Origin: Paraflavitalea sp. CAU 1676
GTDB taxonomy: Bacteria > Bacteroidota > Bacteroidia > Chitinophagales > Chitinophagaceae
Direction of reading: 5' to 3'
Length of the DNA: 64,000 nucleotides
Assembly (NCBI RefSeq): GCF_029223285.1
Contig: NZ_JARHUJ010000001.1
Span: 1,054,001 to 1,118,000 of the forward strand
Part shown: piece after piece, positions 1-64,000 of the stretch
Layout of the letters: every line of letters starts with the position of its first letter
Position numbering within the stretch: the first letter of the stretch is position 1
Translations under genes and position numbers: made by a program
Notes under the pieces: generated by a model
Databases searched by the model: none
What the model was told of the DNA's origin: nothing
What the model saw: the letters and a program-made list of their open reading frames with translations, nothing else

Positions 1-559
1 TGATGACGTTTTCAATACGAAGAAGCGGGAGTTGACCATTCAACTTACCGGTACAGCAGGCAACAATGTTGCCGTGCAGGCCAATAAGACGGCCGATTTT
101 ACTTACTCCGTACAAGACGATGAAGCTATTTATGGCGAGTGGGAGCTTGATTCGAAAGATGCAGCCGCTTTTACCCGATTTAAGACGCTGTTTGGCCTGG
201 TGAGCGAGGATATTAAAGGGCTTACAGCGGCTGATGTTAAAAAGATCACGTTCGAAGTAGAGTATGGCGAGATCAAGGTGGTGGTGAAGCTGAAAGCCAC
301 CGAGGTAGTGAATGAATGCGGGAGTGCCGAAACCAAGAACAAGGAGATTGAAATAGAGACGGAGATCGAAGAGTTGGCTGATGATGAGCTGGAAGGCGAT
401 ATTGAATTTGGGGAGGTGCTGGAACTGGGAAAAGGGAAGTTTGCGGAGTTTGTCTATAAGGGCAGCTTCAAAATAACGGGCAAACAGCTTACCCTCGAAC
501 TGAAAGGCGAGCTGGAAGATGAAGAAACGGATGATATTATGCTCACCCTTGAAAAATAA
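1..559 (+). CDS. Unknown acidic protein, 3' part only
   Basis: The frame is open from the first bases of the window, so the 5' end lies outside it; a TTG at 32 is probably internal. The visible ~185 residues are rich in Glu, Asp and Lys and read as alternating beta-like stretches, ending in a strongly acidic segment (ELEDEETDD). I recognise no family and see no catalytic motif. The stop is 24 bases before the phytase gene on the same strand, so the two could share a transcript. The upstream sequence is needed to tell whether it is secreted. Confidence 0.6.
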   Translation, partial: DDVFNTKKRELTIQLTGTAGNNVAVQANKTADFTYSVQDDEAIYGEWELDSKDAAAFTRFKTLFGLVSEDIKGLTAADVKKITFEVEYGEIKVVVKLKATEVVNECGSAETKNKEIEIETEIEELADDELEGDIEFGEVLELGKGKFAEFVYKGSFKITGKQLTLELKGELEDEETDDIMLTLEK

Positions 560-583
560 TTATTTACTCTTTACTTCTTACCC

Positions 584-1639
584 ATGCGATATTCTGTTGC
601 GATTGTTTTTTTGTTCCTGTATGTATTCCAGGTGGCCTGTACTTCCATGGCAAGAACGGGGGATACCGGCCTTCCTGCTATTAAACCCGTGATCGTTACC
701 GATACGGTACGTTATGACTCTGATGATCCGGCTATCTGGATCAACCGCGACAATCCGGCTGCCAGTTTGATCCTGGGCACCGATAAGGACCAGGACGGTG
801 CGCTGTATGTATTTGACCTGCAAGGCAAGGTGCAGCACGATAAAGTGGTGCGCAACCTGCAAAGACCTAATAATGTGGATATAGAATATGGGTTATCGTT
901 AAACGGTAAGCCTACCGATATCGCGGTGGTCACTGAGCGATTTACCCACAAGCTGCGGGTGTTTTCGCTGCCCGACTGTAAGCCGGTAGACGGCGATGGG
1001 TTGCCGGTGTTTGAAGGTGAAACAGGCACTGAGTTCCGGGACCTGATGGGCATTGCCCTGTATAAAAACAAGGCTGGTAAGGTCTATGCGATCGTGGGTC
1101 GTAAAACGGGTCCGCGTGAAGGCGGTTATTTATGGCAATACCTGCTCGAAGATGATGGCCAGGGAAGGGTAAAGGCTACACTGGTCCGTAAGTTTGGTCA
1201 ATTCAGCGGCATCAAGGAGATCGAAGCCATTGCTGTAGATGATGTGCTGGGCTATGTTTATTATTCGGATGAGGGCTATGGCGTTAGAAAGTATTATGCC
1301 GATCCGGAAAAGGGGAATGAAGAGCTGACGGTTTTTGGGCGGAAGGGTTTTAAACAGGATCATGAGGGTATTTCTATTTATGCGACCAGTGATAGCACAG
1401 GGTACCTGATCGTGTCGGACCAGCAGACCAATCATTTTCAACTCTTCACACGCGAAGGGGTGCCGGGCAATCCGCATGAGCACAGGTTTATTAAGAAGGT
1501 ACATCTCTCCACACTGGAAAGCGATGGTTCGGAAGTAGTGGCCCTGCCGCTGAACGGGGTGTTCACCAAAGGGTTATTTGTAGCGATGAGTACCGATAAG
1601 ACCTTTCATTTTTACCGGTGGGAAGATCTGATGCCCTAA
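584..1639 (+). CDS. Beta-propeller phytase (3-phytase)
   Basis: Predicted to release phosphate from phytate, probably at the cell envelope. The 351 residues are a normal length for BPP enzymes. A hydrophobic signal (residues 5-18) ends in a lipobox-like QVAC with Cys19; Gln at -3 is atypical, so lipidation is uncertain. Family blocks are visible in order: SDDPAIWINRDNP (46-58), GTDKDQDGALYVFDL (65-79), RPNNVDIEYG (94-103), EIEAIAVDD (212-220), YYSDEGYGVRKYYADP (226-241), DHEGISIY (259-266) and GYLIVSDQQTNHFQLF (273-288). The acidic residues in these blocks are the calcium and phosphate ligands of the family. It follows the unknown acidic gene by 24 bases and ends before a GC-rich hairpin. Confidence 0.9.
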   Translation: MRYSVAIVFLFLYVFQVACTSMARTGDTGLPAIKPVIVTDTVRYDSDDPAIWINRDNPAASLILGTDKDQDGALYVFDLQGKVQHDKVVRNLQRPNNVDIEYGLSLNGKPTDIAVVTERFTHKLRVFSLPDCKPVDGDGLPVFEGETGTEFRDLMGIALYKNKAGKVYAIVGRKTGPREGGYLWQYLLEDDGQGRVKATLVRKFGQFSGIKEIEAIAVDDVLGYVYYSDEGYGVRKYYADPEKGNEELTVFGRKGFKQDHEGISIYATSDSTGYLIVSDQQTNHFQLFTREGVPGNPHEHRFIKKVHLSTLESDGSEVVALPLNGVFTKGLFVAMSTDKTFHFYRWEDLMP

Positions 1640-1727
1640 GAGGGTAGTGCAGTGACTTTCGTAGTGGTCGTGCAGACAAGGCTGTGATGCCGGGGGCTGA
1701 AACAAAGCCCGCAGACTTATAAACAAA

Positions 1728-1752
1728 CGCCGCGCCCGGATGGGGCGCGGCG
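1728..1752. terminator. GC-rich hairpin between convergent genes
   Basis: A perfect 10-bp stem (CGCCGCGCCC with GGGCGCGGCG) encloses a 5-base loop. It lies between the phytase (plus) and the NUMOD gene (minus), which converge. Read on the minus strand it is followed by TTTGTTTAT, so it best serves the minus-strand gene, but it may act both ways. Confidence 0.7.
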
Positions 1753-1781
1753 CTTAATGATTTATGACGAAAGCAATGGTG

Positions 1782-2462
1782 TTATGGGTTCACGTATCTC
1801 CATTTAAAGCCGTTCCATTGTGAGTAAACTCCCTTTGCCACCTGAATGATCTCCTTTTCGCCGATGCCTGTTTGCCGCGAGGCTTCGCTCACGCTTTCGT
1901 ATTTGGCGATCAGCTTGCCACGGTGGGTGTATTGCTTGATCGGTTTGCGGCGGGTGTAGCCGCCATAGGTCTTGGGCCATTTGGAGCGGTCGGCGATCTT
2001 GAGGTAGCTATCCTGCCGGTCGCGGGTGAATACCCTTTTTTGCTTCTCGCTTTTGGTAACCAGTTGCAGGTTGGTGACCTTATTGTTGTAACCGTTTCCG
2101 TCTTTATTGATCACATACAGGCCGTCTTTCTGGTAATTGATCTTTTTGTTGACAAATGTCATATAGATGAGGCGGCGGGTATTGAAATAATGCTGTACAC
2201 CATCCAGGCTTAAGGATACCCGTAAGTCGATCATGGGCTCGCCGGTCTTGATATTGTTGTTTTCGGCGATAGATTGGCTTAATATGCGACCACCCACGAA
2301 TTGCTGGCCCAGCCGGGCGTGCAGGATGGTGCGGTCGAGTGATCTGATGCGCCCATAGCTGGAGGCCTGGTAAATGCCTTCGAACCCGGGTATATCTTTC
2401 CAGGATTCATTTCTGATGTCCTTGATGGACTTATTCTCAAAGGGGTATTTTTTTTCGGGCAT
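1782..2462 (-). CDS. NUMOD4/HNH-like protein with NUMOD1 repeat, catalytic His apparently lost
   Basis: 226 residues with the architecture of free-standing homing-endonuclease relatives. A NUMOD4-type DNA-binding module is at about 21-70 (W..IPGFEGIYQASSYGRIRSLDR). An HNH-like core is at about 97-137 (DGNGYNNKVTNLQLVT). A NUMOD1-type helix-turn-helix module is at about 174-223 (IKQYTHRGKLIAKYESVSEAS). In typical members the core begins with His-His before the DGN motif; here those positions read Ile118-Asn119, so nuclease activity is doubtful. There is no intron or intein context nearby. It could be a domesticated DNA-binding protein or a decayed selfish nuclease. Confidence 0.8.
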   Translation of the reverse strand: MPEKKYPFENKSIKDIRNESWKDIPGFEGIYQASSYGRIRSLDRTILHARLGQQFVGGRILSQSIAENNNIKTGEPMIDLRVSLSLDGVQHYFNTRRLIYMTFVNKKINYQKDGLYVINKDGNGYNNKVTNLQLVTKSEKQKRVFTRDRQDSYLKIADRSKWPKTYGGYTRRKPIKQYTHRGKLIAKYESVSEASRQTGIGEKEIIQVAKGVYSQWNGFKWRYVNP

Positions 2463-2464
2463 AA

Positions 2465-2514
2465 GTAGCTGGCTTAGGTTAAACGGTTAAACAGTATTCC
2501 AATTTACCAGCTAC
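2465..2514. repeat. Inverted repeat with nested tandem octamers upstream of the NUMOD gene
   Basis: GTAGCTGG (2465-2472) and CCAGCTAC (2507-2514) form a perfect 8-bp inverted repeat. Inside it GGTTAAAC occurs twice in tandem (2477-2492). The element starts 3 bases upstream of the NUMOD start codon, so it would lie in the mRNA leader or the promoter. It could be an operator; this is inference from position. Confidence 0.5.
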
Positions 2515-2640
2515 CCGAATCGCAATGATCCGTAGTATTACTTATTTTTCCACAACGTCAATCTGACCTTTATTTTTTTGTCTTAAATCAACTTTCTGCT
2601 ATGGTTTGTGGCCCGTTTGCAGCCTGTGGCCTACTGGTTT

Positions 2641-3099
2641 TCACTTATCGTTGTTGATCTCGATCCAGTAACCGTCAGGGTCTTGCAGGTAGATCTGTTT
2701 CACGCCATCAACGCGGGTGGTAACTGCTTTGTTCTCTCCCTGCCAGTTGGAGTAGGGGAGCTGCTGTTTTTCGAGACGTTGTATGAATTCTTCAATGGAT
2801 GGTACGCTGAAGCAGAGGTGGGTACCTTTGGCGGGTACGATGATAGGGTCGCTGTATTCGATGAGGTGCAGGTGGCTATGGGCGGCGATACTGAACCAGG
2901 TATGTTTGCCGTCGTGAAAGGGCTCCGGGATGGTATCCAACTGGATGATCTTGCTGTAGAAGGCGGTGCTTTTGGCCAGGTTCCTGACCGATAAGGCGAT
3001 ATGGTTGAGGGTGGCTTTTTTAGTTTGTGCTGTGGCTGTTGCGGTGAACAGGGTGATCAGCAACAGGGCAAGCAGGCTGGTAGTAATGATCTTTTTCAT
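2641..3099 (-). CDS. Exported VOC (glyoxalase/bleomycin-resistance fold) protein
   Basis: 152 residues: a clear signal peptide (MKKI, hydrophobic 6-20, cleavage near ATA-Q) followed by one VOC domain. The usual metal-ligand positions are present: His33 (LNHIAL), Glu81 (LHLIEY), His94 (THLCF) and Glu147 (WIEI). Members act as metal-dependent lyases, isomerases or dioxygenases; the substrate cannot be read from sequence. Export to the periplasm argues against the cytoplasmic glyoxalase I role. A hairpin at 3192-3209 separates it from the small membrane gene upstream on the same strand. Confidence 0.85.
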   Translation of the reverse strand: MKKIITTSLLALLLITLFTATATAQTKKATLNHIALSVRNLAKSTAFYSKIIQLDTIPEPFHDGKHTWFSIAAHSHLHLIEYSDPIIVPAKGTHLCFSVPSIEEFIQRLEKQQLPYSNWQGENKAVTTRVDGVKQIYLQDPDGYWIEINNDK

Positions 3100-3191
3100 G
3101 CTTCAATATACAGCGATTTTTCTGCATGGCTGGCGCCGTGCTCCATTAAAATGTACCGGTGTGCACGATGCGGAGGTGTTGAAAAAGATCA

Positions 3192-3209
3192 GGGCGCCAA
3201 TGGGCGCCC
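3192..3209 (-). terminator. Hairpin between small membrane gene and VOC gene
   Basis: GGGCGCC, loop AATG, GGCGCCC. On the minus strand it is followed after a few bases by TTTTT. It sits downstream of the 59-residue membrane gene and upstream of the VOC gene. Confidence 0.5.
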
Positions 3210-3263
3210 CGATTCAATAACACCTGAAATAAACCCTATGTAAACCCTGAATAAACCAAAGTA

Positions 3264-3443
3264 TTAATGATAGGCCACTTTAGTGCGGGTGGTGAGCAGG
3301 TATACCCAGGCACTTGCCGATAAGTAAGCTACCACTGTAAGGATGGCCGACATATAATGATATTGTTCGCTGAACATGGTAAAGCTGAATATTCCGGAAA
3401 CGATGGCGATGAGCGGCATCAGGAATGTTAAGATCGTTTTCAT
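3264..3443 (-). CDS. Small two-helix membrane protein, 59 residues
   Basis: A short frame runs from an ATG at 3443 to a TAA at 3264. It encodes two hydrophobic stretches: residues about 4-23 (ILTFLMPLIAIVSGIFSF) and 32-52 (SAILTVVAYLSASAWVYLL), joined by a polar FSEQYHYM loop and ending TTRTKVAYH. This is a typical small inner-membrane hairpin. No family is recognised. It is transcribed divergently from the aldo/keto reductase. The composition (polar loop, positive end) supports a real gene, but there is no clear ribosome-binding site. Confidence 0.55.
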   Translation of the reverse strand: MKTILTFLMPLIAIVSGIFSFTMFSEQYHYMSAILTVVAYLSASAWVYLLTTRTKVAYH

Positions 3444-3565
3444 AATTTTATGTTTTGTGATTAATGTTCTTTGGCTGTTTCTGTATATAAGACCATCAGT
3501 GGATGTTTGGGTTTATTAAAGAAATCCTAATGTCGGCTGTTAGAGAACCGTTAAAAGCGTCCTCC

Positions 3566-4462
3566 ATGAATTATCATATACTCGGTAAATCCACCCTGGA
3601 AGTAAGTGCTATCGGCTTTGGTTGTATGTCGTTGGGAAATGACCACGCTGCCAATGCAACCCTCATTCAACAGGCCATCGATGGCGGTATCAATTATTTC
3701 GATACGGCCGATGTCTATCAGCAAGGTTTTAATGAGATCACAGTAGGTAAAGCCATTGCGGGTAAAAGGCAGGAGGTACTGATCGCTACCAAGGCCGGTA
3801 ATCAACTGCGGGAAGATGGTAATGGGTTTAATTGGAACGCCAGCAAACAATATATTTTATCGGCGGTGGAAGAAAGTCTGAAGCGCCTGGGTACCGATTA
3901 TATCGATCTCTTTCAATTGCACGGTGGCACTATCGATGATCCTATCGACGAAACCATCGAGGCGTTTGAACAATTACAGCAGGAAGGAAAGATCCGGTAT
4001 TATGGTATCTCGTCCATCAGGCCCAATGTGATCAGGGAGTATGTAGACCGTTCGAAGATGTCGAGTGTAATGATGCAATACAGTATGCTCGATCGCCGGC
4101 CCGAGGAAAGCTGCCTGCCTTTACTGAAGCAACAGGAAATTGGCGTGCTGGCGCGCGGCAGTGTGGCCAAAGGGCTATTGATCGATAAACCCGCCGCCAC
4201 TTATCTTAACTATTCTGAGAAAGAAGTGGAGCAGGCTGCCAGGGCAGTACAACACTGCGTTACTCCATTGCGCGGTGCTACGCAGGTTGCGTTGCGTTTC
4301 GTGTTGCAACAACCGGGTATTACTGCGGCCATCGTTGGCATCAGGAATACGGAGCAATTGAATGAAGCGTTGAAGACCATCGATTCGACCCTACTATCGG
4401 CCGATGAGCTGGAGCTGTTTCGAAATGCTATCCCCCTTCATGTTTATGATCAACACCGGTAA
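3566..4462 (+). CDS. Aldo/keto reductase
   Basis: NADPH-dependent oxidoreductase with a TIM barrel. The frame is open from 3503, but the family start MNYHILGKSTLEVSAIGFG begins at the ATG at 3566, giving 298 residues, the usual length. The catalytic tetrad is visible: Asp and Tyr in FDTADVYQ, Lys in IATKAG and His in DLFQLHGG. The C-terminal cofactor region reads AAIVGIRNTEQL. The carbonyl substrate cannot be deduced. It stands alone, divergent from the small membrane gene. Confidence 0.9.
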   Translation: MNYHILGKSTLEVSAIGFGCMSLGNDHAANATLIQQAIDGGINYFDTADVYQQGFNEITVGKAIAGKRQEVLIATKAGNQLREDGNGFNWNASKQYILSAVEESLKRLGTDYIDLFQLHGGTIDDPIDETIEAFEQLQQEGKIRYYGISSIRPNVIREYVDRSKMSSVMMQYSMLDRRPEESCLPLLKQQEIGVLARGSVAKGLLIDKPAATYLNYSEKEVEQAARAVQHCVTPLRGATQVALRFVLQQPGITAAIVGIRNTEQLNEALKTIDSTLLSADELELFRNAIPLHVYDQHR

Positions 4463-4474
4463 CCTTCTGCTATC

Positions 4475-5848
4475 TTAATTCGTTTTCTCCTGTGCCAGTT
4501 TCTTTAAAGCTGCGTCGATATACGCCTGGCTTAGCCAGCGCCCGGCGAGGCATACGCCTGCTATATCGCTGCTGGCTTCAATATTCTTTAATGGATTGCT
4601 GTTGAGTAAGATGAGGTCTGCAATAGCACCTGCTTTGATGACGCCCGCATCTTCCTGTTTGAAAAAGCGCGCCGGGTTGACGGTGCCTGTGCGCAAAGCT
4701 TCATAGGGCGTGAGGCCCGCCTTTACCATATATCCCAATTCATGGTGCAGGGAAAACCCCGGCACATCGAATACCTGCGGTGCGTCGGAGCCCAGCAGCA
4801 GGCCAACACCCTGTTGCTGGCAGGCTTTGATGAGTTTGCGGCGCAGGGCCACATACCGCTCAACTTCTGCGGCACGGTAGTTGGGATTGTTCATGAGTGT
4901 CTTCTTGGTATTGACCCAGTTGCTAACGGTATTGGGCTGCATGTAGATCATTTCGGGATCCTGACCGAGTGCTTCGGGCGAGCGTGCAGGCGATATCCAC
5001 CTTTCGGCCAGCGACTGCGTGGGTACTACCCATACCTGGTGTTCACGCAGGCCTTTCATTAGTTTAGGTATCTGGGTGGTATCGGCTTGTTGGGCGATGA
5101 ACATCGCAAACAGGCCCACCTGTTGTTCGGGGATATTTTCAATGCCGGGCACCAGTCCTTCTACAAATCCATCCATATGATCGATGGAGGCATAACCTGC
5201 ATCGATGGCCCGCCATACGCCTACCTTGAATGATACGTGGCCCGCAAATGGAATCTTGACCTCTTTGGCCGTTTGTACGATAGCGTTGAAGTTCTCCAGG
5301 GTTAGTCCGGGATGCAGTTTCAGGAAATCATAACCGGCTGCCTTTTGATCGCGCACCATCTTGATGGAGGTTGGCACATTGCTGGCGGTTTGCCCGTTGA
5401 TGGAAGGCCCCGAGGTATACAAACGTGGTCCGAGTATTTCACCGCTTTGCAATTTGCTACGAAGTTCCAGGTGGCGGGGATGGCCCAGCATGCCGCGTAT
5501 GGTGGTTACTCCTTTGAGCGCGAAGAGCAGCACCACTTTTTTCATGGGTTCTATATCATCGATAGGAGGTACGTGGGCGTGCATTTCGGTGAGGCCCGGC
5601 ATCAGGTATTTACCTGTTCCATCGATCACTGTGGCATTGGCGCTGTATTTAACCATCGTGGCATCACCGATGAGGCTTACCCGGCCATCTTTCACGACCA
5701 CCACCTGGTTGGGCACTACCCGGTCCTTGTCCATGGGAATTACATTCACATTGCGGAAAACGATCTCCTGTTGGCGCGAGTCGGTAAGTTCCTGTGCCTG
5801 CCCGCTGACTGCTACAGCCAGCAAGGCTACCAGTAGGTGTGATTTCAT
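4475..5848 (-). CDS. Exported metal-dependent amidohydrolase
   Basis: 457 residues with a signal peptide (MKSHLLVALLAVAVSGQAQ). It belongs to the imidazolonepropionase/prolidase-like amidohydrolase branch. Metal and catalytic positions are visible: His90-x-His92 (EMHAH), Lys177 (FLKLHPG, possible carboxylated lysine), His204 (AGHVS), His224 (IDHMDG) and Asp355 (LLGSDAP). The C-terminal strand AGAIADLILLNSNPL is typical. It probably hydrolyses a cyclic amide, dipeptide or lactone in the periplasm; the substrate is unknown. It converges with the aldo/keto reductase, 12 bases apart. Confidence 0.88.
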   Translation of the reverse strand: MKSHLLVALLAVAVSGQAQELTDSRQQEIVFRNVNVIPMDKDRVVPNQVVVVKDGRVSLIGDATMVKYSANATVIDGTGKYLMPGLTEMHAHVPPIDDIEPMKKVVLLFALKGVTTIRGMLGHPRHLELRSKLQSGEILGPRLYTSGPSINGQTASNVPTSIKMVRDQKAAGYDFLKLHPGLTLENFNAIVQTAKEVKIPFAGHVSFKVGVWRAIDAGYASIDHMDGFVEGLVPGIENIPEQQVGLFAMFIAQQADTTQIPKLMKGLREHQVWVVPTQSLAERWISPARSPEALGQDPEMIYMQPNTVSNWVNTKKTLMNNPNYRAAEVERYVALRRKLIKACQQQGVGLLLGSDAPQVFDVPGFSLHHELGYMVKAGLTPYEALRTGTVNPARFFKQEDAGVIKAGAIADLILLNSNPLKNIEASSDIAGVCLAGRWLSQAYIDAALKKLAQEKTN

Positions 5849-5880
5849 AGCAGGTTATTTCCTGTAATGTAAGTTAAAAT

Positions 5881-5903
5881 CCAGTGGCTGGTGTGGCCAC
5901 TGG
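5881..5903 (-). terminator. Hairpin after the second type B PKD protein
   Basis: CCAGTGGC and GCCACTGG pair across a 7-base loop, followed on the minus strand by ATTTTAA. It lies just past the stop of the PKD protein ending at 5911 and before the amidohydrolase start. Confidence 0.5.
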
Positions 5904-5910
5904 TCAAATA

Positions 5911-8900
5911 CTAGCGGATGAGGGTGATGTCGCCGGTTCGCCGTAGCGTTTTTCCATCGGTGAACACTACATCGAGGGTATAGGTATACACATCCATCGG
6001 TTGCAGCTTGCCCTGGAAAGTGCCATCCCAGCCATCGCGGCGGTTGGCGGTCTCAAATACCTTTTGTCCCCAGCGGTTGAAGATGCGCCAGTTCATTTTG
6101 CCAATGCCAAAGCCCATCACCATCACGATGCTGCTCCTGTTGCCCCTGCCGGGTGTAAAGGCGTTGGGCACGTCGAGCAAGGGGTCTACCAAAGCTTCCA
6201 CCACCAGGGTATCGATATCAAAGCAATCGTATTCATTGTAGGTGATGAGTTGCACGTGGTATTTGCCGGTAGCATTGAACTGGTGTAATAAAGGTTCCTG
6301 GCTGGTGGTAAGAACACTGTCGCCATCGTCAAAGAGCCATTTGTAGCGTACGCCGCCTACCGAGCTGTTGATGAAGGTTGTTGGTTTGTTGACCTCGGGC
6401 TTGGTGGGTGAAATGCTGAATGCCGCCGTTGGTTTCTTGTTGATGGTAATGCTAAATTCAACCGAGTCGATCTTATTGCAGGTGTTGGAATCTTTTACGA
6501 TCAGTTTGATGCGGAAGGTGCCCACATTGTTGAAGCGGTGCGTAGGACTCATCTCATGCGAATCCGGACTACCGTCGTCAAATGTCCAGGTATAGTCATG
6601 CCCACCCATCGAGGTATTGTTGAGGAAGGCGTCGTACGGGGCGCAGCCTGTTCCCGGTGTTTCTACCCTTGCTTTTACATTGGCCACCACCCCCAGGTTG
6701 ACGGGTTTCCAATCGCCCTGGTTACAGAAGTTGGTATCGAGCAGTATGAGCCGCACGGGGTAGGAGCCTGCTGCGAGGTAAGCGTGGGTAAACGGTGCAT
6801 TGTCGATAGGCCCTTTGGTGGTACCGTCGCCAAAGTCCCAGGCAAAGCTCTTGGGGCCAAAGGGTTTGCCGGGCGGATGGGTAGAGGTATTGGTGAACAG
6901 AAAGTTTAATGACTCGCAGGGGCCTTCCTTTACGGTGGTAAAATCGATCAAAGCGGGATCGTTGCGCACCCGTATGGTGATGTAGGCGGTATCCCGTTCG
7001 TTGCAGGTGGCAGGGTCTATGGCGATGAGCCTTACCCGGTAGGTGCCGATATTGTTGAAGGTATAGGGCTCCTGGAAGTTGGTGGTAACCCGGTCGGTGA
7101 CGCCATCGCCATCAAAATCCCATTCATAGCTTTTGGCATTGCGCACCGTATCGCGAAACTGTATGGTGAAGGGGGCGCAACCCATGGTATCGGGCAGGTT
7201 ATTGAAATATGCCTTGGGGCCCGCGGCCACACCGGCAAAGTTGAACGCTATCTTCACGGCGGCGAGGTTACAATCGCGGCTGCCGTTGGTGGTAGCCCAT
7301 GCGCCCGGTGTTGTTGGAAAGCGTTGGGTGATGGCCCAATCGCGGTCTTGCGCGCAGTTGGCGCAGATGGCCTGGTAAATGACGCCCTGTTCGTCGTAGC
7401 GGCTGGTGCCGCCATCCACGTGTTCGCCGAAGCCGCCGGTTTGCCCAAAGTAACTTCCATAGAGCAGTCCTGCTGCGTCTTTTTTGATCACGATAAAGTA
7501 GAAATCGCGGTTATCGGTAGTGCTTTTAATCGCATCGGGGGTTAGGGGCATATTGCCTACTCCGTCCATATTGGCTGAGTTGGGATTGGGCACCAGCCAG
7601 CCGCCCCAGCCGGATATATACACATTCTCACAGCGGTCTACCAGGAAGGCCACGGGCGATATATTGGGCTTTGCTGCTCCATTGCCGAATACGGTGGAGT
7701 ATATGAAGCCCGACAGGTCGGGGTTCAATTTGGCGATGAACTGTTTGGAGCGTGGATTGCTGTAAGCGGCATTTTGCACAGGCCAGGTGCCTTCGGTAAC
7801 CCCCATGATGTAAGGATATCCCTTCCGGTCGAAATGTATACCGTAGATGGCATCAAATGCCGGGGTGCCCATGTACGAGGTATTGATGAGCTTAGTGCCG
7901 TCGTTGGATATCCTGGATACAAAGCCATCGGTAGCGCCTTTCTGATAGCTGTTCTGGTAAACGTTGGGTTTATTGGTGGGCAGCAGGTCTTCGCTGGTGG
8001 TGGCGCCTGCTACATAAAGCTCCTGGTTGGTTGGGTTGATGGCAAGTACGAAGGTGCCATCGGTGCCACTGCCGCCCAGGTAACTGCACCATTCAATATC
8101 GGTGCAGGTAGGGTTGATCTTGATGACGGTGCCATCCTGGCCGCCCCGGTTGGCTGGCTGGAATACACCGGCCGTAACGGGCATACCGTCGGTAGGGCCG
8201 GCTGATTGGGTTTGTGCCGATATATAGATGTAGTTGGCCCTGTCCATGATCACCTCACTGCGCGAATCATCTCCATAGAAACGGAAGGTGGCGTTGGGTG
8301 ACATGGCCGATCCCAATTGATCCTTGATATTGACGCCATCATTGCCGGTGCCGCCAATGCGCATGGAGCCAATGATGGCCGTGCCGCTGGCATTGAGCTT
8401 GGTAACGGCGATATCCGATCCGCCGCCTTTTCCTTTTACAATACCAGGGTAGTTGCTCGAAAATGTTTTGCCCATGATCACGAGGTTGCCCTGGGCATCA
8501 CTGATGAGGCTGTGGGGATAATCGTTGCCGTTGCCTCCGATATAGGTGGCATAGGCGCGTTGTCCGGTAGGCGTGAATTTGAAGATGCCCATATCTACGC
8601 CTTTTCCATTACCGGCGCCTCCCTGAAAGTCGACCTGGTAAGCGCCCGTAGTTACGGGAAACCCTTTATCAAATACGATGCCACCCGAGAACAATGATCC
8701 ATCCGGACCAGGCGTGGCGGTATAGCCATATTGATCGGCCGCACTGCCGGTGAATGAACAAAATACGAGTGTAGGATCGATAACGAGGGTGCTGGTTTTG
8801 GAATAGGGCGCTATTCTGAATCTGATGGTATTGTTGCTGCCAAGATCGTAGGAGCAGGCCACTTCTTTTTTACCGGTCGCCATATCGAACTGGTACGAGT

Positions 8901-9570
8901 AAGGATAGAGTTCTTTTAATTCACCCACCGAAGTCTTAATGATGAGTTCGTTCTTCTTAATGGAGAGTTTGTCGACCCCGTCATATTGCATGGCGATCTT
9001 GTTGGGGTCGCCGCCGGGATGTACAATGAGGTCGTATTTAAGCCGGCCATATTCGGAGTAATAACGGATATCGATATTAGGGTAAAGGTCTTTGTATACA
9101 ATAGCCTGGTACACGGGTACATCGGTTGCCCATTGCGTGGGGTCATTGCCGATGAAATAACTGGTATGGGTGGGTACCGGTTTTTCGGGTTGAATGATGC
9201 ATTGCTCATTAGCGCCGACGAACCTGACTGCATAAGCGTGCGAACGTACGATGGTGGCGCCGGGTGGTGGAGTAGGCGTAGGGTGAGCCCCCCTGTCGGG
9301 ACGACTGATCTTATCGGCATTTTGACCATGCGATTCTCCTTCGTGATTGCGATCGAAGAAGTAGGTAAGGTCATCACCATTGTGCTGTACTACGGTAAAA
9401 CCTGATTGTTGTAAAAAGAAGGCTCCGGTAGAGAGGGTGCTTTTGAAGCGTACGGTCTTTTCCCATTGTCCTTTGTTTTCGGTGAAATCAAAGGAGGAGG
9501 CTCCACTTTGCGCGGCTCCGTGCAAGGTAGCAAGGAGGATCGGAATCACTATAAGCTTTTTCCTGTCCAA
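5911..9570 (-). CDS. Secreted PKD-repeat protein with T9SS type B sorting domain (paralogue B)
   Basis: About 1,219 residues. The frame has an ATG at 9603, but the paralogue upstream starts at TTG before RKSLIV; the equivalent TTG here is at 9570 and gives a cleaner signal peptide (DRKKLIVIPILLATLHGAAQ). The N-terminal domain carries the FTENKGQW block found in large Bacteroidota adhesin-like proteins. It is followed by SBBP-like beta-propeller repeats (GGxGNDYPHSL, SYLGGSGTDGTF), then about four PKD domains (YEWDFDGDG, FAWDFGDG, YTWTFDDG, YKWLFDDG). The C-terminus (LLDVPNAFTPGRGN ... FNRWGQKVFET ... GDITLIR) is the type B (gliding-motility-associated) domain recognised by T9SS. Probably surface-anchored or secreted; binding role unknown. 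Confidence 0.88.
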   Translation of the reverse strand: MDRKKLIVIPILLATLHGAAQSGASSFDFTENKGQWEKTVRFKSTLSTGAFFLQQSGFTVVQHNGDDLTYFFDRNHEGESHGQNADKISRPDRGAHPTPTPPPGATIVRSHAYAVRFVGANEQCIIQPEKPVPTHTSYFIGNDPTQWATDVPVYQAIVYKDLYPNIDIRYYSEYGRLKYDLIVHPGGDPNKIAMQYDGVDKLSIKKNELIIKTSVGELKELYPYSYQFDMATGKKEVACSYDLGSNNTIRFRIAPYSKTSTLVIDPTLVFCSFTGSAADQYGYTATPGPDGSLFSGGIVFDKGFPVTTGAYQVDFQGGAGNGKGVDMGIFKFTPTGQRAYATYIGGNGNDYPHSLISDAQGNLVIMGKTFSSNYPGIVKGKGGGSDIAVTKLNASGTAIIGSMRIGGTGNDGVNIKDQLGSAMSPNATFRFYGDDSRSEVIMDRANYIYISAQTQSAGPTDGMPVTAGVFQPANRGGQDGTVIKINPTCTDIEWCSYLGGSGTDGTFVLAINPTNQELYVAGATTSEDLLPTNKPNVYQNSYQKGATDGFVSRISNDGTKLINTSYMGTPAFDAIYGIHFDRKGYPYIMGVTEGTWPVQNAAYSNPRSKQFIAKLNPDLSGFIYSTVFGNGAAKPNISPVAFLVDRCENVYISGWGGWLVPNPNSANMDGVGNMPLTPDAIKSTTDNRDFYFIVIKKDAAGLLYGSYFGQTGGFGEHVDGGTSRYDEQGVIYQAICANCAQDRDWAITQRFPTTPGAWATTNGSRDCNLAAVKIAFNFAGVAAGPKAYFNNLPDTMGCAPFTIQFRDTVRNAKSYEWDFDGDGVTDRVTTNFQEPYTFNNIGTYRVRLIAIDPATCNERDTAYITIRVRNDPALIDFTTVKEGPCESLNFLFTNTSTHPPGKPFGPKSFAWDFGDGTTKGPIDNAPFTHAYLAAGSYPVRLILLDTNFCNQGDWKPVNLGVVANVKARVETPGTGCAPYDAFLNNTSMGGHDYTWTFDDGSPDSHEMSPTHRFNNVGTFRIKLIVKDSNTCNKIDSVEFSITINKKPTAAFSISPTKPEVNKPTTFINSSVGGVRYKWLFDDGDSVLTTSQEPLLHQFNATGKYHVQLITYNEYDCFDIDTLVVEALVDPLLDVPNAFTPGRGNRSSIVMVMGFGIGKMNWRIFNRWGQKVFETANRRDGWDGTFQGKLQPMDVYTYTLDVVFTDGKTLRRTGDITLIR

Positions 9571-9680
9571 ATGGCAACGCTTTAATGGTACACAAATTGG
9601 CATAAGGAGGCCATTGGCACCTGCCCTATGTTAACCAGTCATGATAATTCCTGTATGGTTCCGAATGTTGAGTACGATCT

Positions 9681-10775
9681 TTAAAACGTTGGACACAGGG
9701 ATTGTCTCCTGTCTCCATTGTATTCATCATAATAGCCCCGGTGCGTCAGCGCAAATTCATAAGCTCCCCGGCTGTTGTTGTATTGTTTCAGAGAAGAAGT
9801 AGTTGCGTCGTAAGTGAATGTAAGTCGAATATTCTTGTATTCAAAGCCGATCATGGGTACAAATGCATCACCCGCGCGGTAATACAATCCGCCGAGTACC
9901 TGCATCTCACCACCTTCGCCCGATAAATTGTATTGCGCATAGGCGCCTGCTACCAGTTCGTTCGATTTGGCCTGCAGGCTGTAATAAGCCATAGGGTTGA
10001 GTATCACATCTTCGGTTAACTTAAGGCTTGCGTTTACGAATCCATTGTACCGCGGTGAAATCCTGGAATCATAACCTGTGGGGTCGGTGTTGAAGAATGA
10101 TTCCCGTGGACGGTTGATGTGCATGGCACTCACGCCGCCGTTGACATATATTTTATCTGTTGGAAAAAATGCGTAGTTGACGCCCAGTTGCACATCGAAA
10201 TAGTTAACGCTGGTGGCTTCCGGTATTCCATCGGAGGGAAAGTTGGAATCGAAGAATTTGCCGTCGAACTGATCAGGAAACTTAAGCGCGCTGGTGTTGA
10301 TGCGTTTGTTGGACCAACCCACGTTAAAACCTGCCGAAAGCAGGTGGGCAATGCCGATCATCTGGTGATAGGCTGCCGATACGTATACCTTGGTAGAGGT
10401 AAGCTGGCTGGAGCCCGCCACATCGCGCAGGATAACGCCACCCAAGCCCAACCAGCCGCTTTCGATGCGACTACGGTATACCTGGGCATCACCCCATACG
10501 CTCATGGTTTTATAGGGTATCGACATCACGTTGGACCACTGGTTGCGGTAATTGGCTCCCAGGCGGTAATCGGCATCGGGTATAAAACCGGTATTGGCGG
10601 GATTGGTGAGTAATGGACTATTGAACCATTGCGAGAAGTGCAGGTCCTGTGCAGCAGCGGGGCGGCTGTTTAACAGGCCGCAGATCAGTAAAAGCATGGT
10701 GGCGCGGAAGCAAAATGAGATTACTCCGGGCTGTTGTTCCGCTTCTTCCTGTTGCATCGCTCTTTGCTCACACAT
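9681..10775 (-). CDS. PorP/SprF-family type IX secretion membrane protein
   Basis: 364 residues: signal sequence (about 25-42, ending PAAAQ), then the family start DLHFSQWFNSPLLTNPANTGF and GANYRNQWSNV, then amphipathic beta-strands of an outer-membrane barrel. SprF-like proteins are usually encoded next to large type B substrates and are needed for their export or surface attachment (known for SprF and SprB). Here it lies between two such substrates in the same orientation. Gaps of about 110 bases on both sides make a three-gene operon plausible. The M1 start is kept; Met7 is an alternative. Confidence 0.9.
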   Translation of the reverse strand: MCEQRAMQQEEAEQQPGVISFCFRATMLLLICGLLNSRPAAAQDLHFSQWFNSPLLTNPANTGFIPDADYRLGANYRNQWSNVMSIPYKTMSVWGDAQVYRSRIESGWLGLGGVILRDVAGSSQLTSTKVYVSAAYHQMIGIAHLLSAGFNVGWSNKRINTSALKFPDQFDGKFFDSNFPSDGIPEATSVNYFDVQLGVNYAFFPTDKIYVNGGVSAMHINRPRESFFNTDPTGYDSRISPRYNGFVNASLKLTEDVILNPMAYYSLQAKSNELVAGAYAQYNLSGEGGEMQVLGGLYYRAGDAFVPMIGFEYKNIRLTFTYDATTSSLKQYNNSRGAYEFALTHRGYYDEYNGDRRQSLCPTF

Positions 10776-10888
10776 AGTCGTTTTTTTTATGTTTCTATTG
10801 CGAATCCCCTCACGAAAGCTGCTATATCAATTTACGTTTTTTCGGGCATGATGGGTTGGCTATCTCTCATTATTTTGCCCGTATTTAT

Positions 10889-13800
10889 TTATCTGATCAA
10901 AGTGATGTCTCCCGTTCGGCGCAGTTTTTTACCATCTACGAACACCACATCGAGTGTATAGGTGTATACATCCATCGGTTGCAGTTTGCCCTGGAAGTTG
11001 CCATCCCAGCCGGTTTTCCAGTTGCTGGTCTCAAATACCTTTTGCCCCCAGCGGTTGAAAATGCGCCAGGTCATCTGATCGATACCGAAGCCCACCACTT
11101 TTACGATGCTGGACCTGTTGCCCCTACCAGGTGTAAAGGCATTGGGCACATCGAGCAGCGGATCGATAAGGGCCGATATATCGTGGTAGATCGTATCGGT
11201 ACATCCATCCTGATTGATCACCACCAGGCCGGCTGCATAGGTATCGGTTGCATTGTATTGGTGATTCACCGTAGGTCTTCCCTGCGTAATGGTCGAATCG
11301 CCATCGCCCCAGTACCAGCGTGATTCCACTACATCGATCGAGGAGAGGTTCGTGAAAGTAGTCGGTTTATTGACCTCCGGTACCGTCGGCGAAAAGCTGA
11401 ATTCTGCCGTTGGTTTATCGTATACTTTAATGGTAACAGACGTAGTACTTACTTTGTTACAAGTATTGGTATCTGTCACCTGCAGGGTGATCGTGTAGGT
11501 GCCCTTCTGATAGGTGTGTGTTGGGCTCATTTCATTCGACTCCGGACTGTTATCGCCAAAATTCCAGATGTAATCGTGCCCGCCGAGTGAAACGTTATTA
11601 AAGAAGGCATCATAAGGAGCACAGCCCACCGGCGGCGTTTCGATCCTTGCTTCCACATTGGCCACTACGCCGAGGTTGACCTGCTTCCAGTCGCCTCCAT
11701 TACAATAATTGGTATCGAGCAGTATCAGTCGCACCGGATACGTGCCGACGAATTGGTAGTTATGCGTTACAGAGCCCAGACCCGTAGGCGCGGAGGTGGT
11801 GCCATCTCCAAAATCCCACATAAAGCTACTGGCCGTAAAAGGCTTGCTGGCCGCAGTAGACAGGTTGTTGAATTTGAAGGTCAGTGAGGTACACGGACCG
11901 TCTTTCACCGCATTGAAATTGATATTGGCGGGGTCGTCCTTCACCCGGATATTGATGTAAGCCGTGTCCCTTTGGTTACAGGTTGATGAGTCTACAGCTA
12001 TCAGGCGTACGCGGTGAGTGCCGATCGTGGTGAACTTGTAGGAGGTTTCATAACCCGTGGTGACGAGGTCCGTAACCCCGTCGCCATTGAAATCCCATTC
12101 ATAACTTTTGGCATTGCGCACCGTGTCGCGCAATACCACTTCAAAAGGTACACAACCTATCGAGTCGGGGCGGTTGAGGAAATAGGATTTGGGACCCGAT
12201 GCCACGCCTGCAAAATTGAACGCGATCTTCACCGCGGCCAGGTTACAGGCAGCGCTGCCATTGCGCTCGGCCCACACACCCGGCGTGGTAGGGAACGATT
12301 TGGTGATGGGATACACCGATCCGCCAAAGCAGTTGGCGCAAATGGCCTGGTATATAACACCCTGCGCATCGTAGCGGCTGGTGCCGCCATCGACGTGTTC
12401 GCCTTCGCCGCCGTTCTGCCCAAAATAAGTGGCATACAGCAATTCCGTTGCATCTCGTTTGATCACGATGAAATAGAAGTCGCGGTTATCGGTAGTCTTT
12501 TTAAGCGCATCGTTGGTGAGCGGCATATTGCCGATGCCGTCCATGTTGAATGGATCGGTACGGGGCTCTATCCAGCCACCCCAGCCGGATATGTATACGT
12601 TCTCGCAACGGTCTACGAGAAATGCCACTGGTGATATATTGGGTCTTGCCGAGCCGTTGCCAAATACAGTTGAATATACGATGCCCGACAGATCGGGCTT
12701 CAGTTTGGTAACGAACTGCTTGGAGTTGTCGACCTTGTAAGTCACATTCTCTACGGGCCATTTACCTTCCGTAACGCCCATGGTATAAGGGAATCCTTTG
12801 CGATCGAATTTGAGTCCGTATACGCCATCGAAGGCGTCGGTGCCGAGGTAGGTTGATCTGATCAGGGTTGTTCCGTTGTTGGAGATCCGCGCAACGAACC
12901 CGTCTGCCACACCTCCCTGGAAGGCCGTCTGGTAACCGCCCGATCCGGTGCCCGGGAAATTGGTACTGGTGGTACCGCCGCCCACATACAATTCATTATT
13001 GGTGGGGTTCAGCGACAATACGAAAGCCGCATCGTCTCCGCTGCCGCCCAGGAAGCTGGACCAGATAATGGCGTCGCAATTGGGGCTGATCTTCATGACC
13101 ACGCCATCCTGTGCGCCGCCGGGGGTGCCTTGAAATACACTGCTAGTGGTAGGAAAGCGGTTTTCTGCACTGCCGCTGGTAGATTGTGTTTGCGCAGCCA
13201 CGTAAATATTGTTGGCGTCGTCGAGGATCACTTCACTTCTTGAATCATCGCCATAAAAGCGCATGGTAGATGTCTTTACACCCCTGCCTTCGATCTGGTT
13301 GGTGATGTTGACTCCATCCGCTGCTGATCCACCGACGCGCAATGCTCCGATCAGCTGGGTACCCGTGGCGTTTAATTTCGCCAGGGCGATATCACCGCCG
13401 CCACCTGCTGCTCCTGGCACCAGTTTACCTACCCAATTGTTTGAATAGGTTTTACCCATCACCACGAGATTACCGGCGCCATCACAAATGAGGCTATGGG
13501 GGTAATCGTTGCCGCTGCCGCCGAGGTAAGTGGCATAGGCGCGCCGGCCATTGGGGGTAAACTTGAAGATGCCCATGTCGATGCCGCCCAGGTCGCTGAC
13601 ACTATTGCCACCGCCGTACCCGCTTTGGTAAGCGCCCGGTGTGGTGGGGAATCCCTGTCCAAAAACGATACCGCCGGAGAAGAGGGAACCATCCGGACCG
13701 GGTGTGGCGGTAAAGCCATATTGGTTGGCCGGGCTGCCGGTGAATGAGCAGAACACGAGCGTAGGGTCGATGACCAGCGTGGCCGTTTTGGTGTAATTGG

Positions 13801-14575
13801 CTACGCTGAATTGTACCGTATTCTTTTCGCTCAATACATAACTACATTCAATCTCTTTTTTGCCCGACTGCATATCGAACTGATAGGTGTAGGGATACAT
13901 CTCCTTCAACTCACCTACCGATGTTTTAATGATCAGCTCGTTCTTTTTGATCGATATCTTATCCGCGCCTTCGTAGCGCATGGTTATTTGACGTGGATCG
14001 CCGCCGGGCCGCACGATGATATCGTACTTGAGCCGGCCATATTCCGAATAGTAGCGTATGTCGATATTGGGATAAACGTCTTTGTACACGATGGCCTGGA
14101 ACACCGGTACGTCTACCGCCCATTTGGAGGGATCATCGCCGAGAAAATAGCTGACGGAGGTTTGCACCTGCTTATCGGGCTGGATGAGCGGATGCTCATT
14201 GGCACCTACAAATTGTACCCGGTAAGCATGCGACCGGATGGTGGGAGGAGGTGGTATACCGGGATCGGGGGCTGGCTGACCGGGTTTGCCATTGGGACCA
14301 CGGTCGGGGCGGCTGATGCCGCCTTTGCCTTCTTCCGCCACCCTATGGTGACGGTGAAAAAAACTGGTGAGGTCATCGCCATTGTGCTGAACTACCGTAA
14401 AGCCATTGTTGTGCAGGTAAAAGGCACCGGCCGAAACTTCCCCTTTAAACCGTACCTGCTTATCCCACTGGCCCTTGTTCTCGGTAAACTCAAACGCAGA
14501 AACGCCATCCTGTGCAGTGATCTGTAGGGTGGCGGCAATAAGGAGCACGGTTACTATCAAGCTTTTCCTACCCAA
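10889..14575 (-). CDS. Secreted PKD-repeat protein with T9SS type B sorting domain (paralogue A)
   Basis: 1,228 residues beginning at a TTG (14575); an in-frame stop two codons upstream excludes an earlier start. The signal peptide is GRKSLIVTVLLIAATLQITAQ. Domain order equals paralogue B: ENKGQW N-domain, SBBP-like propeller repeats (YLGGSGNDYPHSL, FLGGSGDDAAF), about four PKD domains (YEWDFNGDG, FMWDFGDG, YIWNFGDN, SRWYWGDG) and a type B sorting domain (LLDVPNAFTPGRGN ... FNRWGQKVFETSN ... GDITLIR). Long stretches are near-identical to B (FLVDRCENVYISGWGGW), so the pair arose by duplication. First gene of the probable A-SprF-B unit. Confidence 0.88.
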   Translation of the reverse strand: MGRKSLIVTVLLIAATLQITAQDGVSAFEFTENKGQWDKQVRFKGEVSAGAFYLHNNGFTVVQHNGDDLTSFFHRHHRVAEEGKGGISRPDRGPNGKPGQPAPDPGIPPPPTIRSHAYRVQFVGANEHPLIQPDKQVQTSVSYFLGDDPSKWAVDVPVFQAIVYKDVYPNIDIRYYSEYGRLKYDIIVRPGGDPRQITMRYEGADKISIKKNELIIKTSVGELKEMYPYTYQFDMQSGKKEIECSYVLSEKNTVQFSVANYTKTATLVIDPTLVFCSFTGSPANQYGFTATPGPDGSLFSGGIVFGQGFPTTPGAYQSGYGGGNSVSDLGGIDMGIFKFTPNGRRAYATYLGGSGNDYPHSLICDGAGNLVVMGKTYSNNWVGKLVPGAAGGGGDIALAKLNATGTQLIGALRVGGSAADGVNITNQIEGRGVKTSTMRFYGDDSRSEVILDDANNIYVAAQTQSTSGSAENRFPTTSSVFQGTPGGAQDGVVMKISPNCDAIIWSSFLGGSGDDAAFVLSLNPTNNELYVGGGTTSTNFPGTGSGGYQTAFQGGVADGFVARISNNGTTLIRSTYLGTDAFDGVYGLKFDRKGFPYTMGVTEGKWPVENVTYKVDNSKQFVTKLKPDLSGIVYSTVFGNGSARPNISPVAFLVDRCENVYISGWGGWIEPRTDPFNMDGIGNMPLTNDALKKTTDNRDFYFIVIKRDATELLYATYFGQNGGEGEHVDGGTSRYDAQGVIYQAICANCFGGSVYPITKSFPTTPGVWAERNGSAACNLAAVKIAFNFAGVASGPKSYFLNRPDSIGCVPFEVVLRDTVRNAKSYEWDFNGDGVTDLVTTGYETSYKFTTIGTHRVRLIAVDSSTCNQRDTAYINIRVKDDPANINFNAVKDGPCTSLTFKFNNLSTAASKPFTASSFMWDFGDGTTSAPTGLGSVTHNYQFVGTYPVRLILLDTNYCNGGDWKQVNLGVVANVEARIETPPVGCAPYDAFFNNVSLGGHDYIWNFGDNSPESNEMSPTHTYQKGTYTITLQVTDTNTCNKVSTTSVTIKVYDKPTAEFSFSPTVPEVNKPTTFTNLSSIDVVESRWYWGDGDSTITQGRPTVNHQYNATDTYAAGLVVINQDGCTDTIYHDISALIDPLLDVPNAFTPGRGNRSSIVKVVGFGIDQMTWRIFNRWGQKVFETSNWKTGWDGNFQGKLQPMDVYTYTLDVVFVDGKKLRRTGDITLIR

Positions 14576-14688
14576 AACTTATTTTTTACAAATTACTGAA
14601 TAATAACTTCAATACTTTCCCGCACAAAAGCGTGCCGGAAGGATTTTAATTCCTTTTTTAAGCAGTATAAACAGTTGATGGGGGCTAA

Positions 14689-14706
14689 AAAGAGTAGCTA
14701 CTCTTT
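14689..14706 (-). terminator. Palindrome downstream of recG
   Basis: AAAGAGTAGCTACTCTTT is a perfect 18-bp palindrome. As RNA it gives a 7-bp stem with AGCT loop, and on the minus strand the run continues as TTTTTAG, so it can act as a terminator 20 bases after recG. The symmetry would also suit a repressor site. Confidence 0.5.
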
Positions 14707-14725
14707 CAATGGATATCGGATGAAT

Positions 14726-16882
14726 CTATGAGATCTTGCTCCAGGCCGTTTTGCCCTGTAACGACTGAAGGTATTCCTTCAGCACCCCGTTTTCGGGTGC
14801 ACTGAGTTCGGGATCATATTCGGCTATCTTCTCTGCCACTTCTCTTGCTGCCTCGAGCCACTGCCGGTCCTGTACGATATTGGCCAGTTTGAAATTCAAC
14901 ATGCCGCTTTGCCGGGTTCCTTCAATATCGCCTGGCCCACGCAATTCTAAGTCTTTTTCCGCCACTTTGAAACCATCGGTGGTGTCGCACATCGTCTTGA
15001 TCCGTTCGCGCGCGTCATTGTTGAGTTTCGAGCCTGTTAATAATATGCAAAAACTCTTTTCGGCGCCCCTGCCAACGCGTCCGCGCAGCTGGTGTAATTG
15101 CGACAGGCCGAATTTCTCGGCATTTTCGATCACCATAACGCTCGCATTCGGCACATCAACACCCACTTCGATCACGGTGGTAGCGACCAGGATTTGAGTG
15201 TCGTTGTTCTTAAAACGTTGCATGTTGGTTTCCCGTATGTCGTTGGTTTGCCTTCCATGCACCATACTCATCCAGTACTTCGGTTCGGGAAAATAAGCCT
15301 TGACATTTTCGTATCCCTTCATCAGGTTCTCGTAATCGAGCTTTTCCGATTCCTCAATGAGGGGAAATACGATGTAGGCCTGCCGTCCCTGTGCAATTTC
15401 TGCCTTGATAAATCCCATCACCTGGCTGCGTGCCGTGTCATACCGATGTACGGTCAAAATGGGTTTTCGGTTGGGAGGCAGTTCGTCCATGACACTGTAA
15501 TCCAGGTCGCCGTAGGCAGTCATGGCCAGGGTGCGGGGGATGGGCGTGGCGGTCATGACGAGCATATGGGGCGGCACGGGGGCCTTGGCCCACAATTTGG
15601 CCCGCTGGGCCACGCCAAACCGGTGCTGTTCGTCGACGATGGCGATGCCGATATTCTTGAATTTGACAGTGTCTTCCAGGAGGGCATGGGTACCCACAAT
15701 GAGCTGTATTTCGCCTTCTTCCAATTGCTTCAATATCTGCCGCCTTTCGGCCGCTTTGGTATTGCCGGTGAGGATGCGGATGTTGACGGGCAGGTCTTTC
15801 AGCAAGCGGGTGAGGCCGGCAAAATGCTGGCGGGCCAGGATCTCGGTAGGGGCCATGAGGCAGCTTTGGTAACCGTTGTCGGCAGCCAGCAGCATCACGA
15901 GCAGGGCTACGATGGTTTTACCGCTTCCTACATCACCCTGCAGCAGGCGGTTCATCTGCCGGCCGCTGCCGGTATCCTTCCTGATCTCCTTGATCACCCT
16001 TTTTTGGGCACCGGTGAGCTCGAAAGGGAGGTATTTGTCGTAGAAGGTATTGAAGATCTCGCCCACCTGGCCAAAGATGACACCCCTCGAATAGCGGTGG
16101 CGCCTCGATTTCACGAGGTTCATCCGCAATTGGGCAATAAAGAACTCCTCGAATTTGAGGCGGTTCATAGCTTGTTGCCAGGCTTCGTTGGAAGGGGGAA
16201 AGTGGATATGGCTGAGGGCCCGGTAGCGGGGCACCAGTTGTAATTGTTTGATGACGTAATTGGGCAGGTTCTCGGGCAGTTCCTTTTCGGTGAAATGCAG
16301 GAACAGGGCCTGCGTTAGTTTAGCGATCTGCCTGGCCCCTAATCCCCTGGCTTTCAGCTTTTCGGTGGTGGAGTAGACCGGCTCCAGGAAATTACGTGCC
16401 GAAGGTTCTTCACTCAGTGATTCAATTTCGGGGTGGGTGAGTTGGGGGGTACCCTGGAAAAAACTCACTTTTCCAAACACCTGGTAGGATTGGCCAACCG
16501 ATAACATTTTCTGGATCCAGGTGATGCCCTGAAACCAGGTAAGCTCTACGGTGCCCGAGCTGTCGCGCAATTCGGCCACCAGCCGTTTGCTCCTTTTTTC
16601 GCCAATGATGCCCACACTGGTAACGCGGCCGGCGATCTGGATAAAATCGGTCATGGGACTGATATCCCGGATGAGGCTCACCTTGGTTTTGTCGATATGC
16701 CGGTAGGGAAAATGCTCCAGGAGGTCCTTGAACGTATAGATTCCCAGCTCTTTCTGCAAAAGCTCGGCCCGTTGGGGGCCTACCCCCTTCAGGTATTCGA
16801 TCGGACTGGCCAATATGTGTGTGCCCCTGCTGCTGATAAAAAAAACTTTGCCGCAAATGTAAGTGACGGGGCTGAATTTCAC
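14726..16882 (-). CDS. recG: ATP-dependent DNA helicase RecG
   Basis: Branched-DNA helicase that remodels stalled replication forks and Holliday junctions. 718 residues: wedge/OB domain at about 27-230 (SPIEYLKGVGPQRAELL), then helicase lobes with Walker A GDVGSGKT (316-323), the RecG form of motif II DEQHRFG (417-423), MTATPIPRTLAMTAYGDLD, ATTVIEVGVDVPNA and the arginine-finger block QLRGRVGRG. The ATG at 16882 is 7 bases after the stop of the upstream gene, suggesting coupling. About 23 residues precede the conserved start, so an internal TTG before ASPIEYL is an alternative. The conserved motifs are complete. Confidence 0.95.
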   Translation of the reverse strand: MKFSPVTYICGKVFFISSRGTHILASPIEYLKGVGPQRAELLQKELGIYTFKDLLEHFPYRHIDKTKVSLIRDISPMTDFIQIAGRVTSVGIIGEKRSKRLVAELRDSSGTVELTWFQGITWIQKMLSVGQSYQVFGKVSFFQGTPQLTHPEIESLSEEPSARNFLEPVYSTTEKLKARGLGARQIAKLTQALFLHFTEKELPENLPNYVIKQLQLVPRYRALSHIHFPPSNEAWQQAMNRLKFEEFFIAQLRMNLVKSRRHRYSRGVIFGQVGEIFNTFYDKYLPFELTGAQKRVIKEIRKDTGSGRQMNRLLQGDVGSGKTIVALLVMLLAADNGYQSCLMAPTEILARQHFAGLTRLLKDLPVNIRILTGNTKAAERRQILKQLEEGEIQLIVGTHALLEDTVKFKNIGIAIVDEQHRFGVAQRAKLWAKAPVPPHMLVMTATPIPRTLAMTAYGDLDYSVMDELPPNRKPILTVHRYDTARSQVMGFIKAEIAQGRQAYIVFPLIEESEKLDYENLMKGYENVKAYFPEPKYWMSMVHGRQTNDIRETNMQRFKNNDTQILVATTVIEVGVDVPNASVMVIENAEKFGLSQLHQLRGRVGRGAEKSFCILLTGSKLNNDARERIKTMCDTTDGFKVAEKDLELRGPGDIEGTRQSGMLNFKLANIVQDRQWLEAAREVAEKIAEYDPELSAPENGVLKEYLQSLQGKTAWSKIS

Positions 16883-16889
16883 GGTATTC

Positions 16890-18341
16890 TCAACTTCCCG
16901 ACGCCGGTTTGGGCGCAGGGCGGGGAGCAGGTCGCGATGGCTGACTGGTGCCGCCCGCGGGCCGCGTAGCCGGTCGCGTGGATGGCTGCGCTGGCTTCAC
17001 TGTTGGTCGGGTACCGGGCTGCGTAGGCCGGGTAGTTGGCTGTGTGGGTCTTGTAGACGGATTGGTTGGCCGTGTTGAAGGATTCGTGGGCCGGGTAGAA
17101 GGATTGGTAGGTCTTGTTGACGGATTTGTAGGCAGGGTACCCGGGTTGGTGGGCCTGGTAGGAATGGTGGGGCGAATGACCGGTCGGGTATTATCGCCAG
17201 GATTGGTGCCGGGCGCCGGCTTTACGCCAGGGCGGGTGACTGGATCGGTAGGCCGTATCACCGGCCGCGTGACGCCGGGAGGGGTATTGTCGCCCGGATT
17301 GATAACACCGGGTCGCGTGTTGCCACCGGGATTGGTGGGCCTGGTAATGGGGCGGGTGGTGCCGCCGGGCCGGGCTGGCCGCGTGATCTCGGGCCTGCCG
17401 CCCTTATCGAATACCGGCATTTTGTTGTTGAAGGTTGGTGCTTTCGGATTGTCGCGCCGGAAGTTGTTCATACCCGTCTGCGCCATATCGGGGCGGCTGT
17501 ACGTGCGGTTGAAATCGCCCCGCGTGATATGTACGTGTACGATCGGTGCCCGTCGGCGCCAGCCACCGGCTCCATAATAGTGGTTGTGCCAACCCGGGAA
17601 GCGGTAATAATTCCAGCGACGGTAGTGGCCGAAATAATAGAAGTCCCAATAATAGTGATAGGTATAATACTGGTGCCAGTAGATGGGCCTCCAGGGACGC
17701 CAGTAAGGCGGATAGTAACTCCAGTACCAGGGCGAGCGCCACATCACATAAGCAGGTTGAAACATGAACATGACTATGGGCCAGGTGGCTACCTGGTAGG
17801 TGGTGGTGTATTGTACGGTGGCTTGCTGTGCAGCGGCCGGCGTAACGGTCGTGGTGGTGGTTACCTGCGCCTGACCTGAATAACCAGGATTGGGTGTTTC
17901 GCCGGGTTTGTTGTTGGCCGAGTAATTGGGCTCAACGATATAATCTTTGCCATAAAGATCTTCATCACCCACGACCTGTATTTTGGCTTCACCGTCGCGA
18001 TCTTTTTCTACAATGATCACGGCTACGTTTTGCACTTCATCTTTATCGACGGCAACCTTCAGTACAATGTTGTGGATATCGCCCTGTACATCATCTTCCA
18101 CCTGGATATAATCTATCTGATCATCGTTATTAAGATCAAGGTTGTTGATGTTGGCAGAATCACCATTCAATGCCCGCTCAAAGCCTTCAAGCGTGGGCGA
18201 TTCCTGGAACAGCTTCAATACTGCATACAGGTTGAGGTTATCGCCCGGCAGGTCGAGCCGCTCCTGTTCCGGATTCTGCGCATGGGCGGTGGTGCTTCCC
18301 AGTAATAGTAGCGCCATCAGGACAGACAGCAGGTATTTCAT
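16890..18341 (-). CDS. Secreted Trp/Tyr-rich protein with Pro-rich heptad tail
   Basis: 483 residues, no named family recognised. A signal peptide (1-21, ending AHA) is followed by a folded acidic domain (about 30-150) with an EF-hand-like LDLNNDDQIDYIQ stretch. A Thr/Val/Gln linker comes next, then an aromatic block (about 190-255: WRSPWYWSYYPPYWRPW and on) with many Trp, Tyr and His. The last ~90 residues are low-complexity repeats of the type STRPTNP, ending in Arg/Lys/Pro. The tail resembles wall- or polysaccharide-contacting spacers; the aromatic block resembles those of some Bacteroidota envelope proteins. Function is unknown. It is 7 bases upstream of recG and may share its transcript. 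Confidence 0.75.
   Translation of the reverse strand: MKYLLSVLMALLLLGSTTAHAQNPEQERLDLPGDNLNLYAVLKLFQESPTLEGFERALNGDSANINNLDLNNDDQIDYIQVEDDVQGDIHNIVLKVAVDKDEVQNVAVIIVEKDRDGEAKIQVVGDEDLYGKDYIVEPNYSANNKPGETPNPGYSGQAQVTTTTTVTPAAAQQATVQYTTTYQVATWPIVMFMFQPAYVMWRSPWYWSYYPPYWRPWRPIYWHQYYTYHYYWDFYYFGHYRRWNYYRFPGWHNHYYGAGGWRRRAPIVHVHITRGDFNRTYSRPDMAQTGMNNFRRDNPKAPTFNNKMPVFDKGGRPEITRPARPGGTTRPITRPTNPGGNTRPGVINPGDNTPPGVTRPVIRPTDPVTRPGVKPAPGTNPGDNTRPVIRPTIPTRPTNPGTLPTNPSTRPTNPSTRPTNPSTRPTNPSTRPTQPTTRPTQPGTRPTVKPAQPSTRPATRPAGGTSQPSRPAPRPAPKPASGS
16960..17165 (-). repeat. Heptad-encoding tandem repeat (STRPTNP type)
   Basis: About seven consecutive 21-bp units encode Ser/Gly/Thr-Thr-Arg-Pro-Thr-Asn/Gln-Pro. 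Codons differ between units, so the protein repeat is conserved better than the DNA. Such tracts change copy number easily. Confidence 0.65.
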
Positions 18342-18491
18342 TGAATTAGTTTAATTAAATATACGAAATGAATCAACAGCCGGCTTGGTAGAATTTGCCC
18401 AGAAATGCAAATTTGACAATGCCCTGGATACAATGCTCATCCCGGTGCAATACCAGTCATGGCCGATGTTGTTTAGCAAGTTGTGGAGTAC

Positions 18492-19043
18492 TCAGTCTGG
18501 CCTCATGAGGGTTGCACTCCAGTCAAATTCTGTAAAGGTTTTGAAGTATTCTTTCCGGAATGCCGCAGTACGCCTTTGCCAGGTGCGCAATTCCAATTCG
18601 TCGAACGGGCGTGCTGTTTTTTTCCTGAGTGCCCGCAACAGTCGTGTTGACCCGTTGCGTGCGCCACTGCTTTTGATAAGCTTTGTTGCTGCGCCATCCT
18701 GTGGAGCCGGTTGTTTACCCGCATACCGCCGGAGCAGGTATTCAATGACCTCTTCTTGCTGCCACTGGTATTTAAGCCAGGTCATTGCTTCGCCGGTGAT
18801 CTTACGGTATAGTTTATGTTTTTTTCGATGGAGCGGTACCTGCGCATAGACGATCGATCCGATAGGAGATGCTGTGGCCATCAGATTGGCATATTGCATG
18901 GTTTTTCGGAATGCGGGATCGGTTTTCACCCTTTTTGCATCGAGCGAACTGCGGGTGCGTAAATAGTACTCGTCATACATTTGATAAATGGTCACTGGGC
19001 CAACAGTGCCGATGAACGGAGGCCTGGAGGTAAGACGTGCCAT
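18492..19043 (-). CDS. Conserved Bacteroidota protein of unknown function
   Basis: 183 residues, basic. The N-terminus (MARLTSRPPFIGTVGPVTIYQMYDEYYLRTRSSLDAKRVK, abbreviated) follows the pattern of a widespread Bacteroidota family that starts MARQKG-like, then GTIGDxxFYK, YLxRxKxxxD and DPxFxRTRE. Here DPAFRKTMQYANLMATAS fits that block. These proteins are often found near repeats or mobile DNA; their function is unknown to me. No signal peptide. The C-terminal half is Arg/Lys-rich. It is a single gene beside a repeat-rich spacer. Confidence 0.65.
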   Translation of the reverse strand: MARLTSRPPFIGTVGPVTIYQMYDEYYLRTRSSLDAKRVKTDPAFRKTMQYANLMATASPIGSIVYAQVPLHRKKHKLYRKITGEAMTWLKYQWQQEEVIEYLLRRYAGKQPAPQDGAATKLIKSSGARNGSTRLLRALRKKTARPFDELELRTWQRRTAAFRKEYFKTFTEFDWSATLMRPD

Positions 19044-19106
19044 GATGTTGATTTTACTTAAAGCTACGGTGTATCCTGGCTTTTGGATCGGTCATGGTTA
19101 CAAAGT

Positions 19107-19146
19107 GTGGCATTCCGTGGCATTCAGTGGCATTCCGTGGCATTTT
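19107..19146. repeat. Four tandem decamers GTGGCATTCC
   Basis: Units read GTGGCATTCC, GTGGCATTCA, GTGGCATTCC and GTGGCATTTT, exactly 10 bases apart. The spacing equals about one helical turn, so a protein could bind the same face; it may also simply be a slippage-prone microsatellite. Confidence 0.7.
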
Positions 19147-19297
19147 AACATTTTCCTGCAACCGAAATGTTGAACATGTATATTCCAGGCGCTGGCTGTA
19201 TGAGCTTTGGTGGCCCCTTATCGGGGCCTATTCCTGGATGGGTCTCGGTCGTACCTGGCTATTTCCTGCGACGGCCTTTGAATGCACCTGGGCAGGG

Positions 19298-19367
19298 CCT
19301 TGTTCGTACCTTGTTCGTAGTTAAAGCGCATTTTCCTAAGCGACTACCGAACAAATACCGAACAAGG
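19298..19367. repeat. Inverted repeat built of direct repeats
   Basis: The left arm (19298-19321) contains CTTGTTCGTA twice. The right arm (19343-19367) contains TACCGAACAA twice and is a near-perfect reverse complement of the left. The spacer is about 21 bases. The arrangement looks like paired protein-binding sites or a foldback element. Confidence 0.6.
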
Positions 19368-19415
19368 CAATAGTTTGGTAATAGCGAAAACAAGCCTGAC
19401 GCTGACTAAAATGCC

Positions 19416-19444
19416 AAAAAAAATCGCCAGGCGACTGCCTGGCG
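19416..19444 (-). terminator. Rho-independent terminator of the membrane glycosyltransferase-like gene
   Basis: On the minus strand CGCCAGGC, a 4-base loop and GCCTGGCG form an 8-bp stem, followed by eight T residues after one intervening base. It lies about 30 bases past the stop at 19473. Confidence 0.85.
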
Positions 19445-19472
19445 ACCAATATTTGAAATTTACTGCGCTAAT

Positions 19473-21095
19473 TTATGGCTTTACGTACACTTCCACCCAG
19501 GCCGTAGAGCTGGGTTTGCGGGGGGCTGTAAACACATCCACCTTCTTGTAATTCGCCTGCAGGGCTTCGCGCACTTTGAAGGGGTAGAAATTGTTGAGGT
19601 AAGGGATGTATTCAAACAACACCAGGTCGTAGTGCTTGTTCTGAATGCGGTTCACGAACATATCCGTTTCCTTGTCAAACATGCCCACGCCTTTATGGAA
19701 CCAGAGCGGGTACTCGGGGCCCGTTTCCAGGGCAAATGGCACTTCGGCTGCGAGGGGCGTCAGCTCCGACATATTCAGCACTTTCAGGTTCTTGCCATTC
19801 TTCACTAAATCCATATTCATGAGTCGTTCGATTCCATCCACGGTCGGGTTGGGCATCATAATGCGCTCAAACGATTTTAATTTGGGTACGCGCCATTGAT
19901 CGAGGGGTATGTCGGTAGAATCCTGGTGGATCATAAACGTATTCCGGTTCACCACATTGGCATACACCAGTCCTTCGTGGGTCATAGTGGTGTAAGCCTC
20001 GCCGCCGCTTTTCAGGACAAAGCGGTCGATGTAGCGCCAGTACACCTGGCTCCACCAGAGCATGACCACGGCGGCTAACACGATCACCGGTTTCCAGCTA
20101 TCGAACCGGATAGGCAGCAGTTGGGAGAACAGGTATATGATAAAGGCGAAAGCAAAGCTGTGGAAAAAGATATTGTTATCGACCGGCACGTAACTGGTTA
20201 CCTGGAAGATGGTAGCCTCGGCCAGGATGCCCAGGGTAAGCAGGGTGAAGATCATTTGCTGCTTGTTGAGCCAGAATTCCTTCCAGTTCTTCACGGCTAC
20301 CATCAGCAGCAACACGATGAGCAGGATATAGAATTTGATCATCTGCGAGGCTCCCAGGAAATCGCCCAGTATCTCACCGATCGACATACGCGAGCTGTGC
20401 GGCGGTTGGCCGTGGTTGAACCAATAGCCGAAGGTGCCGGTTACAGGCAGTATGAGTGCGAGGCCAGTCACGAACACAGAGCCAACGAATACGCCAAGGG
20501 CCAGCCACTGTTTGTGTGCCAGCGCCAGGTAGCCGAGCAGGGCCAGGCAAATGAGCAGGCCGAGGGCGCCGCCATCCTGTTTGGTAAAGAAAGAGCAGAA
20601 TATGAAAAAGCCCGACGCTACCAGCCAGCCATATTTCCCCTTGCTGGTAGAGGTGGAGAAGATGTACTTCATGAGGAAAGCCAGTCCCACCAGTTCGTAC
20701 ATGATCACAGTATTGTTATACCAGGGCCAGTAGTTGAAGAAAGTGTAGGAAAGGCAAAATACGAGTACCGAGGCAAAGCGTATACCGGGTTGTATGCCGA
20801 GGCTTTTGAAGATAGAGCGGAAAGCCAGCCCCGACAGGATATTGATGAAAGCCTGTGCTTTCACGAGGGTGATCATCTGGGGGCCGAAGATCTTGAAGAA
20901 CATGGCCGGTATTTCCCAGTACATATAGCCTACGGGCATGCCGAAGTCCTTGAAAGGCGTTTGCCCCAGGTAGAGGCGATAGGCGCCTTCCCACGACAAA
21001 AAGATATTGATGCGGTAGGGCAGGGTGGCAAAAATGGGCACCAGGGCAATGATCACAATGATCAGGATCTCTGCGGTGGATAATATTCGTTTCAT
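19473..21095 (-). CDS. Polytopic membrane protein, GT-C glycosyltransferase-like
   Basis: 540 residues from the ATG at 21095; the frame is open to 21200, but the upstream part is not membrane-like, and MKRILSTAEILIIVIIALVP is a good first helix. Around nine or ten hydrophobic helices occupy about 5-375, followed by a soluble C-terminal domain (about 380-540). The first loop has SWEGAYRLYLGQTPFKDFG, the acidic loop layout of lipid-phosphosugar-dependent GT-C enzymes. It is divergent from the ubiA-dprE-like operon, so it may use or export the polyprenyl-phosphate pentose made there. Donor and acceptor cannot be read from sequence. Confidence 0.65.
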   Translation of the reverse strand: MKRILSTAEILIIVIIALVPIFATLPYRINIFLSWEGAYRLYLGQTPFKDFGMPVGYMYWEIPAMFFKIFGPQMITLVKAQAFINILSGLAFRSIFKSLGIQPGIRFASVLVFCLSYTFFNYWPWYNNTVIMYELVGLAFLMKYIFSTSTSKGKYGWLVASGFFIFCSFFTKQDGGALGLLICLALLGYLALAHKQWLALGVFVGSVFVTGLALILPVTGTFGYWFNHGQPPHSSRMSIGEILGDFLGASQMIKFYILLIVLLLMVAVKNWKEFWLNKQQMIFTLLTLGILAEATIFQVTSYVPVDNNIFFHSFAFAFIIYLFSQLLPIRFDSWKPVIVLAAVVMLWWSQVYWRYIDRFVLKSGGEAYTTMTHEGLVYANVVNRNTFMIHQDSTDIPLDQWRVPKLKSFERIMMPNPTVDGIERLMNMDLVKNGKNLKVLNMSELTPLAAEVPFALETGPEYPLWFHKGVGMFDKETDMFVNRIQNKHYDLVLFEYIPYLNNFYPFKVREALQANYKKVDVFTAPRKPSSTAWVEVYVKP

Positions 21096-21171
21096 GTCGG
21101 TTGAATATAATGAAGCGTGATCGGAGGCCGGTTTAAGGTTATGCGAAAGTAGCGGTTGAAAAAATAATGTG

Positions 21172-21189
21172 CAAAGTAATTGTACTTTG
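21172..21189. promoter_or_regulatory. Interrupted palindrome in the divergent spacer
   Basis: CAAAGTA-ATTG-TACTTTG lies in the 250-base spacer between the two divergent transcription units of the arabinose-type cluster. Each strand shows a TACTTTG that resembles a shortened Bacteroidota -7 box. It is a candidate operator or paired promoter; no -33 box is clear. Confidence 0.35.
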
Positions 21190-21345
21190 TTTTGTGTCAT
21201 AATGACTTGTTTACCTGATACTAAGGGCGATTGGGTAAATTTTGGCCCCTAAAATGAATTAATCAATAATTCATATGTATGGAATCGCCCGGGGGCTTGC
21301 ATCACAGCTTTTTGTGCTGTATCTTGTGCCCGGAATAGACGATAA

Positions 21346-22248
21346 ATGCGGGATTACATTAAATTATTACGACCGAAAGACTGGGCAAAAAACCTTTTCC
21401 TGTTCATCCCCTCTTTCTTTGCAGGCAAACTGTTTGACCCCCTGGAATTCAAAACGCAATTTGGGATGCTGCTCGGCGGCTTCCTGGCGTTTAGCTTCCT
21501 TGCCAGTAGTATCTACATTCTTAACGATTACAGGGACATCGAGGACGATCGCAAGCATCCTAAAAAATGCAAGCGGCCATTGGCTTCGGGCAAAGTGAAG
21601 AAAGGAATTGGTTTAACGATCTGCATCCTGCTGGCTGTGGCCGGCTTGGGTATCAGTGCGTTGCTGGATCCATCGCTCAAGTTTCTCTTCATGACGGGCA
21701 TTTATTATGGCCTGAACCTTGGCTATTGCTTTGGGCTGAAGAATATCTCCATTCTCGACATCCTGATCGTATCGGCAGGCTTCGTGCTGCGGGTGAAAGG
21801 CGGTGCGGTGCTGGGCGATATCCATACCACCGAATGGCTGATCATCATGACCTTCCTGCTGGCCTTGTTCATGGCCATCGCCAAGCGTCGCGACGATGTG
21901 ATGCTGAAAGTGGCTACCGGCACCGATATGCGGAAATCGATCAAAGGTTATAGCCTCGAATTCCTGAATACCCTGCTGGGGCTTTTTTGCGCGATCCTGA
22001 TCGTGGCCTATATTAATTATACTGTATCCGGCGCCCTGTACAAAGATTTTGGGCACCGTTTATACTATACCTCTTTATTCGTTATTGCCGGCATCATGCG
22101 TTACCTGCAGATCACCTTTGTCATGAACCAGGCCGGCTCTCCAACCGAAATCCTTTACAAAGACCGTTTTATTCAGCTTACCCTCGTTCTATGGATGGCC
22201 AGTTTTTATTTTATCCTTTATATGAAGGATATCACTGTGTTCAAATAA
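21346..22248 (+). CDS. UbiA-family decaprenyl-phosphate phosphoribosyltransferase-like protein
   Basis: Predicted to transfer phosphoribose from PRPP to a polyprenyl phosphate, the first step towards polyprenyl-phosphoryl-arabinose (known for mycobacterial Rv3806c). 300 residues with about nine helices. The signature NDYRDIEDDRKHPKK (60-74) holds the Asp motif for Mg-diphosphate, followed by KRPLASGKV, typical of this subfamily. The early RPKDWAKNLFLFIP stretch is characteristic as well. First gene of a plus-strand operon; dprE1-like starts 15 bases downstream. Annotation as a quinone prenyltransferase is less likely given the neighbours. Confidence 0.87.
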   Translation: MRDYIKLLRPKDWAKNLFLFIPSFFAGKLFDPLEFKTQFGMLLGGFLAFSFLASSIYILNDYRDIEDDRKHPKKCKRPLASGKVKKGIGLTICILLAVAGLGISALLDPSLKFLFMTGIYYGLNLGYCFGLKNISILDILIVSAGFVLRVKGGAVLGDIHTTEWLIIMTFLLALFMAIAKRRDDVMLKVATGTDMRKSIKGYSLEFLNTLLGLFCAILIVAYINYTVSGALYKDFGHRLYYTSLFVIAGIMRYLQITFVMNQAGSPTEILYKDRFIQLTLVLWMASFYFILYMKDITVFK

Positions 22249-22263
22249 AAAAGGTCTATTCGC

Positions 22264-23598
22264 ATGAAAAAAGAAATTGCCAACTGGGGAAATTACCCCG
22301 TGATGGAAAGTAATGAACAGCAGTTCAGCTATGATGACCAGTTGCAGCAAATCGTGAAGGAGGCTTCCCTTTTTATTCCCCGGGGCAATGGCCGTTGTTA
22401 TGGAGATGCTTCTTTGGGTGTGCAAACGATCTCTACGCTCAAATACGACAAGATACTCTCTTTTGATACGCAGGCCGGCGTTTTCGAATGCCAGAGCGGC
22501 CTGATGCTCGATAAGATACTGGAAGTGATCGTGCCGAAAGGCTGGTTTCTGCCGGTAACACCGGGCACCAAATTCATCACCGTGGGCGGTGCCGTAGGCA
22601 GCGATGTACATGGTAAGAACCACCACGTAGATGGTTCCTTTTCGAACCATATTGTAGATATGGATGTGGTGTTGTCGACGGGGCGCACCATTACCTGTTC
22701 TCCCACCCAGCATGCCGACCTTTTTGATGCCACCTGCGGCGGCATGGGTTTGACCGGGCTGATCAGCCGGGTTAAGTTCCGCCTCAAGAAAATTGAAACT
22801 TCCTACATCAAACAAAAGCAGATCAAGGCCGATAACCTCGAGCATATCCTGCAGTTGTTTGACGAATACAAGCATTATACATACTCCGTGGCCTGGATCG
22901 ACTGCCTCAAGAAAGGCAAAGGGTTCGGCCGCAGCATCATGATCCTGGGTGAGCACGCGAAAGTAAGCGACCTCAACGCCCAACAGGCGAAAGAGCCGCT
23001 AAAGCTCCCCAAGAAGAAGCAGATCACTTTTCCTTTCAACCTGCCCTCCTGGGTGCTCAATACCTTTACGGTAAAGGCATTCAATTTCCTGTATTACGGC
23101 AAGAACTTCAAGCGGGAGATCAACAATGTGGTGGGCTATGAGCCTTTTTATTATCCGCTGGATGCCATTTTACACTGGAACCGCGGCTATGGTAAAAAAG
23201 GATTCATCCAATACCAGTTTGTGGTGCCCATGCATGCCAAGCAGGGATTGATCGAGATACTGCAACGCATCAGCGATAAGGGCATTGGTTCTTTCCTGGC
23301 GGTGTTGAAAGTATTTGGTGAGCAGAACAGCCTGATCTCTTTTCCCGAGGAAGGCTATACGCTGGCGCTGGACATTCCGGTGCGTGCAGGCCTTTTCGAG
23401 TTCCTCGATGAGCTGGACCAGATCGTGCTGCAACATGGCGGCCGCCTGTACATGAGCAAGGATGCCCGTATGAAGCCCGGCGTGCTGGAGGCCGGCTATC
23501 CAAGACTGGATGAATTTAAAGCTATCGTAAAGAAATACAACCCGGACGGTAAGATACGCTCTACGCAATCGGACCGGTTATTACTGACCAACAATTAA
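22264..23598 (+). CDS. DprE1-like FAD oxidase (polyprenyl-phosphoryl-ribose 2'-oxidase)
   Basis: Predicted to oxidise the 2'-hydroxyl of polyprenyl-phosphoryl-ribose, the first half of epimerisation to arabinose. 444 residues of the VAO-type FAD family: RGNGRCYGDASLG (40-52) and PGTKFITVGGAVGSDVHGKN (100-119) with the following HH. Lys397 (MSKDAR) matches the catalytic-site Lys of mycobacterial DprE1. The position of the benzothiazinone-target Cys387 there appears to be Ala366 here (YTLALDIP). It sits 13 bases before the DprE2-like gene. The set of three pathway genes in order strongly supports the assignment. Confidence 0.88.
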   Translation: MKKEIANWGNYPVMESNEQQFSYDDQLQQIVKEASLFIPRGNGRCYGDASLGVQTISTLKYDKILSFDTQAGVFECQSGLMLDKILEVIVPKGWFLPVTPGTKFITVGGAVGSDVHGKNHHVDGSFSNHIVDMDVVLSTGRTITCSPTQHADLFDATCGGMGLTGLISRVKFRLKKIETSYIKQKQIKADNLEHILQLFDEYKHYTYSVAWIDCLKKGKGFGRSIMILGEHAKVSDLNAQQAKEPLKLPKKKQITFPFNLPSWVLNTFTVKAFNFLYYGKNFKREINNVVGYEPFYYPLDAILHWNRGYGKKGFIQYQFVVPMHAKQGLIEILQRISDKGIGSFLAVLKVFGEQNSLISFPEEGYTLALDIPVRAGLFEFLDELDQIVLQHGGRLYMSKDARMKPGVLEAGYPRLDEFKAIVKKYNPDGKIRSTQSDRLLLTNN

Positions 23599-23611
23599 TT
23601 GATCGTATCGA

Positions 23612-24343
23612 ATGTCTACCGTTTTGATTTTGGGAGCAGCTTCGGATATGGCTGTGGCCATTGCGAAAAAATATGCCTCGCAGGGACATGCCGTTCAACT
23701 GGCTGCCCGTAATGTGCAAAGGCTGAAAGCGCTTGAATCGGATATCGCCATCAGGTACAACACAACCTGCACGGCACATGAATTCGATGCGCTGAACTTT
23801 GCCTCGCACCAGGCTTTCTTCGATGCCCTGTCTGTGAAGCCGGATATTACCATTTGTGTTTTCGGCTACCTGGGCGATAATGAAGTGGCACGCGGCAACT
23901 GGGCCGAAAGTGAAAGGATCATTCATACCAACTATACCGGCGCCGTATCTATCCTAAACGTGGTGAGCAATTACTACGCTGCGCAAAAGAAAGGCGTGAT
24001 TGCTGGCATCAGCTCGGTAGCAGGCGAACGTGGCCGGCAGAGCAACTATATTTATGGCAGTGCCAAAGCTGGTTTTACAGCTTACTTGTCGGGGCTTCGC
24101 AACCGGATGTTCCATGAGCAGGTCCATGTAGTGAGTGTGCAGCCTGGTTTTGTGTATACGCGTATGACGGAAAACCTCACGCTGCCTCCATTATTGACAG
24201 CCCAGCCCGAGCTGGTGGCCGACACGGTGTTCAAGGCGGTGGCCAACAAAAAGAACGTGGTGTATGTAAAGTGGTTCTGGCGCTGGATCATGCTGATCAT
24301 CAAATCGATTCCCGAGTTTATGTTTAAAAAGCTGAAACTTTGA
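23612..24343 (+). CDS. DprE2-like short-chain reductase
   Basis: Predicted to reduce the 2-keto intermediate to polyprenyl-phosphoryl-arabinose with NAD(P)H, completing the DprE1 reaction. 243 residues, classical SDR: nucleotide loop LILGAASDMAVAIA (4-17), Ser134/Ser135 (ISSVAG) and Tyr148-x3-Lys152 (YGSAK). The C-terminus (FWRWIMLIIKSIPEFMFKKL) is hydrophobic and basic, as expected for membrane association with a lipid-linked substrate. It overlaps the HAD gene by 4 bases. Confidence 0.85.
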   Translation: MSTVLILGAASDMAVAIAKKYASQGHAVQLAARNVQRLKALESDIAIRYNTTCTAHEFDALNFASHQAFFDALSVKPDITICVFGYLGDNEVARGNWAESERIIHTNYTGAVSILNVVSNYYAAQKKGVIAGISSVAGERGRQSNYIYGSAKAGFTAYLSGLRNRMFHEQVHVVSVQPGFVYTRMTENLTLPPLLTAQPELVADTVFKAVANKKNVVYVKWFWRWIMLIIKSIPEFMFKKLKL

Positions 24344-24933
24344 GCAGGCCTATTGCATTCTTCGACTTCGACGGTACCATCACTACCAAAGATACCCTGC
24401 TGGAGATCATCAAATACCGGCATGGGAAAGCTAAGTTCTACCTCGGCTTTTTGTTGCACAGCCCCTGGCTGGTGTTGATGAAGCTGGGCTTGGTGTCGAA
24501 TCAATCGACCAAAGAAAAAGTGCTGAAGCTGTTCTTTGGTAAAATGACAACGGAGCAGTTCCGTGTTTTCTGTGAGCAGTTTGCTGCGGAAAAGATACCT
24601 GCCTTGATTCGCCCCAAAGCGTTGGTGGAAATTGATAAACTGAAGAAAGCGGGCGCCGAGGTGGTTATCGTTTCTGCTTCGCCGGAGAACTGGCTGCAGC
24701 CCTGGTGTGCTACGCTCAACCTGTCACTGATGGGTACGCAGCTGGAAGTGAAGAATGATAAGATCACCGGTAAGATCAAGGGCATTAATTGCTATGGAGA
24801 AGAGAAGGTAAGGCGTATCAAGGCGGCTTACGATCTTACTGCCTACGGCGATGTATATTGTTATGGTGATACCAGTGGCGACAAGCCGATGCTGGCATTG
24901 GCCAGGCATGGATTTTATCAGCCCTTCCGGTAA
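24340..24933 (+). CDS. HAD-IB family phosphatase
   Basis: 197 residues starting at a TTG inside the stop of the preceding gene (TTGA overlap). Motif I is FFDFDGTIT with nucleophile Asp9 and Asp11; motif II is near IVSASPE; motif III is GDTSGDKPML; the end HGFYQPFR is typical of HAD-IB. Translational coupling with the DprE2-like gene suggests a role in the same pathway. The missing step is dephosphorylation of polyprenyl-phosphoryl-5-phosphoribose, done by a PAP2-type protein in mycobacteria. That this HAD protein fills it is inference. Confidence 0.8.
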   Translation: MSRPIAFFDFDGTITTKDTLLEIIKYRHGKAKFYLGFLLHSPWLVLMKLGLVSNQSTKEKVLKLFFGKMTTEQFRVFCEQFAAEKIPALIRPKALVEIDKLKKAGAEVVIVSASPENWLQPWCATLNLSLMGTQLEVKNDKITGKIKGINCYGEEKVRRIKAAYDLTAYGDVYCYGDTSGDKPMLALARHGFYQPFR

Positions 24934-25064
24934 GTTGTTGCACGTGGGTAAGAATCGCCCGGTAGCCGGGTTACTTTTTAATTTTGCAGTTCCTTGTTTC
25001 ATTAAGTTCCCTCCTTTGTCCTGTTCCGAAAGCCAATCCTTCTGAAACTTCTTAACAACTGAAT

Positions 25065-26204
25065 ATGTTTAAACCCTTATTGGCTGTATGGAAAGGGCCA
25101 TGGTACAGGAAACTGGTACTGATCGTGAGCTTGCTGGTGGCTTCGCTGTATCCCATTCACCGCAACTTCGATCATGGTTTGGGTTTCTGGCAATACCAGC
25201 GTCACCTCGATTTCATGCGCGGCGAATCGCCTTTCTTCAATCCCTGGCAATACCGGGTGCTTTGTCCGTATGTGGTAGAAGGCGGTAAATGGGCTTACGA
25301 ACATACGGTCGATAAAGTGGTGCCACTGGAGAAGATCAAGCAGTTTGATCCGGTGAAGGCGGCAGGTTCTACGGTTGAACAGGAAACCCTGGTGAATCGA
25401 AAGGACGCGATTATCTACCTCATCGTGTTTGCGGCTTTCCGGTTTTTGCTGAATGTGATGATCTACCTCTTTGCGTTTTCCATCTTCGCTTATTATACGC
25501 GCAACCAATGGCTCAATGCGCTGGGTATTTTTCTTGTCTCGCTCGCGATGGGGAACGCCGTGTTCAACAGCGACCTCTCGCTCAATACTTATTTCGATCT
25601 CATGCTATTCCTGTGGATGGCTTGCGTGGTATTGTATAAGGCGAGCGGCTGGTGGATTGTACCGATCACCATTTTGGGTATCCTTAACCGGGAAACGGCC
25701 CTGATGATCCCCGGCCTTTATTTTCTGGCGGCGGCTGTTGACCCGGCCAACGAAAAGAAGTTGTTTGGAATTCCTTTCCTGCGCAATCCTCCGCGTACTA
25801 CCTGGATAGTTACTATAGTTTCTCTCATTGCTTTCGTCGCTATATTCATGGCCATCCGGGCACACTATGGCTATCGCCCGCCAGGCCTGGCTATAGAACA
25901 CAACCTGCCATTCGGGTTACCGGTTCTCAAGTTCAATCTTACCGGTAAATATGGTGTGCAGGCTTTTATCGAGATATATGGGGTACTGGGCTTTTTGCCG
26001 CTGGCCTGGTTCTTCTGCTTCCGGTATTTACCGGTGCTGCTGCGCGCCTGGTCGCTCATCTTATTGCCGCTGTGGTTATGCATTCACTTTGTATCGACGC
26101 AGGCAGGCGAAAGCCGGTATTACCTGGTTACGCTGATCCTGGTGCTGATACCGATGGTGTTTGAAATGATCAAGCGGTCGGACAAAAAACTGGCGACTGA
26201 GTAA
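25065..26204 (+). CDS. Polytopic membrane protein, possible GT-C transferase
   Basis: 379 residues with about eight or nine hydrophobic helices. The first periplasmic loop reads HRNFDHGLGFWQYQRHLDF and NPWQYRVLCPYVVEG; the N-P-W-x-Y-R-V-L pattern occurs in bacterial membrane proteins of the GT-C type. A loop LNRETALMIPGLY is also typical. It follows the HAD gene by 131 bases on the same strand, ahead of a strong terminator, so it is probably the last gene of the operon. It may be the transferase using the polyprenyl-phosphoryl pentose; no direct evidence. Confidence 0.6.
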   Translation: MFKPLLAVWKGPWYRKLVLIVSLLVASLYPIHRNFDHGLGFWQYQRHLDFMRGESPFFNPWQYRVLCPYVVEGGKWAYEHTVDKVVPLEKIKQFDPVKAAGSTVEQETLVNRKDAIIYLIVFAAFRFLLNVMIYLFAFSIFAYYTRNQWLNALGIFLVSLAMGNAVFNSDLSLNTYFDLMLFLWMACVVLYKASGWWIVPITILGILNRETALMIPGLYFLAAAVDPANEKKLFGIPFLRNPPRTTWIVTIVSLIAFVAIFMAIRAHYGYRPPGLAIEHNLPFGLPVLKFNLTGKYGVQAFIEIYGVLGFLPLAWFFCFRYLPVLLRAWSLILLPLWLCIHFVSTQAGESRYYLVTLILVLIPMVFEMIKRSDKKLATE

Positions 26205-26302
26205 GGGGCAAAAACAGGCCAGGCCGCACGAAGCGGCCCGGCGAGTAGAATCAATGTTCATGGTTTTATTCGTCTAAAAAGCTCTTGATGATATTTTGTT
26301 TA

Positions 26303-26338
26303 AGGCCGGGGAAGCTATAAGCTTTCCTGGCTTTTTTT
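26303..26338 (+). terminator. Terminator of the arabinose-type operon
   Basis: A 14-bp stem with three G-U pairs (AGGCCGGGGAAGCT with AGCTTTCCTGGCTT) has a 3-base loop and runs into seven T residues. A second GC hairpin (26222-26238, GGCCGC/GCGGCC) stands closer to the stop. Confidence 0.8.
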
Positions 26339-26374
26339 ATGCAGGTTGAGGCGCGATGATAAAGGCGCACTGTG

Positions 26375-28285
26375 TTATTGCTTCACGATCTTCCGGATCT
26401 CACGCAGCTTGCCGCCAATCGTTACTTCCAACAGGTAGATGCCCGGGTTCATCGTTTTGGCGGGCAGTTTGATGATAAGCTGCTCCTCCTGCTTGTTCCA
26501 TTGTTGCTGCTGCACGATCCTTCCTTCCAGGCTGATCCATTTTATTTGCAGTATGCCTTTGTTTGAATCGTTTATTTCGATCGTTAGTTGATCCTTTACC
26601 GGGTTGGGATAATAGGCGAGCCGGCTGATAAGACGATTGCCTGTGATCTTCACCAGCGATGAGTAGTGGGTGGTTTTACCCTGGCTGTTCACCAGCTTCA
26701 ACCGGTAATACTGCGTTGCGGGGTGTTCGGTAGCATCAATGAAACTATAGTTGTTCGCATACAGGCTGTTTCCTGCCCCCTTCACGGTGCCAATGGTGGT
26801 GAACTGCTGGCCATCGCTGCTGCGCTCTATCTCGAAATGGTCGTTGTCATCTTCCTGGGCGGTTGACCAGGTGAGGGTAGTAGTGCCCTTTTGGTTGTTG
26901 CCTTTGAACCAGCTGAGTTGGGTGGGCATGGTCATCGCTGAAGAGTTGACCGTTACGATATCGGTGCTCTTGGCGCCACCTGCATCGGTGGTTTCGAGTT
27001 GGAACTGATAGGTGCCTATCAACAGGTTGGTAATATCGGGATTGGCCACTGTGCTGTTTGAGAAAGTATACATGGCGGGGCCGCTCACTTTGGTCCACTT
27101 ATAAGTAAGGGTGGCGCCATCGGGATCGTAAGAGTCGCTGCCGTGTAAGGTAGCGGCCGATACATCGGTAGTTTGATCGGCGCCTGCTTCCGTTACAGGA
27201 GCGATGTTGCTGGCAGTGCCGGCCACTACGGTGATGTTCACGGTCTTGGTTACGTAGTCGGCGCGATCGTCCACTACTTTCAGCTCGAAGGTATAAGTGC
27301 CGGCAGTGGTGAGTCCGTTGATGCGTGTCAGTCCGTCGGTAGATACCGCTGTTACGATGCTACTGGTAACGGGCCCGGCCGTTTGTTTCCAGATAAACCG
27401 TTCTATATAACCATCGGCATCGGTTGAGCGGGCGCCGCTCAGGTAAGCAAAGCCTGTTCCTGTAGAGATCGTGAGGTTATTGCCTGTGTTGGCGATGGGA
27501 CGCCTGTTGACCGGTTTACTTTTATCTTTCCCCAGCAGCCATTCGTATACATTGGGATTGTGGCTGCTATAGTTGGTACTGAAGGCCCGGTCCCACGAGT
27601 TGTGACCACCGGTGGGGTAAATGTCCAGGTAGGCTTTTTCGGCGGCGCCGCAATTGTTGATGCCGCCTACGATGGCGCTGGTACAATTGGCCTGCGTAGT
27701 GCCGTCGTTTTGTGAATGCGTGGCCCACACCGGTAAATTGGCCCTGGCGATATTGCAATAATCGTTGGTTTGGCAGGTGGGGGCAGTTGGGGCGATGGCG
27801 TTGAGTTGTTTCGCATTGGCTATCGACGCGCCGGGATAATCCCAGGTGCCGCCGCCGCCCAGGCTAAGGCCTATCAATGATATACGGTTGGTATCTACAT
27901 TCAAATTGGCTTTAGCGTATTTGATCATTTCTTCTACATAGAAATTGTACCACCAGCCGTAGGTGTCGGCAAGTTGGGGCGACAGTACCAGGAAAGTTTG
28001 CCATTTGCCATTCCAGAAGAAGCGCATGTTATGACCATTCTTAATAAGTTTGGGTACGCTCTCCTGGGTTACGTTCTGTAATTGTGTGGTGCCATTGCCT
28101 TTTTGTCCGGTACCATGTAAGAAGATGATGAGTGGATACTTAGGACCGGTGGCATCGTAATCGGTGGGGGTGTACTGTAAGAATCCAATCCTTTGACCAT
28201 TGGCTGCTGTGAGGCTTTTTTCTACCTGTTGTGCGCTTACGATCAGGCACACGAGGAGGCTCACCATGAGTAACGTGGTTTTCAT
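26375..28285 (-). CDS. Secreted esterase/depolymerase-like hydrolase with T9SS type A sorting domain
   Basis: 636 residues. Signal peptide (1-18, LIVSAQ). Alpha/beta-hydrolase domain to about 255 with FLHGTG (55-60), nucleophile Ser141 in GLSLGG, Asp194 (SQNDGT) and His228 (TGGHNSW) as likely triad. Two PKD/Ig-like modules follow (about 265-355 and 360-450; ARSTDADGYIERF and SDSYDPDGATLTYKW). The end (AYYPNPVKDQLTIEI ... NPGIYLLEVTIGG) is a type A T9SS sorting domain. It probably cleaves ester bonds of a polysaccharide or polyester outside the cell. It is monocistronic. Confidence 0.87.
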   Translation of the reverse strand: MKTTLLMVSLLVCLIVSAQQVEKSLTAANGQRIGFLQYTPTDYDATGPKYPLIIFLHGTGQKGNGTTQLQNVTQESVPKLIKNGHNMRFFWNGKWQTFLVLSPQLADTYGWWYNFYVEEMIKYAKANLNVDTNRISLIGLSLGGGGTWDYPGASIANAKQLNAIAPTAPTCQTNDYCNIARANLPVWATHSQNDGTTQANCTSAIVGGINNCGAAEKAYLDIYPTGGHNSWDRAFSTNYSSHNPNVYEWLLGKDKSKPVNRRPIANTGNNLTISTGTGFAYLSGARSTDADGYIERFIWKQTAGPVTSSIVTAVSTDGLTRINGLTTAGTYTFELKVVDDRADYVTKTVNITVVAGTASNIAPVTEAGADQTTDVSAATLHGSDSYDPDGATLTYKWTKVSGPAMYTFSNSTVANPDITNLLIGTYQFQLETTDAGGAKSTDIVTVNSSAMTMPTQLSWFKGNNQKGTTTLTWSTAQEDDNDHFEIERSSDGQQFTTIGTVKGAGNSLYANNYSFIDATEHPATQYYRLKLVNSQGKTTHYSSLVKITGNRLISRLAYYPNPVKDQLTIEINDSNKGILQIKWISLEGRIVQQQQWNKQEEQLIIKLPAKTMNPGIYLLEVTIGGKLREIRKIVKQ

Positions 28286-28585
28286 AGAGGTTTGATTTTA
28301 GGGTCAACAAACTAGGGGCTGGTGATGGCATTCCATGCTGATCGTTACAGGCAGCCCCGGTACGGATGATTGGGTTCGTGCTCCAAAAAATACAATTACT
28401 ATACCATTTGATCCATTGGCATGTTATGAATGCAGAAAAGCGGCAAAATCGAGTGGTTTTGCAAGGGGCTGGTAAAATCCCCATGAAAATGCTGGTAGAA
28501 TCCTGGTCCGGAAAATAACATCGGCTGCCAACGTATTAAGTTTTTTGGCCAATTTAATTTGGTGGCCATCTATCTTTGCGCAAAC
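28286..28585. other. Divergent spacer between esterase and MFS gene
   Basis: 300 bases without a gene. It carries the promoter of the MFS gene (28544-28578). On the esterase side a 7-bp inverted repeat (GGGGCTG near 28313, CAGCCCC near 28353) could fold in the esterase leader. No known RNA family is recognised. Confidence 0.5.
28544..28578 (+). promoter_or_regulatory. Bacteroidota promoter of the MFS gene
   Basis: TTTG at 28544-28547 and TATCTTTG at 28571-28578 match the -33 and -7 elements of Bacteroidota sigma-70 promoters with 23 bases between them. The expected start of transcription falls at or within a few bases of the ATG at 28586, so the mRNA may be leaderless. Confidence 0.65.
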
Positions 28586-29722
28586 ATGAGCAGCTATAAA
28601 CCCTTAACACATCGTATTGCAGCTTCCTGCTTCTTTTTTGTATGCGGGTTTATTTTTGCCACCTGGGCTTCCCGGATCCCCGCCATTAAAGATCAGTTCC
28701 ACCTCAACGAGGCCGAACTGGGAGCAGTGCTATTCATGTTGCCCCTGGGTGCGTTGGTGGCTTTGCCGCTGGCTGGATGGGCTGTATCGGTATTGGGCAG
28801 CCGGCTCATCAATTACATCGCCGCGATCACTTATGCTATCGTATTGTTGTTGATCGGTTATAGCCATTCAGTCGCTTTGCTCTCGGCTTCCTTGTTCTTC
28901 TTTGGCTTTTGCGGTAATGTGTTGAATATTTCCATGAATACGCAGGCCCTGCTGGTGCAGGAAGAAATGTATGATAAATCCTTGCTCTCTTCGTTTCATG
29001 GTTTGTGGAGCATCGGTGCGATGATCGGGGCCGCGCTGGGCGGTTATACGATGAAGACAGGTGCTACCACGCGCGGACATTTTTTGATCGTGGCGGGTAT
29101 CGTGCTGGTCCTTTCCACGATGGCCGTGTTTTATACCATCCGAAAAGGAAAACCTGCGGGCGAGCAAAAGATCTTTGCCTGGCCCGATAAAACTTTGTGG
29201 CTGCTGGGCGCCATTTGTTTCTGCTGTGCGATCTGTGAAGGAGCGATGGCCGACTGGAGTTCTTTGTTCTACAAACAGGTGCTGAACGATCTGAAGCGCG
29301 TAAGCACCACGGGGTATATGGTATTTGCCTGCATGATGGCGCTGGGCCGGCTGATCGGTGATGTGGTGATCGGCAGGCTGAGTTATAAAGGCGCCTTGGT
29401 GCTGGATGGTATCCTGATCACCATCGGCCTGATCGTTGCCACTACGCTTGCTTTCCCGGTGGCGGTGATCATCGGATTTGGATTGATCGGTTTTGGCGTG
29501 GCTACCGTGATCCCGATTGTATATAGTTTGAGCGCCAAAACCACCACGATGAGTACGAGTGCCGCGTTGGCGGCTGTGAGTACAGTAGGCTTCTCCGGAT
29601 TTTTGGTAGGGCCGCCCATGATCGGTTTCATTGCTCATCAAACAGGGTTGCGTTATGCGCTTATGTTATTGTCCCTCCTGGGCATCGTGATCTTGTGGCT
29701 TTGCCGCAAGGTGAAGAACTGA
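28586..29722 (+). CDS. MFS transporter
   Basis: 378 residues from the ATG at 28586 (the frame opens at 28559, but the promoter overlaps that part). Twelve hydrophobic helices are visible. Loop 2-3 has ASRIPAIKDQFHLNEAELG, and the conserved ALPLAG-type helix follows. It resembles the YbjJ/fucose-permease-like branch of the major facilitator superfamily, which moves sugars or exports small molecules by proton coupling. Substrate unknown. It is a single gene divergent from the esterase, so uptake of a released product is conceivable. Confidence 0.85.
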   Translation: MSSYKPLTHRIAASCFFFVCGFIFATWASRIPAIKDQFHLNEAELGAVLFMLPLGALVALPLAGWAVSVLGSRLINYIAAITYAIVLLLIGYSHSVALLSASLFFFGFCGNVLNISMNTQALLVQEEMYDKSLLSSFHGLWSIGAMIGAALGGYTMKTGATTRGHFLIVAGIVLVLSTMAVFYTIRKGKPAGEQKIFAWPDKTLWLLGAICFCCAICEGAMADWSSLFYKQVLNDLKRVSTTGYMVFACMMALGRLIGDVVIGRLSYKGALVLDGILITIGLIVATTLAFPVAVIIGFGLIGFGVATVIPIVYSLSAKTTTMSTSAALAAVSTVGFSGFLVGPPMIGFIAHQTGLRYALMLLSLLGIVILWLCRKVKN

Positions 29723-29900
29723 TCGTTGCGAAAATGCCCGTTTCCCCGGCCGCTTATGCCGCATAGTTGGGTGTCTTTATGCACGATTTTGTGGTGCTTT
29801 TTAACGACGTTTTAATATCTGTTATAGCACTGTTAAGGATGTTCCACTACTGAACCATGGCACTTGTTTTTTCGTCTACATAAGCGAAAACAATAACGCA

Positions 29901-30536
29901 ATGAAAAACATCCTCTTAACGATTAGTGCAGTGGCGACGCTGGGGCTATTGGGAAGTTGTACCAAGGAACCGCTCAATAACCTCACAGAAGACGAAAGCC
30001 GTATCTACATTTCCAATTACGATAGTACTGCGCAGTTTAGTAGTTATAAGACCTTCAGTATTGTGGACTCTGTGGCCGTTATCTCCAACAACCGGTTGGA
30101 GGGAAAAGCAGTGTCTGATTTCGATGTGGCGGTGATCGCGGCATTGAAAAGCAGGCTGCAGCAGCAGGGCTATACCCTGGTGGGCAAAGACCAGGATCCG
30201 GACCTGGGTATTAACGTGAGCCGCATCTACAATACCTACACCGGCATTGTAAGTTATCCTGATTACTGGGGTAGTTATTATGGCTACTATGACCCTTTCT
30301 ACTGGGGCTATCCGGGATATGGGTATGGGTTTCCTTCTTACTATGGTACCTACTCGATCAAAGAAGGAGCGCTTTCTATCGATGCGCTCGATTTGAAAGA
30401 TGCCGGCGCCGATAAAAAGATCAATGGCATCTGGATGGGCTTGGTACGCGGATCGGGTGTATTCAGGACTGCCAACGTTCCCACGCATATCAGCCGGCTG
30501 TTCGATCAATCGGCTTACTTCAAGGCGAATCAATAA
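29901..30536 (+). CDS. DUF4136 lipoprotein
   Basis: 211 residues. The signal peptide ends in a good lipobox LLGSC (Cys about 20). The DUF4136 pattern follows: YDSTAQFSSYKTFSIVD, then DFDVAVIAALKSRLQQQGYTL, DPDLGINVSRIYNT, a Tyr/Gly-rich loop (YWGSYYGYYDPFYWGYPGYG), and a C-terminal LKDAGADKKINGIWMG block. Members are envelope lipoproteins of unknown function in many Bacteroidota. Twenty-six bases separate it from the next gene, so the two probably form an operon ended by the terminator at 31217. Confidence 0.88.
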   Translation: MKNILLTISAVATLGLLGSCTKEPLNNLTEDESRIYISNYDSTAQFSSYKTFSIVDSVAVISNNRLEGKAVSDFDVAVIAALKSRLQQQGYTLVGKDQDPDLGINVSRIYNTYTGIVSYPDYWGSYYGYYDPFYWGYPGYGYGFPSYYGTYSIKEGALSIDALDLKDAGADKKINGIWMGLVRGSGVFRTANVPTHISRLFDQSAYFKANQ

Positions 30537-30562
30537 TTCCTGCACGTAAAAACGATTAAACA

Positions 30563-31183
30563 ATGAAAACATCCTATAAGATATTCGCAGTGCTGGTAGC
30601 CGGACTTTTCGTGGCGGGCGCCGCACGCGCACAGGAGGGGCGCTTACACCTCAACATCAATTATACGATCAGTACGCCGGTGGGCGATTTCAAGGATTTT
30701 ATCAATAAGACAACTTACCGGAGCTGGGCCGCGTCTTTACTGTATGGCATCAACGATAAGGTGTCGGTAGGGTTGGGAACGGGCTTCCAGGATTTCTACC
30801 AAAAGTATCCACGGGATACGTATAAGCTGGAAGGCGGCGGTGATATCTCCGCAGTAGTATCTAACTCGGTACAGGCTATTCCTGTATTGGCGCAGGTGCA
30901 GTATAATTTTAGTCCGCAAGCCATTGTGCAGCCCTATGTAGGGGTTGGAGTAGGTGGCAACCTGATCCTGTATCGCCAGTTCCTGGGTGAGTTTGGCAGC
31001 AGCAAAACGAAATTCGGCTTTGCGGCAAGGCCCGAGGCTGGTGTGTTCATTCCTTTCCGCAAGGGCGGGCCGGCGGGCATCACGCTACGGGCCGATTACA
31101 ACTGCATGCCTGTTAATTATAATGATCTGCAGGGAATGGATAACTGGGGCGCCGGAATAGGCGTAAAGTTCCCCCTTCAATAA
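30563..31183 (+). CDS. Outer-membrane beta-barrel protein
   Basis: 206 residues with a signal peptide (to about AARAQ, residue 24) and alternating strands of a small barrel: LHLNINYTISTPVGDF, VSVGLGTGFQDF, VQPYVGVGVGGNLILY, ITLRADYNCMPVNY, GAGIGVKFPLQ. The last strand ends in a hydrophobic residue pattern close to the BAM signal, though with Gln at the end. Function unknown; probably small porin-like or structural. Second gene after the DUF4136 lipoprotein. Confidence 0.8.
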   Translation: MKTSYKIFAVLVAGLFVAGAARAQEGRLHLNINYTISTPVGDFKDFINKTTYRSWAASLLYGINDKVSVGLGTGFQDFYQKYPRDTYKLEGGGDISAVVSNSVQAIPVLAQVQYNFSPQAIVQPYVGVGVGGNLILYRQFLGEFGSSKTKFGFAARPEAGVFIPFRKGGPAGITLRADYNCMPVNYNDLQGMDNWGAGIGVKFPLQ

Positions 31184-31216
31184 AAGATTTTTCTGGTGCT
31201 GAAAGTTTGATGAGAA

Positions 31217-31250
31217 AGGCCCTGCACTTTGTTGCGGGGCCTGGTTTTTT
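31217..31250 (+). terminator. Rho-independent terminator
   Basis: AGGCCCTGCA pairs with TGCGGGGCCT (one G-U pair) across a 6-base loop, and GG plus six T residues follow. It ends the DUF4136/outer-membrane protein unit. Confidence 0.85.
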
Positions 31251-31270
31251 GTATACAAGTTGTAATGCGA

Positions 31271-31822
31271 TCAATTGAGTTGCGGGTCGATGGGAAAGTT
31301 GGCCATCATTTCGTAATCGCCGCCCAGTAGTTTCAGCGAGTCTTTCCAGATCTCGGCGGTATTGCCGTGAAAGACGATCTTCCTGGTGGCTTCGGCGGTG
31401 AGCCAGGAGTTTTCTTTAAGTTCGTCGTTGAGCTGTCCGCTGCCCCAGCCGGAGTAGCCTATGTAGAAGCGAATCTTGTTGAGGTCGATCGATCCGTCAC
31501 GGATAAGGTTAATAGCCGTTTCGAAGTCGCCGCCCCAGTAGATGCCATCCAGTACCTGGAAGCTGCCGGGAATGAGGGCGGGGTATTGATGCAGAAAATG
31601 TATGGTGTCCATTTGAACGGGGCCGCCGTAAAAAACAGGGAGTTTGAGCTCGTCCAGGTCATTCATTAACTCATTCAGTGTGTGTTCATAAGCCCGGTTG
31701 ATGACGAATCCGAAACTGCCTTCGTCCTGGTGATCGCAGAGAAAAACCACCGTTCTCATAAAGTTGGGGTCTTTGAGAAATGGCTCTGCTATCAACAACG
31801 TTCCTGGTCCCGGTTTTATCAT
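31271..31822 (-). CDS. YqgE/AlgH family protein
   Basis: 183 residues, cytoplasmic. Family blocks: PGTLLIAEPFLKDPNFMRTVV (split here as start of the domain), GSFGFVINR, FYGGPVQMDTIHFLH and FYIGYSGWGSGQL. YqgE proteins are widespread; their biochemical role is not settled. Single gene, convergent with the outer-membrane protein gene. Confidence 0.92.
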   Translation of the reverse strand: MIKPGPGTLLIAEPFLKDPNFMRTVVFLCDHQDEGSFGFVINRAYEHTLNELMNDLDELKLPVFYGGPVQMDTIHFLHQYPALIPGSFQVLDGIYWGGDFETAINLIRDGSIDLNKIRFYIGYSGWGSGQLNDELKENSWLTAEATRKIVFHGNTAEIWKDSLKLLGGDYEMMANFPIDPQLN

Positions 31823-32022
31823 ATTCCTAAATTAAGACTTATATACTGCTGGCAAAATGATTGTTTAAAAATTGGGATTCGTTACACAAATCTTCCTAAG
31901 TTAGCGTTTTGGCGGATGGCGTTGTCGTTTCCGGAGAGGAGCGGGGCCGTCATCCTTGATAAAACTTAGTTAAATACATTTTGCCCGATCCCTTACCACT
32001 GGCGGTTCTGTTGCCTGTTTAG

Positions 32023-32030
32023 TAAATTTG
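32023..32030 (+). promoter_or_regulatory. Possible -7 box of the histidine kinase gene
   Basis: TAAATTTG matches the Bacteroidota -7 consensus TAnnTTTG 80 bases before the ATG at 32110. No good TTTG at the -33 position is visible. Confidence 0.4.
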
Positions 32031-32109
32031 CCGATTGGAAATTGTCTGCTTTTGAAGAAAAGTCCCAACGGCTCGCCAGATGGCTGAATTGCTGTGTAAC
32101 AGGCAGGTA

Positions 32110-33534
32110 ATGGAGGTGGCGCTAAAAACATATCAGTTGCAATTAAGGAAAGTATTCCCTATCATCATCGTATTGATCAGCCTTTCGCTGATAGGGACGA
32201 TATATGTGCAATACAATTGGCTGCAAACCATGCTCGCGGATAAGCATGAAGATTTCAAGTTCAAAATGACGCGCGGCATGGATGAAGTGGGCAAGCTGCT
32301 CATGGAGCAGAAAGGCACCCTGCCCTCACTCAAGAACTACCGCACCAAGCCGGGATTCAACTGGCCTTCCGAACAGTTCCAGATGGAATTGATGAAGCCG
32401 CCCACCATCGCTCAAAAGTTTACGGAATTTGAAGTGGAGGAGAAATTGCGTAAAGCTTTCGACAACCACGACCTGCACAACCTCAAGTTTGAATTCGCGA
32501 TCAACTCGAATGTGAACCTGATGTCGTACGAGCTGAAGTCGAAAGGCTTCATGAAGGCGGCAGAAGACATCGATACCGCCAATGGTAATAATATCACGTT
32601 TATTTATTATTTCTCTCCGCCCAGCGGCAGTGACCTGGAAAACCTGGTGCCGGAAGAGAATATGATCGTTATCGTACCCAATGTAAAGAAGATCATCCTG
32701 CAGCAAATGAAATGGATGATCGTGGGGGCCGCTTTCTTTACGATCATGATCATCGCTGCTTTCTATGTGACGGTAACAGCGCTGCTGCGTCAGAAAAAAC
32801 TTAGTGAGATCAAGAATGATTTCATTAACAATATGACGCATGAGTTCAAAACCCCGCTGGCCACCATCTCGCTGGCCGTGGATGCCCTCCGCAACGACAA
32901 GGTGATGCAGGACCGCACCAAGATGGATTATTTCAGCAGCATCATCAAAGAAGAGAACAAGCGGATGAACAAGCATGTGGAAACGATTCTGCAGGCTGCT
33001 GTGATGGACCGCCAGGAGTTGCAGCTCAACAAGCAACCTATTCATGTGCACGACCTCATCAACGAGATCATGGACAACTATGTGCTGCAGTTGGATGATA
33101 AAAATGGTCATGCCGACCTTAACCTGAGTGCCCGCCAGGATTACATTGAAGCTGATCCTGTACACTTCCGCAATCTTATTTCCAACCTCATCGATAATGC
33201 CGTTAAGTACTCAAAAGAAAACCTGGAGCTGAAGATCACCACGCACAGTACGAGCAAGAACCTCGTGATCCGTGTGGAAGACAACGGCATCGGTATGAGT
33301 AAAGAAACGGTGCGTCGCATCTTCGAGAAGTTTTACCGCGCACATACCGGTAACATCCACAACGTAAAAGGATTTGGACTTGGTCTTAGCTATGTGAAGA
33401 CCATCGTTGACGCCCATAACGGGAAGATCAAGGTGGAAAGCGTACTGGGCAAGGGGTCGGCCTTCACCCTGGAATTGCCACTACTCAAGAAAAAGCCTGT
33501 TGACGAAACAGCAAGCATCCATCACCATAGCTGA
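32110..33534 (+). CDS. Membrane sensor histidine kinase (orphan)
   Basis: 474 residues from the ATG at 32110; an in-frame ATG at 32080 adds ten. One helix at about 17-36, a periplasmic sensor region of about 165 residues, a second helix at about 203-225, no clear HAMP, then the kinase. The phosphoacceptor His is in NNMTHEFKTPLATISLA; N box NLISNLIDNAVKYS; G1 DNGIGMS; F box EKFYRAHTG; G2 GFGLGLSYVKTI. All catalytic blocks are intact. No response regulator lies beside it. Its last 50 bases overlap the 3' end of queA on the other strand. Confidence 0.9.
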   Translation: MEVALKTYQLQLRKVFPIIIVLISLSLIGTIYVQYNWLQTMLADKHEDFKFKMTRGMDEVGKLLMEQKGTLPSLKNYRTKPGFNWPSEQFQMELMKPPTIAQKFTEFEVEEKLRKAFDNHDLHNLKFEFAINSNVNLMSYELKSKGFMKAAEDIDTANGNNITFIYYFSPPSGSDLENLVPEENMIVIVPNVKKIILQQMKWMIVGAAFFTIMIIAAFYVTVTALLRQKKLSEIKNDFINNMTHEFKTPLATISLAVDALRNDKVMQDRTKMDYFSSIIKEENKRMNKHVETILQAAVMDRQELQLNKQPIHVHDLINEIMDNYVLQLDDKNGHADLNLSARQDYIEADPVHFRNLISNLIDNAVKYSKENLELKITTHSTSKNLVIRVEDNGIGMSKETVRRIFEKFYRAHTGNIHNVKGFGLGLSYVKTIVDAHNGKIKVESVLGKGSAFTLELPLLKKKPVDETASIHHHS

Positions 33535-34726
33535 GAAACCGGAATTCATGTTCCATCGCATACTGGTAAATGCTCTTCCATTGTTTACCGATAAAGGCTG
33601 CTACCAATAACAATAAAGTTGATTGGGGCTGGTGGAAATTCGTGACCAGCGCCTGCGGTATCCTGATCCTGTAACCGGGGGTGATGAGCAGTCTTGTTTT
33701 GGTAATGATCCTGTCCCATTCCTGTTTTTTCATGTATTGCAGTAGGGAAGTGAGCGCGTATTCTACGGAGATATCATCTGCTTCCAGTTCATAGGCATCC
33801 CATTGGTTGATCTCTAGTGCCGCGGGTTCTATACCGGGCTGCAGGATCGTTTTAACGCCAAGCCAATACAAACTTTCTACCGTGCGTAGGGAAGTGGTGC
33901 CTACTACGGTGATCGGCTTATTGGTGTATTCCAGTATTTGTTGGATCAAGGTAGTGGGCACATCGATGAATTCGGCATGCATGGGATGCCCTTCCATGTG
34001 CTCGCTTTTTACCGGCTGAAAGGTGCCGGCTCCTACGTGGAGTGTTACGTAACTTCGTTGTATGTTTTTCGCATTCAGTTTTTCGAACAGCGATTCGGTG
34101 AAATGCAAACCAGCCGTTGGGGCTGCTACCGAACCTTCGGTACGCGCGTAGATGGTTTGATAACGCTTGGCGTCCGACGCCTCTGCCTGCCTTTTGATGT
34201 AAGGCGGCAGGGGTATCATACCGGCCAGGTGTAGTACTTCGGCAAAGCTGAGGTTGGCGGGTGACCACGAGAGTTCGATGGAAAAACTGTCGCCGATCTT
34301 TTCGAGATAGCGGGCACGCAGTTCGATATGACCTCCTGCGTGGGAGATCGATTTTTCGAGGATCTGTCCGGCTTTCCATTTAGAAAACCCGCCCACGAGG
34401 CACATCCATTGAACACTGCCTTTTTGCGACATGGCCGTGGTGATGTCGGGATAATGAGCGTGGGGTTCGAGGCAAAAGATCTCGATCGAAGCCCCTGTTG
34501 CTTTCTGGAACAGGAGGCGGGCTTCCACCACGCGGGTATTATTAAATAAGAGTAATGAATCGGAAGGCAGGAATTGATCGATGTTCCGATATACGTCTTC
34601 TGTAATTTGTCCTTCTTTGAAGATCAATAGTTTTGAACTGTCTCTTTCCGGCAGCGGGTATTTGGCTATACGTTCGTCCGGCAATTCGTAAGTGAAATCT
34701 TTAATGGCTAAACGCTTGGGATGCAT
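33485..34726 (-). CDS. queA: tRNA preQ1 ribosyltransferase-isomerase QueA
   Basis: Transfers and isomerises the ribose of SAM onto preQ1 in tRNA during queuosine synthesis. 413 residues, longer than the ~345 of E. coli; it carries the long form with insertions seen in Bacteroidota. Blocks: FTYELPDERIAKYPL, SLLLFNNTRVVEARL, SVAAPTAGLHFTESL, TLHVGAGTFQPV and TNFHQPQSTLLLLVAAF. It starts 27 bases after the DUF3052 gene and probably shares its promoter at 35213-35244. It converges with and overlaps the histidine kinase gene by 50 bp. Confidence 0.95.
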   Translation of the reverse strand: MHPKRLAIKDFTYELPDERIAKYPLPERDSSKLLIFKEGQITEDVYRNIDQFLPSDSLLLFNNTRVVEARLLFQKATGASIEIFCLEPHAHYPDITTAMSQKGSVQWMCLVGGFSKWKAGQILEKSISHAGGHIELRARYLEKIGDSFSIELSWSPANLSFAEVLHLAGMIPLPPYIKRQAEASDAKRYQTIYARTEGSVAAPTAGLHFTESLFEKLNAKNIQRSYVTLHVGAGTFQPVKSEHMEGHPMHAEFIDVPTTLIQQILEYTNKPITVVGTTSLRTVESLYWLGVKTILQPGIEPAALEINQWDAYELEADDISVEYALTSLLQYMKKQEWDRIITKTRLLITPGYRIRIPQALVTNFHQPQSTLLLLVAAFIGKQWKSIYQYAMEHEFRFLSYGDGCLLFRQQAFS

Positions 34727-34753
34727 ATTGGGTACGGCATGCGCCGTTGATTT

Positions 34754-35164
34754 TTATCGCTTTGCTTTTGGTACTACTAACTTCAGGCCGCTCCACTGAT
34801 CGCTCACGGCGCACACCTTGATATCTACCAGGTCATGTTGGAGGGCATAAGCGCGGATCACATCTTCTGTTAAGTCGGTGGGAATACCGGCGCTTTTTTT
34901 ATACCAACTGACCCAGGTAATAACGGATGGGTTGCTTTGAAATACCGTTTTCAGGCTCCGCATTTCTGTTTCAAATTGTTTTTTACTGGTCACAAACAGG
35001 TGAATGAGGTCGGGTAGCTCCTTTTTTCCCACCAATTGATGGCTTAGGTCGGCCTCCAGCAACTGGTTGTAATTGTCCGGGGCATGAAGCAGCCACAGCT
35101 TCATGGCTTCCTTGATGCCTAGTTTTTTCAATAATGGGGTACCCGAATAACCGGTTGTTGCCAT
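34754..35164 (-). CDS. DUF3052-like protein
   Basis: 136 residues from the ATG at 35164, where the family start MATTGYSGTPLLKKLGIK begins. A HAPDNYNQLLE and later DLIHLFVTSKKQFE pattern fits DUF3052 proteins, followed by NPSVITWVSWYKKS and a C-terminal WSGLKLVVPKAKR. No enzymatic function is known to me. The longer frame to 35215 would extend past the promoter -7 box, so the shorter start is preferred. Confidence 0.8.
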   Translation of the reverse strand: MATTGYSGTPLLKKLGIKEAMKLWLLHAPDNYNQLLEADLSHQLVGKKELPDLIHLFVTSKKQFETEMRSLKTVFQSNPSVITWVSWYKKSAGIPTDLTEDVIRAYALQHDLVDIKVCAVSDQWSGLKLVVPKAKR

Positions 35165-35212
35165 GTTGTGGGATTTGGTGGGAGAAAACCCTGCCTGTTC
35201 GTCCTGTCGCTG

Positions 35213-35244
35213 CAAATTTACTGGGCATTGTTTAAACGGCCCAA
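35213..35244 (-). promoter_or_regulatory. Promoter of the DUF3052-queA unit
   Basis: On the minus strand TTG (35244-35242) is followed after 21 bases by TAAATTTG (35220-35213), an exact match to the Bacteroidota -7 box. Transcription would start near 35206, giving a leader of about 40 bases. Confidence 0.65.
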
Positions 35245-35334
35245 CAGCCCTTAGGACTGCTTACGGACGGTATTGGCTGAACGGTGCCCTGTCTGAATCT
35301 CCATAAAACCTGGCAATGCACATCGGGCAGGGGC

Positions 35335-35343
35335 TTATCCACA
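35335..35343 (+). promoter_or_regulatory. DnaA-box-like nonamer
   Basis: TTATCCACA is the exact E. coli DnaA-box consensus. A second near-match lies at 35449-35457 (TGTGGAAAA, complement TTTTCCACA). Two sites in one spacer could tie division-gene transcription to DnaA; chance occurrence is possible. Confidence 0.4.
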
Positions 35344-35483
35344 GGTTATGCGCCTGAATTCACAGAAAATACACACGCGAATGAGCTCCCACTTCCTCTC
35401 AAAGCCCGCCAGACCGCCATCATAGCTAATTGCAGATAAATCAAGGCCTGTGGAAAAAATAAAATTTCCAAATCCTCGTTAGA

Positions 35484-35513
35484 AAGTGGGAAAAAGTGTT
35501 ATTTTGTGGTAAT
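35484..35513 (+). promoter_or_regulatory. MraZ operator, three decamer boxes
   Basis: AAGTGGGAAA, AAGTGTTATT and TTGTGGTAAT follow each other at exact 10-base steps, 30 bases upstream of mraZ. MraZ proteins are known to bind direct repeats of the GTGGG type with this spacing in front of their own operon. The -7-like TTATTTTG lies inside boxes two and three, so binding would block transcription. Confidence 0.7.
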
Positions 35514-35543
35514 TAGAAACGATAAGGAGTTAAGTCGTTAAAA

Positions 35544-36014
35544 ATGAATGGCTTTCTAGGTGAATACGAAGCAACTTTGGACGCAAAAGGTCGCTTCCTC
35601 TTACCGGCTGGCTTTAAAAAGCAGCTGCCGGAAGAGGCCGGAAACCAGTTTGTTATTAACAGGGGGTTTGAAAAGTGCCTTACGTTATACCCCATGAAAA
35701 GTTGGGAGCCCATATTTGCTGAGATCGGTAAGTTGAATGATTTTGATCCCAAAGTTCGGGAATTCAGGAGATACTTCTTGAATGGAGCGACGGTTTTAGA
35801 GCTGGATGGTGCGGGGCGGTTGCTGGTTCCTTCCAATTTGAAGGAGCATGCCGGGCTGGAGAAAGACATTGTGTTGGTGGCGGCGATGAACAAAATTGAA
35901 ATCTGGGATAAGGATAAGTACCAAAAGTTCTTTGAATCTTTTTCACCCGACTCTTTCAGTCAATTGGCTCAACAGGTAATGGCGGCCGGCAGTGGTCCGG
36001 GAATTCAGCTTTAA
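35544..36014 (+). CDS. mraZ: Transcriptional regulator MraZ
   Basis: First gene of the division and cell wall cluster; MraZ is a DNA-binding repressor of the cluster. 156 residues with two SpoVT/AbrB-like halves: FLGEYEATLDAKGRFLLPAG (about 3-22) and ATVLELDGAGRLLVPSNLKE (about 76-95); the D-x-x-G-R-x-x-x-P motif occurs in both. The C-terminus KYQKFFESFSPDSFSQLAQQ is typical. Three boxes with decamer spacing lie upstream, fitting autoregulation. rsmH starts 8 bases downstream. Confidence 0.95.
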   Translation: MNGFLGEYEATLDAKGRFLLPAGFKKQLPEEAGNQFVINRGFEKCLTLYPMKSWEPIFAEIGKLNDFDPKVREFRRYFLNGATVLELDGAGRLLVPSNLKEHAGLEKDIVLVAAMNKIEIWDKDKYQKFFESFSPDSFSQLAQQVMAAGSGPGIQL

Positions 36015-36022
36015 GCAAGATC

Positions 36023-36982
36023 ATGAGTGAGCAGGATAACCATAGCGCTGATTTCTCTGCCGATTCATCCGGCGACAATCCGGAATATCATGTTCCGGTG
36101 TTGTTGCAGGAAACGGTAGACGGGCTGCAGATAGAACCAGATGGCATTTATGTGGATTGCACATTTGGTGGTGGCGGTCATTCCAAAGAGATACTGAAAC
36201 GGCTTGGAAAAAACGGGCAATTATTGGCCTTTGATCAGGATGCGGATGCCAGGCGGAACATTCCCGATGATCCCCGGATCGTCTTTGTTCCCCACAACTT
36301 CCGGCACCTGCAGAGGTTTTTGCGGGTTCATAAATTAACACAGGTAAATGGTATCATGGCTGACCTCGGCGTAAGTAGCCACCAGTTTGACGAGGCTGAT
36401 CGCGGATTTTCTATTCGTTTTGAAGGTGATATGGATATGCGAATGGATAAACGGCAAACGTTGACGGCTTTCGAAGTGGTGGATACTTACGATGAGCAGC
36501 GACTGCACAAATTGTTTGAGCAGTATGGCGAAGTGACCAATTCCAAAACACTGGCCAGGACCATTGTACAGGTGCGGGATAAGATGAGCCTTAAAACGAT
36601 TGCCAATTTTAAACAGGCGCTGCATGACGTGGTGAAAGGGAATCCCAACAAGTACTTTGCCCAGGTATTCCAGGCATTGCGCATTGAAGTGAATGATGAA
36701 TTGGGGGCTTTGAAAGAAATGCTGCAACAAATTCCTTCGCTACTAAAGCCTGGAGGTCGTGTTGCCATCATTACGTTCCATTCGCTGGAAGACAGGATCG
36801 TCAAGAACTTCTTCCGTAAAGGCGACACTGAGGAGACGGTAGATACCGATCCTTTTGCCCGTAATGTTCCTGAGGCTCCTTTAAAGGTAATTACCAAAAA
36901 ACCAATCACTGCTTCACCGGTAGAGCTTAAGCGTAACCCGCGTTCGCGGAGTGCCAAGCTCAGGGTGGCCGAAAAGCCGTAA
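36023..36982 (+). CDS. rsmH: 16S rRNA (cytosine1402-N4)-methyltransferase RsmH
   Basis: SAM-dependent methylation of C1402 in 16S rRNA. 319 residues with a short acidic N-terminal extension, then YHVPVLLQETVDGL, motif I YVDCTFGGGGHSKEIL, GIMADLGVSSHQFDEADRGFS (first part of the block), MDMRMD and the C-terminal TFHSLEDRIVKNFFR and RNPRSRSAKLRVAEK. All family blocks are intact. It is followed by a 191-base spacer with a stem-loop before ftsL. Confidence 0.96.
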   Translation: MSEQDNHSADFSADSSGDNPEYHVPVLLQETVDGLQIEPDGIYVDCTFGGGGHSKEILKRLGKNGQLLAFDQDADARRNIPDDPRIVFVPHNFRHLQRFLRVHKLTQVNGIMADLGVSSHQFDEADRGFSIRFEGDMDMRMDKRQTLTAFEVVDTYDEQRLHKLFEQYGEVTNSKTLARTIVQVRDKMSLKTIANFKQALHDVVKGNPNKYFAQVFQALRIEVNDELGALKEMLQQIPSLLKPGGRVAIITFHSLEDRIVKNFFRKGDTEETVDTDPFARNVPEAPLKVITKKPITASPVELKRNPRSRSAKLRVAEKP

Positions 36983-37125
36983 CCCTGCTATGGGATTGTA
37001 TGGCTGGTTATTGCGGGAGGTACTAAGCAGCGTTTCCTGCACTAAGTTTCGAGTTCTTATCATCAAAATAAAGGGTATAAATTCCAATGTCTGTATGAAG
37101 ACCAGGTAGAACATTCAGCAATCTC

Positions 37126-37164
37126 ATTAGCGGTTGAGTGGTGAGTAACTGCTCAGCCGCTAAT
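37126..37164 (+). promoter_or_regulatory. Stem-loop just upstream of ftsL
   Basis: ATTAGCGGTTGAG (37126-37138) pairs with CTCAGCCGCTAAT (37152-37164), 13 bp with one G-U pair and a 13-base loop. It ends 9 bases before the ftsL ATG. There is no T tract, so it is not a standard terminator; it could control translation or mRNA processing. Confidence 0.55.
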
Positions 37165-37173
37165 CTTACAACC

Positions 37174-37530
37174 ATGAACGAAGAAAAAGGACAAGAAGAA
37201 GTAAAGGAAGTGGAGCGTAAACGGGAGCGGAAAAAATTGTTCAGCTATCGCTGGATCGTTAAAAATATTCCGTTCTTCCTGTTCCTGTCGGCTTTGGCAG
37301 TGGTGTATATATACAACGGTCACTATGCAGACAAAACGATCCGGAGCATCAACAAAGTGAGTAAGGAGTTGAAAGAGTTGCAGTACGAGTACAAGACTTT
37401 GAAGAGTGAAGTGATGTTCAGGAGCAAGCAGAGCGAAATGGCAAAAGCGGTAGAGCCGCTGGGCCTGAAAGAGCTGGTAACGCCGCCGGTGGTACTGACC
37501 GACTCGGCAAGCCTGAAAAAAGAAGAATAG
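37174..37530 (+). CDS. ftsL: FtsL-like cell division protein
   Basis: 118 residues from the ATG at 37174 (an upstream in-frame ATG at 37138 lies inside the stem-loop and is unlikely). Charged cytoplasmic start (EEVKEVERKRERKKLF), one helix (IPFFLFLSALAVVYIYN), then a leucine/lysine coiled coil (SINKVSKELKELQYEYKTLK). This is the FtsL architecture: a bitopic divisome protein that recruits FtsW-FtsI with FtsB. Sequence is poorly conserved; position between rsmH and ftsI decides the call. Confidence 0.88.
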   Translation: MNEEKGQEEVKEVERKRERKKLFSYRWIVKNIPFFLFLSALAVVYIYNGHYADKTIRSINKVSKELKELQYEYKTLKSEVMFRSKQSEMAKAVEPLGLKELVTPPVVLTDSASLKKEE

Positions 37531-37568
37531 TATTAAGACGACAACCAAACATATAGATTACCTGGGCC

Positions 37569-39701
37569 TTGGAAGTGAAGCGCGACATATTATGGAGAGT
37601 GTATCTATGCTTTATCGGCATAGTGTTGTTTAGTGTGGTGATCCTGATCAGGGCGGTTTACATTCAGCAGGTGCAGGGTAGTTTCTGGTTGGAGCAGGCG
37701 AAAGAACAACAGCAAAGATTCGTGGAGATCGACGCCGAGCGGGGAACGATCTATAGTGAAGATGGAAGCATGCTGAGCACTTCCATTCCGTTCTTTAACA
37801 TATATATCGATTTTATGGCCGAAGGCCTCCGGGAAAAGAACGGAAAGCGCTTCAAGGATAATATCGATTCTTTGTCGATCAGCCTGGCTGATTACTTCAA
37901 GGATAAAACGGCCACTGAATACAGGCAGCTGTTGCAGAACGGCTACCGGAAGAAGGATCGCTATTTTCTTTTCAAGAAGAATCTGTCGTTCCAGGATTAT
38001 AAAACCCTCCGTACGATGCCGCTGGTAAAACAGGGCAGGGACAAGAGCGGTTTTATTCCCGAAGTGAAAGACAAACGACTGAACCCATTTGGCTTGCTGG
38101 CCAACAGAACGATCGGATTATCGAGAGAATATCTGGATAGCGACGGGAAGATCAGGAACACGAACGTAGGGCTGGAAAAGACCTATGATACGATCCTGAA
38201 AGGGGAGGGCGGCAGACGCCTGATGCGGAAAGTGGCAGCCGGTGTTTTTGTACCGGTAGATGGATCGGAGATCGAGCCGCAGAATGGCAAAGACATCATC
38301 ACCACCCTGGACGTGAACATCCAGGATATCGCGGAAAATGCTTTGCTGAAGGTGCTGACGGAGAATGAATGTGAATATGGTACCGCCCTGGTAATGGAGG
38401 TGAAGACCGGAAAGATCAAGGCCATCGCCAACCTGGGCCGCCGTACGGATGGCACCTACTGGGAGGATATGAACTACGCGATCCGCGCTTCCGAGCCAGG
38501 ATCGACCTTTAAGCTGGCTACCATGTTATCGCTGCTGGAAGATAAGTACATCAACCTCAACCAGCATGTGAACCTCGAAGGTGGTGCGTGGACGGTAAAT
38601 GGCAGAACGGTTTACGACAGTGAGAATCACGGATACGATGTTTCGATAAAAGAGGCTTTTGAAATGAGTTCGAATGTGGGTATGGCTAAGCTGGTGATGG
38701 CCCACTACGCTAAAAAGCCGACTCAGTTTGTGGATCACCTTAAGCGCATGCGATTTCATCAATACTCCGGTATTGATCTGCTGGGGGAAACAACACCGGT
38801 TGTTAAGACCCCTAAGAACAGAAGCTGGAGCGCCACATCACTGCCCTGGATGAGTTTCGGATATGAAGTGCTGGTAAGTCCCCTGCAAACCTTAATGTTA
38901 TATAATGCCATCGCCAATGATGGCAAGATGATGAAACCTTACCTCGTCAATGCCATTAAAGAGAATGGTTTGGTGGTGAAGGAAAATCAGCCAGAGGTGT
39001 TGGAGCAAGCTGTTTGCAATGAGCAAACGTTGAAATTACTGCAGGAGCTTTTAAAGGGGGTGTGTAATGATCCACACGGCACAGGGTTCACGCTTTTCAA
39101 AGGAGCGCCTTATGCCGTGGCGGGTAAAACGGGTACCTCGTTGATGGCAAATGGTGCCAACGGCTACAGGGATCATATTTACCAGTCGTCGTTTGCAGGG
39201 TATTTTCCGGCGGATAACCCCCAGTACAGTTGTATTGTGGTGGTAAAGAACAAACCCTTTGCTCCAGTTTACTACGGCGCCCGGATCGCGGGACCGGTGT
39301 TCAAAGAACTGGCCGACAAACTGTACGCGATCAATGCAGACAAGGATAAGAAAACGATCCCTGCTCCTAAAAAAGACAGTTCTTATTATTTATATGCCGG
39401 CGCTACTGAAGACATGCAACAGGTAATGAAGACGCTGGAGTGGCGCTATAAGGATTCGGCAGGTGTTCATGAATGGACCCGCTTGTATGCCGAGAACTAC
39501 GCACCGGTGATGAACGGACAACCGGTTTCAAAAAAGAATATGCCCGATGTACGGGGCATGGGTTTGAAAGACGCCCTGTACTTGTTGGAGAATATGCAGG
39601 CAAAAGTGATCGTGAGAGGCCGGGGCAAGGTGAAAGTGCAGAGTGTAGAGCCCGGTGCGCCATTTGTGAAGAGCATGCCGGTAACCATCGAATTGAACTA
39701 A
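37569..39701 (+). CDS. ftsI: Penicillin-binding protein FtsI (septal transpeptidase)
   Basis: Cross-links septal peptidoglycan in complex with FtsW. About 710 residues from a TTG at 37569 or a GTG at 37575. One N-terminal helix (about 10-30), dimerisation domain with ERGTIYSEDGSMLSTS, transpeptidase with active-site EPGSTFK, SSN (EMSSNVGMAK) and KTGT (AGKTGTSL), and one C-terminal PASTA domain (NMPDVRGMGLKDAL to the end). A single PASTA is usual for Bacteroidota FtsI. It is 38 bases after ftsL. Confidence 0.95.
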   Translation: MEVKRDILWRVYLCFIGIVLFSVVILIRAVYIQQVQGSFWLEQAKEQQQRFVEIDAERGTIYSEDGSMLSTSIPFFNIYIDFMAEGLREKNGKRFKDNIDSLSISLADYFKDKTATEYRQLLQNGYRKKDRYFLFKKNLSFQDYKTLRTMPLVKQGRDKSGFIPEVKDKRLNPFGLLANRTIGLSREYLDSDGKIRNTNVGLEKTYDTILKGEGGRRLMRKVAAGVFVPVDGSEIEPQNGKDIITTLDVNIQDIAENALLKVLTENECEYGTALVMEVKTGKIKAIANLGRRTDGTYWEDMNYAIRASEPGSTFKLATMLSLLEDKYINLNQHVNLEGGAWTVNGRTVYDSENHGYDVSIKEAFEMSSNVGMAKLVMAHYAKKPTQFVDHLKRMRFHQYSGIDLLGETTPVVKTPKNRSWSATSLPWMSFGYEVLVSPLQTLMLYNAIANDGKMMKPYLVNAIKENGLVVKENQPEVLEQAVCNEQTLKLLQELLKGVCNDPHGTGFTLFKGAPYAVAGKTGTSLMANGANGYRDHIYQSSFAGYFPADNPQYSCIVVVKNKPFAPVYYGARIAGPVFKELADKLYAINADKDKKTIPAPKKDSSYYLYAGATEDMQQVMKTLEWRYKDSAGVHEWTRLYAENYAPVMNGQPVSKKNMPDVRGMGLKDALYLLENMQAKVIVRGRGKVKVQSVEPGAPFVKSMPVTIELN

Positions 39702-39742
39702 CAACAATAATTTATTGAACCCTTTCAACAAGGGAGAAGTAT

Positions 39743-41209
39743 ATGGCAATATTACAGGACATATTATATAAGGTAAGGATCCGCTCTGTACACGGTAATA
39801 CCGGTGTAGAGGTGAAGGGCCTTCATATAGATTCCCGTAAAGTGGGTAAGGGGGATGTGTTCATTGCCATTAAAGGGGTTGCTGCCGATGGACATCAGTA
39901 TATCGACAGCGTGATCGAAAAAGGGGCCGCTGCCGTGGTTTGTGAAGTGATGCCGGCTTCTTTGAAAGAGGGTGTTACGTATGTGCAGGTGGAGAACAGC
40001 GGAGAAGCAGCGGGTTACCTGGCCCACAACTTTTATGGCCAGCCTTCCGAGAAGGTAAAGCTGGTAGGGGTTACAGGCACCAATGGTAAAACGACCATCG
40101 CGACGCTCATGTTCAAATTGTTTTCGGGTCTTGGTTATAAGTGCGGGTTGCTGAGTACGGTGGAGAATCATATCGGCAACGAGGTGATACCCGCTACCCA
40201 TACGACGCCGGATGCCATCAGCCTGAACGCCTTGCTGAAACAAATGGTAGATGCGGGATGCACCCATGTATTCATGGAAACCAGTTCGCACGCCATCCAT
40301 CAGCACCGTACTGCCGGGTTGAAATATGTGGTCGGGATCTTCAGTAATATCACGCACGACCACCTGGATTATCATAAAACGTTTGACGAATACATCCGTG
40401 TAAAGAAGTCGTTCTTCGATTCATTGCCATCGGAAGCGCACGCTATCTCGAATGCCGATGACAAAAGAGGTGCAGTGATGTTGCAGAATACACAGGCCCA
40501 TAAATATCTGTATAGCCTGCGTACGATGGCGGAATTCAAAGGAAAGATACTGGAGAATGGCCTCACCGGGCTGGTGATGATCATCAACGACCAGGAAGTT
40601 CATTTCCGGCTCATCGGTGAATTCAATGCTTATAACCTGCTGGCAGTGTACGGTGCAGCCGTTTGCCTGGGTGAAGATAAATTCGAAGTGCTGCGGGTGT
40701 TGAGTGAGTTGAGTGGTGCCGAAGGACGGTTCGATTACGTGATCTCGTCGAAAGACAGGGTGATCGGAATAGTGGACTATGCGCATACACCCGATGCTTT
40801 ACTGAATGTGCTGGCGACTATTAAAGGACTTCGCAAAGGCCATGAGCAGATCATTACGGTGGTTGGCTGCGGCGGCGACCGCGATAAAACGAAGCGGCCT
40901 GTGATGGGAGATGTAGCCTGCGAGCATAGTGACCGGGTGATCTTTACCTCCGACAATCCACGCAGTGAGGATCCCGAGCAGATCTTACGCGATATGGAGG
41001 CTGGATTGAACACGGCTGCCAAGAGAAAATACATCGCGATCGTTGACAGGCACGAAGCCATCAAAGCGGCGATCAGTATGGCCAATGCGGATGATATCGT
41101 GTTGATCGCGGGTAAGGGACATGAGAAGTACCAGGAGATCAAAGGGGTGAAACATCCTTTCGACGACAAGCAGGTGCTGGCAGAAATGTTCTCACTTTTT
41201 GAAAGATAA
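39743..41209 (+). CDS. murE: UDP-MurNAc-tripeptide synthetase MurE
   Basis: Adds the third amino acid to UDP-MurNAc-L-Ala-D-Glu. 488 residues: HIDSRKVGKGDVFIAIKG, ATP loop GVTGTNGKTTIATL, Lys-carbamate region, ETSSHAIHQHRT and DNPRSEDPEQIL. The DNPR motif indicates meso-diaminopimelate as substrate. The start ATG has a purine-rich AGGGAGAAG upstream. murF does not follow, as expected for this phylum. A long spacer with a stem-loop separates it from mraY. Confidence 0.96.
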   Translation: MAILQDILYKVRIRSVHGNTGVEVKGLHIDSRKVGKGDVFIAIKGVAADGHQYIDSVIEKGAAAVVCEVMPASLKEGVTYVQVENSGEAAGYLAHNFYGQPSEKVKLVGVTGTNGKTTIATLMFKLFSGLGYKCGLLSTVENHIGNEVIPATHTTPDAISLNALLKQMVDAGCTHVFMETSSHAIHQHRTAGLKYVVGIFSNITHDHLDYHKTFDEYIRVKKSFFDSLPSEAHAISNADDKRGAVMLQNTQAHKYLYSLRTMAEFKGKILENGLTGLVMIINDQEVHFRLIGEFNAYNLLAVYGAAVCLGEDKFEVLRVLSELSGAEGRFDYVISSKDRVIGIVDYAHTPDALLNVLATIKGLRKGHEQIITVVGCGGDRDKTKRPVMGDVACEHSDRVIFTSDNPRSEDPEQILRDMEAGLNTAAKRKYIAIVDRHEAIKAAISMANADDIVLIAGKGHEKYQEIKGVKHPFDDKQVLAEMFSLFER

Positions 41210-41234
41210 TAATTACGGACGGTTCCATATAAAG

Positions 41235-41364
41235 CCAGGAGTAAAAAAGAGTAGGGGAAGCGAAGAGATGACCATTGAAGATGTTGATCGTATTTATGAC
41301 TCGACGAAACCCTTGAACGAAAGAAGCTTACCTCTCTTTTCTTTTTCTGCTCTTTAATTCCTGG
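41235..41364 (+). promoter_or_regulatory. Long-range stem in the murE-mraY spacer
   Basis: CCAGGA (41235-41240) and GAGTAGGGGAAG (41249-41260) can pair with CTTTTTCTGCTC (41341-41352) and TCCTGG (41359-41364), the longer helix with four G-U pairs. The structure closes 14 bases before the mraY ATG and loops out about 80 bases. Confidence 0.45.
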
Positions 41365-41378
41365 TCAAACAAGCCAAC

Positions 41379-42656
41379 ATGTTGTATTCTTTATTCGAGT
41401 GGTTCAAGGAGGCGGGAGTAAAATTCCCGGGTAGTGCACTGTTCCAGTTCATTACTTCGAGGGTTTTGATAGCGGTGATCTTATCGCTGGTGATCTCGGC
41501 TGTGTTTGGCAAAAAGCTGATCAATTACCTCCGTAAGCGGCAGGTGGGCGAATCGGTGCGTGACCTGGGTTTAGCGGGCGAGCAACAAAAGAAGGGTACC
41601 CCAACTATGGGTGGGCTCATCATCATCCTGGCGATCCTGGTACCTACGCTGTTGCTGGCCGATCTGAATAAAGCCTATATCCGCGTGATGATCTTCACGA
41701 CGATCTGGCTGGGTATCGTTGGTTTTATCGATGACTACCTGAAGCTGCGTGCCAAGCGAATTGCCCAGCAGCAAGGGATTCCCTATAAGAAAGGTGATAA
41801 GGACGGACTGGCAGGATGGTTCAAGGTGTTGGGACAGGTAGTGTTGGGTATAGTGGTAGGCACCGTGCTGATGTTCAATGACAATACGAAAGTTTGGCGG
41901 GAATATACCGGCGTGGTGAAGCCTGGCGACACCACGATCATCAAGAGAACGCTGGACGGACAGGCAAAATACTTTGTTGAGGCGAATGAACCCATTACGA
42001 CGATCCCATTTGTGAAGTCGCATGAGTTCAACTATTCGAAGCTGCTGCCCGAGGCGCTGCGCGGCTTTACCTGGATACTGTATGTGGTCGTGGTGATCTT
42101 TATCATCACAGCGGTGTCGAACGGGGCGAATATTACAGATGGTATTGACGGACTTGCGGGCGGTGTGAGTGCGATCATTGGAGCCTGTCTTGGCATATTT
42201 GCCTATGCCAGCGGCAACCTGCGGTTTGCCGAGTACCTCAACATCATGTACATCCCCAACCTGGGCGAGCTATCGATATTCATTGGAGCCCTGATAGGAG
42301 CCTGCGTGGGTTTCCTCTGGTACAATGCCTATCCGGCCCAGGTGTTTATGGGCGATACGGGCAGTCTGACCCTGGGTGGTATCATTGCTGCCCTGGCGAT
42401 TATTGTAAGAAAGGAATTGTTGATCCCGATATTCTGTGGTGTGTTCCTGGTAGAAGTGCTGAGTGTGACACTGCAGGTGAGTTATTTCAAATACACGAAG
42501 AAGAAGTATGGTGAGGGGCGAAGGATCTTTCTCATGAGCCCGTTACACCACCATTACCAGAAGTTGGGTTACCATGAAGCGAAGATCGTGACGAGGTTTT
42601 GGATCGTGACCATTCTGTGCATCGTGTTTGCGATCGTTACATTGAAGATCAGGTAG
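41379..42656 (+). CDS. mraY: Phospho-MurNAc-pentapeptide translocase MraY
   Basis: Makes lipid I from UDP-MurNAc-pentapeptide and undecaprenyl phosphate. 425 residues, longer than the ~360 of E. coli because of an insert after the fourth helix (about 150-215), usual in Bacteroidota. About ten helices. Motifs: [49 protein letters not shown], and the end [17 protein letters not shown]. These include the catalytic Asp residues and HHH loop. Confidence 0.96.
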
Positions 42657-42670
42657 TAGAAACATACATA

Positions 42671-42828
42671 GTAGTTTGGTTAGCCCTCTGATCAGTTAGT
42701 GCTCTAAGTTCCTCTTACGAAAAACCAACATAGTAGAGTGTAGTTGGAATAAAGTTCAAACTACCGAAAAACCCCCTTAATCCGATTCGTGGATAAACCC
42801 GATGAACTGGCCGCCGCTACTATAGCGG
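42671..42828 (+). promoter_or_regulatory. Structured mraY-murD spacer
   Basis: The 203-base spacer has GTAGTTTG (42671-42678) complementary to CAAACTAC (42757-42764), a repeated ACATAGTAG (42666 and 42728), and a compact hairpin CCGCTA-CTA-TAGCGG (42814-42828) 31 bases before the murD ATG. It may hold a secondary promoter or RNA control element; no clear -7 box is seen. Confidence 0.4.
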
Positions 42829-42859
42829 TCAACTGGCATTAAATGATTTTGGAAGATAC

Positions 42860-44200
42860 ATGAGCAAACGTTTGGTAATACTCGGAGCCGGTGAAAGTGG
42901 AGTTGGTGCTGCCATATTGGGTCAGCAGCAGGGATACGACGTTTTTGTATCGGATGGTCAGGCCATCAAAGACAACTATCGCGCAGAGCTTGAATCCTAC
43001 AATATTCCTTTTGAAGCCGGTAAACATACCGAGGACCTGATCCTGAATGCAGATGAAGTGATGAAGAGTCCGGGCATTCCCGAAAAGAATGAGCTGGTAA
43101 AGAAGATCAGGGCGAAGGGGATTCCGGTGATCAGTGAGATCGAGCTGGCCTACCGCCACAAGGGTGATAGCAAGATCATTGGTATTACCGGCGCAAATGG
43201 CAAAACGACCACCACAGCACTTACTTATCATATCTGTAAGGTGGGTGGTCTGGATGCGGCGATCGTAGGCAATATCGGGTATTCATTTGCCAAACAGGTG
43301 GCGCTCGATCCCAAGCCTTTGTATGTAGCCGAGATCAGCAGTTTTCAACTGGACGATATCAAAACGTTCAGACCAGATATAGCAATCCTTACCAATATCA
43401 CGGAAGACCACCTGGATCGATACGATTATAAGTTCCAGAACTACATCAACAGTAAGTTCCGGATCGTGGAGAACCAGACCGAAAACGATTATTTTATTTA
43501 TTGTGAGGATGACCCTGTGACCATGCAGAACCTGGGGCATTTTACTATCAAATCTAACCCACTACCATTCACTATGAGCAGAGAAATCAATCGCGGCGCT
43601 TTCATCCAAAATGGAAAAATGACCATCGCGAGTGGCGACGAGAAGGTCCAGATGAGTATTTATGATTTTGCCCTGAAGGGTAAACACAATCAATACAATA
43701 CAATGGCAGCAGGGATAGCGGGGGCAACGATCGGGATCCGTAAGGAAAAGATCCGTGATGCCGTTCAAACTTTTGAAAGCCTCGAACACCGGATGGAACC
43801 GGTTTCTGTGGTACGGGGTGTTACTTTCATCAACGATAGTAAGGCAACGAATGTAAATAGTACCTGGTATGCCCTGGAAAGCATGGACAAGCCAACGATC
43901 CTGATATTGGGTGGGGTTGACAAGGGGAATGATTATACACTGCTCACCGATCTCGTAAAAGAGAAGGTAAAAGCGATCGTGTGCATGGGAGTAGATAACA
44001 GGAAGATTCACGAAGCCTTCCAGCATGATGTGGAAGTAATGGTCAATACCGGCAGTGCCCGCGAAGCGGTGCAGGCTGCTTTTCACCTGGCCAATAAAGG
44101 CGATGTGGTGTTGCTGAGCCCTGCCTGTGCGAGCTTCGACCTGTTCAAGAACTATGAAGACAGGGGCGATCAGTTCAAGGCTGCTGTGCGCGAACTTTAA
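42860..44200 (+). CDS. murD: UDP-MurNAc-L-alanine:D-glutamate ligase MurD
   Basis: 446 residues. N-terminal UDP domain KRLVILGAGESGVGAAILG, ATP loop GITGANGKTTTTAL, Lys-carbamate and metal region EISSFQLDD, NITEDHLDRY, HRMEPV, INDSKATNVNST and a C-terminal LLSPACASFDLFKNYEDRGD. Complete and of normal length. It begins after the long structured spacer. Confidence 0.96.
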   Translation: MSKRLVILGAGESGVGAAILGQQQGYDVFVSDGQAIKDNYRAELESYNIPFEAGKHTEDLILNADEVMKSPGIPEKNELVKKIRAKGIPVISEIELAYRHKGDSKIIGITGANGKTTTTALTYHICKVGGLDAAIVGNIGYSFAKQVALDPKPLYVAEISSFQLDDIKTFRPDIAILTNITEDHLDRYDYKFQNYINSKFRIVENQTENDYFIYCEDDPVTMQNLGHFTIKSNPLPFTMSREINRGAFIQNGKMTIASGDEKVQMSIYDFALKGKHNQYNTMAAGIAGATIGIRKEKIRDAVQTFESLEHRMEPVSVVRGVTFINDSKATNVNSTWYALESMDKPTILILGGVDKGNDYTLLTDLVKEKVKAIVCMGVDNRKIHEAFQHDVEVMVNTGSAREAVQAAFHLANKGDVVLLSPACASFDLFKNYEDRGDQFKAAVREL

Positions 44201-44346
44201 TAAAACGCCGGTAACGGCGATCTTATTGCAGGGACGTAACGCACGAGTAAGCTGACTGCCGGGTGGTGAATGCAGCGTAAGAGCAGTGAAGCAGGTATTG
44301 TGCAGGAAATGAAAGAAGGCGGAAGCTGAAGAAGGAGAACTTGTAA

Positions 44347-45621
44347 ATGAGCAACTCAAAAGATATACGTTTTGAAGAGATGGCTTCTATCGGTAGAAGC
44401 CCTGGCAGTCTTTTGAGCAGGACGAAAGGTGATAAGACCATCTGGGCCATCGTGTTGGTGCTGGCGCTGGTGTCGATGCTGGTAGTGTATAGCTCTACCG
44501 GCTTGCTGGCGTATAAATACAACCGGGGCAATACAGAGATCTACCTGTTCAAACAGATCATGTTCATCATTGTGGGCATGGCGGTGATCTATTTTTCGCA
44601 CCGCGTAAACTATACGTTGTATTCAAGAGTGGCAAGGATATTGTTTTTGATCTCCATTCCACTCCTTATATATACACTGTTCTTTGGTGTTCGATTGAAT
44701 GAAGGTAGCCGGTGGATCAGGCTGCCTATCATCAATTTGACCTTCCAAACCTCTGACCTCGCCAAGCTGGCATTGTTCATGTACCTGAGCCGGTTGTTGA
44801 GTAAGAAGCAGGAAAAGATCAAGGATTTTAAACAGGGGTTCATACCGGTCATGCTGCCGGTTGTTATCATTTGTATACTGATCGCGCCAGCCAACCTGTC
44901 GACTGCGTTGCTGGTGGGCGCTACCAGTATGATCCTGATGTTTATCGGGCGGGTAAGCACGAAGCATTTGCTGATGACGATCGGAATAGTTGCCATACCG
45001 GTAGTTATTCTTGTTACCATCGCCGTGGCGTATTACGATAAAGAGGAAGGAAAAATGAAAGACCTGCCAACGATCCTCGAAGCAGGTCGTATGCCTACCT
45101 GGATCAAGCGGGTGCAGAATTTCGTATACGACAGCAAGACGGCCGATAAGGACGACAACTACCAGATCAACCAGGCCAAGATCGCCATCGCCAAGGGTGG
45201 CATGCTGGGACTGGGACCTGGTAACAGCGAGAGCCGCAACTTTTTGCCGCACCCGTATTCGGATTTCATCTTCGCGATCATCATCGAGGAGTACGGTATA
45301 GTGGGAGGGGCTTTTATCATATTGATCTACCTGTTGTTCCTGTTAAGGAGCATCCGGGTATTCAAGAAATGCCCTTATGCATTCGGGGCCTTCCTGGCGC
45401 TGGGCCTCAGCTTTACGCTGGTGATCCAGGCGCTGATCAATATGGCTGTTACGGTAAACCTGTTTCCGGTAACGGGGGTTACGCTGCCGCTGGTTAGTAT
45501 GGGTGGTAGCTCGTTCCTGTTTACCTGTTTGTCGATAGGTATCATATTAAGTGTGGCGCGCAATGTGGAGCAAACGGAAGGAAAGGCTGGTTTGGATAAG
45601 GCCGCCACGGCGGAAGCATAA
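44347..45621 (+). CDS. ftsW: Septal peptidoglycan polymerase FtsW (SEDS family)
   Basis: Polymerises lipid II into glycan strands at the septum with FtsI. 424 residues with a cytoplasmic start and ten helices. SEDS motifs: VYSSTG, GSRWIRLP, FQTSDLAKLALFMYLSRL, LGPGNSESRNFLPHPYSDFIFAII (start of the loop holding the catalytic Asp) and FPVTGVTLPLVSMGGSSFL. Position next to murD/murG indicates FtsW rather than RodA. An AAGGAGAAC sequence stands about 8 bases before the ATG, a rare Shine-Dalgarno in this window. The spacer contains a small CGCCG-GTAA-CGGCG hairpin (44206-44219). Confidence 0.94.
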   Translation: MSNSKDIRFEEMASIGRSPGSLLSRTKGDKTIWAIVLVLALVSMLVVYSSTGLLAYKYNRGNTEIYLFKQIMFIIVGMAVIYFSHRVNYTLYSRVARILFLISIPLLIYTLFFGVRLNEGSRWIRLPIINLTFQTSDLAKLALFMYLSRLLSKKQEKIKDFKQGFIPVMLPVVIICILIAPANLSTALLVGATSMILMFIGRVSTKHLLMTIGIVAIPVVILVTIAVAYYDKEEGKMKDLPTILEAGRMPTWIKRVQNFVYDSKTADKDDNYQINQAKIAIAKGGMLGLGPGNSESRNFLPHPYSDFIFAIIIEEYGIVGGAFIILIYLLFLLRSIRVFKKCPYAFGAFLALGLSFTLVIQALINMAVTVNLFPVTGVTLPLVSMGGSSFLFTCLSIGIILSVARNVEQTEGKAGLDKAATAEA

Positions 45622-45639
45622 ATACTAAGATCAAGACCA

Positions 45640-46749
45640 TTGAACAAAAGGATCATCATAGCAGGAGGTGGCACTGGCGGGCATATTTTCCCGGCCATTG
45701 CGATTGCCAATGCGCTCCGGAAGATCGAGCCTTCCATTGAAGTATTGTTTATCGGTGCGAAAGGGAAAATGGAGATGGAGAAGGTGCCGCAGGCCGGTTA
45801 CCCGATCGAGGGATTGGATATAGCTGGTTTCAACAGAAGTTCTTTGCTTAAGAATATCAGTCTGCCCTTTAAACTGCTGAAAAGCTTTTTTCAGGTGCGG
45901 AAGATCATTACGGATTTCATGCCCGATGCCGTGATCGGTGTGGGCGGTTATTCGAGTTTCCCGGTGTTGCGGTATGCTCAAACAAGGGGTATCCCTACTT
46001 TCATTCATGAGTCGAATTCCTTTGCGGGTAAGTCAAACATGATGCTGGGAAAGAAGGCTACACGGGTTTTTGTAGCAGGTGATGGGATGGAAAAGTTCTT
46101 CCCGGCCGATAAGCTGATGATCACCGGCAATCCGGTACGCAGTACCATTGCGGCCAACAACATCAGCCGTGAAGAAGGCATGAAGTTCTTTGGACTCGAT
46201 GCCGGTAAGAAGACCGTGCTGGCGACTGGGGGAAGTCTGGGCGCCAAAGGCATCAACGAAGCGTTGGATGCGCAAATAGAACTCTTTGCTAAAAATGATA
46301 TTCAGCTGATCTGGCAATCGGGTAAGCCCTATGTGGAGCGGGCGAGCGAACGCGCTGTGGAGAACATGAATGTGTGGGCCAATAGTTTCATTACGCAGAT
46401 GGAGTATGCCTATGCGGCGGCCGATGTGGTGATCTCGCGCTCAGGCGCTATGGCGATTGCTGAATTGTGTGTGGTGAAAAAGCCGGCGGTGCTGGTGCCT
46501 TTCCCGTTTGCAGCCGAAGACCATCAAACGGTCAACGCGCAACACCTGGTCGATAAGCAGGCGGCTATTTTGGTGAAAGACAGCGAGGCCAGGGAAAAGC
46601 TGGTGAATACGGTGATCGCGCTGGCAAAGAATGAAGCGCAGCAGGCGGTGCTGAAAGACAATATTGCAAAACTGGCGGTTACCAATGCAGATGAGGTGAT
46701 CGCTAAAGAGATACTGAAGGTGGTGGATGCGAATGTGGGAAGTGTATAA
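45640..46749 (+). CDS. murG: UDP-GlcNAc:lipid I N-acetylglucosaminyltransferase MurG
   Basis: Converts lipid I to lipid II at the inner membrane face. 369 residues starting at a TTG (MNKRIIIAGGGTGGHIFPAI); the glycine loop starts at once, so no earlier start is possible. Further blocks: GVGGYSSFPVL, FIHESNSFAGKSN, GGSLGAKGINEAL, SRSGAMAIAELCVVKKPAVLVPFP (read as the donor-binding block) and EDHQTVNA. Normal length. Confidence 0.95.
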   Translation: MNKRIIIAGGGTGGHIFPAIAIANALRKIEPSIEVLFIGAKGKMEMEKVPQAGYPIEGLDIAGFNRSSLLKNISLPFKLLKSFFQVRKIITDFMPDAVIGVGGYSSFPVLRYAQTRGIPTFIHESNSFAGKSNMMLGKKATRVFVAGDGMEKFFPADKLMITGNPVRSTIAANNISREEGMKFFGLDAGKKTVLATGGSLGAKGINEALDAQIELFAKNDIQLIWQSGKPYVERASERAVENMNVWANSFITQMEYAYAAADVVISRSGAMAIAELCVVKKPAVLVPFPFAAEDHQTVNAQHLVDKQAAILVKDSEAREKLVNTVIALAKNEAQQAVLKDNIAKLAVTNADEVIAKEILKVVDANVGSV

Positions 46750-46766
46750 GTTTATGACTGTAGTGT

Positions 46767-48185
46767 ATGATCGACTTTAAAGATATTCAGAAGGTATATT
46801 TCATCGGGATAGGCGGAATCGGGATGAGTGCTTTGGCCAGGTATTTCAGGTTTCATGGCCGCGCAGTGAGCGGTTATGATAAAACGGAAACACCCCTCAC
46901 CCGTAAGCTGACCGAAGAAGGTATTCCGGTGCATTATGAAGAAGATCTTTCCCAGGCGCCGCAGGATGCACAGTTGATCGTGTATACGCCTGCTGTTCCG
47001 AAGGGGCATAAGGAGCTGGTTTACTACCAGCAACACAATTATCCCCTGATGAAGCGCAGTGAGGTGCTGGGGTTGATCACCAATAGTTCTTTCAATATCT
47101 GTGTGGCAGGTACGCATGGTAAAACGACCGTAAGTACCATGACGGCTCATTTGCTGCGTCATAGCGGTTATGGCTGTAATGCTTTTCTCGGTGGCATTGC
47201 CGTGAATTACAACAGTAATTACTGGAGTGATGAGCGGAATGTTTGTGTGGTAGAAGCCGATGAATATGACCGTAGCTTTTTGCGCCTGAGCCCGAATGTG
47301 GCGGTGATCACTTCTATGGATCCTGATCACCTGGATATTTACGGTACGCCGGAAGCAATGGAAGAAGCGTTCATCGAGTTTTCGGGCAAGGTGAAGGAAG
47401 GTGGATGGTTGCTGAGCAAGTACAGCCTGGAAAGATCGGCGGACCTGAAGACGCCTAATCGGCTCACATATAGTTTAAATGACCAGCGGGCCGACGTGTA
47501 TGCCAGCAATATCCGCAACCTGTATGGCAGCTACCGCTTCGACGTGGTGATGAAGGATTGGACGCTGAAGGATGTGGTGCTGAATATGGGAGGGCTGCAC
47601 AATATCGAGAATGTGATCGTAGCGATCACCGTTGCCCATCAGCTGGGCATCGAAGATGAAAAGATCAAGGCAGCCGTTGATGCCTTTAAAGGGGTAAAAC
47701 GGCGGTTTGAATATATCGTGAAGAAGCAGGCAGACGAAAAGCAGGAAGGGCTCGTGTTCATCGATGACTACGCGCATCATCCGGAGGAGTTAAGGGCATT
47801 GATCACCGGTGCAAAGAATTTATTTCCCGACCTGCATTGTACGGTGCTGTTTCAGCCGCACCTGTTCAGCCGGACCAGGGATTTTGCCCCGGAGTTTGCA
47901 GCGACGCTCGATATGGCCGATGAAGTGATCCTGTTGCCAATCTATCCGGCCCGGGAATTACCCATGGAGGGTGTAACGAGTGAGCTGATCCTTGGACAAA
48001 TGAAGAATGAGCAGAAGCAGCTGCTGGGTAAGGAAGACTTACTGAAATGGGTGAATGGACAATTGGCAGCGTATGTGGAGGCAGGAAAGGGTACGCGTAA
48101 GGGTTGGTTGTTGATCACAGCTGGCGCTGGGGATATCGATGCGCTGGTGCAGCCCATTAAGAAGAGCATAGAAGAAAAGTATTAG
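46767..48185 (+). CDS. murC: UDP-MurNAc:L-alanine ligase MurC
   Basis: First amino acid addition to UDP-MurNAc. 472 residues: FIGIGGIGMSALARYF, ATP loop CVAGTHGKTTVSTM, EADEYDRSFLRLSPN, SMDPDHLDIYG, KRRFEYI, DDYAHHPEELRALI and FQPHLFSRTRDF. It begins 17 bases after murG. Confidence 0.96.
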   Translation: MIDFKDIQKVYFIGIGGIGMSALARYFRFHGRAVSGYDKTETPLTRKLTEEGIPVHYEEDLSQAPQDAQLIVYTPAVPKGHKELVYYQQHNYPLMKRSEVLGLITNSSFNICVAGTHGKTTVSTMTAHLLRHSGYGCNAFLGGIAVNYNSNYWSDERNVCVVEADEYDRSFLRLSPNVAVITSMDPDHLDIYGTPEAMEEAFIEFSGKVKEGGWLLSKYSLERSADLKTPNRLTYSLNDQRADVYASNIRNLYGSYRFDVVMKDWTLKDVVLNMGGLHNIENVIVAITVAHQLGIEDEKIKAAVDAFKGVKRRFEYIVKKQADEKQEGLVFIDDYAHHPEELRALITGAKNLFPDLHCTVLFQPHLFSRTRDFAPEFAATLDMADEVILLPIYPARELPMEGVTSELILGQMKNEQKQLLGKEDLLKWVNGQLAAYVEAGKGTRKGWLLITAGAGDIDALVQPIKKSIEEKY

Positions 48186-48275
48186 TCAATATAATCCGCT
48201 TCGGAAGGCACTAGCCGGAGGTTGCGGCACGACCCGAAGGAAAGACCTTGGCCGATTAGGAGACAGCACGAAACA

Positions 48276-49394
48276 ATGAAGCTAAACCGTCATATCAGAA
48301 AGTTGATGTTTATGGCCCTCTGGACTATCATAGGGGCCGGTGTGGTGGTATTGCTGGTAGCGGCTATCCGCAACAGGAATGACAAGACCTGCGCTGGCTA
48401 CGATATTTCGATGGCTGGTAATGGTGGTCAGTGGTTCATGAACAAAAAAGAGGTTGTAGAGATACTTACCAATAATGGTTCTACCGTGATCCGTGGCCGG
48501 TCGATGAAGCGCTTCGACCTGCGGGCGATGGAAGCGAAGCTTCGCCGCAATGTATGGATCAGGGATGCTGAATTGTTCTTTGATAATAATGAAGTATTGC
48601 AGGTGAAGATCACCGAGCGGGAACCGGTCGCAAGAATCTTTACTTCTACGGGGAACAGTTTTTATATAGACAGCAGCTGCGAAAGGCTGCCTTTGTCGGA
48701 GAAAGTATCAGCGAGGTTGCCGGTGTTTACTGGATTTCCTACCGATAAGGTAAAAGTGGGCAGGGCCGACAGCCTGTTGCTGGCGCATATCAAAGAGGTA
48801 AGTCTGTTCATTCAGCGCGATTCTTTCTGGATGGCGCAGATCGAACAAACGGATATTGTTCCCGACCGCAAGTTTGAAATGATCCCGATGGTGGGTAATC
48901 ATGTGATCGAGTTTGGCGACGGCAGTGAGTATGAGAAAAAGTTTGGCCGCCTGCTCCAGTTCTACAAGCTGGTGTTGAGTAAGACCGGCATGGATGTGTA
49001 CGAGCGGCTGAATGTTCAATACGATCGCCAGGTGATCGCCATCAAGAAGGGCAGCTATGTGGCGCGGGTTGATTCTGCGCAGGCTGCGAGGAGTATTCAA
49101 GGCCTCATCACTTCGGCACAAAGGGCCATGAGTGATTCCGCCAGCCGGCAAACGGCCGTTAATCAGGTTAGTTTATCGTCGGTGAACAATTCACCGGCCA
49201 AAGCATCGACGACCGAAAAACCACCTATACCCACCGTGTCGAATGTACAGAAGCGAACGAGCAACTCCCCTAAATCTCTTCCTGTGAAAGGCCGATCCTA
49301 TGAAACCTCATCCAAACCCGTGAAGAAGCCGGGCGCCCGGCAAGGGCCGGCAAAGCCACAGCCCAAGGCTGTAATGCCGAAGCGAAGCAGATAG
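48276..49394 (+). CDS. ftsQ: Cell division protein FtsQ
   Basis: 372 residues from the ATG at 48276; an upstream TTG-initiated extension is not protein-like. Basic start (KLNRHIRKLMF), one helix (LWTIIGAGVVVLLVAAI), POTRA domain (KKEVVEILTNNG ... MEAKLRRNVWIRDAELFFD), then the beta domain ending about residue 285. The final ~85 residues are Ser/Lys/Pro-rich and basic (KKPGARQGPAKPQPKAVMPK), an extension not found in E. coli FtsQ and presumably periplasmic. It links FtsL/FtsB to the divisome. Confidence 0.92.
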   Translation: MKLNRHIRKLMFMALWTIIGAGVVVLLVAAIRNRNDKTCAGYDISMAGNGGQWFMNKKEVVEILTNNGSTVIRGRSMKRFDLRAMEAKLRRNVWIRDAELFFDNNEVLQVKITEREPVARIFTSTGNSFYIDSSCERLPLSEKVSARLPVFTGFPTDKVKVGRADSLLLAHIKEVSLFIQRDSFWMAQIEQTDIVPDRKFEMIPMVGNHVIEFGDGSEYEKKFGRLLQFYKLVLSKTGMDVYERLNVQYDRQVIAIKKGSYVARVDSAQAARSIQGLITSAQRAMSDSASRQTAVNQVSLSSVNNSPAKASTTEKPPIPTVSNVQKRTSNSPKSLPVKGRSYETSSKPVKKPGARQGPAKPQPKAVMPKRSR

Positions 49395-49435
49395 TACGCC
49401 GGCGAATCAGCAGGGAAAGTTCTTTAACAAGGACG

Positions 49436-49520
49436 GGCTCAAGGTCTGTAGGGACCGCGAGCCGGGAAGCAAGTTTTAACCATTAACCGTAGTGATACGC
49501 ATGAAGTATGTTCATGCGTA
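49436..49520 (+). promoter_or_regulatory. Two stem-loops in the ftsQ-ftsA spacer
   Basis: First element (49436-49463): GGCTC-aa-GGTC pairs with GACC-gc-GAGCC. Second element (49496-49520): TACGCATGAA pairs perfectly with TTCATGCGTA, loop GTATG. The second ends 51 bases before the ftsA ATG. No T tract follows, so processing or translational control is more likely than termination. Confidence 0.5.
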
Positions 49521-49571
49521 CCGACATTGTGTGCAACTAATCAACATACCAACAACTAAAAACAGGATAGC

Positions 49572-50951
49572 ATGAACAACGAGCAACAACCCATCATTGT
49601 CGGGCTGGACATCGGAACGACAAAGATCGCAGCGATTGCCGGCCGAAAGAACGAATTCGGCAAGCTGGAGATCATTGGTTTTGGCCGCGCCAACTCCAAT
49701 GGTGTGAAGCATGGACAGGTATTGAATATCGATGAAACGATCAAGGCCATTCAAATGGCTTTGGAGAATTGCTACACTTCGAACCCCAATCTCGAGATCA
49801 GCGAAGTGTATGTAGGAATTGCAGGCCATCATATCAAGAGCCTTCAAACCCGTGGCGACATTGTGCGTCATCAAAACGAAGAAGAAATTACGCAACGTGA
49901 AATCGATCAGCTGATCGGTGATCAGTACAAGACTTATATCCCTGCCGGTGATCAGATCATCGATGTGATACCGCAGGAGTTTACGGTAGACAATTTCCAG
50001 AACATCCCCAACCCGATTGGGTATGGTGGTGTAAAGGTGGGTGCTAATTTCCACATCATTACCGGTGATAAGAATGCTATCCGCAATATCAACCGGGCGG
50101 TGGAAAAGAGTGGCCTCATCACCAAAGACCTGGTATTGCAGCCGCTGGCTTCAGCTGCCGCTGTAATGGGTCATGAAGACCTGGAAGCCGGTGTGGCCAT
50201 CGTCGATATTGGTGGTGGTACTACCGACCTCGCCGTGTTCTACGAAGGTATCCTGAAGCATACCGCTGTTATTCCTTTTGGTGGAGAGAACATTACCAAC
50301 GATATCAAGACCGGTCTGGGTGTTTTGAAGACCCAGGCAGAGCAAATGAAAGTGCAGTTTGGCAGTGCCCTCGCCAATGAGGCCCGTGGCAATGCTTTCA
50401 TTACCATTCCTGGTCTGCGCGGCATGCCTGCCAAGGAGATCAGCGTGAAGAACCTGGCAAACATCATACAGGCGCGTATGAGCGAGATCATGGATTTCGT
50501 GACCTACCACCTGAAGCAGGTGGGTATGGACAACCGCGTGCTGAATGGTGGTGTGGTGATCACGGGTGGTGGTTCGCAATTGCGTCACCTGATACAACTG
50601 ACTGAATATGTAACGGGCCTCAATGCACGGATCGGTTATCCTACCGAGCATCTGGCTGCGGGACATATTGAAGAACTGGCCAAGCCTACGTACTCAACCT
50701 GTATCGGTCTCATTCTGAAAGGATACAGTGATTACGAGAGCAACCGAAAGCAGTTTGAGCACCGCTTCAAAAAGGTGGAGATACCAGAAGCGCTGAAAAA
50801 GACAGCCGAAGTAGAAGAAGTGGAAGATACAACAGAAGAAGCACCAATAGAAAGGATCAAGAACAACAGGAAAGGCGTTAAAGATTTCTGGGGCAAATTC
50901 AAGGACGGCATCATCGATCTGTTCAAAGAGGAAGAAGATCATGCGCTGTAA
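49572..50951 (+). CDS. ftsA: Cell division protein FtsA
   Basis: Actin-like membrane anchor of the Z ring. 459 residues: phosphate-1 loop VGLDIGTTKIAAIAG, domain 1C (about 85-165), phosphate-2 VAIVDIGGGTTDLAVF, adenosine motif GGVVITGGGSQLRHL. The C-terminus ends in an amphipathic helix VKDFWGKFKDGIIDLFKEEE that should serve as the membrane-targeting sequence, preceded by an acidic linker (EVEEVEDTTEEAPIE). A structured spacer precedes it. Confidence 0.95.
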   Translation: MNNEQQPIIVGLDIGTTKIAAIAGRKNEFGKLEIIGFGRANSNGVKHGQVLNIDETIKAIQMALENCYTSNPNLEISEVYVGIAGHHIKSLQTRGDIVRHQNEEEITQREIDQLIGDQYKTYIPAGDQIIDVIPQEFTVDNFQNIPNPIGYGGVKVGANFHIITGDKNAIRNINRAVEKSGLITKDLVLQPLASAAAVMGHEDLEAGVAIVDIGGGTTDLAVFYEGILKHTAVIPFGGENITNDIKTGLGVLKTQAEQMKVQFGSALANEARGNAFITIPGLRGMPAKEISVKNLANIIQARMSEIMDFVTYHLKQVGMDNRVLNGGVVITGGGSQLRHLIQLTEYVTGLNARIGYPTEHLAAGHIEELAKPTYSTCIGLILKGYSDYESNRKQFEHRFKKVEIPEALKKTAEVEEVEDTTEEAPIERIKNNRKGVKDFWGKFKDGIIDLFKEEEDHAL

Positions 50952-51017
50952 GTGATTGCAGCATGAATGCCGGATGTGCATGGTGAATGATCGATGCGCT
51001 GGATGGTGTTCCGCTTG

Positions 51018-51051
51018 AATTGCTTGCCTATGGAAATTTATGCAAGGAATT
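51018..51051 (+). promoter_or_regulatory. Stem-loop in the ftsA-ftsZ spacer
   Basis: AATTGCTTGC and GCAAGGAATT pair with one mismatch across a 14-base loop. Further on, TTG (51105-51107) and TATTTTTA (51124-51131) resemble a weak Bacteroidota promoter with short spacing, which could give ftsZ its own transcript. Confidence 0.35.
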
Positions 51052-51189
51052 ATGTACCGACCCTACGTTAACAATTATTGGAGTGGTTATTGTTCCGGTA
51101 CTCCTTGATTTTTACTAACCTGTTATTTTTAATAGTCTCGAGATGGGCTTTCGGGGAAGCAAGGCCTGGTGAGACAAAAAAAGAAAGCT

Positions 51190-53061
51190 ATGATTCATTT
51201 TGATTTGCCAAAGGAAAAATCATCTATCATCAAGGTCATTGGTGTAGGTGGTGGTGGTAGTAATGCGGTGAACCATATGTTCGGTCAGCAGATCGAAGGG
51301 GTGAACTTCATTATTTGTAATACGGATGCTCAGGCGATCGCGCAGAGTCGTGTGCCTAACAAAATTCAATTAGGGCCACATCTTACTCAAGGGTTGGGTG
51401 CAGGCGCTAATCCAGATATTGGCCGTTTGGCCACAGAGGAGAGCCTGGAGGAGATCAAACGTATCCTCGAGGTGAACACCAAGATGGCATTCATCACCGC
51501 CGGTATGGGCGGTGGTACTGGAACGGGTGGTGCTCCTACCATTTCCAAGATATGCCGTGACCTGGGTATCCTTACCGTAGGTATCGTAACGACTCCTTTC
51601 TCTTATGAGGGAAAGAAGCGTCAGTTGCAGGCGGAAGAAGGTATCCGGGTGATGAAGCAATACGTGGACACCCTGCTGGTGATCAGCAATGATAAACTGC
51701 GTCATCAGTTTGGTAACCTGAAGATGAAGGAAGCCTTCAATAAAGCTGATAATGTACTGGCTACCGCAGCCAAGTGTATTACGGATGTTATCAATAGTAC
51801 CGGTCAGATCAACGTTGACTTTGCGGATGTTTGCACCGTTATGCGTAACGGTGGTGTGGCGATCCTGGGTAATGCTGCTGCGGGCGGTGAAGACAGGGCT
51901 CAACGTGCGATCGAAGAAGCGCTGAACTCTCCTTTGCTGAACGATAACGAGATCAGCGGTGCCAAATGGATACTGATCAACATCAACTCTGCCGAAGGCG
52001 AGCATGAGTTTACCATGGATGAAGTGGACATTATCCAAAACTACTTGCTGTCACAGGCAGGCGAGGGCACGGATGTGATATTGGGTATGGGTTATGATGC
52101 ATCGCTGGGCGACCAGATCGGTATTACGCTGATCGCTACCGGTTTTGAATACAAAGATCCTTTCACCAAGCGTGAAGAAAAGAAGGCCGCGGCGCCCAAA
52201 AAGGAAGAAAAGATCGTGTTGTCGTTGAATGCCCAGTCCGAGCCTAAAGCAAAGGTGGCTCCGGAGCCTAAGAAGGACAAGCCTGCTCCGTTGGAGCCTA
52301 CGATCCGGGAAGAGCTGGCGCCCAAGCTGGTGGATGCGGAACCTTTGCCGAAGTTTACACCGCTGGAGCTTTTTACGAATGAGGAGCCTAGTAAAAATAC
52401 TGTGGACAAAAATCCCGAGGTAAAAGCAGAATCTGAAAGGATTGAATGGGTACTTTCGCAGCCATCCAAACCTGCCGAAACTCCCGTTACCGTACCTTCT
52501 CAACCAACATCTACCACTCAATCCGGTATAACTAATTCTTCGACGTCTGCAGCGTCCGGAGGATACCTGGCCAGGCCTACCAATATTTATGCAGAACCGA
52601 AAAGAGAGGAATCCATCCAAGAACATGCTCCTGTGAAGGAACCTGTCTTGCATACGGGTGCTAAAACAACCCAGGAAGAAGAACCTTCCAATGACATGCA
52701 ACTCGTGTTCAAAGACGACATTCCAGCGGCGGAGGAGCCTGGGGCCCATCATGCTCACCCAATTGTTATGGCGAACGCTTCTGTTGAGGAACCTGCTCCG
52801 CAGGACGAAGCAGAGGAACAAAAACGCCGGGCAGCTGAGCGGATACAGAAATTACGTAATCTGTCATTCAACATCAATGCTGCCGATCCTAACAATGAGT
52901 TTGAAACCGTGCCGGCTTACATCCGCCGCAATTTGGAACTCTACAACACCATCACCAACGTAGAGAATTTCTACAGCAATGTTGAAGTCAAGGCCGACGA
53001 CAATAACAACGGGCACCTCACTACCATCAACACTTTTCTCGATGGTAAGAAGCCCGACTAA
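51190..53061 (+). CDS. ftsZ: Cell division GTPase FtsZ
   Basis: Forms the Z ring. 623 residues from the ATG at 51190 (MIHFDLPKEKSS); the frame is open from 51169. GTPase core to about 325: IKVIGVGGGGSNAVNHM, tubulin signature GGGTGTGGAPT, T7 loop NVDFADVCTVM. A very long Glu/Pro/Lys-rich linker of about 240 residues follows, then the phylum-type conserved peptide near FETVPAYIRRN and about 40 further residues. Last gene of the dcw cluster, ended by a strong terminator. Confidence 0.96.
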   Translation: MIHFDLPKEKSSIIKVIGVGGGGSNAVNHMFGQQIEGVNFIICNTDAQAIAQSRVPNKIQLGPHLTQGLGAGANPDIGRLATEESLEEIKRILEVNTKMAFITAGMGGGTGTGGAPTISKICRDLGILTVGIVTTPFSYEGKKRQLQAEEGIRVMKQYVDTLLVISNDKLRHQFGNLKMKEAFNKADNVLATAAKCITDVINSTGQINVDFADVCTVMRNGGVAILGNAAAGGEDRAQRAIEEALNSPLLNDNEISGAKWILININSAEGEHEFTMDEVDIIQNYLLSQAGEGTDVILGMGYDASLGDQIGITLIATGFEYKDPFTKREEKKAAAPKKEEKIVLSLNAQSEPKAKVAPEPKKDKPAPLEPTIREELAPKLVDAEPLPKFTPLELFTNEEPSKNTVDKNPEVKAESERIEWVLSQPSKPAETPVTVPSQPTSTTQSGITNSSTSAASGGYLARPTNIYAEPKREESIQEHAPVKEPVLHTGAKTTQEEEPSNDMQLVFKDDIPAAEEPGAHHAHPIVMANASVEEPAPQDEAEEQKRRAAERIQKLRNLSFNINAADPNNEFETVPAYIRRNLELYNTITNVENFYSNVEVKADDNNNGHLTTINTFLDGKKPD

Positions 53062-53137
53062 ATATTTTCTGTACCTCAAGTCCCTGCAAAAAATGAAGTC
53101 TATTTAAACATGCAGCGATTGTTGTTTTTAGTTGTTT

Positions 53138-53169
53138 CCCTCCTGATTCCTCAGGAGGGATTTTTTTTT
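53138..53169 (+). terminator. Terminator of the dcw cluster
   Basis: CCCTCCTGA and TCAGGAGGG form a perfect 9-bp stem with a TTCC loop, followed by A and nine T residues, 77 bases after the ftsZ stop. It is the strongest terminator in the window. Confidence 0.92.
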
Positions 53170-53214
53170 GGCGTAACTTGGAACCCTGAACCATACTCAT
53201 AAACGGAACTCCTT

Positions 53215-54150
53215 ATGGCAACCATTCTCATTACCGGCGGAACAGGATTGGTAGGGAAAGCGGTGACTCAATTGCTGATCAGTAAAGGCTTTGATGTGAT
53301 CGTGCTTACCCGGAAACAGGCGACTACCGGTAAGGAACAATATTCCGAAGCGCATTGGGATCCGGACAAAGGAGTGATCGACGTAGCAGCAGTGCAAAAG
53401 GCCGACTGTATCATTAACCTGGCCGGCGCCGGCGTGGCCGATAAGCGATGGAGCAAAAAGAGAAAGCAGGAAATCATTGACAGCCGGGTGCGTGGCGGTG
53501 AGTTGCTGGTAAAGACCCTGCGGGAGGAGAAGAATAAGGTAAAGCTCCTGATCAACCCTTCCGGCATTGGCTATTATGGTGATGATATTAAGCGGCCGCG
53601 TGGCAAGCAGGCTTTTATTGAAACGGATGCGGCGGACGATGAGTTCCTGGGCAAAACCTGCCAGTTATGGGAAGCCAGTGTGGATCCTGTGCAGGAGATG
53701 CCGGGCAAGCGGCTGGTAAAGTTCCGCATTGGGGTGGCTCTGAGTAAAGAGGGTGGGGCGCTTACGGAGTTCCTGAAGCCGGTGAAGTTTGGTGTCGCGG
53801 CTATCCTTGGCAGCGGCAAGCAGGTGATCAGCTGGATTCATATTGATGACCTGGCGCGACTGTTCCTCTACGCCATTGAAAACGAAAAGATCCAGGGGGT
53901 GTACAATGCTGTGGCTTCGCAACCAATTACCAATAAGAATTTCGTCCTCAAACTGGCTGAGAAGGTAAAAGGCCGGTTCTATATTCCTTTCTATGTTCCC
54001 TCTTTTGTATTGAAGCTCGTAGTGGGCGGTTTAAGCATTGAAGTGCTGAAGAGTGCTACCGTTAGCAATAGTAAGATCAGCCACGAGGGATTTCAGTTCC
54101 TGTATCCCACGATCGAGCCGGCGTTAAATGATCTCACTAAAAAGCATTGA
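53215..54150 (+). CDS. TIGR01777-type NAD-dependent epimerase/oxidoreductase
   Basis: 311 residues, extended SDR of the YfcH/SulA-related family. N-terminal TILITGGTGLVGKAVTQLL, then DCIINLAGAGVADKRWSKKRKQ (family block), SRVRGGELLVKTL, NPSGIGYYGD, KFRIGVALSKEGGALTEF, SWIHIDDLARLF and the C-terminal DUF1731-like segment from about 235. Substrate unknown. It lies after the dcw terminator and is convergent with the ABC permease gene. Confidence 0.9.
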   Translation: MATILITGGTGLVGKAVTQLLISKGFDVIVLTRKQATTGKEQYSEAHWDPDKGVIDVAAVQKADCIINLAGAGVADKRWSKKRKQEIIDSRVRGGELLVKTLREEKNKVKLLINPSGIGYYGDDIKRPRGKQAFIETDAADDEFLGKTCQLWEASVDPVQEMPGKRLVKFRIGVALSKEGGALTEFLKPVKFGVAAILGSGKQVISWIHIDDLARLFLYAIENEKIQGVYNAVASQPITNKNFVLKLAEKVKGRFYIPFYVPSFVLKLVVGGLSIEVLKSATVSNSKISHEGFQFLYPTIEPALNDLTKKH

Positions 54151-54183
54151 GTAAACCCTGTTGTTGGGTTGCTGCAATGCCAG

Positions 54184-54984
54184 CTACAGATCGTCGGTCT
54201 CGAATTTCCGGATTACAAAGAAGATATACGCTGCCAGGTAGGTCAACGCGACGATAAGCATGATGACTGGATTGGCTGGCGCCCAGAATTTATCCTGTGC
54301 GTTTTGCAGCAAGGGAAGTCGGATCAGTTCATCGCTCGATTGCAACGGCAGGTATCGACCTGCAGAGCCTCCATGCATATTCAGCAATAGCTTTACGACA
54401 TCTTCAATGATCACAGAATACATAAAGTAAATGCCTATAGCCAATCCACCTCTTTTTACCAGGACGGCAATTAGAAGCGCTACCATCGAGTAGCTGAAAG
54501 CTTGCAAAAAGGCATAAGGGATATACTGGAAGTTTTCGACACTGAATGAACGGTTGCCATCAGCGAAGCCGAAGATAGTGGCTGTAACGATGACCATCAA
54601 AGTAGAAATGGCCGACATGATCATGGCCAGCATGATCTTAACAGTGATGAATTCACGCCTGTTCCATCCGTCTATGATATTTTGCCGGTGGGTGCGGTAG
54701 CTGAATTCATTGGTGAGCTGGATGACCATGATGAGGCCTGGTATGAACAGCAGAAAGCTGGACATAAAGGAGGTCATCTGCCAGGTAGTTGGGAAGGAAT
54801 AAGGTGTACTTCCGAGTACCATTTCGGCCATGCCCTGCGCTTCCTTGGCTTCATAGATCGATTGTTGAACACGGAATGCAATGAGGTTGAGCCCAAGTAT
54901 GCTGAACAGGTATAAGCCGGAGAGTATCCAGAAGGTGCGGTAGGACTTCAGTTTCATCCATTCTATAGCGAGTAGTTGCCGCAT
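54184..54984 (-). CDS. ABC-2 type transporter permease
   Basis: 266 residues with six hydrophobic helices; the start MRQLLAIEWMKLKSYRTFWIL is typical of ABC-2 permeases of the lantibiotic/Na export kind. FSYRTHRQNIIDGWNRREFITVKI is the usual cytoplasmic coupling loop after helix 2. It starts 2 bases after the ATPase gene stop, so the two are co-transcribed. Substrate unknown. Confidence 0.87.
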   Translation of the reverse strand: MRQLLAIEWMKLKSYRTFWILSGLYLFSILGLNLIAFRVQQSIYEAKEAQGMAEMVLGSTPYSFPTTWQMTSFMSSFLLFIPGLIMVIQLTNEFSYRTHRQNIIDGWNRREFITVKIMLAMIMSAISTLMVIVTATIFGFADGNRSFSVENFQYIPYAFLQAFSYSMVALLIAVLVKRGGLAIGIYFMYSVIIEDVVKLLLNMHGGSAGRYLPLQSSDELIRLPLLQNAQDKFWAPANPVIMLIVALTYLAAYIFFVIRKFETDDL

Positions 54985-54986
54985 GA

Positions 54987-55883
54987 TCAGTTGTTGTTTT
55001 GGGTAAGTTCAAAGAATTTGGCTTCGAGACTCTTTTTGCGCAGGCGCAGGTGGTTGAGTACGATACCCTGGTCGAAGCAATGCCTGTTGATCGCTTCGAG
55101 GTTGGCGGTGCCCGGTTCGAAGGACAGTTCCACATGTTGTCCATTCAAATGAACTTTGATAGCACCGGGAAAATGTTGTACGGCGGATAGTAACCGGTTG
55201 TTGTCGATAGCGTTGGTTTCAACGATGTCTTCCTGCACCAATATCTCATCTACATGGCCGTGGGTGATCAGGGTGCCCTTTTGCAGGATGGCTACATGGG
55301 TACACACTTTTTCTACTTCATCGAGCAGGTGGCTGGCCATGATGATGGTTTTTCCTTCCCGGTTCAGTTTTTTGATCAGCTCGCGGGTTTCTGCTATGCC
55401 TACCGGGTCGAGGCCATTGGTGGGTTCGTCGAAGATCATTACTTCGGGGTTGCCCAGCATGCAGGAAGCAATGGCCAGGCGCTGTTTCATACCCAATGAA
55501 TAAGTGCTGAACTTGGAATGCTTGCGTTGGTCCAGGCTTACTTGGCGCAGTACGTGTTCTATATCTTCTTTTCCATGGCCTTTGATGGCGGCGGCGATCT
55601 CCAGGTTCTGCACGGCATTGAGGTAATGGTAGAAGTTCGGAGTTTCGAGGAAGGTGCCTATCCGCCGGCGATGTTCGGGGCGGGGCTTTTCGTCGAACAG
55701 CATCACCGACCCCGAGTTGGCTCTCAGGATATCGACGATGATGCCGAGCAGGGTCGTTTTCCCGCTTCCATTGGGCCCCAGGATGCCGAATACTGCTCCT
55801 TTGGGAACATTGAAGCTAACGCCTTTCAATGCCTGTACCGGGCCGTAATGCTTACGCAGGTTATCGACGGAGAGAATTGCCAT
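54987..55883 (-). CDS. ABC transporter ATP-binding protein
   Basis: 298 residues from the ATG at 55883 (MAILSVDNLRKHYG); the frame runs on to 55988, but that part has no conserved sequence. Walker A GPNGSGKTTLLG, signature YSLGMKQRLAIA, Walker B VMIFDEPTNGLDP and H-loop MASHLLDEVEKV are intact. A C-terminal ~80-residue domain is typical of drug/lantibiotic exporter ATPases. Partner of the permease at 54184. Confidence 0.93.
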   Translation of the reverse strand: MAILSVDNLRKHYGPVQALKGVSFNVPKGAVFGILGPNGSGKTTLLGIIVDILRANSGSVMLFDEKPRPEHRRRIGTFLETPNFYHYLNAVQNLEIAAAIKGHGKEDIEHVLRQVSLDQRKHSKFSTYSLGMKQRLAIASCMLGNPEVMIFDEPTNGLDPVGIAETRELIKKLNREGKTIIMASHLLDEVEKVCTHVAILQKGTLITHGHVDEILVQEDIVETNAIDNNRLLSAVQHFPGAIKVHLNGQHVELSFEPGTANLEAINRHCFDQGIVLNHLRLRKKSLEAKFFELTQNNN

Positions 55884-55920
55884 GGATAAGTTGATTAGGT
55901 ATAAAGATGGTGATTTCTTT

Positions 55921-56589
55921 TTACTGTTGGAAATCCTCCGGGCGGTGTTTTTCGTGGTATAGGCTGCTGTATTCGCCAACGGTGGCAAGTCCCTGCTGGT
56001 TGAAATCGAGTTTGTGCAGCCTGAGGGCTTCGATATCGACCGGCAGTACTTTACGGTAAATGGGATTAAGGGTGCCGCCGTTTTCGCCGGGCTTTGCCGT
56101 GGGGTAATACTGCAGGGGAGGATCTACGAGGGTGCCTCTTGGGTGCATAATGCAGGGCATGCCGCCTCCGCGGAGATCGAGGTTCTTCGGGTGTTTAAGG
56201 CCGAGGGTATGCCCGTATTCATGCGCTGCGGTGGTAGGGGTTTGCAGCAGGTTCTCGAGTTTGAAATAGCCGGTATTGCTGCCGATCTCATCGACAAACG
56301 ATACGTTGCCGCCTACAAATTCTTCGATGCGGAAAAAGTTGAGCCGGGGCTGATCGTTGTACCATACTTTGTCGGGTTGCAGATCGGGTGCGTAGATACC
56401 TTCTATCTGAAACCTGACGTTATACGGGTGGTGGTGAATGGTGATGGTGGCCTCGGGTTCGTTCCAGCACTGGCTGATATCGTCGGCTATTTTGATAGCC
56501 AGGCTCGCTGTGGCAGCTTCTCCATAAAAGTAAAATATGGAATGTATAGTGAGTTGCTGGGACGATCTGTTGAGTTCGGCTTCTCCCAT
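55921..56589 (-). CDS. Metzincin-like zinc metalloprotease
   Basis: 222 residues. The zinc motif HEYGHTLGLKH (123-133) gives His123, Glu124, His127 and His133; Met148 in CIMHPRG can serve as the Met-turn. Both fit matrixin-like (M10) metzincins. The N-terminus (STAT-like AATASLAIKIADDISQCWNEP) matches the first helix of the fold. No signal peptide or prodomain is visible, which is unusual for the clan; a cytoplasmic role or missed upstream start is possible. It is a single gene after the terminator at 56635. Confidence 0.8.
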   Translation of the reverse strand: MGEAELNRSSQQLTIHSIFYFYGEAATASLAIKIADDISQCWNEPEATITIHHHPYNVRFQIEGIYAPDLQPDKVWYNDQPRLNFFRIEEFVGGNVSFVDEIGSNTGYFKLENLLQTPTTAAHEYGHTLGLKHPKNLDLRGGGMPCIMHPRGTLVDPPLQYYPTAKPGENGGTLNPIYRKVLPVDIEALRLHKLDFNQQGLATVGEYSSLYHEKHRPEDFQQ

Positions 56590-56634
56590 GAGGTCGTTCG
56601 TTTGTGGTGGTGGGGTTAGGGACGCTGAAGATAT

Positions 56635-56666
56635 AAAAAAAGGGCGTAACCATGGTGGTTACGCCC
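56635..56666 (-). terminator. Rho-independent terminator of the FadB/FadN-type gene
   Basis: On the minus strand GGGCGTAACC, a 5-base loop and GGTTACGCCC form a perfect 10-bp stem, followed directly by seven T residues. It lies 46 bases after the stop at 56713. Confidence 0.9.
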
Positions 56667-56712
56667 GGGCTTTCTCATGTGACCCTTTTGAAATTGAACG
56701 TTAACAGTATCC

Positions 56713-59118
56713 TTAGTTGCGTATGGGCTTTCCGGCCTTCAGTACGCTTTGTATCCTTTCGAGTGTTTTCTTTTCACCGCACAGACTCAGGAAGGCTTCT
56801 CTTTCCAGGTCGAGCAGGTATTGTTCCGAAACAGTTGATTGTTCGCTCAGATCGCCTCCGCACATTACATAGGCCAGTTTTTTGGCCACTACCACATCGT
56901 GGTCGGTTGCGTAACCGGCGCGCCACATACCGTTGATGCCTGCGTACAGGGCGCCCAATGCGGAACGGCCAAGCACTTTTACATCGGTACGTTGTACGGG
57001 TGTTACATAGCCACTATCGTAAATTTCGAGTACACTTTTCTTTGCTTCTGCTATACGGCGTCCCTGGTTGAGGATCACTTCGTCATGTCCTTTGCGCAGG
57101 ATGCCGAGATCGAAGGCTTCTGCGGCAGAAGTGGCTACTTTGGCTGTAGCAATCGTGAGAAAGCGGTTTTTCAATGTTATTGTCTCGGGCTCATCTTCGT
57201 GCATTTCATCGCCAGCACGGAGTACGAATTCTTTGGTTCCTCCGCCGCCGGGAATAAGACCTACGCCCAGTTCTACCAGTCCGATATAAGTTTCTGCAGC
57301 GGGGCATACTTTATCAGCATGCAGGCTCAATTCGCAGGCGCCTCCCAAAGATAATGCATGTGGTGCTACTACTACCGGTATACCGGAATAACGTGCCCGC
57401 ATCATGGTGTTCTGGAAGAGGCGGATGGCCATATCGAGCTCATCGTATTCCTGTTCGATGGCCAGCATGAAGATCATGCCTACGTTTGCACCGGCACTGA
57501 AGTTAGTGCCTTCATTCGCAATCACCAAACCCTTGTACTGGTTTTCTGCGAGGGTGATTGATTTTTGAATGCCTTCGAGTACTTCTCCGCCAATGCTGCC
57601 CATCTTGGTATACCATTCCAGTCCGATCACATCATCGCCCAGGTGATAGGTGCGGCAGGAGCTGTTCTTCCATACGGTTTGGTTCTCAAAGTTCTTCATG
57701 ACAATGAATGCCTCACCGCCGGGCAGCGCCTTATAAGCTTTAGACGCTATATCGTAATAGAGCTTTTTGCCATTCTCTACTTTAAAGAAAGTTTTAATGC
57801 CGGCTGCCAGCATCTCCTGTACCCAGGGGGCTACGGCGTATCCTGCATCCAGCATTTTTTTGACGGAGCCTTCCACGCCCAATACATCCCAGCTTTCAAA
57901 AGCGCCGATCTCCCAACCGAAGCCGGCCATCATAGCGTCATCCACGCGGTAGATGTCGTCGCTGATCTCAGGAATGCGGTGTGATATATAAGAGAAAAGG
58001 CCATAGTGAAACTGCCGGTAGAAATCACCGGCCTTGTCCATGCCTGTGCACAGGGCCTTCAGCCTTGTTTTAAGATCGTCGATGGGTTTGGCAGCTTCGA
58101 CTGTCGCGAATTTGGGTTTCTTGCGCGCTTCGTACTCCAGGGTCTTGAGGTTGAGTACGAGGATCTCTTTTTCGCCGCCGCCGCCTTTGGTCTTCTTGAA
58201 AAAGCCCTGACCGGTTTTATCCCCCAGCCATTTGTTCTCGACCATTTTATCGAGCCAGGCCGGTATGTTGAAAATATCCTTTGCTTCGTCGTTGGGACAA
58301 TTGTCATGTACCCCTTTGGCTACTTTTACCAGGGTGTCGATTCCTACCACATCGGCCGTGCGAAAGGTGGCCGATTTGGGACGGCCGATGATGGGGCCGG
58401 TCAATGCATCGATCTCATCGATGGTGAGGCCCATCTTTTCAACCAGGCCAAAGATGGCCATGATGCCAAACACGCCGATACGGTTTGCAATAAAAGCCGG
58501 TGTGTCCTTACACAGCACGGTCGTTTTACCAAGATATAGATCTCCGTAGTGCATCAGAAAATCGATGACAGCGGGATCGGTATGCGGTGTGGGGATAATT
58601 TCCAGTAAACGCAGGTAACGCGGCGGATTGAAGAAGTGCGTGCCGCAGAAATGTTTTTTGAAATCATCACTCCTGCCTTCTGCCATCAGGTGAATGGGTA
58701 TGCCGGAGGTATTGGAGGTGATGAGGGTGCCGGGCTTGCGGTATTTTTCTACTTCTTCAAATACCTGTTGTTTGATATCGAGCCTTTCTACCACAACTTC
58801 TATCACCCAATCGTAACCGGCGATATCTTTCATGTTATCCGTGAAGTTGCCGGTCTTTATGCGCTTCACGACCTCTTTGGTATAAACAGGCGAGGGGTTC
58901 GATTTGATGGCAGCGGTGAGTGCCTCATTGACGATACGGTTCTTTACAGCCGGATGATCGGTGTTCAATCCTTTGGCTTTTTCGGTATCGGTCAACGCTG
59001 AGGGAGCTATGTCGAGCAACAACACCTGCAAACCTACTCCTGCAAAATGACAAGCTATCCTTGATCCCATGACTCCACTACCCAGTACGGCGACTTTCCT
59101 GATGAGGCGTTTTGACAT
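56713..59118 (-). CDS. 3-hydroxyacyl-CoA dehydrogenase/enoyl-CoA hydratase fusion (FadN-like)
   Basis: 801 residues catalysing two beta-oxidation steps. The dehydrogenase comes first: NAD loop KVAVLGSGVMGSRIACHFAG (8-27), ETLKxQ-type region, FCGTHFFNPPRYLRLLEIIP and NRIGVFGIMAIF. The crotonase domain is C-terminal (about 490-760): GANFSAGANVGMIF, HALSLGGACELSLHAD and GLIPGGGGTKEF. This order is that of FadN, opposite to E. coli FadB. No thiolase gene lies beside it, so the partner must be elsewhere. Confidence 0.93.
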   Translation of the reverse strand: MSKRLIRKVAVLGSGVMGSRIACHFAGVGLQVLLLDIAPSALTDTEKAKGLNTDHPAVKNRIVNEALTAAIKSNPSPVYTKEVVKRIKTGNFTDNMKDIAGYDWVIEVVVERLDIKQQVFEEVEKYRKPGTLITSNTSGIPIHLMAEGRSDDFKKHFCGTHFFNPPRYLRLLEIIPTPHTDPAVIDFLMHYGDLYLGKTTVLCKDTPAFIANRIGVFGIMAIFGLVEKMGLTIDEIDALTGPIIGRPKSATFRTADVVGIDTLVKVAKGVHDNCPNDEAKDIFNIPAWLDKMVENKWLGDKTGQGFFKKTKGGGGEKEILVLNLKTLEYEARKKPKFATVEAAKPIDDLKTRLKALCTGMDKAGDFYRQFHYGLFSYISHRIPEISDDIYRVDDAMMAGFGWEIGAFESWDVLGVEGSVKKMLDAGYAVAPWVQEMLAAGIKTFFKVENGKKLYYDIASKAYKALPGGEAFIVMKNFENQTVWKNSSCRTYHLGDDVIGLEWYTKMGSIGGEVLEGIQKSITLAENQYKGLVIANEGTNFSAGANVGMIFMLAIEQEYDELDMAIRLFQNTMMRARYSGIPVVVAPHALSLGGACELSLHADKVCPAAETYIGLVELGVGLIPGGGGTKEFVLRAGDEMHEDEPETITLKNRFLTIATAKVATSAAEAFDLGILRKGHDEVILNQGRRIAEAKKSVLEIYDSGYVTPVQRTDVKVLGRSALGALYAGINGMWRAGYATDHDVVVAKKLAYVMCGGDLSEQSTVSEQYLLDLEREAFLSLCGEKKTLERIQSVLKAGKPIRN

Positions 59119-59306
59119 AGAATAATTAGTTAGTTAAACAACTATTTAACCCGAAGGTAATAAAAAAGGGGGAATAAAAAAGTGCTGCAGCGTTAAGTCT
59201 GGCGGAGTTGTGGTAAGGTTGGGTAAAAGCAGCGGTTGCATCGCGACGGGATTTGGAAGGGGGCGTTGTAAGGGGAGGCCGGCAACAATTTATATATAAG
59301 ATGCTG

Positions 59307-59349
59307 ATACCCTGTGCCCTCACACAGGTTGAGTGAGGGTACAGGGTAT
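59307..59349 (-). terminator. Long hairpin after the dehydrogenase-like gene
   Basis: ATACCCTGTGCCCTCAC and GTGAGGGTACAGGGTAT form a 17-bp stem with one G-U pair and a 9-base loop, 4 bases past the stop at 59353. No T tract follows on the minus strand, so it may protect mRNA ends rather than terminate. Confidence 0.55.
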
Positions 59350-59352
59350 TGG

Positions 59353-60219
59353 TTATTTTGCCCCGAGAGAAACGGCACTCCAGTCGATGGAGGCCTGGCC
59401 ATTTTCCACGAGGCGGGTCATATGCTTTTTAAGCAGGTCGGCCAGGGGGAGTGATTGATTGGCCTTAGCGCCCTGGTCCAGGACCAGGTTCAGGTCTTTG
59501 AGGCCCAGTTTGGCAGTAAAAGCCGCAGGCTCAAATTGCTGGTTGAGGATGATCTTGCTGTAGTTCTGGTACAGCGGTGTGTTGAAGATGGTTTGACCAA
59601 ACATTTCCCACATTTTGTGCGGATCAACACCACTGTTCTTTGCCAGTAATACGCTTTCGCCTATGGCCTCCATGGCTGATGCAATGAGGAAGTTACCGCA
59701 GATCTTTATGGTGTTGGCGGTAAGTACATCATCGCCAAAATCCCACACGCCAGCGCCGCCTGCATCTTTCAGCAGAGGGGTGGCTTGTTCGCGGACAGCC
59801 TGCGGACCAGAGATCACGAAGTTCAGTTTGCGCGCCGCTGCCGCATCAGGCCGGCCAAATACCGGGGCTGCGAGATACTGTTGTCCTTTCGCTTCGTGTA
59901 AGGCCGCCAGTTCGCCGGCAGTTTGTGCCAGGATGGTGCTCATCGACACGTGCAGGGCGCCGGGCTGCAGGTGCTGCAACAATCCGTTTTCACCGGCAGT
60001 AATGGTTTTTAGCGCCGCATCATCGGCGACCATCGTGAACACGATATCAGCTTGGGCGGCCAGTTCTGCGATAGTATGGCAAACAGTGGCGCCTTTGTCG
60101 GCGAGTGGTTTTGTTTTTTCGATGGTGCGGTTGTACACCAGCAGCGAGTGGCCTCTTTCCAAAATGTTCAGGGCAATGGGTGTGCCCAGGCTTCCGAGGC
60201 CAATAAATCCGTAAGTCAT
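59353..60219 (-). CDS. 3-hydroxyisobutyrate dehydrogenase-like NAD(P) oxidoreductase
   Basis: 288 residues of the beta-hydroxyacid dehydrogenase family: GFIGLGSLGTPIALNIL (4-20), YNRT (34-37), QAG-like block AAPVFGRPDAA and catalytic Lys in NTIKICGNFLIASAMEA. The C-terminal KLGLKDLNLVLDQ block is typical. Substrates include 3-hydroxyisobutyrate, tartronate semialdehyde and succinate semialdehyde; the actual one cannot be told. It starts 17 bases after the strong hairpin following metG. Confidence 0.88.
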   Translation of the reverse strand: MTYGFIGLGSLGTPIALNILERGHSLLVYNRTIEKTKPLADKGATVCHTIAELAAQADIVFTMVADDAALKTITAGENGLLQHLQPGALHVSMSTILAQTAGELAALHEAKGQQYLAAPVFGRPDAAAARKLNFVISGPQAVREQATPLLKDAGGAGVWDFGDDVLTANTIKICGNFLIASAMEAIGESVLLAKNSGVDPHKMWEMFGQTIFNTPLYQNYSKIILNQQFEPAAFTAKLGLKDLNLVLDQGAKANQSLPLADLLKKHMTRLVENGQASIDWSAVSLGAK

Positions 60220-60236
60220 ATCAGATGGTTTTCCCT

Positions 60237-60281
60237 ATAACAAGAAAGCTCAGCCGGTTGTTGGCTGAGCTTTCTTGTTAT
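60237..60281. terminator. 19-bp perfect stem after metG
   Basis: ATAACAAGAAAGCTCAGCC pairs perfectly with GGCTGAGCTTTCTTGTTAT across a 7-base loop. A/T-rich ends make it usable in both directions. It lies 19 bases after the metG stop and 17 bases before the next start, leaving almost no room for a separate promoter. Confidence 0.8.
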
Positions 60282-60299
60282 GTTTATTACTTGAATAGT

Positions 60300-62417
60300 T
60301 TAGCTAACGCCCGAGCCTTCGTCGACTTTGTTGTTGGGATTGACGAAATGCAGTTTGCCGGCTTTGTCTTCTGCCATCAGGATCATGCCATTGCTTTCAA
60401 TACCTTTCATTTTGCGCGGCGCCAGGTTGGTCACTACCACTACCTGCTGACCGATGATCTCTTCGGGCTTGAAGTGCAGGGCGATGCCTGATACGATGGT
60501 GCGCTTTTCAAAACCGAGGTCTACTTCGAGCTTCAGCAGCTTATCGGCCTTGGCTACCTTTTCTGCTGTGAGGATGGTACCCACCTTCAAATCGATCTTT
60601 GCGAAATCATCATAAACGATCTCGGCCTTAACCGGAGATGCAGGTGCTTCCTCCGTGGAGGCGGGTGCTTCTTTCGCATCCTTGCCGGCGCTGTTAGCGG
60701 CATTGGCTGGTTTCACCAATCCGGCTTTGAGTTTGTCGACCTGTGCCTGTATTTCGGGAGCTTCTAATTTACGGAACAGCAATTGCGGTTCGCGCAGGCT
60801 ATAGCCTACACTGAGCAACTTTGCCTTTCCGGCATTTTCCCATTCGAGCATTTTCTCTACCACCTTCAGCTTATGGATCATCTTCTTCGCCGTGAATGGC
60901 AGGAAGGGATTGATCAGGATGGCGAGGTTGGCGGTGAGCTGTAGGCACACGTGCAGGCAGTTGTCGATGCGCTTCTGGTTTGCTGGTTTTTCGGCCAGAC
61001 TTTTAGCTACGATCCAGGGCTCTTTATCCTGCATGTATTTATTGCCCTTCCGCGCCAGTTCGATCACTTCAAACAGGGCATCGCGGAACTTATATTGCTC
61101 CAGCAGGTTCTCCACTTTCGTTTTGGTGCTTTCAAAAGCAGCGATGAGGTCTTCATCAGCCTTATCGGCTATATCTGCATGGAAGGCGGGTACCTTGCCA
61201 CCGCAAAGTTTGTGCATCAGTACCAGTGCACGGTTCTCGAAGTTGCCGAAAATATCTACCAGTTCACTATTGACCCTCGTATGGAAATCTTTCCAGGTAA
61301 AGTCGTTGTCTTTGGTTTCCGGAGCGTTGGCGCAAAGTACATAGCGCAGCAGGTCCTGCTGATCGGGAAAATCCTTCATGTATTCATCTACCCACACGGC
61401 CCAGTTGCGGCTGGTGGATACCTTATCTCCCTCAAGGTTCAGGAACTCGTTGGCCGGCACGTTCTCGGGCAATACGAAATTGCCATGCGCCTTCAACATC
61501 GCAGGGAAAATGATGCAATGGAACACGATATTGTCCTTGCCAATGAAATGCACCAGCTTGGTATCGTTCTGTTGCCAATAATCGCCCCACTGTTCAGTAA
61601 GCTCTTTGGTGGCACTGATGTAGCCGATGGGTGCATCGAACCAAACGTACAGCACTTTCCCTTCTGTATTGGGCAGGGGCACTTTTACGCCCCAGCTGCT
61701 GTCGCGCGTCATGGCGCGGGGTTGCAGTCCGTTATCGAGCCAGCTTTTGCATTGGCCGTATACGTTATTCTTCCAGTCTTTGTGGCCTTCCAGCAACCAT
61801 TCTTTGAGCCAGGGCTCGTAGTTCTGCAGCGGCAGGTACCAGTGTTTGGTTTTCCTTTTTACGGGCACGGCATCGCTGAGTGTACTGCGTGGGTTGATCA
61901 GTTGCTCGGGGCTCAGGGAGGAGCCACACCTTTCGCATTGGTCACCGTAGGCGTTTTCGTTGCCGCAAACCGGGCAGGTACCAACGATGTAGCGGTCGGC
62001 CAGGAAGGCGTTAGCCTTTTCATCGTAGTACTGTTCCGATTCTTTTTCCTCGAATAGCCCATCATCGTACAGCTTCTTGAAGAATGCGGCCGCTGTTTCG
62101 TGGTGGATCTTGTTGGAGGTACGGGAATAGATATCGAAGGAGATGCCCATTTGTTCGAAGGTATCTCCCATCAGTTTATGGTATTTATCTACTACAGCTT
62201 GCGGTGTAGTGCCTTCGCGCATGGCGCGGATCTGGATAGGCACTCCATGTTCATCACTGCCACAGATAAATTTGATGTCTTTTTTGCGGGCACGCTGAAA
62301 GCGTACATAAATGTCGGCCGGAAGGTAACAACCTGCCAGGTGCCCGATATGAATGGGCCCATTGGCGTAAGGAAGTGCGGCGGTTACCAGGTATCTCTTA
62401 AAGTCTGTCATTGTCAA
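60300..62417 (-). CDS. metG: Methionyl-tRNA synthetase
   Basis: Charges tRNA-Met with methionine. 705 residues: HIGH motif at 23-26 ([14 protein letters not shown]), zinc knuckle [18 protein letters not shown] (about 149-166), KMSKS region in the form [12 protein letters not shown], anticodon-binding helices, an Ala/Lys linker ([18 protein letters not shown]) and a C-terminal Trbp111-type tRNA-binding domain ([14 protein letters not shown] to the end). Single-subunit form with fused C-domain. A -7-like TATTTTTG lies upstream. Confidence 0.96.
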
Positions 62418-62484
62418 ATCGTCTTTTACTGCTTAATTACGGGCATGTCAGCCGCTGGCTGTCGTTGATTGCCGCAAATGTCTG

Positions 62485-62492
62485 CAAAAATA
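62485..62492 (-). promoter_or_regulatory. Possible -7 box of metG
   Basis: On the minus strand TATTTTTG matches TAnnTTTG about 70 bases before the metG ATG. The -33 region has only TTTC, so the promoter is uncertain. Confidence 0.4.
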
Positions 62493-62517
62493 GCTATTTG
62501 ACGGAGAACCCGGAAAT

Positions 62518-62539
62518 GGGGCTGCCGGATGGCAGCCCC
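62518..62539. terminator. Hairpin after the unknown gene at the window end
   Basis: GGGGCTGCC, loop GGAT, GGCAGCCCC: perfect 9-bp stem, 35 bases past the stop at 62574. The T-rich side (TGTTTGTTTTTT) is on the plus strand; the minus side has only ATTT, so efficiency for the minus-strand gene is uncertain. Confidence 0.55.
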
Positions 62540-62573
62540 TGTTTGTTTTTTGCTATAGGAAGGCGGTGATGCG

Positions 62574-64000
62574 TTAGGGAAGCACCTTGGCCAGGTCTTG
62601 CAGGTTTTGTCTGAATTGGTCGGGCGATGTTTCTCTAAAGGCCAGCTGTCCGATCGCTTCACGTCCGGTGTTGAGCTCCTGCACGCAGGCCATCACTTTT
62701 CCGTTTTTGATGCCAATGCATACAACTTTCACCGGCTCATCTTTGGGCACGCGGCCAAATTCTATCTTGTTACCATCATAAGCGCCCCTTAAGATGGATT
62801 TGTAACGGGTGAATACCAGGTGTGAGACCATTGTGCCGGGTTCAAATCCTTCACCCGCTTTAAAGGTGAACAGGATTTTCGGGCCTTCTACATTGTTGAA
62901 CTTATCGCAATTGTACCAGCCGAGCCCGGTGATGGGGAAGCTGTATTTGTTCATGAGCTCGCGGCGCTGGTTCTGTCGTTCATCTTCCTGGCGCAGTTGT
63001 GTCAACACTTGCAGACTGTCTTCGGTGGTAAGCAGTTTTTTACGCAATGCCTGCCGGAAGGTCATGTATACTGAGTCGCCGGCGATCGAGGCAACATCTT
63101 CTCTCGAATTGTAATTGGCGACGGGCGCTACCAGTACCCGCCTGATCTTTATTTTGTCGTAATAGTAATTGGAGTGCGCCCTGATCTTTTCTTTCATCTC
63201 CTGATCGGAGTATTTACAATTTTTAGAAACATAGAACCAGGCCTTTATTTTATTGGAGTGACGCACCAGATAAGGATCTCCGAAAGGATTGAATACCCTG
63301 ATCTGCCGGTTGAGCAGGTCATCAAATCCTGGCCTTTGCCCCATGGCTACCCAATCGATTTCTCCATTTTCATCGGCTTCTTTCTTCAGAAACCGGATGG
63401 TGTCGATCATGCGGTTGTCCATGAATTTTGCCTGGAAGGCATTTTTGATACTGCTGCGGGTGCCTTTGAACAGCTGCATATCGGGATCAACTGTAGGAGT
63501 AGGCATTTGCAGGTTGATCTGTTTGCCGGGCGCAATGTTCACTTTTTCGCCATTTACCTGTGCTTCGACATATACCATACCACCGGAGATCAATTGTTGG
63601 TCGCCGGCTGTGGTGGAGAGTTTGGCCGCGATCATATCGTCGTACGAATAGTATTCTTTAAGTACAATGGTCACTATTTCATTCCTGATCTCGCCTTTCC
63701 GGTTGGCAAAGGCGTTGGCGGGGATGATAAGCCGGGTACCCTGCTGACCAGTGATGGTGGCTTCCTGGCTTACGTGGTAGTTATAGCGTTGTGCCGGCTT
63801 ATCGATTTGTTTGTAAAACTGATTCAGTTTCTCCCTTGCCTGCGCGGGGGTGAGCTTGATCACTTCGGTAAGTTCGGTTCCTGAGCTGGCGGTGGGGCCC
63901 GACCCTGTACCGAGGTTTAGCTTTACTACAGGTGAATTATTTTGTGCATCGACAGGCTTTTCGCTACCTGCGACATAGCTGTTTTGCCCGGTCGATGGCT
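62574..64000 (-). CDS. Unknown protein, 3' part; probably envelope-associated
   Basis: The frame stays open to the window edge, so the start lies outside; a GTG at 63863 is internal. About 475 residues are visible. The upstream part is Ser/Thr/Gly-rich (LNLGTGSGPTASSGTE). Then comes ATITGQQGTRLIIPANAF with KGEIRNEIVTIVLKEYYSYDDM, a beta-rich pattern I associate with Bacteroidota secreted hypothetical proteins, followed by mixed domains with conserved-looking PITGLGWYNCDKF. No catalytic motif is recognised. Confidence 0.6.
   Translation of the reverse strand, partial: PSTGQNSYVAGSEKPVDAQNNSPVVKLNLGTGSGPTASSGTELTEVIKLTPAQAREKLNQFYKQIDKPAQRYNYHVSQEATITGQQGTRLIIPANAFANRKGEIRNEIVTIVLKEYYSYDDMIAAKLSTTAGDQQLISGGMVYVEAQVNGEKVNIAPGKQINLQMPTPTVDPDMQLFKGTRSSIKNAFQAKFMDNRMIDTIRFLKKEADENGEIDWVAMGQRPGFDDLLNRQIRVFNPFGDPYLVRHSNKIKAWFYVSKNCKYSDQEMKEKIRAHSNYYYDKIKIRRVLVAPVANYNSREDVASIAGDSVYMTFRQALRKKLLTTEDSLQVLTQLRQEDERQNQRRELMNKYSFPITGLGWYNCDKFNNVEGPKILFTFKAGEGFEPGTMVSHLVFTRYKSILRGAYDGNKIEFGRVPKDEPVKVVCIGIKNGKVMACVQELNTGREAIGQLAFRETSPDQFRQNLQDLAKVLP

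Follow-up and report, generated by a model that had tools for sequence, protein, structure and literature searches.

A DprE1/DprE2-type cassette predicted to supply a lipid-linked pentofuranose in Chitinophagaceae, with a divergent GT-C-fold protein as candidate transferase

The operon described here lies in a 64,000-nucleotide stretch of the Paraflavitalea sp. CAU 1676 genome (the window) and probably supplies a polyprenyl-phosphate-linked pentofuranose, with a GT-C-fold protein encoded beside it (P0006) passing arabinofuranose to a periplasmic acceptor. We strongly favour arabinofuranose as the donor sugar, and lean towards a polysaccharide rather than a protein as the acceptor. Lipid-bound arabinose serves the cell wall of tuberculosis bacteria, and the mycobacterial decaprenyl-phosphoryl-arabinose pathway comprises Rv3806c, DprE1 and DprE2, followed by GT-C transferases of the Emb and Aft types. 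The same three enzyme kinds are encoded here with conserved catalytic residues, together with a GT-C protein of Aft-like fold; unlike a mycobacterium, however, the host is Gram-negative, no arabinogalactan is expected, and a HAD-IB phosphatase stands in place of Rv3807c, which has been described as unrelated to HAD phosphatases (PMC11127046). DprE1 relatives (E<=1e-60) were found in 59 of the 296 genomes of a phylum-wide sample, which places a mycobacterial drug-target pathway in many Bacteroidota.

The four-gene core and its enzymes

All six open reading frames of the locus are present at the coordinates given by the first-pass annotation, which had described a UbiA-type phosphoribosyltransferase, a DprE1-like oxidase, a DprE2-like short-chain reductase (SDR) and a HAD phosphatase in tight succession. 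This description holds: the core spans 21346-24933 on the forward strand with intergenic gaps of 15, 13 and -4 bp, the NCBIfam E-values are far beyond chance, and the UbiA-DprE1-SDR-HAD order was found repeatedly among loci fetched from across Bacteroidota. The accompanying proposal of a lipid-linked arabinofuranose-type pathway is also supported, as we looked for placement of the UbiA protein with quinone or heme prenyltransferases and of the oxidase outside DprE1, and found neither.

P0001 (21346-22248, forward strand; PF01040) is very probably a polyprenyl-phosphate 5-phosphoribosyltransferase, a prediction drawn from NCBIfam and PDB profiles and a sequence motif. Its best NCBIfam model is PRK12324 (E 4.6e-61, 206.8 bits), although it stays under the curated cut-offs (206.8 bits against 234, and 206.4 against 207), the first of which its relative on plasmid CP139022.1 exceeds (241.9 vs 234 bits). 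The UbiA family prenyltransferase model PRK08238 scores 167.8 bits, heme O synthase 42.7 and 4-hydroxybenzoate octaprenyltransferase 30.5. At E<=0.001 just two solved structures are related to it, the phosphoribosyltransferase entries 8j8j (E 4.9e-41) and 8j8k, the closest being mycobacterial. The cytoplasmic loop II pattern NDxxDxxxD (N60, D61, D64 and D68) is present in 100/100 aligned rows, and these N, D, D, D residues have been described for the phosphoribosyltransferase (PMC11127046).

The oxidase P0002 (22264-23598, forward strand; PF01565) matches the DprE1 model NF053785 over positions 4-448 of 449 (E 2.8e-130), its 435.5 bits lying under the cut-off of 500. Against PDB 4aut (DprE1) it scores 294.5 bits (E 1.3e-86), whereas no FAD oxidase other than DprE1 exceeds 38.5; its nearest solved relatives are mycobacterial DprE1 enzymes. 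The DVHGKNHH stretch and catalytic-type lysine noted in the first-pass annotation are found at residues 114-121 and at K399 within MSKDAR. HGKxHH, QYQ and the catalytic-type lysine are all retained, with K399 conserved in 103/103 rows and H116 and K118 in 102/103. The SDR P0003 (23612-24343, forward strand) falls first into a family without a name, NF005489 (E 2e-102, 342 bits, above the cut-off of 267), and its second NCBIfam model is that of DprE2, NF053786 (E 6.1e-59, 199.7 bits, under the cut-off of 250). Its nearest solved relative is mycobacterial DprE2 (PDB 21gq_C, E 1.1e-32), at 116.4 bits against 54.7 for the next, and the YxxxK residues Y148 and K152 are invariant in 93/93 rows, with the glycine motif also kept. 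P0004 (24340-24933, forward strand), whose TTG start overlaps the SDR stop codon, exceeds the TIGR01490 cut-off for HAD-IB phosphatases (130.7 vs 98.3 bits), and D9 and D11 of its DxDGT motif are each present in 88/89 rows.

Both P0001 and P0002 belong to large superfamilies, which would allow a chance grouping of a quinone or heme prenyltransferase with an unrelated FAD enzyme. The far lower quinone/heme and non-DprE1 scores and the recurrence of the four-gene order in Bacteroidota refute this at the level of sequence, and we give it a negligible probability. Drifted specificity of the DprE1/DprE2-like pair, leading to ribofuranose or another C2/C3 epimer, is an improbable alternative of a different kind. 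P0001, P0002 and P0003 all fall under the NCBIfam cut-offs for the mycobacterial equivalogs, related regions without DprE1/DprE2 exist, and a different epimerase serves xylofuranose in Citrobacter (PMC11127046); yet no other solved structure comes nearly as close to the pair as DprE1 and DprE2, the catalytic residues are conserved, and homologs of DprE1 and DprE2 have been reported in candidate arabinofuranose-glycan systems (PMC11127046).

In the arabinofuranose pathway that we infer, from the individual reactions and their stereochemistry to the lipid, flippase and acceptor, the operon would make a polyprenyl-phosphate-linked pentofuranose for use beyond the inner membrane. P0001 would move ribose-5-P from PRPP onto polyprenyl phosphate. 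P0004 is proposed to strip the 5-phosphate from polyprenyl-P-ribose-5-P, after which P0002 would oxidise C2 and P0003 would reduce it with inversion to give polyprenyl-P-D-arabinofuranose. A flippase encoded elsewhere would carry this donor across the membrane, and P0006 would attach arabinofuranose to an acceptor in the periplasm, for which a Wzx/Wzy-type polysaccharide is the likeliest choice.

Variant operons provide natural experiments on this scheme, with DprE1 supplied in trans or with neither epimerase gene beside UbiA and HAD. In six genomes the operon reads UbiA-DprE2-HAD, and a distinct DprE1 is encoded at another place in each of them. Relatives of P0004 (37-49% identity) remain near UbiA in four regions lacking DprE1 and DprE2, and UbiA-HAD regions without DprE1 are predicted to make ribose donors. 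The trans-type DprE1 was examined in a tree of 41 of the 103 rows, chosen by us and used in place of Louvain clusters, which split DprE1, DprE2, UbiA and HAD into sub-groups, none of them a clade. The labelled trans-type rows do not form one exact clade and require two label changes, because the unlabelled L132 nests inside; the ten rows taken together have support of 100/100. At one locus (L035) a longer antisense ORF overlaps DprE1.

P0006, a divergent GT-C-fold membrane protein

P0006 is a polytopic protein of 540 residues encoded divergently from the cassette (19473-21095, reverse strand). The full ORF covers 19473-21200, and the methionine at 21095 lies near the start of most aligned relatives. 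It has no Pfam match up to E 1, fits no Pfam or NCBIfam family, and matches no solved Aft or Emb member in sequence. Its AlphaFold2 model (pTM 0.83) finds as top PDB matches in Foldseek AftD (6wby, E 7.5e-5), AftA (8if8, E 2e-4) and ArnT (5f15, E 3.7e-4), with the protein O-mannosyltransferase Pmt4 at rank 4 and PglB at rank 7; the similarity is modest, with TM-scores (query length) of only 0.45-0.52 and rmsd of 8.6-13.8 for the best six matches. Glu36 and Asp50, which follow the first long helix, are invariant in 29/29 rows of an alignment that excludes L064 and L085, near-copies among the 31 rows. Conserved Glu and Asp residues in this place, behind the first transmembrane helix, fit a GT-C enzyme, their loop presumably lying outside. 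Matches to GldL_N in 12/29 relatives (best E 9.9e-4) and to TgpA_N in 5/29 (best E 6.2e-5) were set aside as membrane-helix noise.

Among 117 Chitinophagaceae genomes, gene presence is nested, P0006 (30) within DprE1 (32) within UbiA (36), such that P0006 occurs in 30/32 DprE1-positive and 0/85 DprE1-negative genomes (Fisher P 7e-26, uncorrected for kinship). Four genomes hold UbiA and a HAD relative with neither DprE1 nor P0006, as would follow if the HAD enzyme works on what UbiA makes and P0006 depends on the epimerised donor. Where fetched loci carry P0006, it is mostly divergent from the cassette; in Thermoflavifilum (L048 and L089, which are one genome, and L090) it forms part of the operon, and in L074, L088 and L093 it comes after the cassette in the same orientation. 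Three genomes of another family carry it <=3.5 kb from DprE1. P0006 is missing from 52 of the 59 DprE1-positive genomes in the phylum sample, and other transferases must therefore serve there; none was seen in the fetched Weeksellaceae and Mucilaginibacter stretches. P0006 appears to represent an unassigned GT-C family with almost perfect DprE1 co-occurrence in Chitinophagaceae, and is the best candidate, and a likely one, for the transferase that uses the arabinofuranose donor.

Candidate acceptors and related systems

Pilin glycosylation with D-arabinofuranose in Pseudomonas was reportedly described by Kus in 2008 and Harvey in 2011. That system resembles ours in its Gram-negative host, UbiA-based arabinofuranose donor and GT-C transferase (TfpW); its acceptor is a type IV pilin, whereas the genes linked here concern type IX secretion (T9SS), PKD repeats and polysaccharide, and its phosphatase is of another structural family (PMC11127046). 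The Citrobacter youngae O1/O2 three-component system, established experimentally for ribofuranose, likewise combines a UbiA-type PPPRS, a HAD-family phosphatase and a periplasmic GT-C (PMC11127046). In contrast, the phosphatase here is a separate gene, a DprE1/DprE2 pair replaces the ORF13 epimerase, and no MATE flippase was recognised in the cassette. Lipid-linked pentofuranose donors are thus already known in Gram-negatives from the Pseudomonas pilin and Citrobacter-type systems (PMC11127046), and the present cassette is therefore a new variant.

Convergent with the cassette is a gene (26375-28285, reverse strand) whose product combines an esterase domain with two PKD domains of K319L-like type and ends in the T9SS signal Por_Secre_tail. 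This protein probably works on the cell surface, either alongside the glycan or upon it. A K319L-PKD ORF lies <=6.5 kb from the cassette in 21/29 fetched regions and in 0/9 control loci, and this cassette-adjacent protein usually bears a T9SS tail. Such ORFs are few, numbering 2-6 per genome in six chosen genomes, and in each of these one adjoins the cassette. Nearby ORFs with a T9SS tail lie on the 3' side in 50/54 cases, a count in which some genomes appear twice and from which L090 is excluded, its core matches being spread over 13 kb.

These associations would suit direct arabinosylation of proteins by P0006, especially of the T9SS-exported PKD-repeat neighbours, as would the resemblance of its fold to Pmt4 and PglB. 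A precedent is TfpW, which is part of the pilin gene set and places arabinofuranose onto the pilin (PMC11841053, PMC12369383). On the other hand, the PKD neighbours differ in their remaining domains (esterase, GDSL lipase, CBM6, beta-helix), and Chitinophaga loci (L074, L076, L078-L082 and others) keep P0006 with no PKD neighbour. The 53.6-kb plasmid CP139022.1, from another family, also points away from a protein acceptor. It carries UbiA-DprE1-SDR and a relative of P0006 whose gene sits in a polysaccharide pathway, adjoining a Wzy_C O-antigen ligase and following this ligase and a GT87-like gene. Also present are glycosyltransferases, a sugar transferase, a flippase and an esterase-PKD-T9SS protein, whereas the annotation shows no HAD. 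The plasmid was found through the search for P0006 relatives and is a single illustration rather than a count. We regard direct protein arabinosylation as unlikely. Similarly doubtful is a broader version in which the cassette and P0006, as a new GT-C family, arabinosylate T9SS-exported PKD-repeat esterase-type proteins or a glycan holding them; ribofuranose would replace D-arabinofuranose where DprE1/DprE2 are missing, and PKD genes would adjoin the cassette, even on a plasmid, because they encode dedicated clients. No polysaccharide gene cluster was found among the scanned window neighbours, which counts against the scheme favoured here. The linkage connects lipid-linked pentofuranoses with both type IX secretion and polysaccharide genes, and is testable in culturable Chitinophagaceae.

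The second flanking membrane protein and transport

The first-pass annotation had placed a GT-C-like protein on each side of the cassette. The predicted fold of P0006 bears this out for one flank; for the other, P0005 (25065-26204, forward strand), the model reaches a mean pLDDT of only 43.9 from a three-sequence alignment. P0005 is a polytopic membrane protein, possibly a second GT-C or a transporter, with no Pfam or PDB profile match. It occurs in 3/117 genomes, all UbiA-positive, and is missing from G085 of the same genus; other neighbours of ~400 residues, considered as possible relatives, gave no match to the P0005 profile.

Profile scans of window neighbours lying between 14726 and 33534 showed no MATE- or GtrA-type flippase, and the sole transporter among them is an MFS protein (28559-29722). 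Two GtrA-family proteins are encoded elsewhere in the genome, unlinked to the cassette. Polysacc_synt proteins occur near some related cassettes. A 105-residue Weeksellaceae neighbour considered as a flippase reads by eye as a thioredoxin; its 390-residue partner looks cysteine-desulfurase-like, and a 153-residue Mucilaginibacter neighbour, also judged by eye, resembles a nucleotidyltransferase.

A probable arabinose-donor cassette and its enzymes

All six open reading frames (ORFs) claimed by the first-pass annotation are present at the positions it gave, in a genome of 8.84 Mb on 23 contigs. The four-gene core, all on the forward strand, comprises the UbiA-type P0001 (21346-22248), the DprE1-like oxidase P0002 (22264-23598), the DprE2-like SDR P0003 (23612-24343) and the HAD-IB protein P0004 (24340-24933), and is tightly packed, with intergenic distances of 15, 13 and -4 bp from the coordinates. 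P0001 matches PF01040 (Pfam); its top NCBIfam models are decaprenyl-phosphate phosphoribosyltransferases (206.8 bits), with lower scores for PRK08238 (167.8 bits), PRK12884 (47.8 bits) and heme O synthase (42.7 bits), all under cut-off, and at E≤0.001 the PDB contains no sequence relatives of it other than the phosphoribosyltransferase entries 8j8j and 8j8k. P0002, whose closest named relative found is from Paraflavitalea pollutisoli (94% identity), which places the genome in the Chitinophagaceae, scores 435.5 bits against NCBIfam NF053785 (cut-off 500) and matches DprE1 in the PDB with an E of 1.3e-86, against 5.7e-9 for the best non-DprE1 chain. P0003 is above the cut-off of NF005489, an unnamed SDR family (NCBIfam), and has DprE2 as its closest solved relative in the PDB; P0004 is a HAD-IB hydrolase above its NCBIfam family cut-off. 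The profile checks agree with the UbiA, DprE1 and DprE2 identities proposed earlier, the closest solved relatives being a phosphoribosyltransferase, DprE1 and DprE2.

Residue conservation was counted over aligned rows, some of which represent one genome present in two collections. UbiA N60/D61/D64/D68 are kept in 100/100 rows, DprE1 K399 and QYQ in 103/103 and H116 in 102, DprE2 Y148/K152 in 93/93, and each HAD Asp in 88/89. A368 of P0002 aligns with the Cys of CVDFP in mycobacterial DprE1, the site bonded by benzothiazinones; this position is Ala in 103/103 aligned rows.

Sequence and gene linkage both support the lipid-linked arabinose pathway put forward in the first-pass annotation, and on these grounds this reading is well supported. 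Systems of this kind are already known. For Citrobacter, PMC11127046 describes an established route to alpha-ribofuranose through a polyprenyl-phosphate phosphoribosyltransferase, a HAD phosphatase and a GT-C protein, and notes DprE1/E2 homologs in candidate arabinofuranose-glycan systems; arabinofuranose addition to pilin by TfpW is described in PMC11841053, and the Pseudomonas genes are covered in PMC12369383.

A candidate GT-C transferase and its distribution

The claim that P0006 (19473-21095, reverse strand), the candidate arabinofuranosyltransferase, is GT-C-like holds at the level of fold only. P0006 itself has no match in Pfam or NCBIfam, and its family profile found nothing convincing among PDB sequences (best E 0.36). 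An AlphaFold2 model from 29 sequences (pTM 0.83) ranked AftD, AftA, ArnT and Pmt4 at the top in Foldseek, with query TM-scores of 0.45-0.48, so that the likeness is a fold-level statement only. Glu36 and Asp50, which follow the predicted first long helix (residues 2-22), are invariant in 29/29 sequences. At the Mucilaginibacter loci, where P0006 was not seen, a 558-residue protein (L075:12724-14400, reverse strand), convergent to HAD, and three relatives were observed; it has no match in Pfam or NCBIfam, its N-terminal start resembles a membrane protein by eye, and it may be the transferase there.

Among 117 Chitinophagaceae genomes, 36 were positive for UbiA (E≤1e-20), 32 for DprE1 (E≤1e-40), 30 for P0006 (E≤1e-8) and three for the polytopic membrane protein P0005 (25065-26204, forward strand; E≤1e-8). 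Presence is nested, all 30 P0006 genomes lying within the DprE1 set and all 32 DprE1 genomes within the UbiA set. At the level of the phylum, 59 of 296 genomes had DprE1 (E≤1e-60). The P0006 profile (E≤1e-15) matched in seven of the 296, all of them DprE1-positive, and the other 52 DprE1 genomes were without P0006. Fisher P values for co-occurrence, ignoring kinship, were 7e-26 (Chitinophagaceae) and 9e-6 (phylum).

Operon variants and a second DprE1

Of the 36 genomes positive for UbiA, 29 were represented by a region (left out: G025, G030, G076, G081, G107, G109 and G113). Six genomes (G028, G029, G077, G084, G103 and G106) carry UbiA-DprE2-HAD with P0006, and DprE1 is absent between UbiA and DprE2, since the spacing of about 200 bp at most leaves no room for it. 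The same six each have one DprE1 (E≤1e-40) elsewhere in the genome, of 43-45% identity. DprE1 of this identity occurs in nine genomes of the sample, including that of the window, in which the second DprE1-like gene lies outside the window (C23:467765-469078, 44% identity; loci L003 and L034) and UbiA is absent from the fetched stretch. The chance that six genomes lacking the operon DprE1 would all fall within nine of 36 is 4e-5, assuming independent genomes. In the tree, six of the nine trans-type DprE1 sequences fall into one group (support 100/100) that also contains three rows from the named collection and one row without a label, the sequences of G028, G077 and G106 being assigned by identity alone; the nine aligned trans-type rows keep the tested motifs, with HGKAHH replacing HGKNHH and GRSYAD in two. 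We infer that the trans-type DprE1 serves the UbiA-DprE2-HAD operon in trans.

Four further UbiA-positive genomes (G015, G035, G060 and G066), with DprE1 and P0006 not found at the thresholds used for the family, have a HAD relative and no DprE2 in the region, and are predicted to make ribofuranose donors. A P0005 relative occurs in two of these four (G035 and G060; in G035 on a different contig from UbiA), and therefore P0005 may belong to the ribofuranose-type, UbiA-HAD part of the system that lacks DprE1 and P0006. P0005 was not found (E≤1e-8) in G085, of the same genus as the window.

Type IX secretion neighbours and polysaccharide genes

The protein adjoining P0005 (26375-28285, reverse strand) combines an esterase domain with a pair of K319L-like PKD domains and a Por_Secre_tail (Pfam), the signal for type IX secretion (T9SS). 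Loci were scanned with profiles built from such neighbours, within a distance limit of 6.5 kb. A K319L-PKD ORF was found in 21/29 cassette regions and a T9SS-tail ORF in 20/29, compared with 0/9 and 1/9 control loci of trans-type DprE1, of which six came from the genome sample and three from the named collection. Among 77 other named-collection loci, some short or from genomes also present in the sample, 13 had a PKD ORF and 64 did not (T9SS-tail ORF in 22), the 64 including the Chitinophaga-named and Weeksellaceae loci. Genome-wide, six genomes picked for having the neighbour hold 6, 2, 3, 3, 2 and 3 distinct K319L-PKD ORFs at E≤1e-10; at this density, taken at a stricter threshold than the locus scan, the expected number for 29 regions is 0.26. 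T9SS-tail ORFs near cassettes lie on the 3' side in 50/54 cases, some genomes being counted twice; the background in the genome of the window is 108 Por_Secre_tail matches at E≤0.001. Independent PKD-linkage events are fewer than these counts because genera that are close relatives inherited the neighbour in common; between genera, the other domains of the PKD neighbours and the outer neighbour genes differ.

A search of 72,556 plasmid records at E≤1e-5 gave a single P0006 relative (44% identity, annotated as hypothetical), on CP139022.1 of Flammeovirgaceae SG7u.111 (loci L165, L166 and L167), a 53.6 kb plasmid typed as non-mobilizable and largely composed of surface-polysaccharide genes. It encodes UbiA-DprE1-SDR, with no HAD annotated, together with a sugar transferase, glycosyltransferases, a flippase, acyltransferases and a TolC-family protein; the P0006 relative comes after an O-antigen ligase and a GT87-like protein, the latter slightly under the Pfam cut-off. 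A 1617-residue esterase-like protein on the same plasmid carries six K319L-PKD stretches and a Por_Secre_tail. This gene content is the main reason that a polysaccharide acceptor is favoured. Separately, DprE1-like genes at E≤1e-30 were seen in 64 plasmid records, 34 of them from Rhizobium.

Arabinose has been detected among the glycoprotein sugars of the T9SS organism Cytophaga hutchinsonii, as described in PMC11858162. Searches of the open-licence literature found no paper linking decaprenylphosphoryl sugars and DprE1 to Bacteroidetes, DprE1 to Chitinophaga, arabinose to both lipopolysaccharide and O-antigen in Chitinophaga, or arabinofuranosyltransferase to type IX secretion. Within the literature searched, what appears to be new is the variant found in Bacteroidota, together with its GT-C family and its linkage to genes for T9SS/PKD proteins and polysaccharide.

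The other window genes covered by profile scans between 14726 and 33534 were identified as RecG, an MFS transporter, DUF4136, an outer-membrane beta-barrel, an AlgH-like protein and a histidine kinase, with two lacking a match. A protein at 16890-18341 (reverse strand), with no Pfam match, has by eye a Trp/Tyr-rich middle and a C-terminal Pro/Thr repeat (TRPTNPS-like). A large protein at 10889-14575 (reverse strand) has a C-terminal T9SS type B sorting domain (TIGR04131, scoring 35.1 bits where the cut-off is 35); it adjoins recG, and the two were found together again next to the cassette at several related loci.
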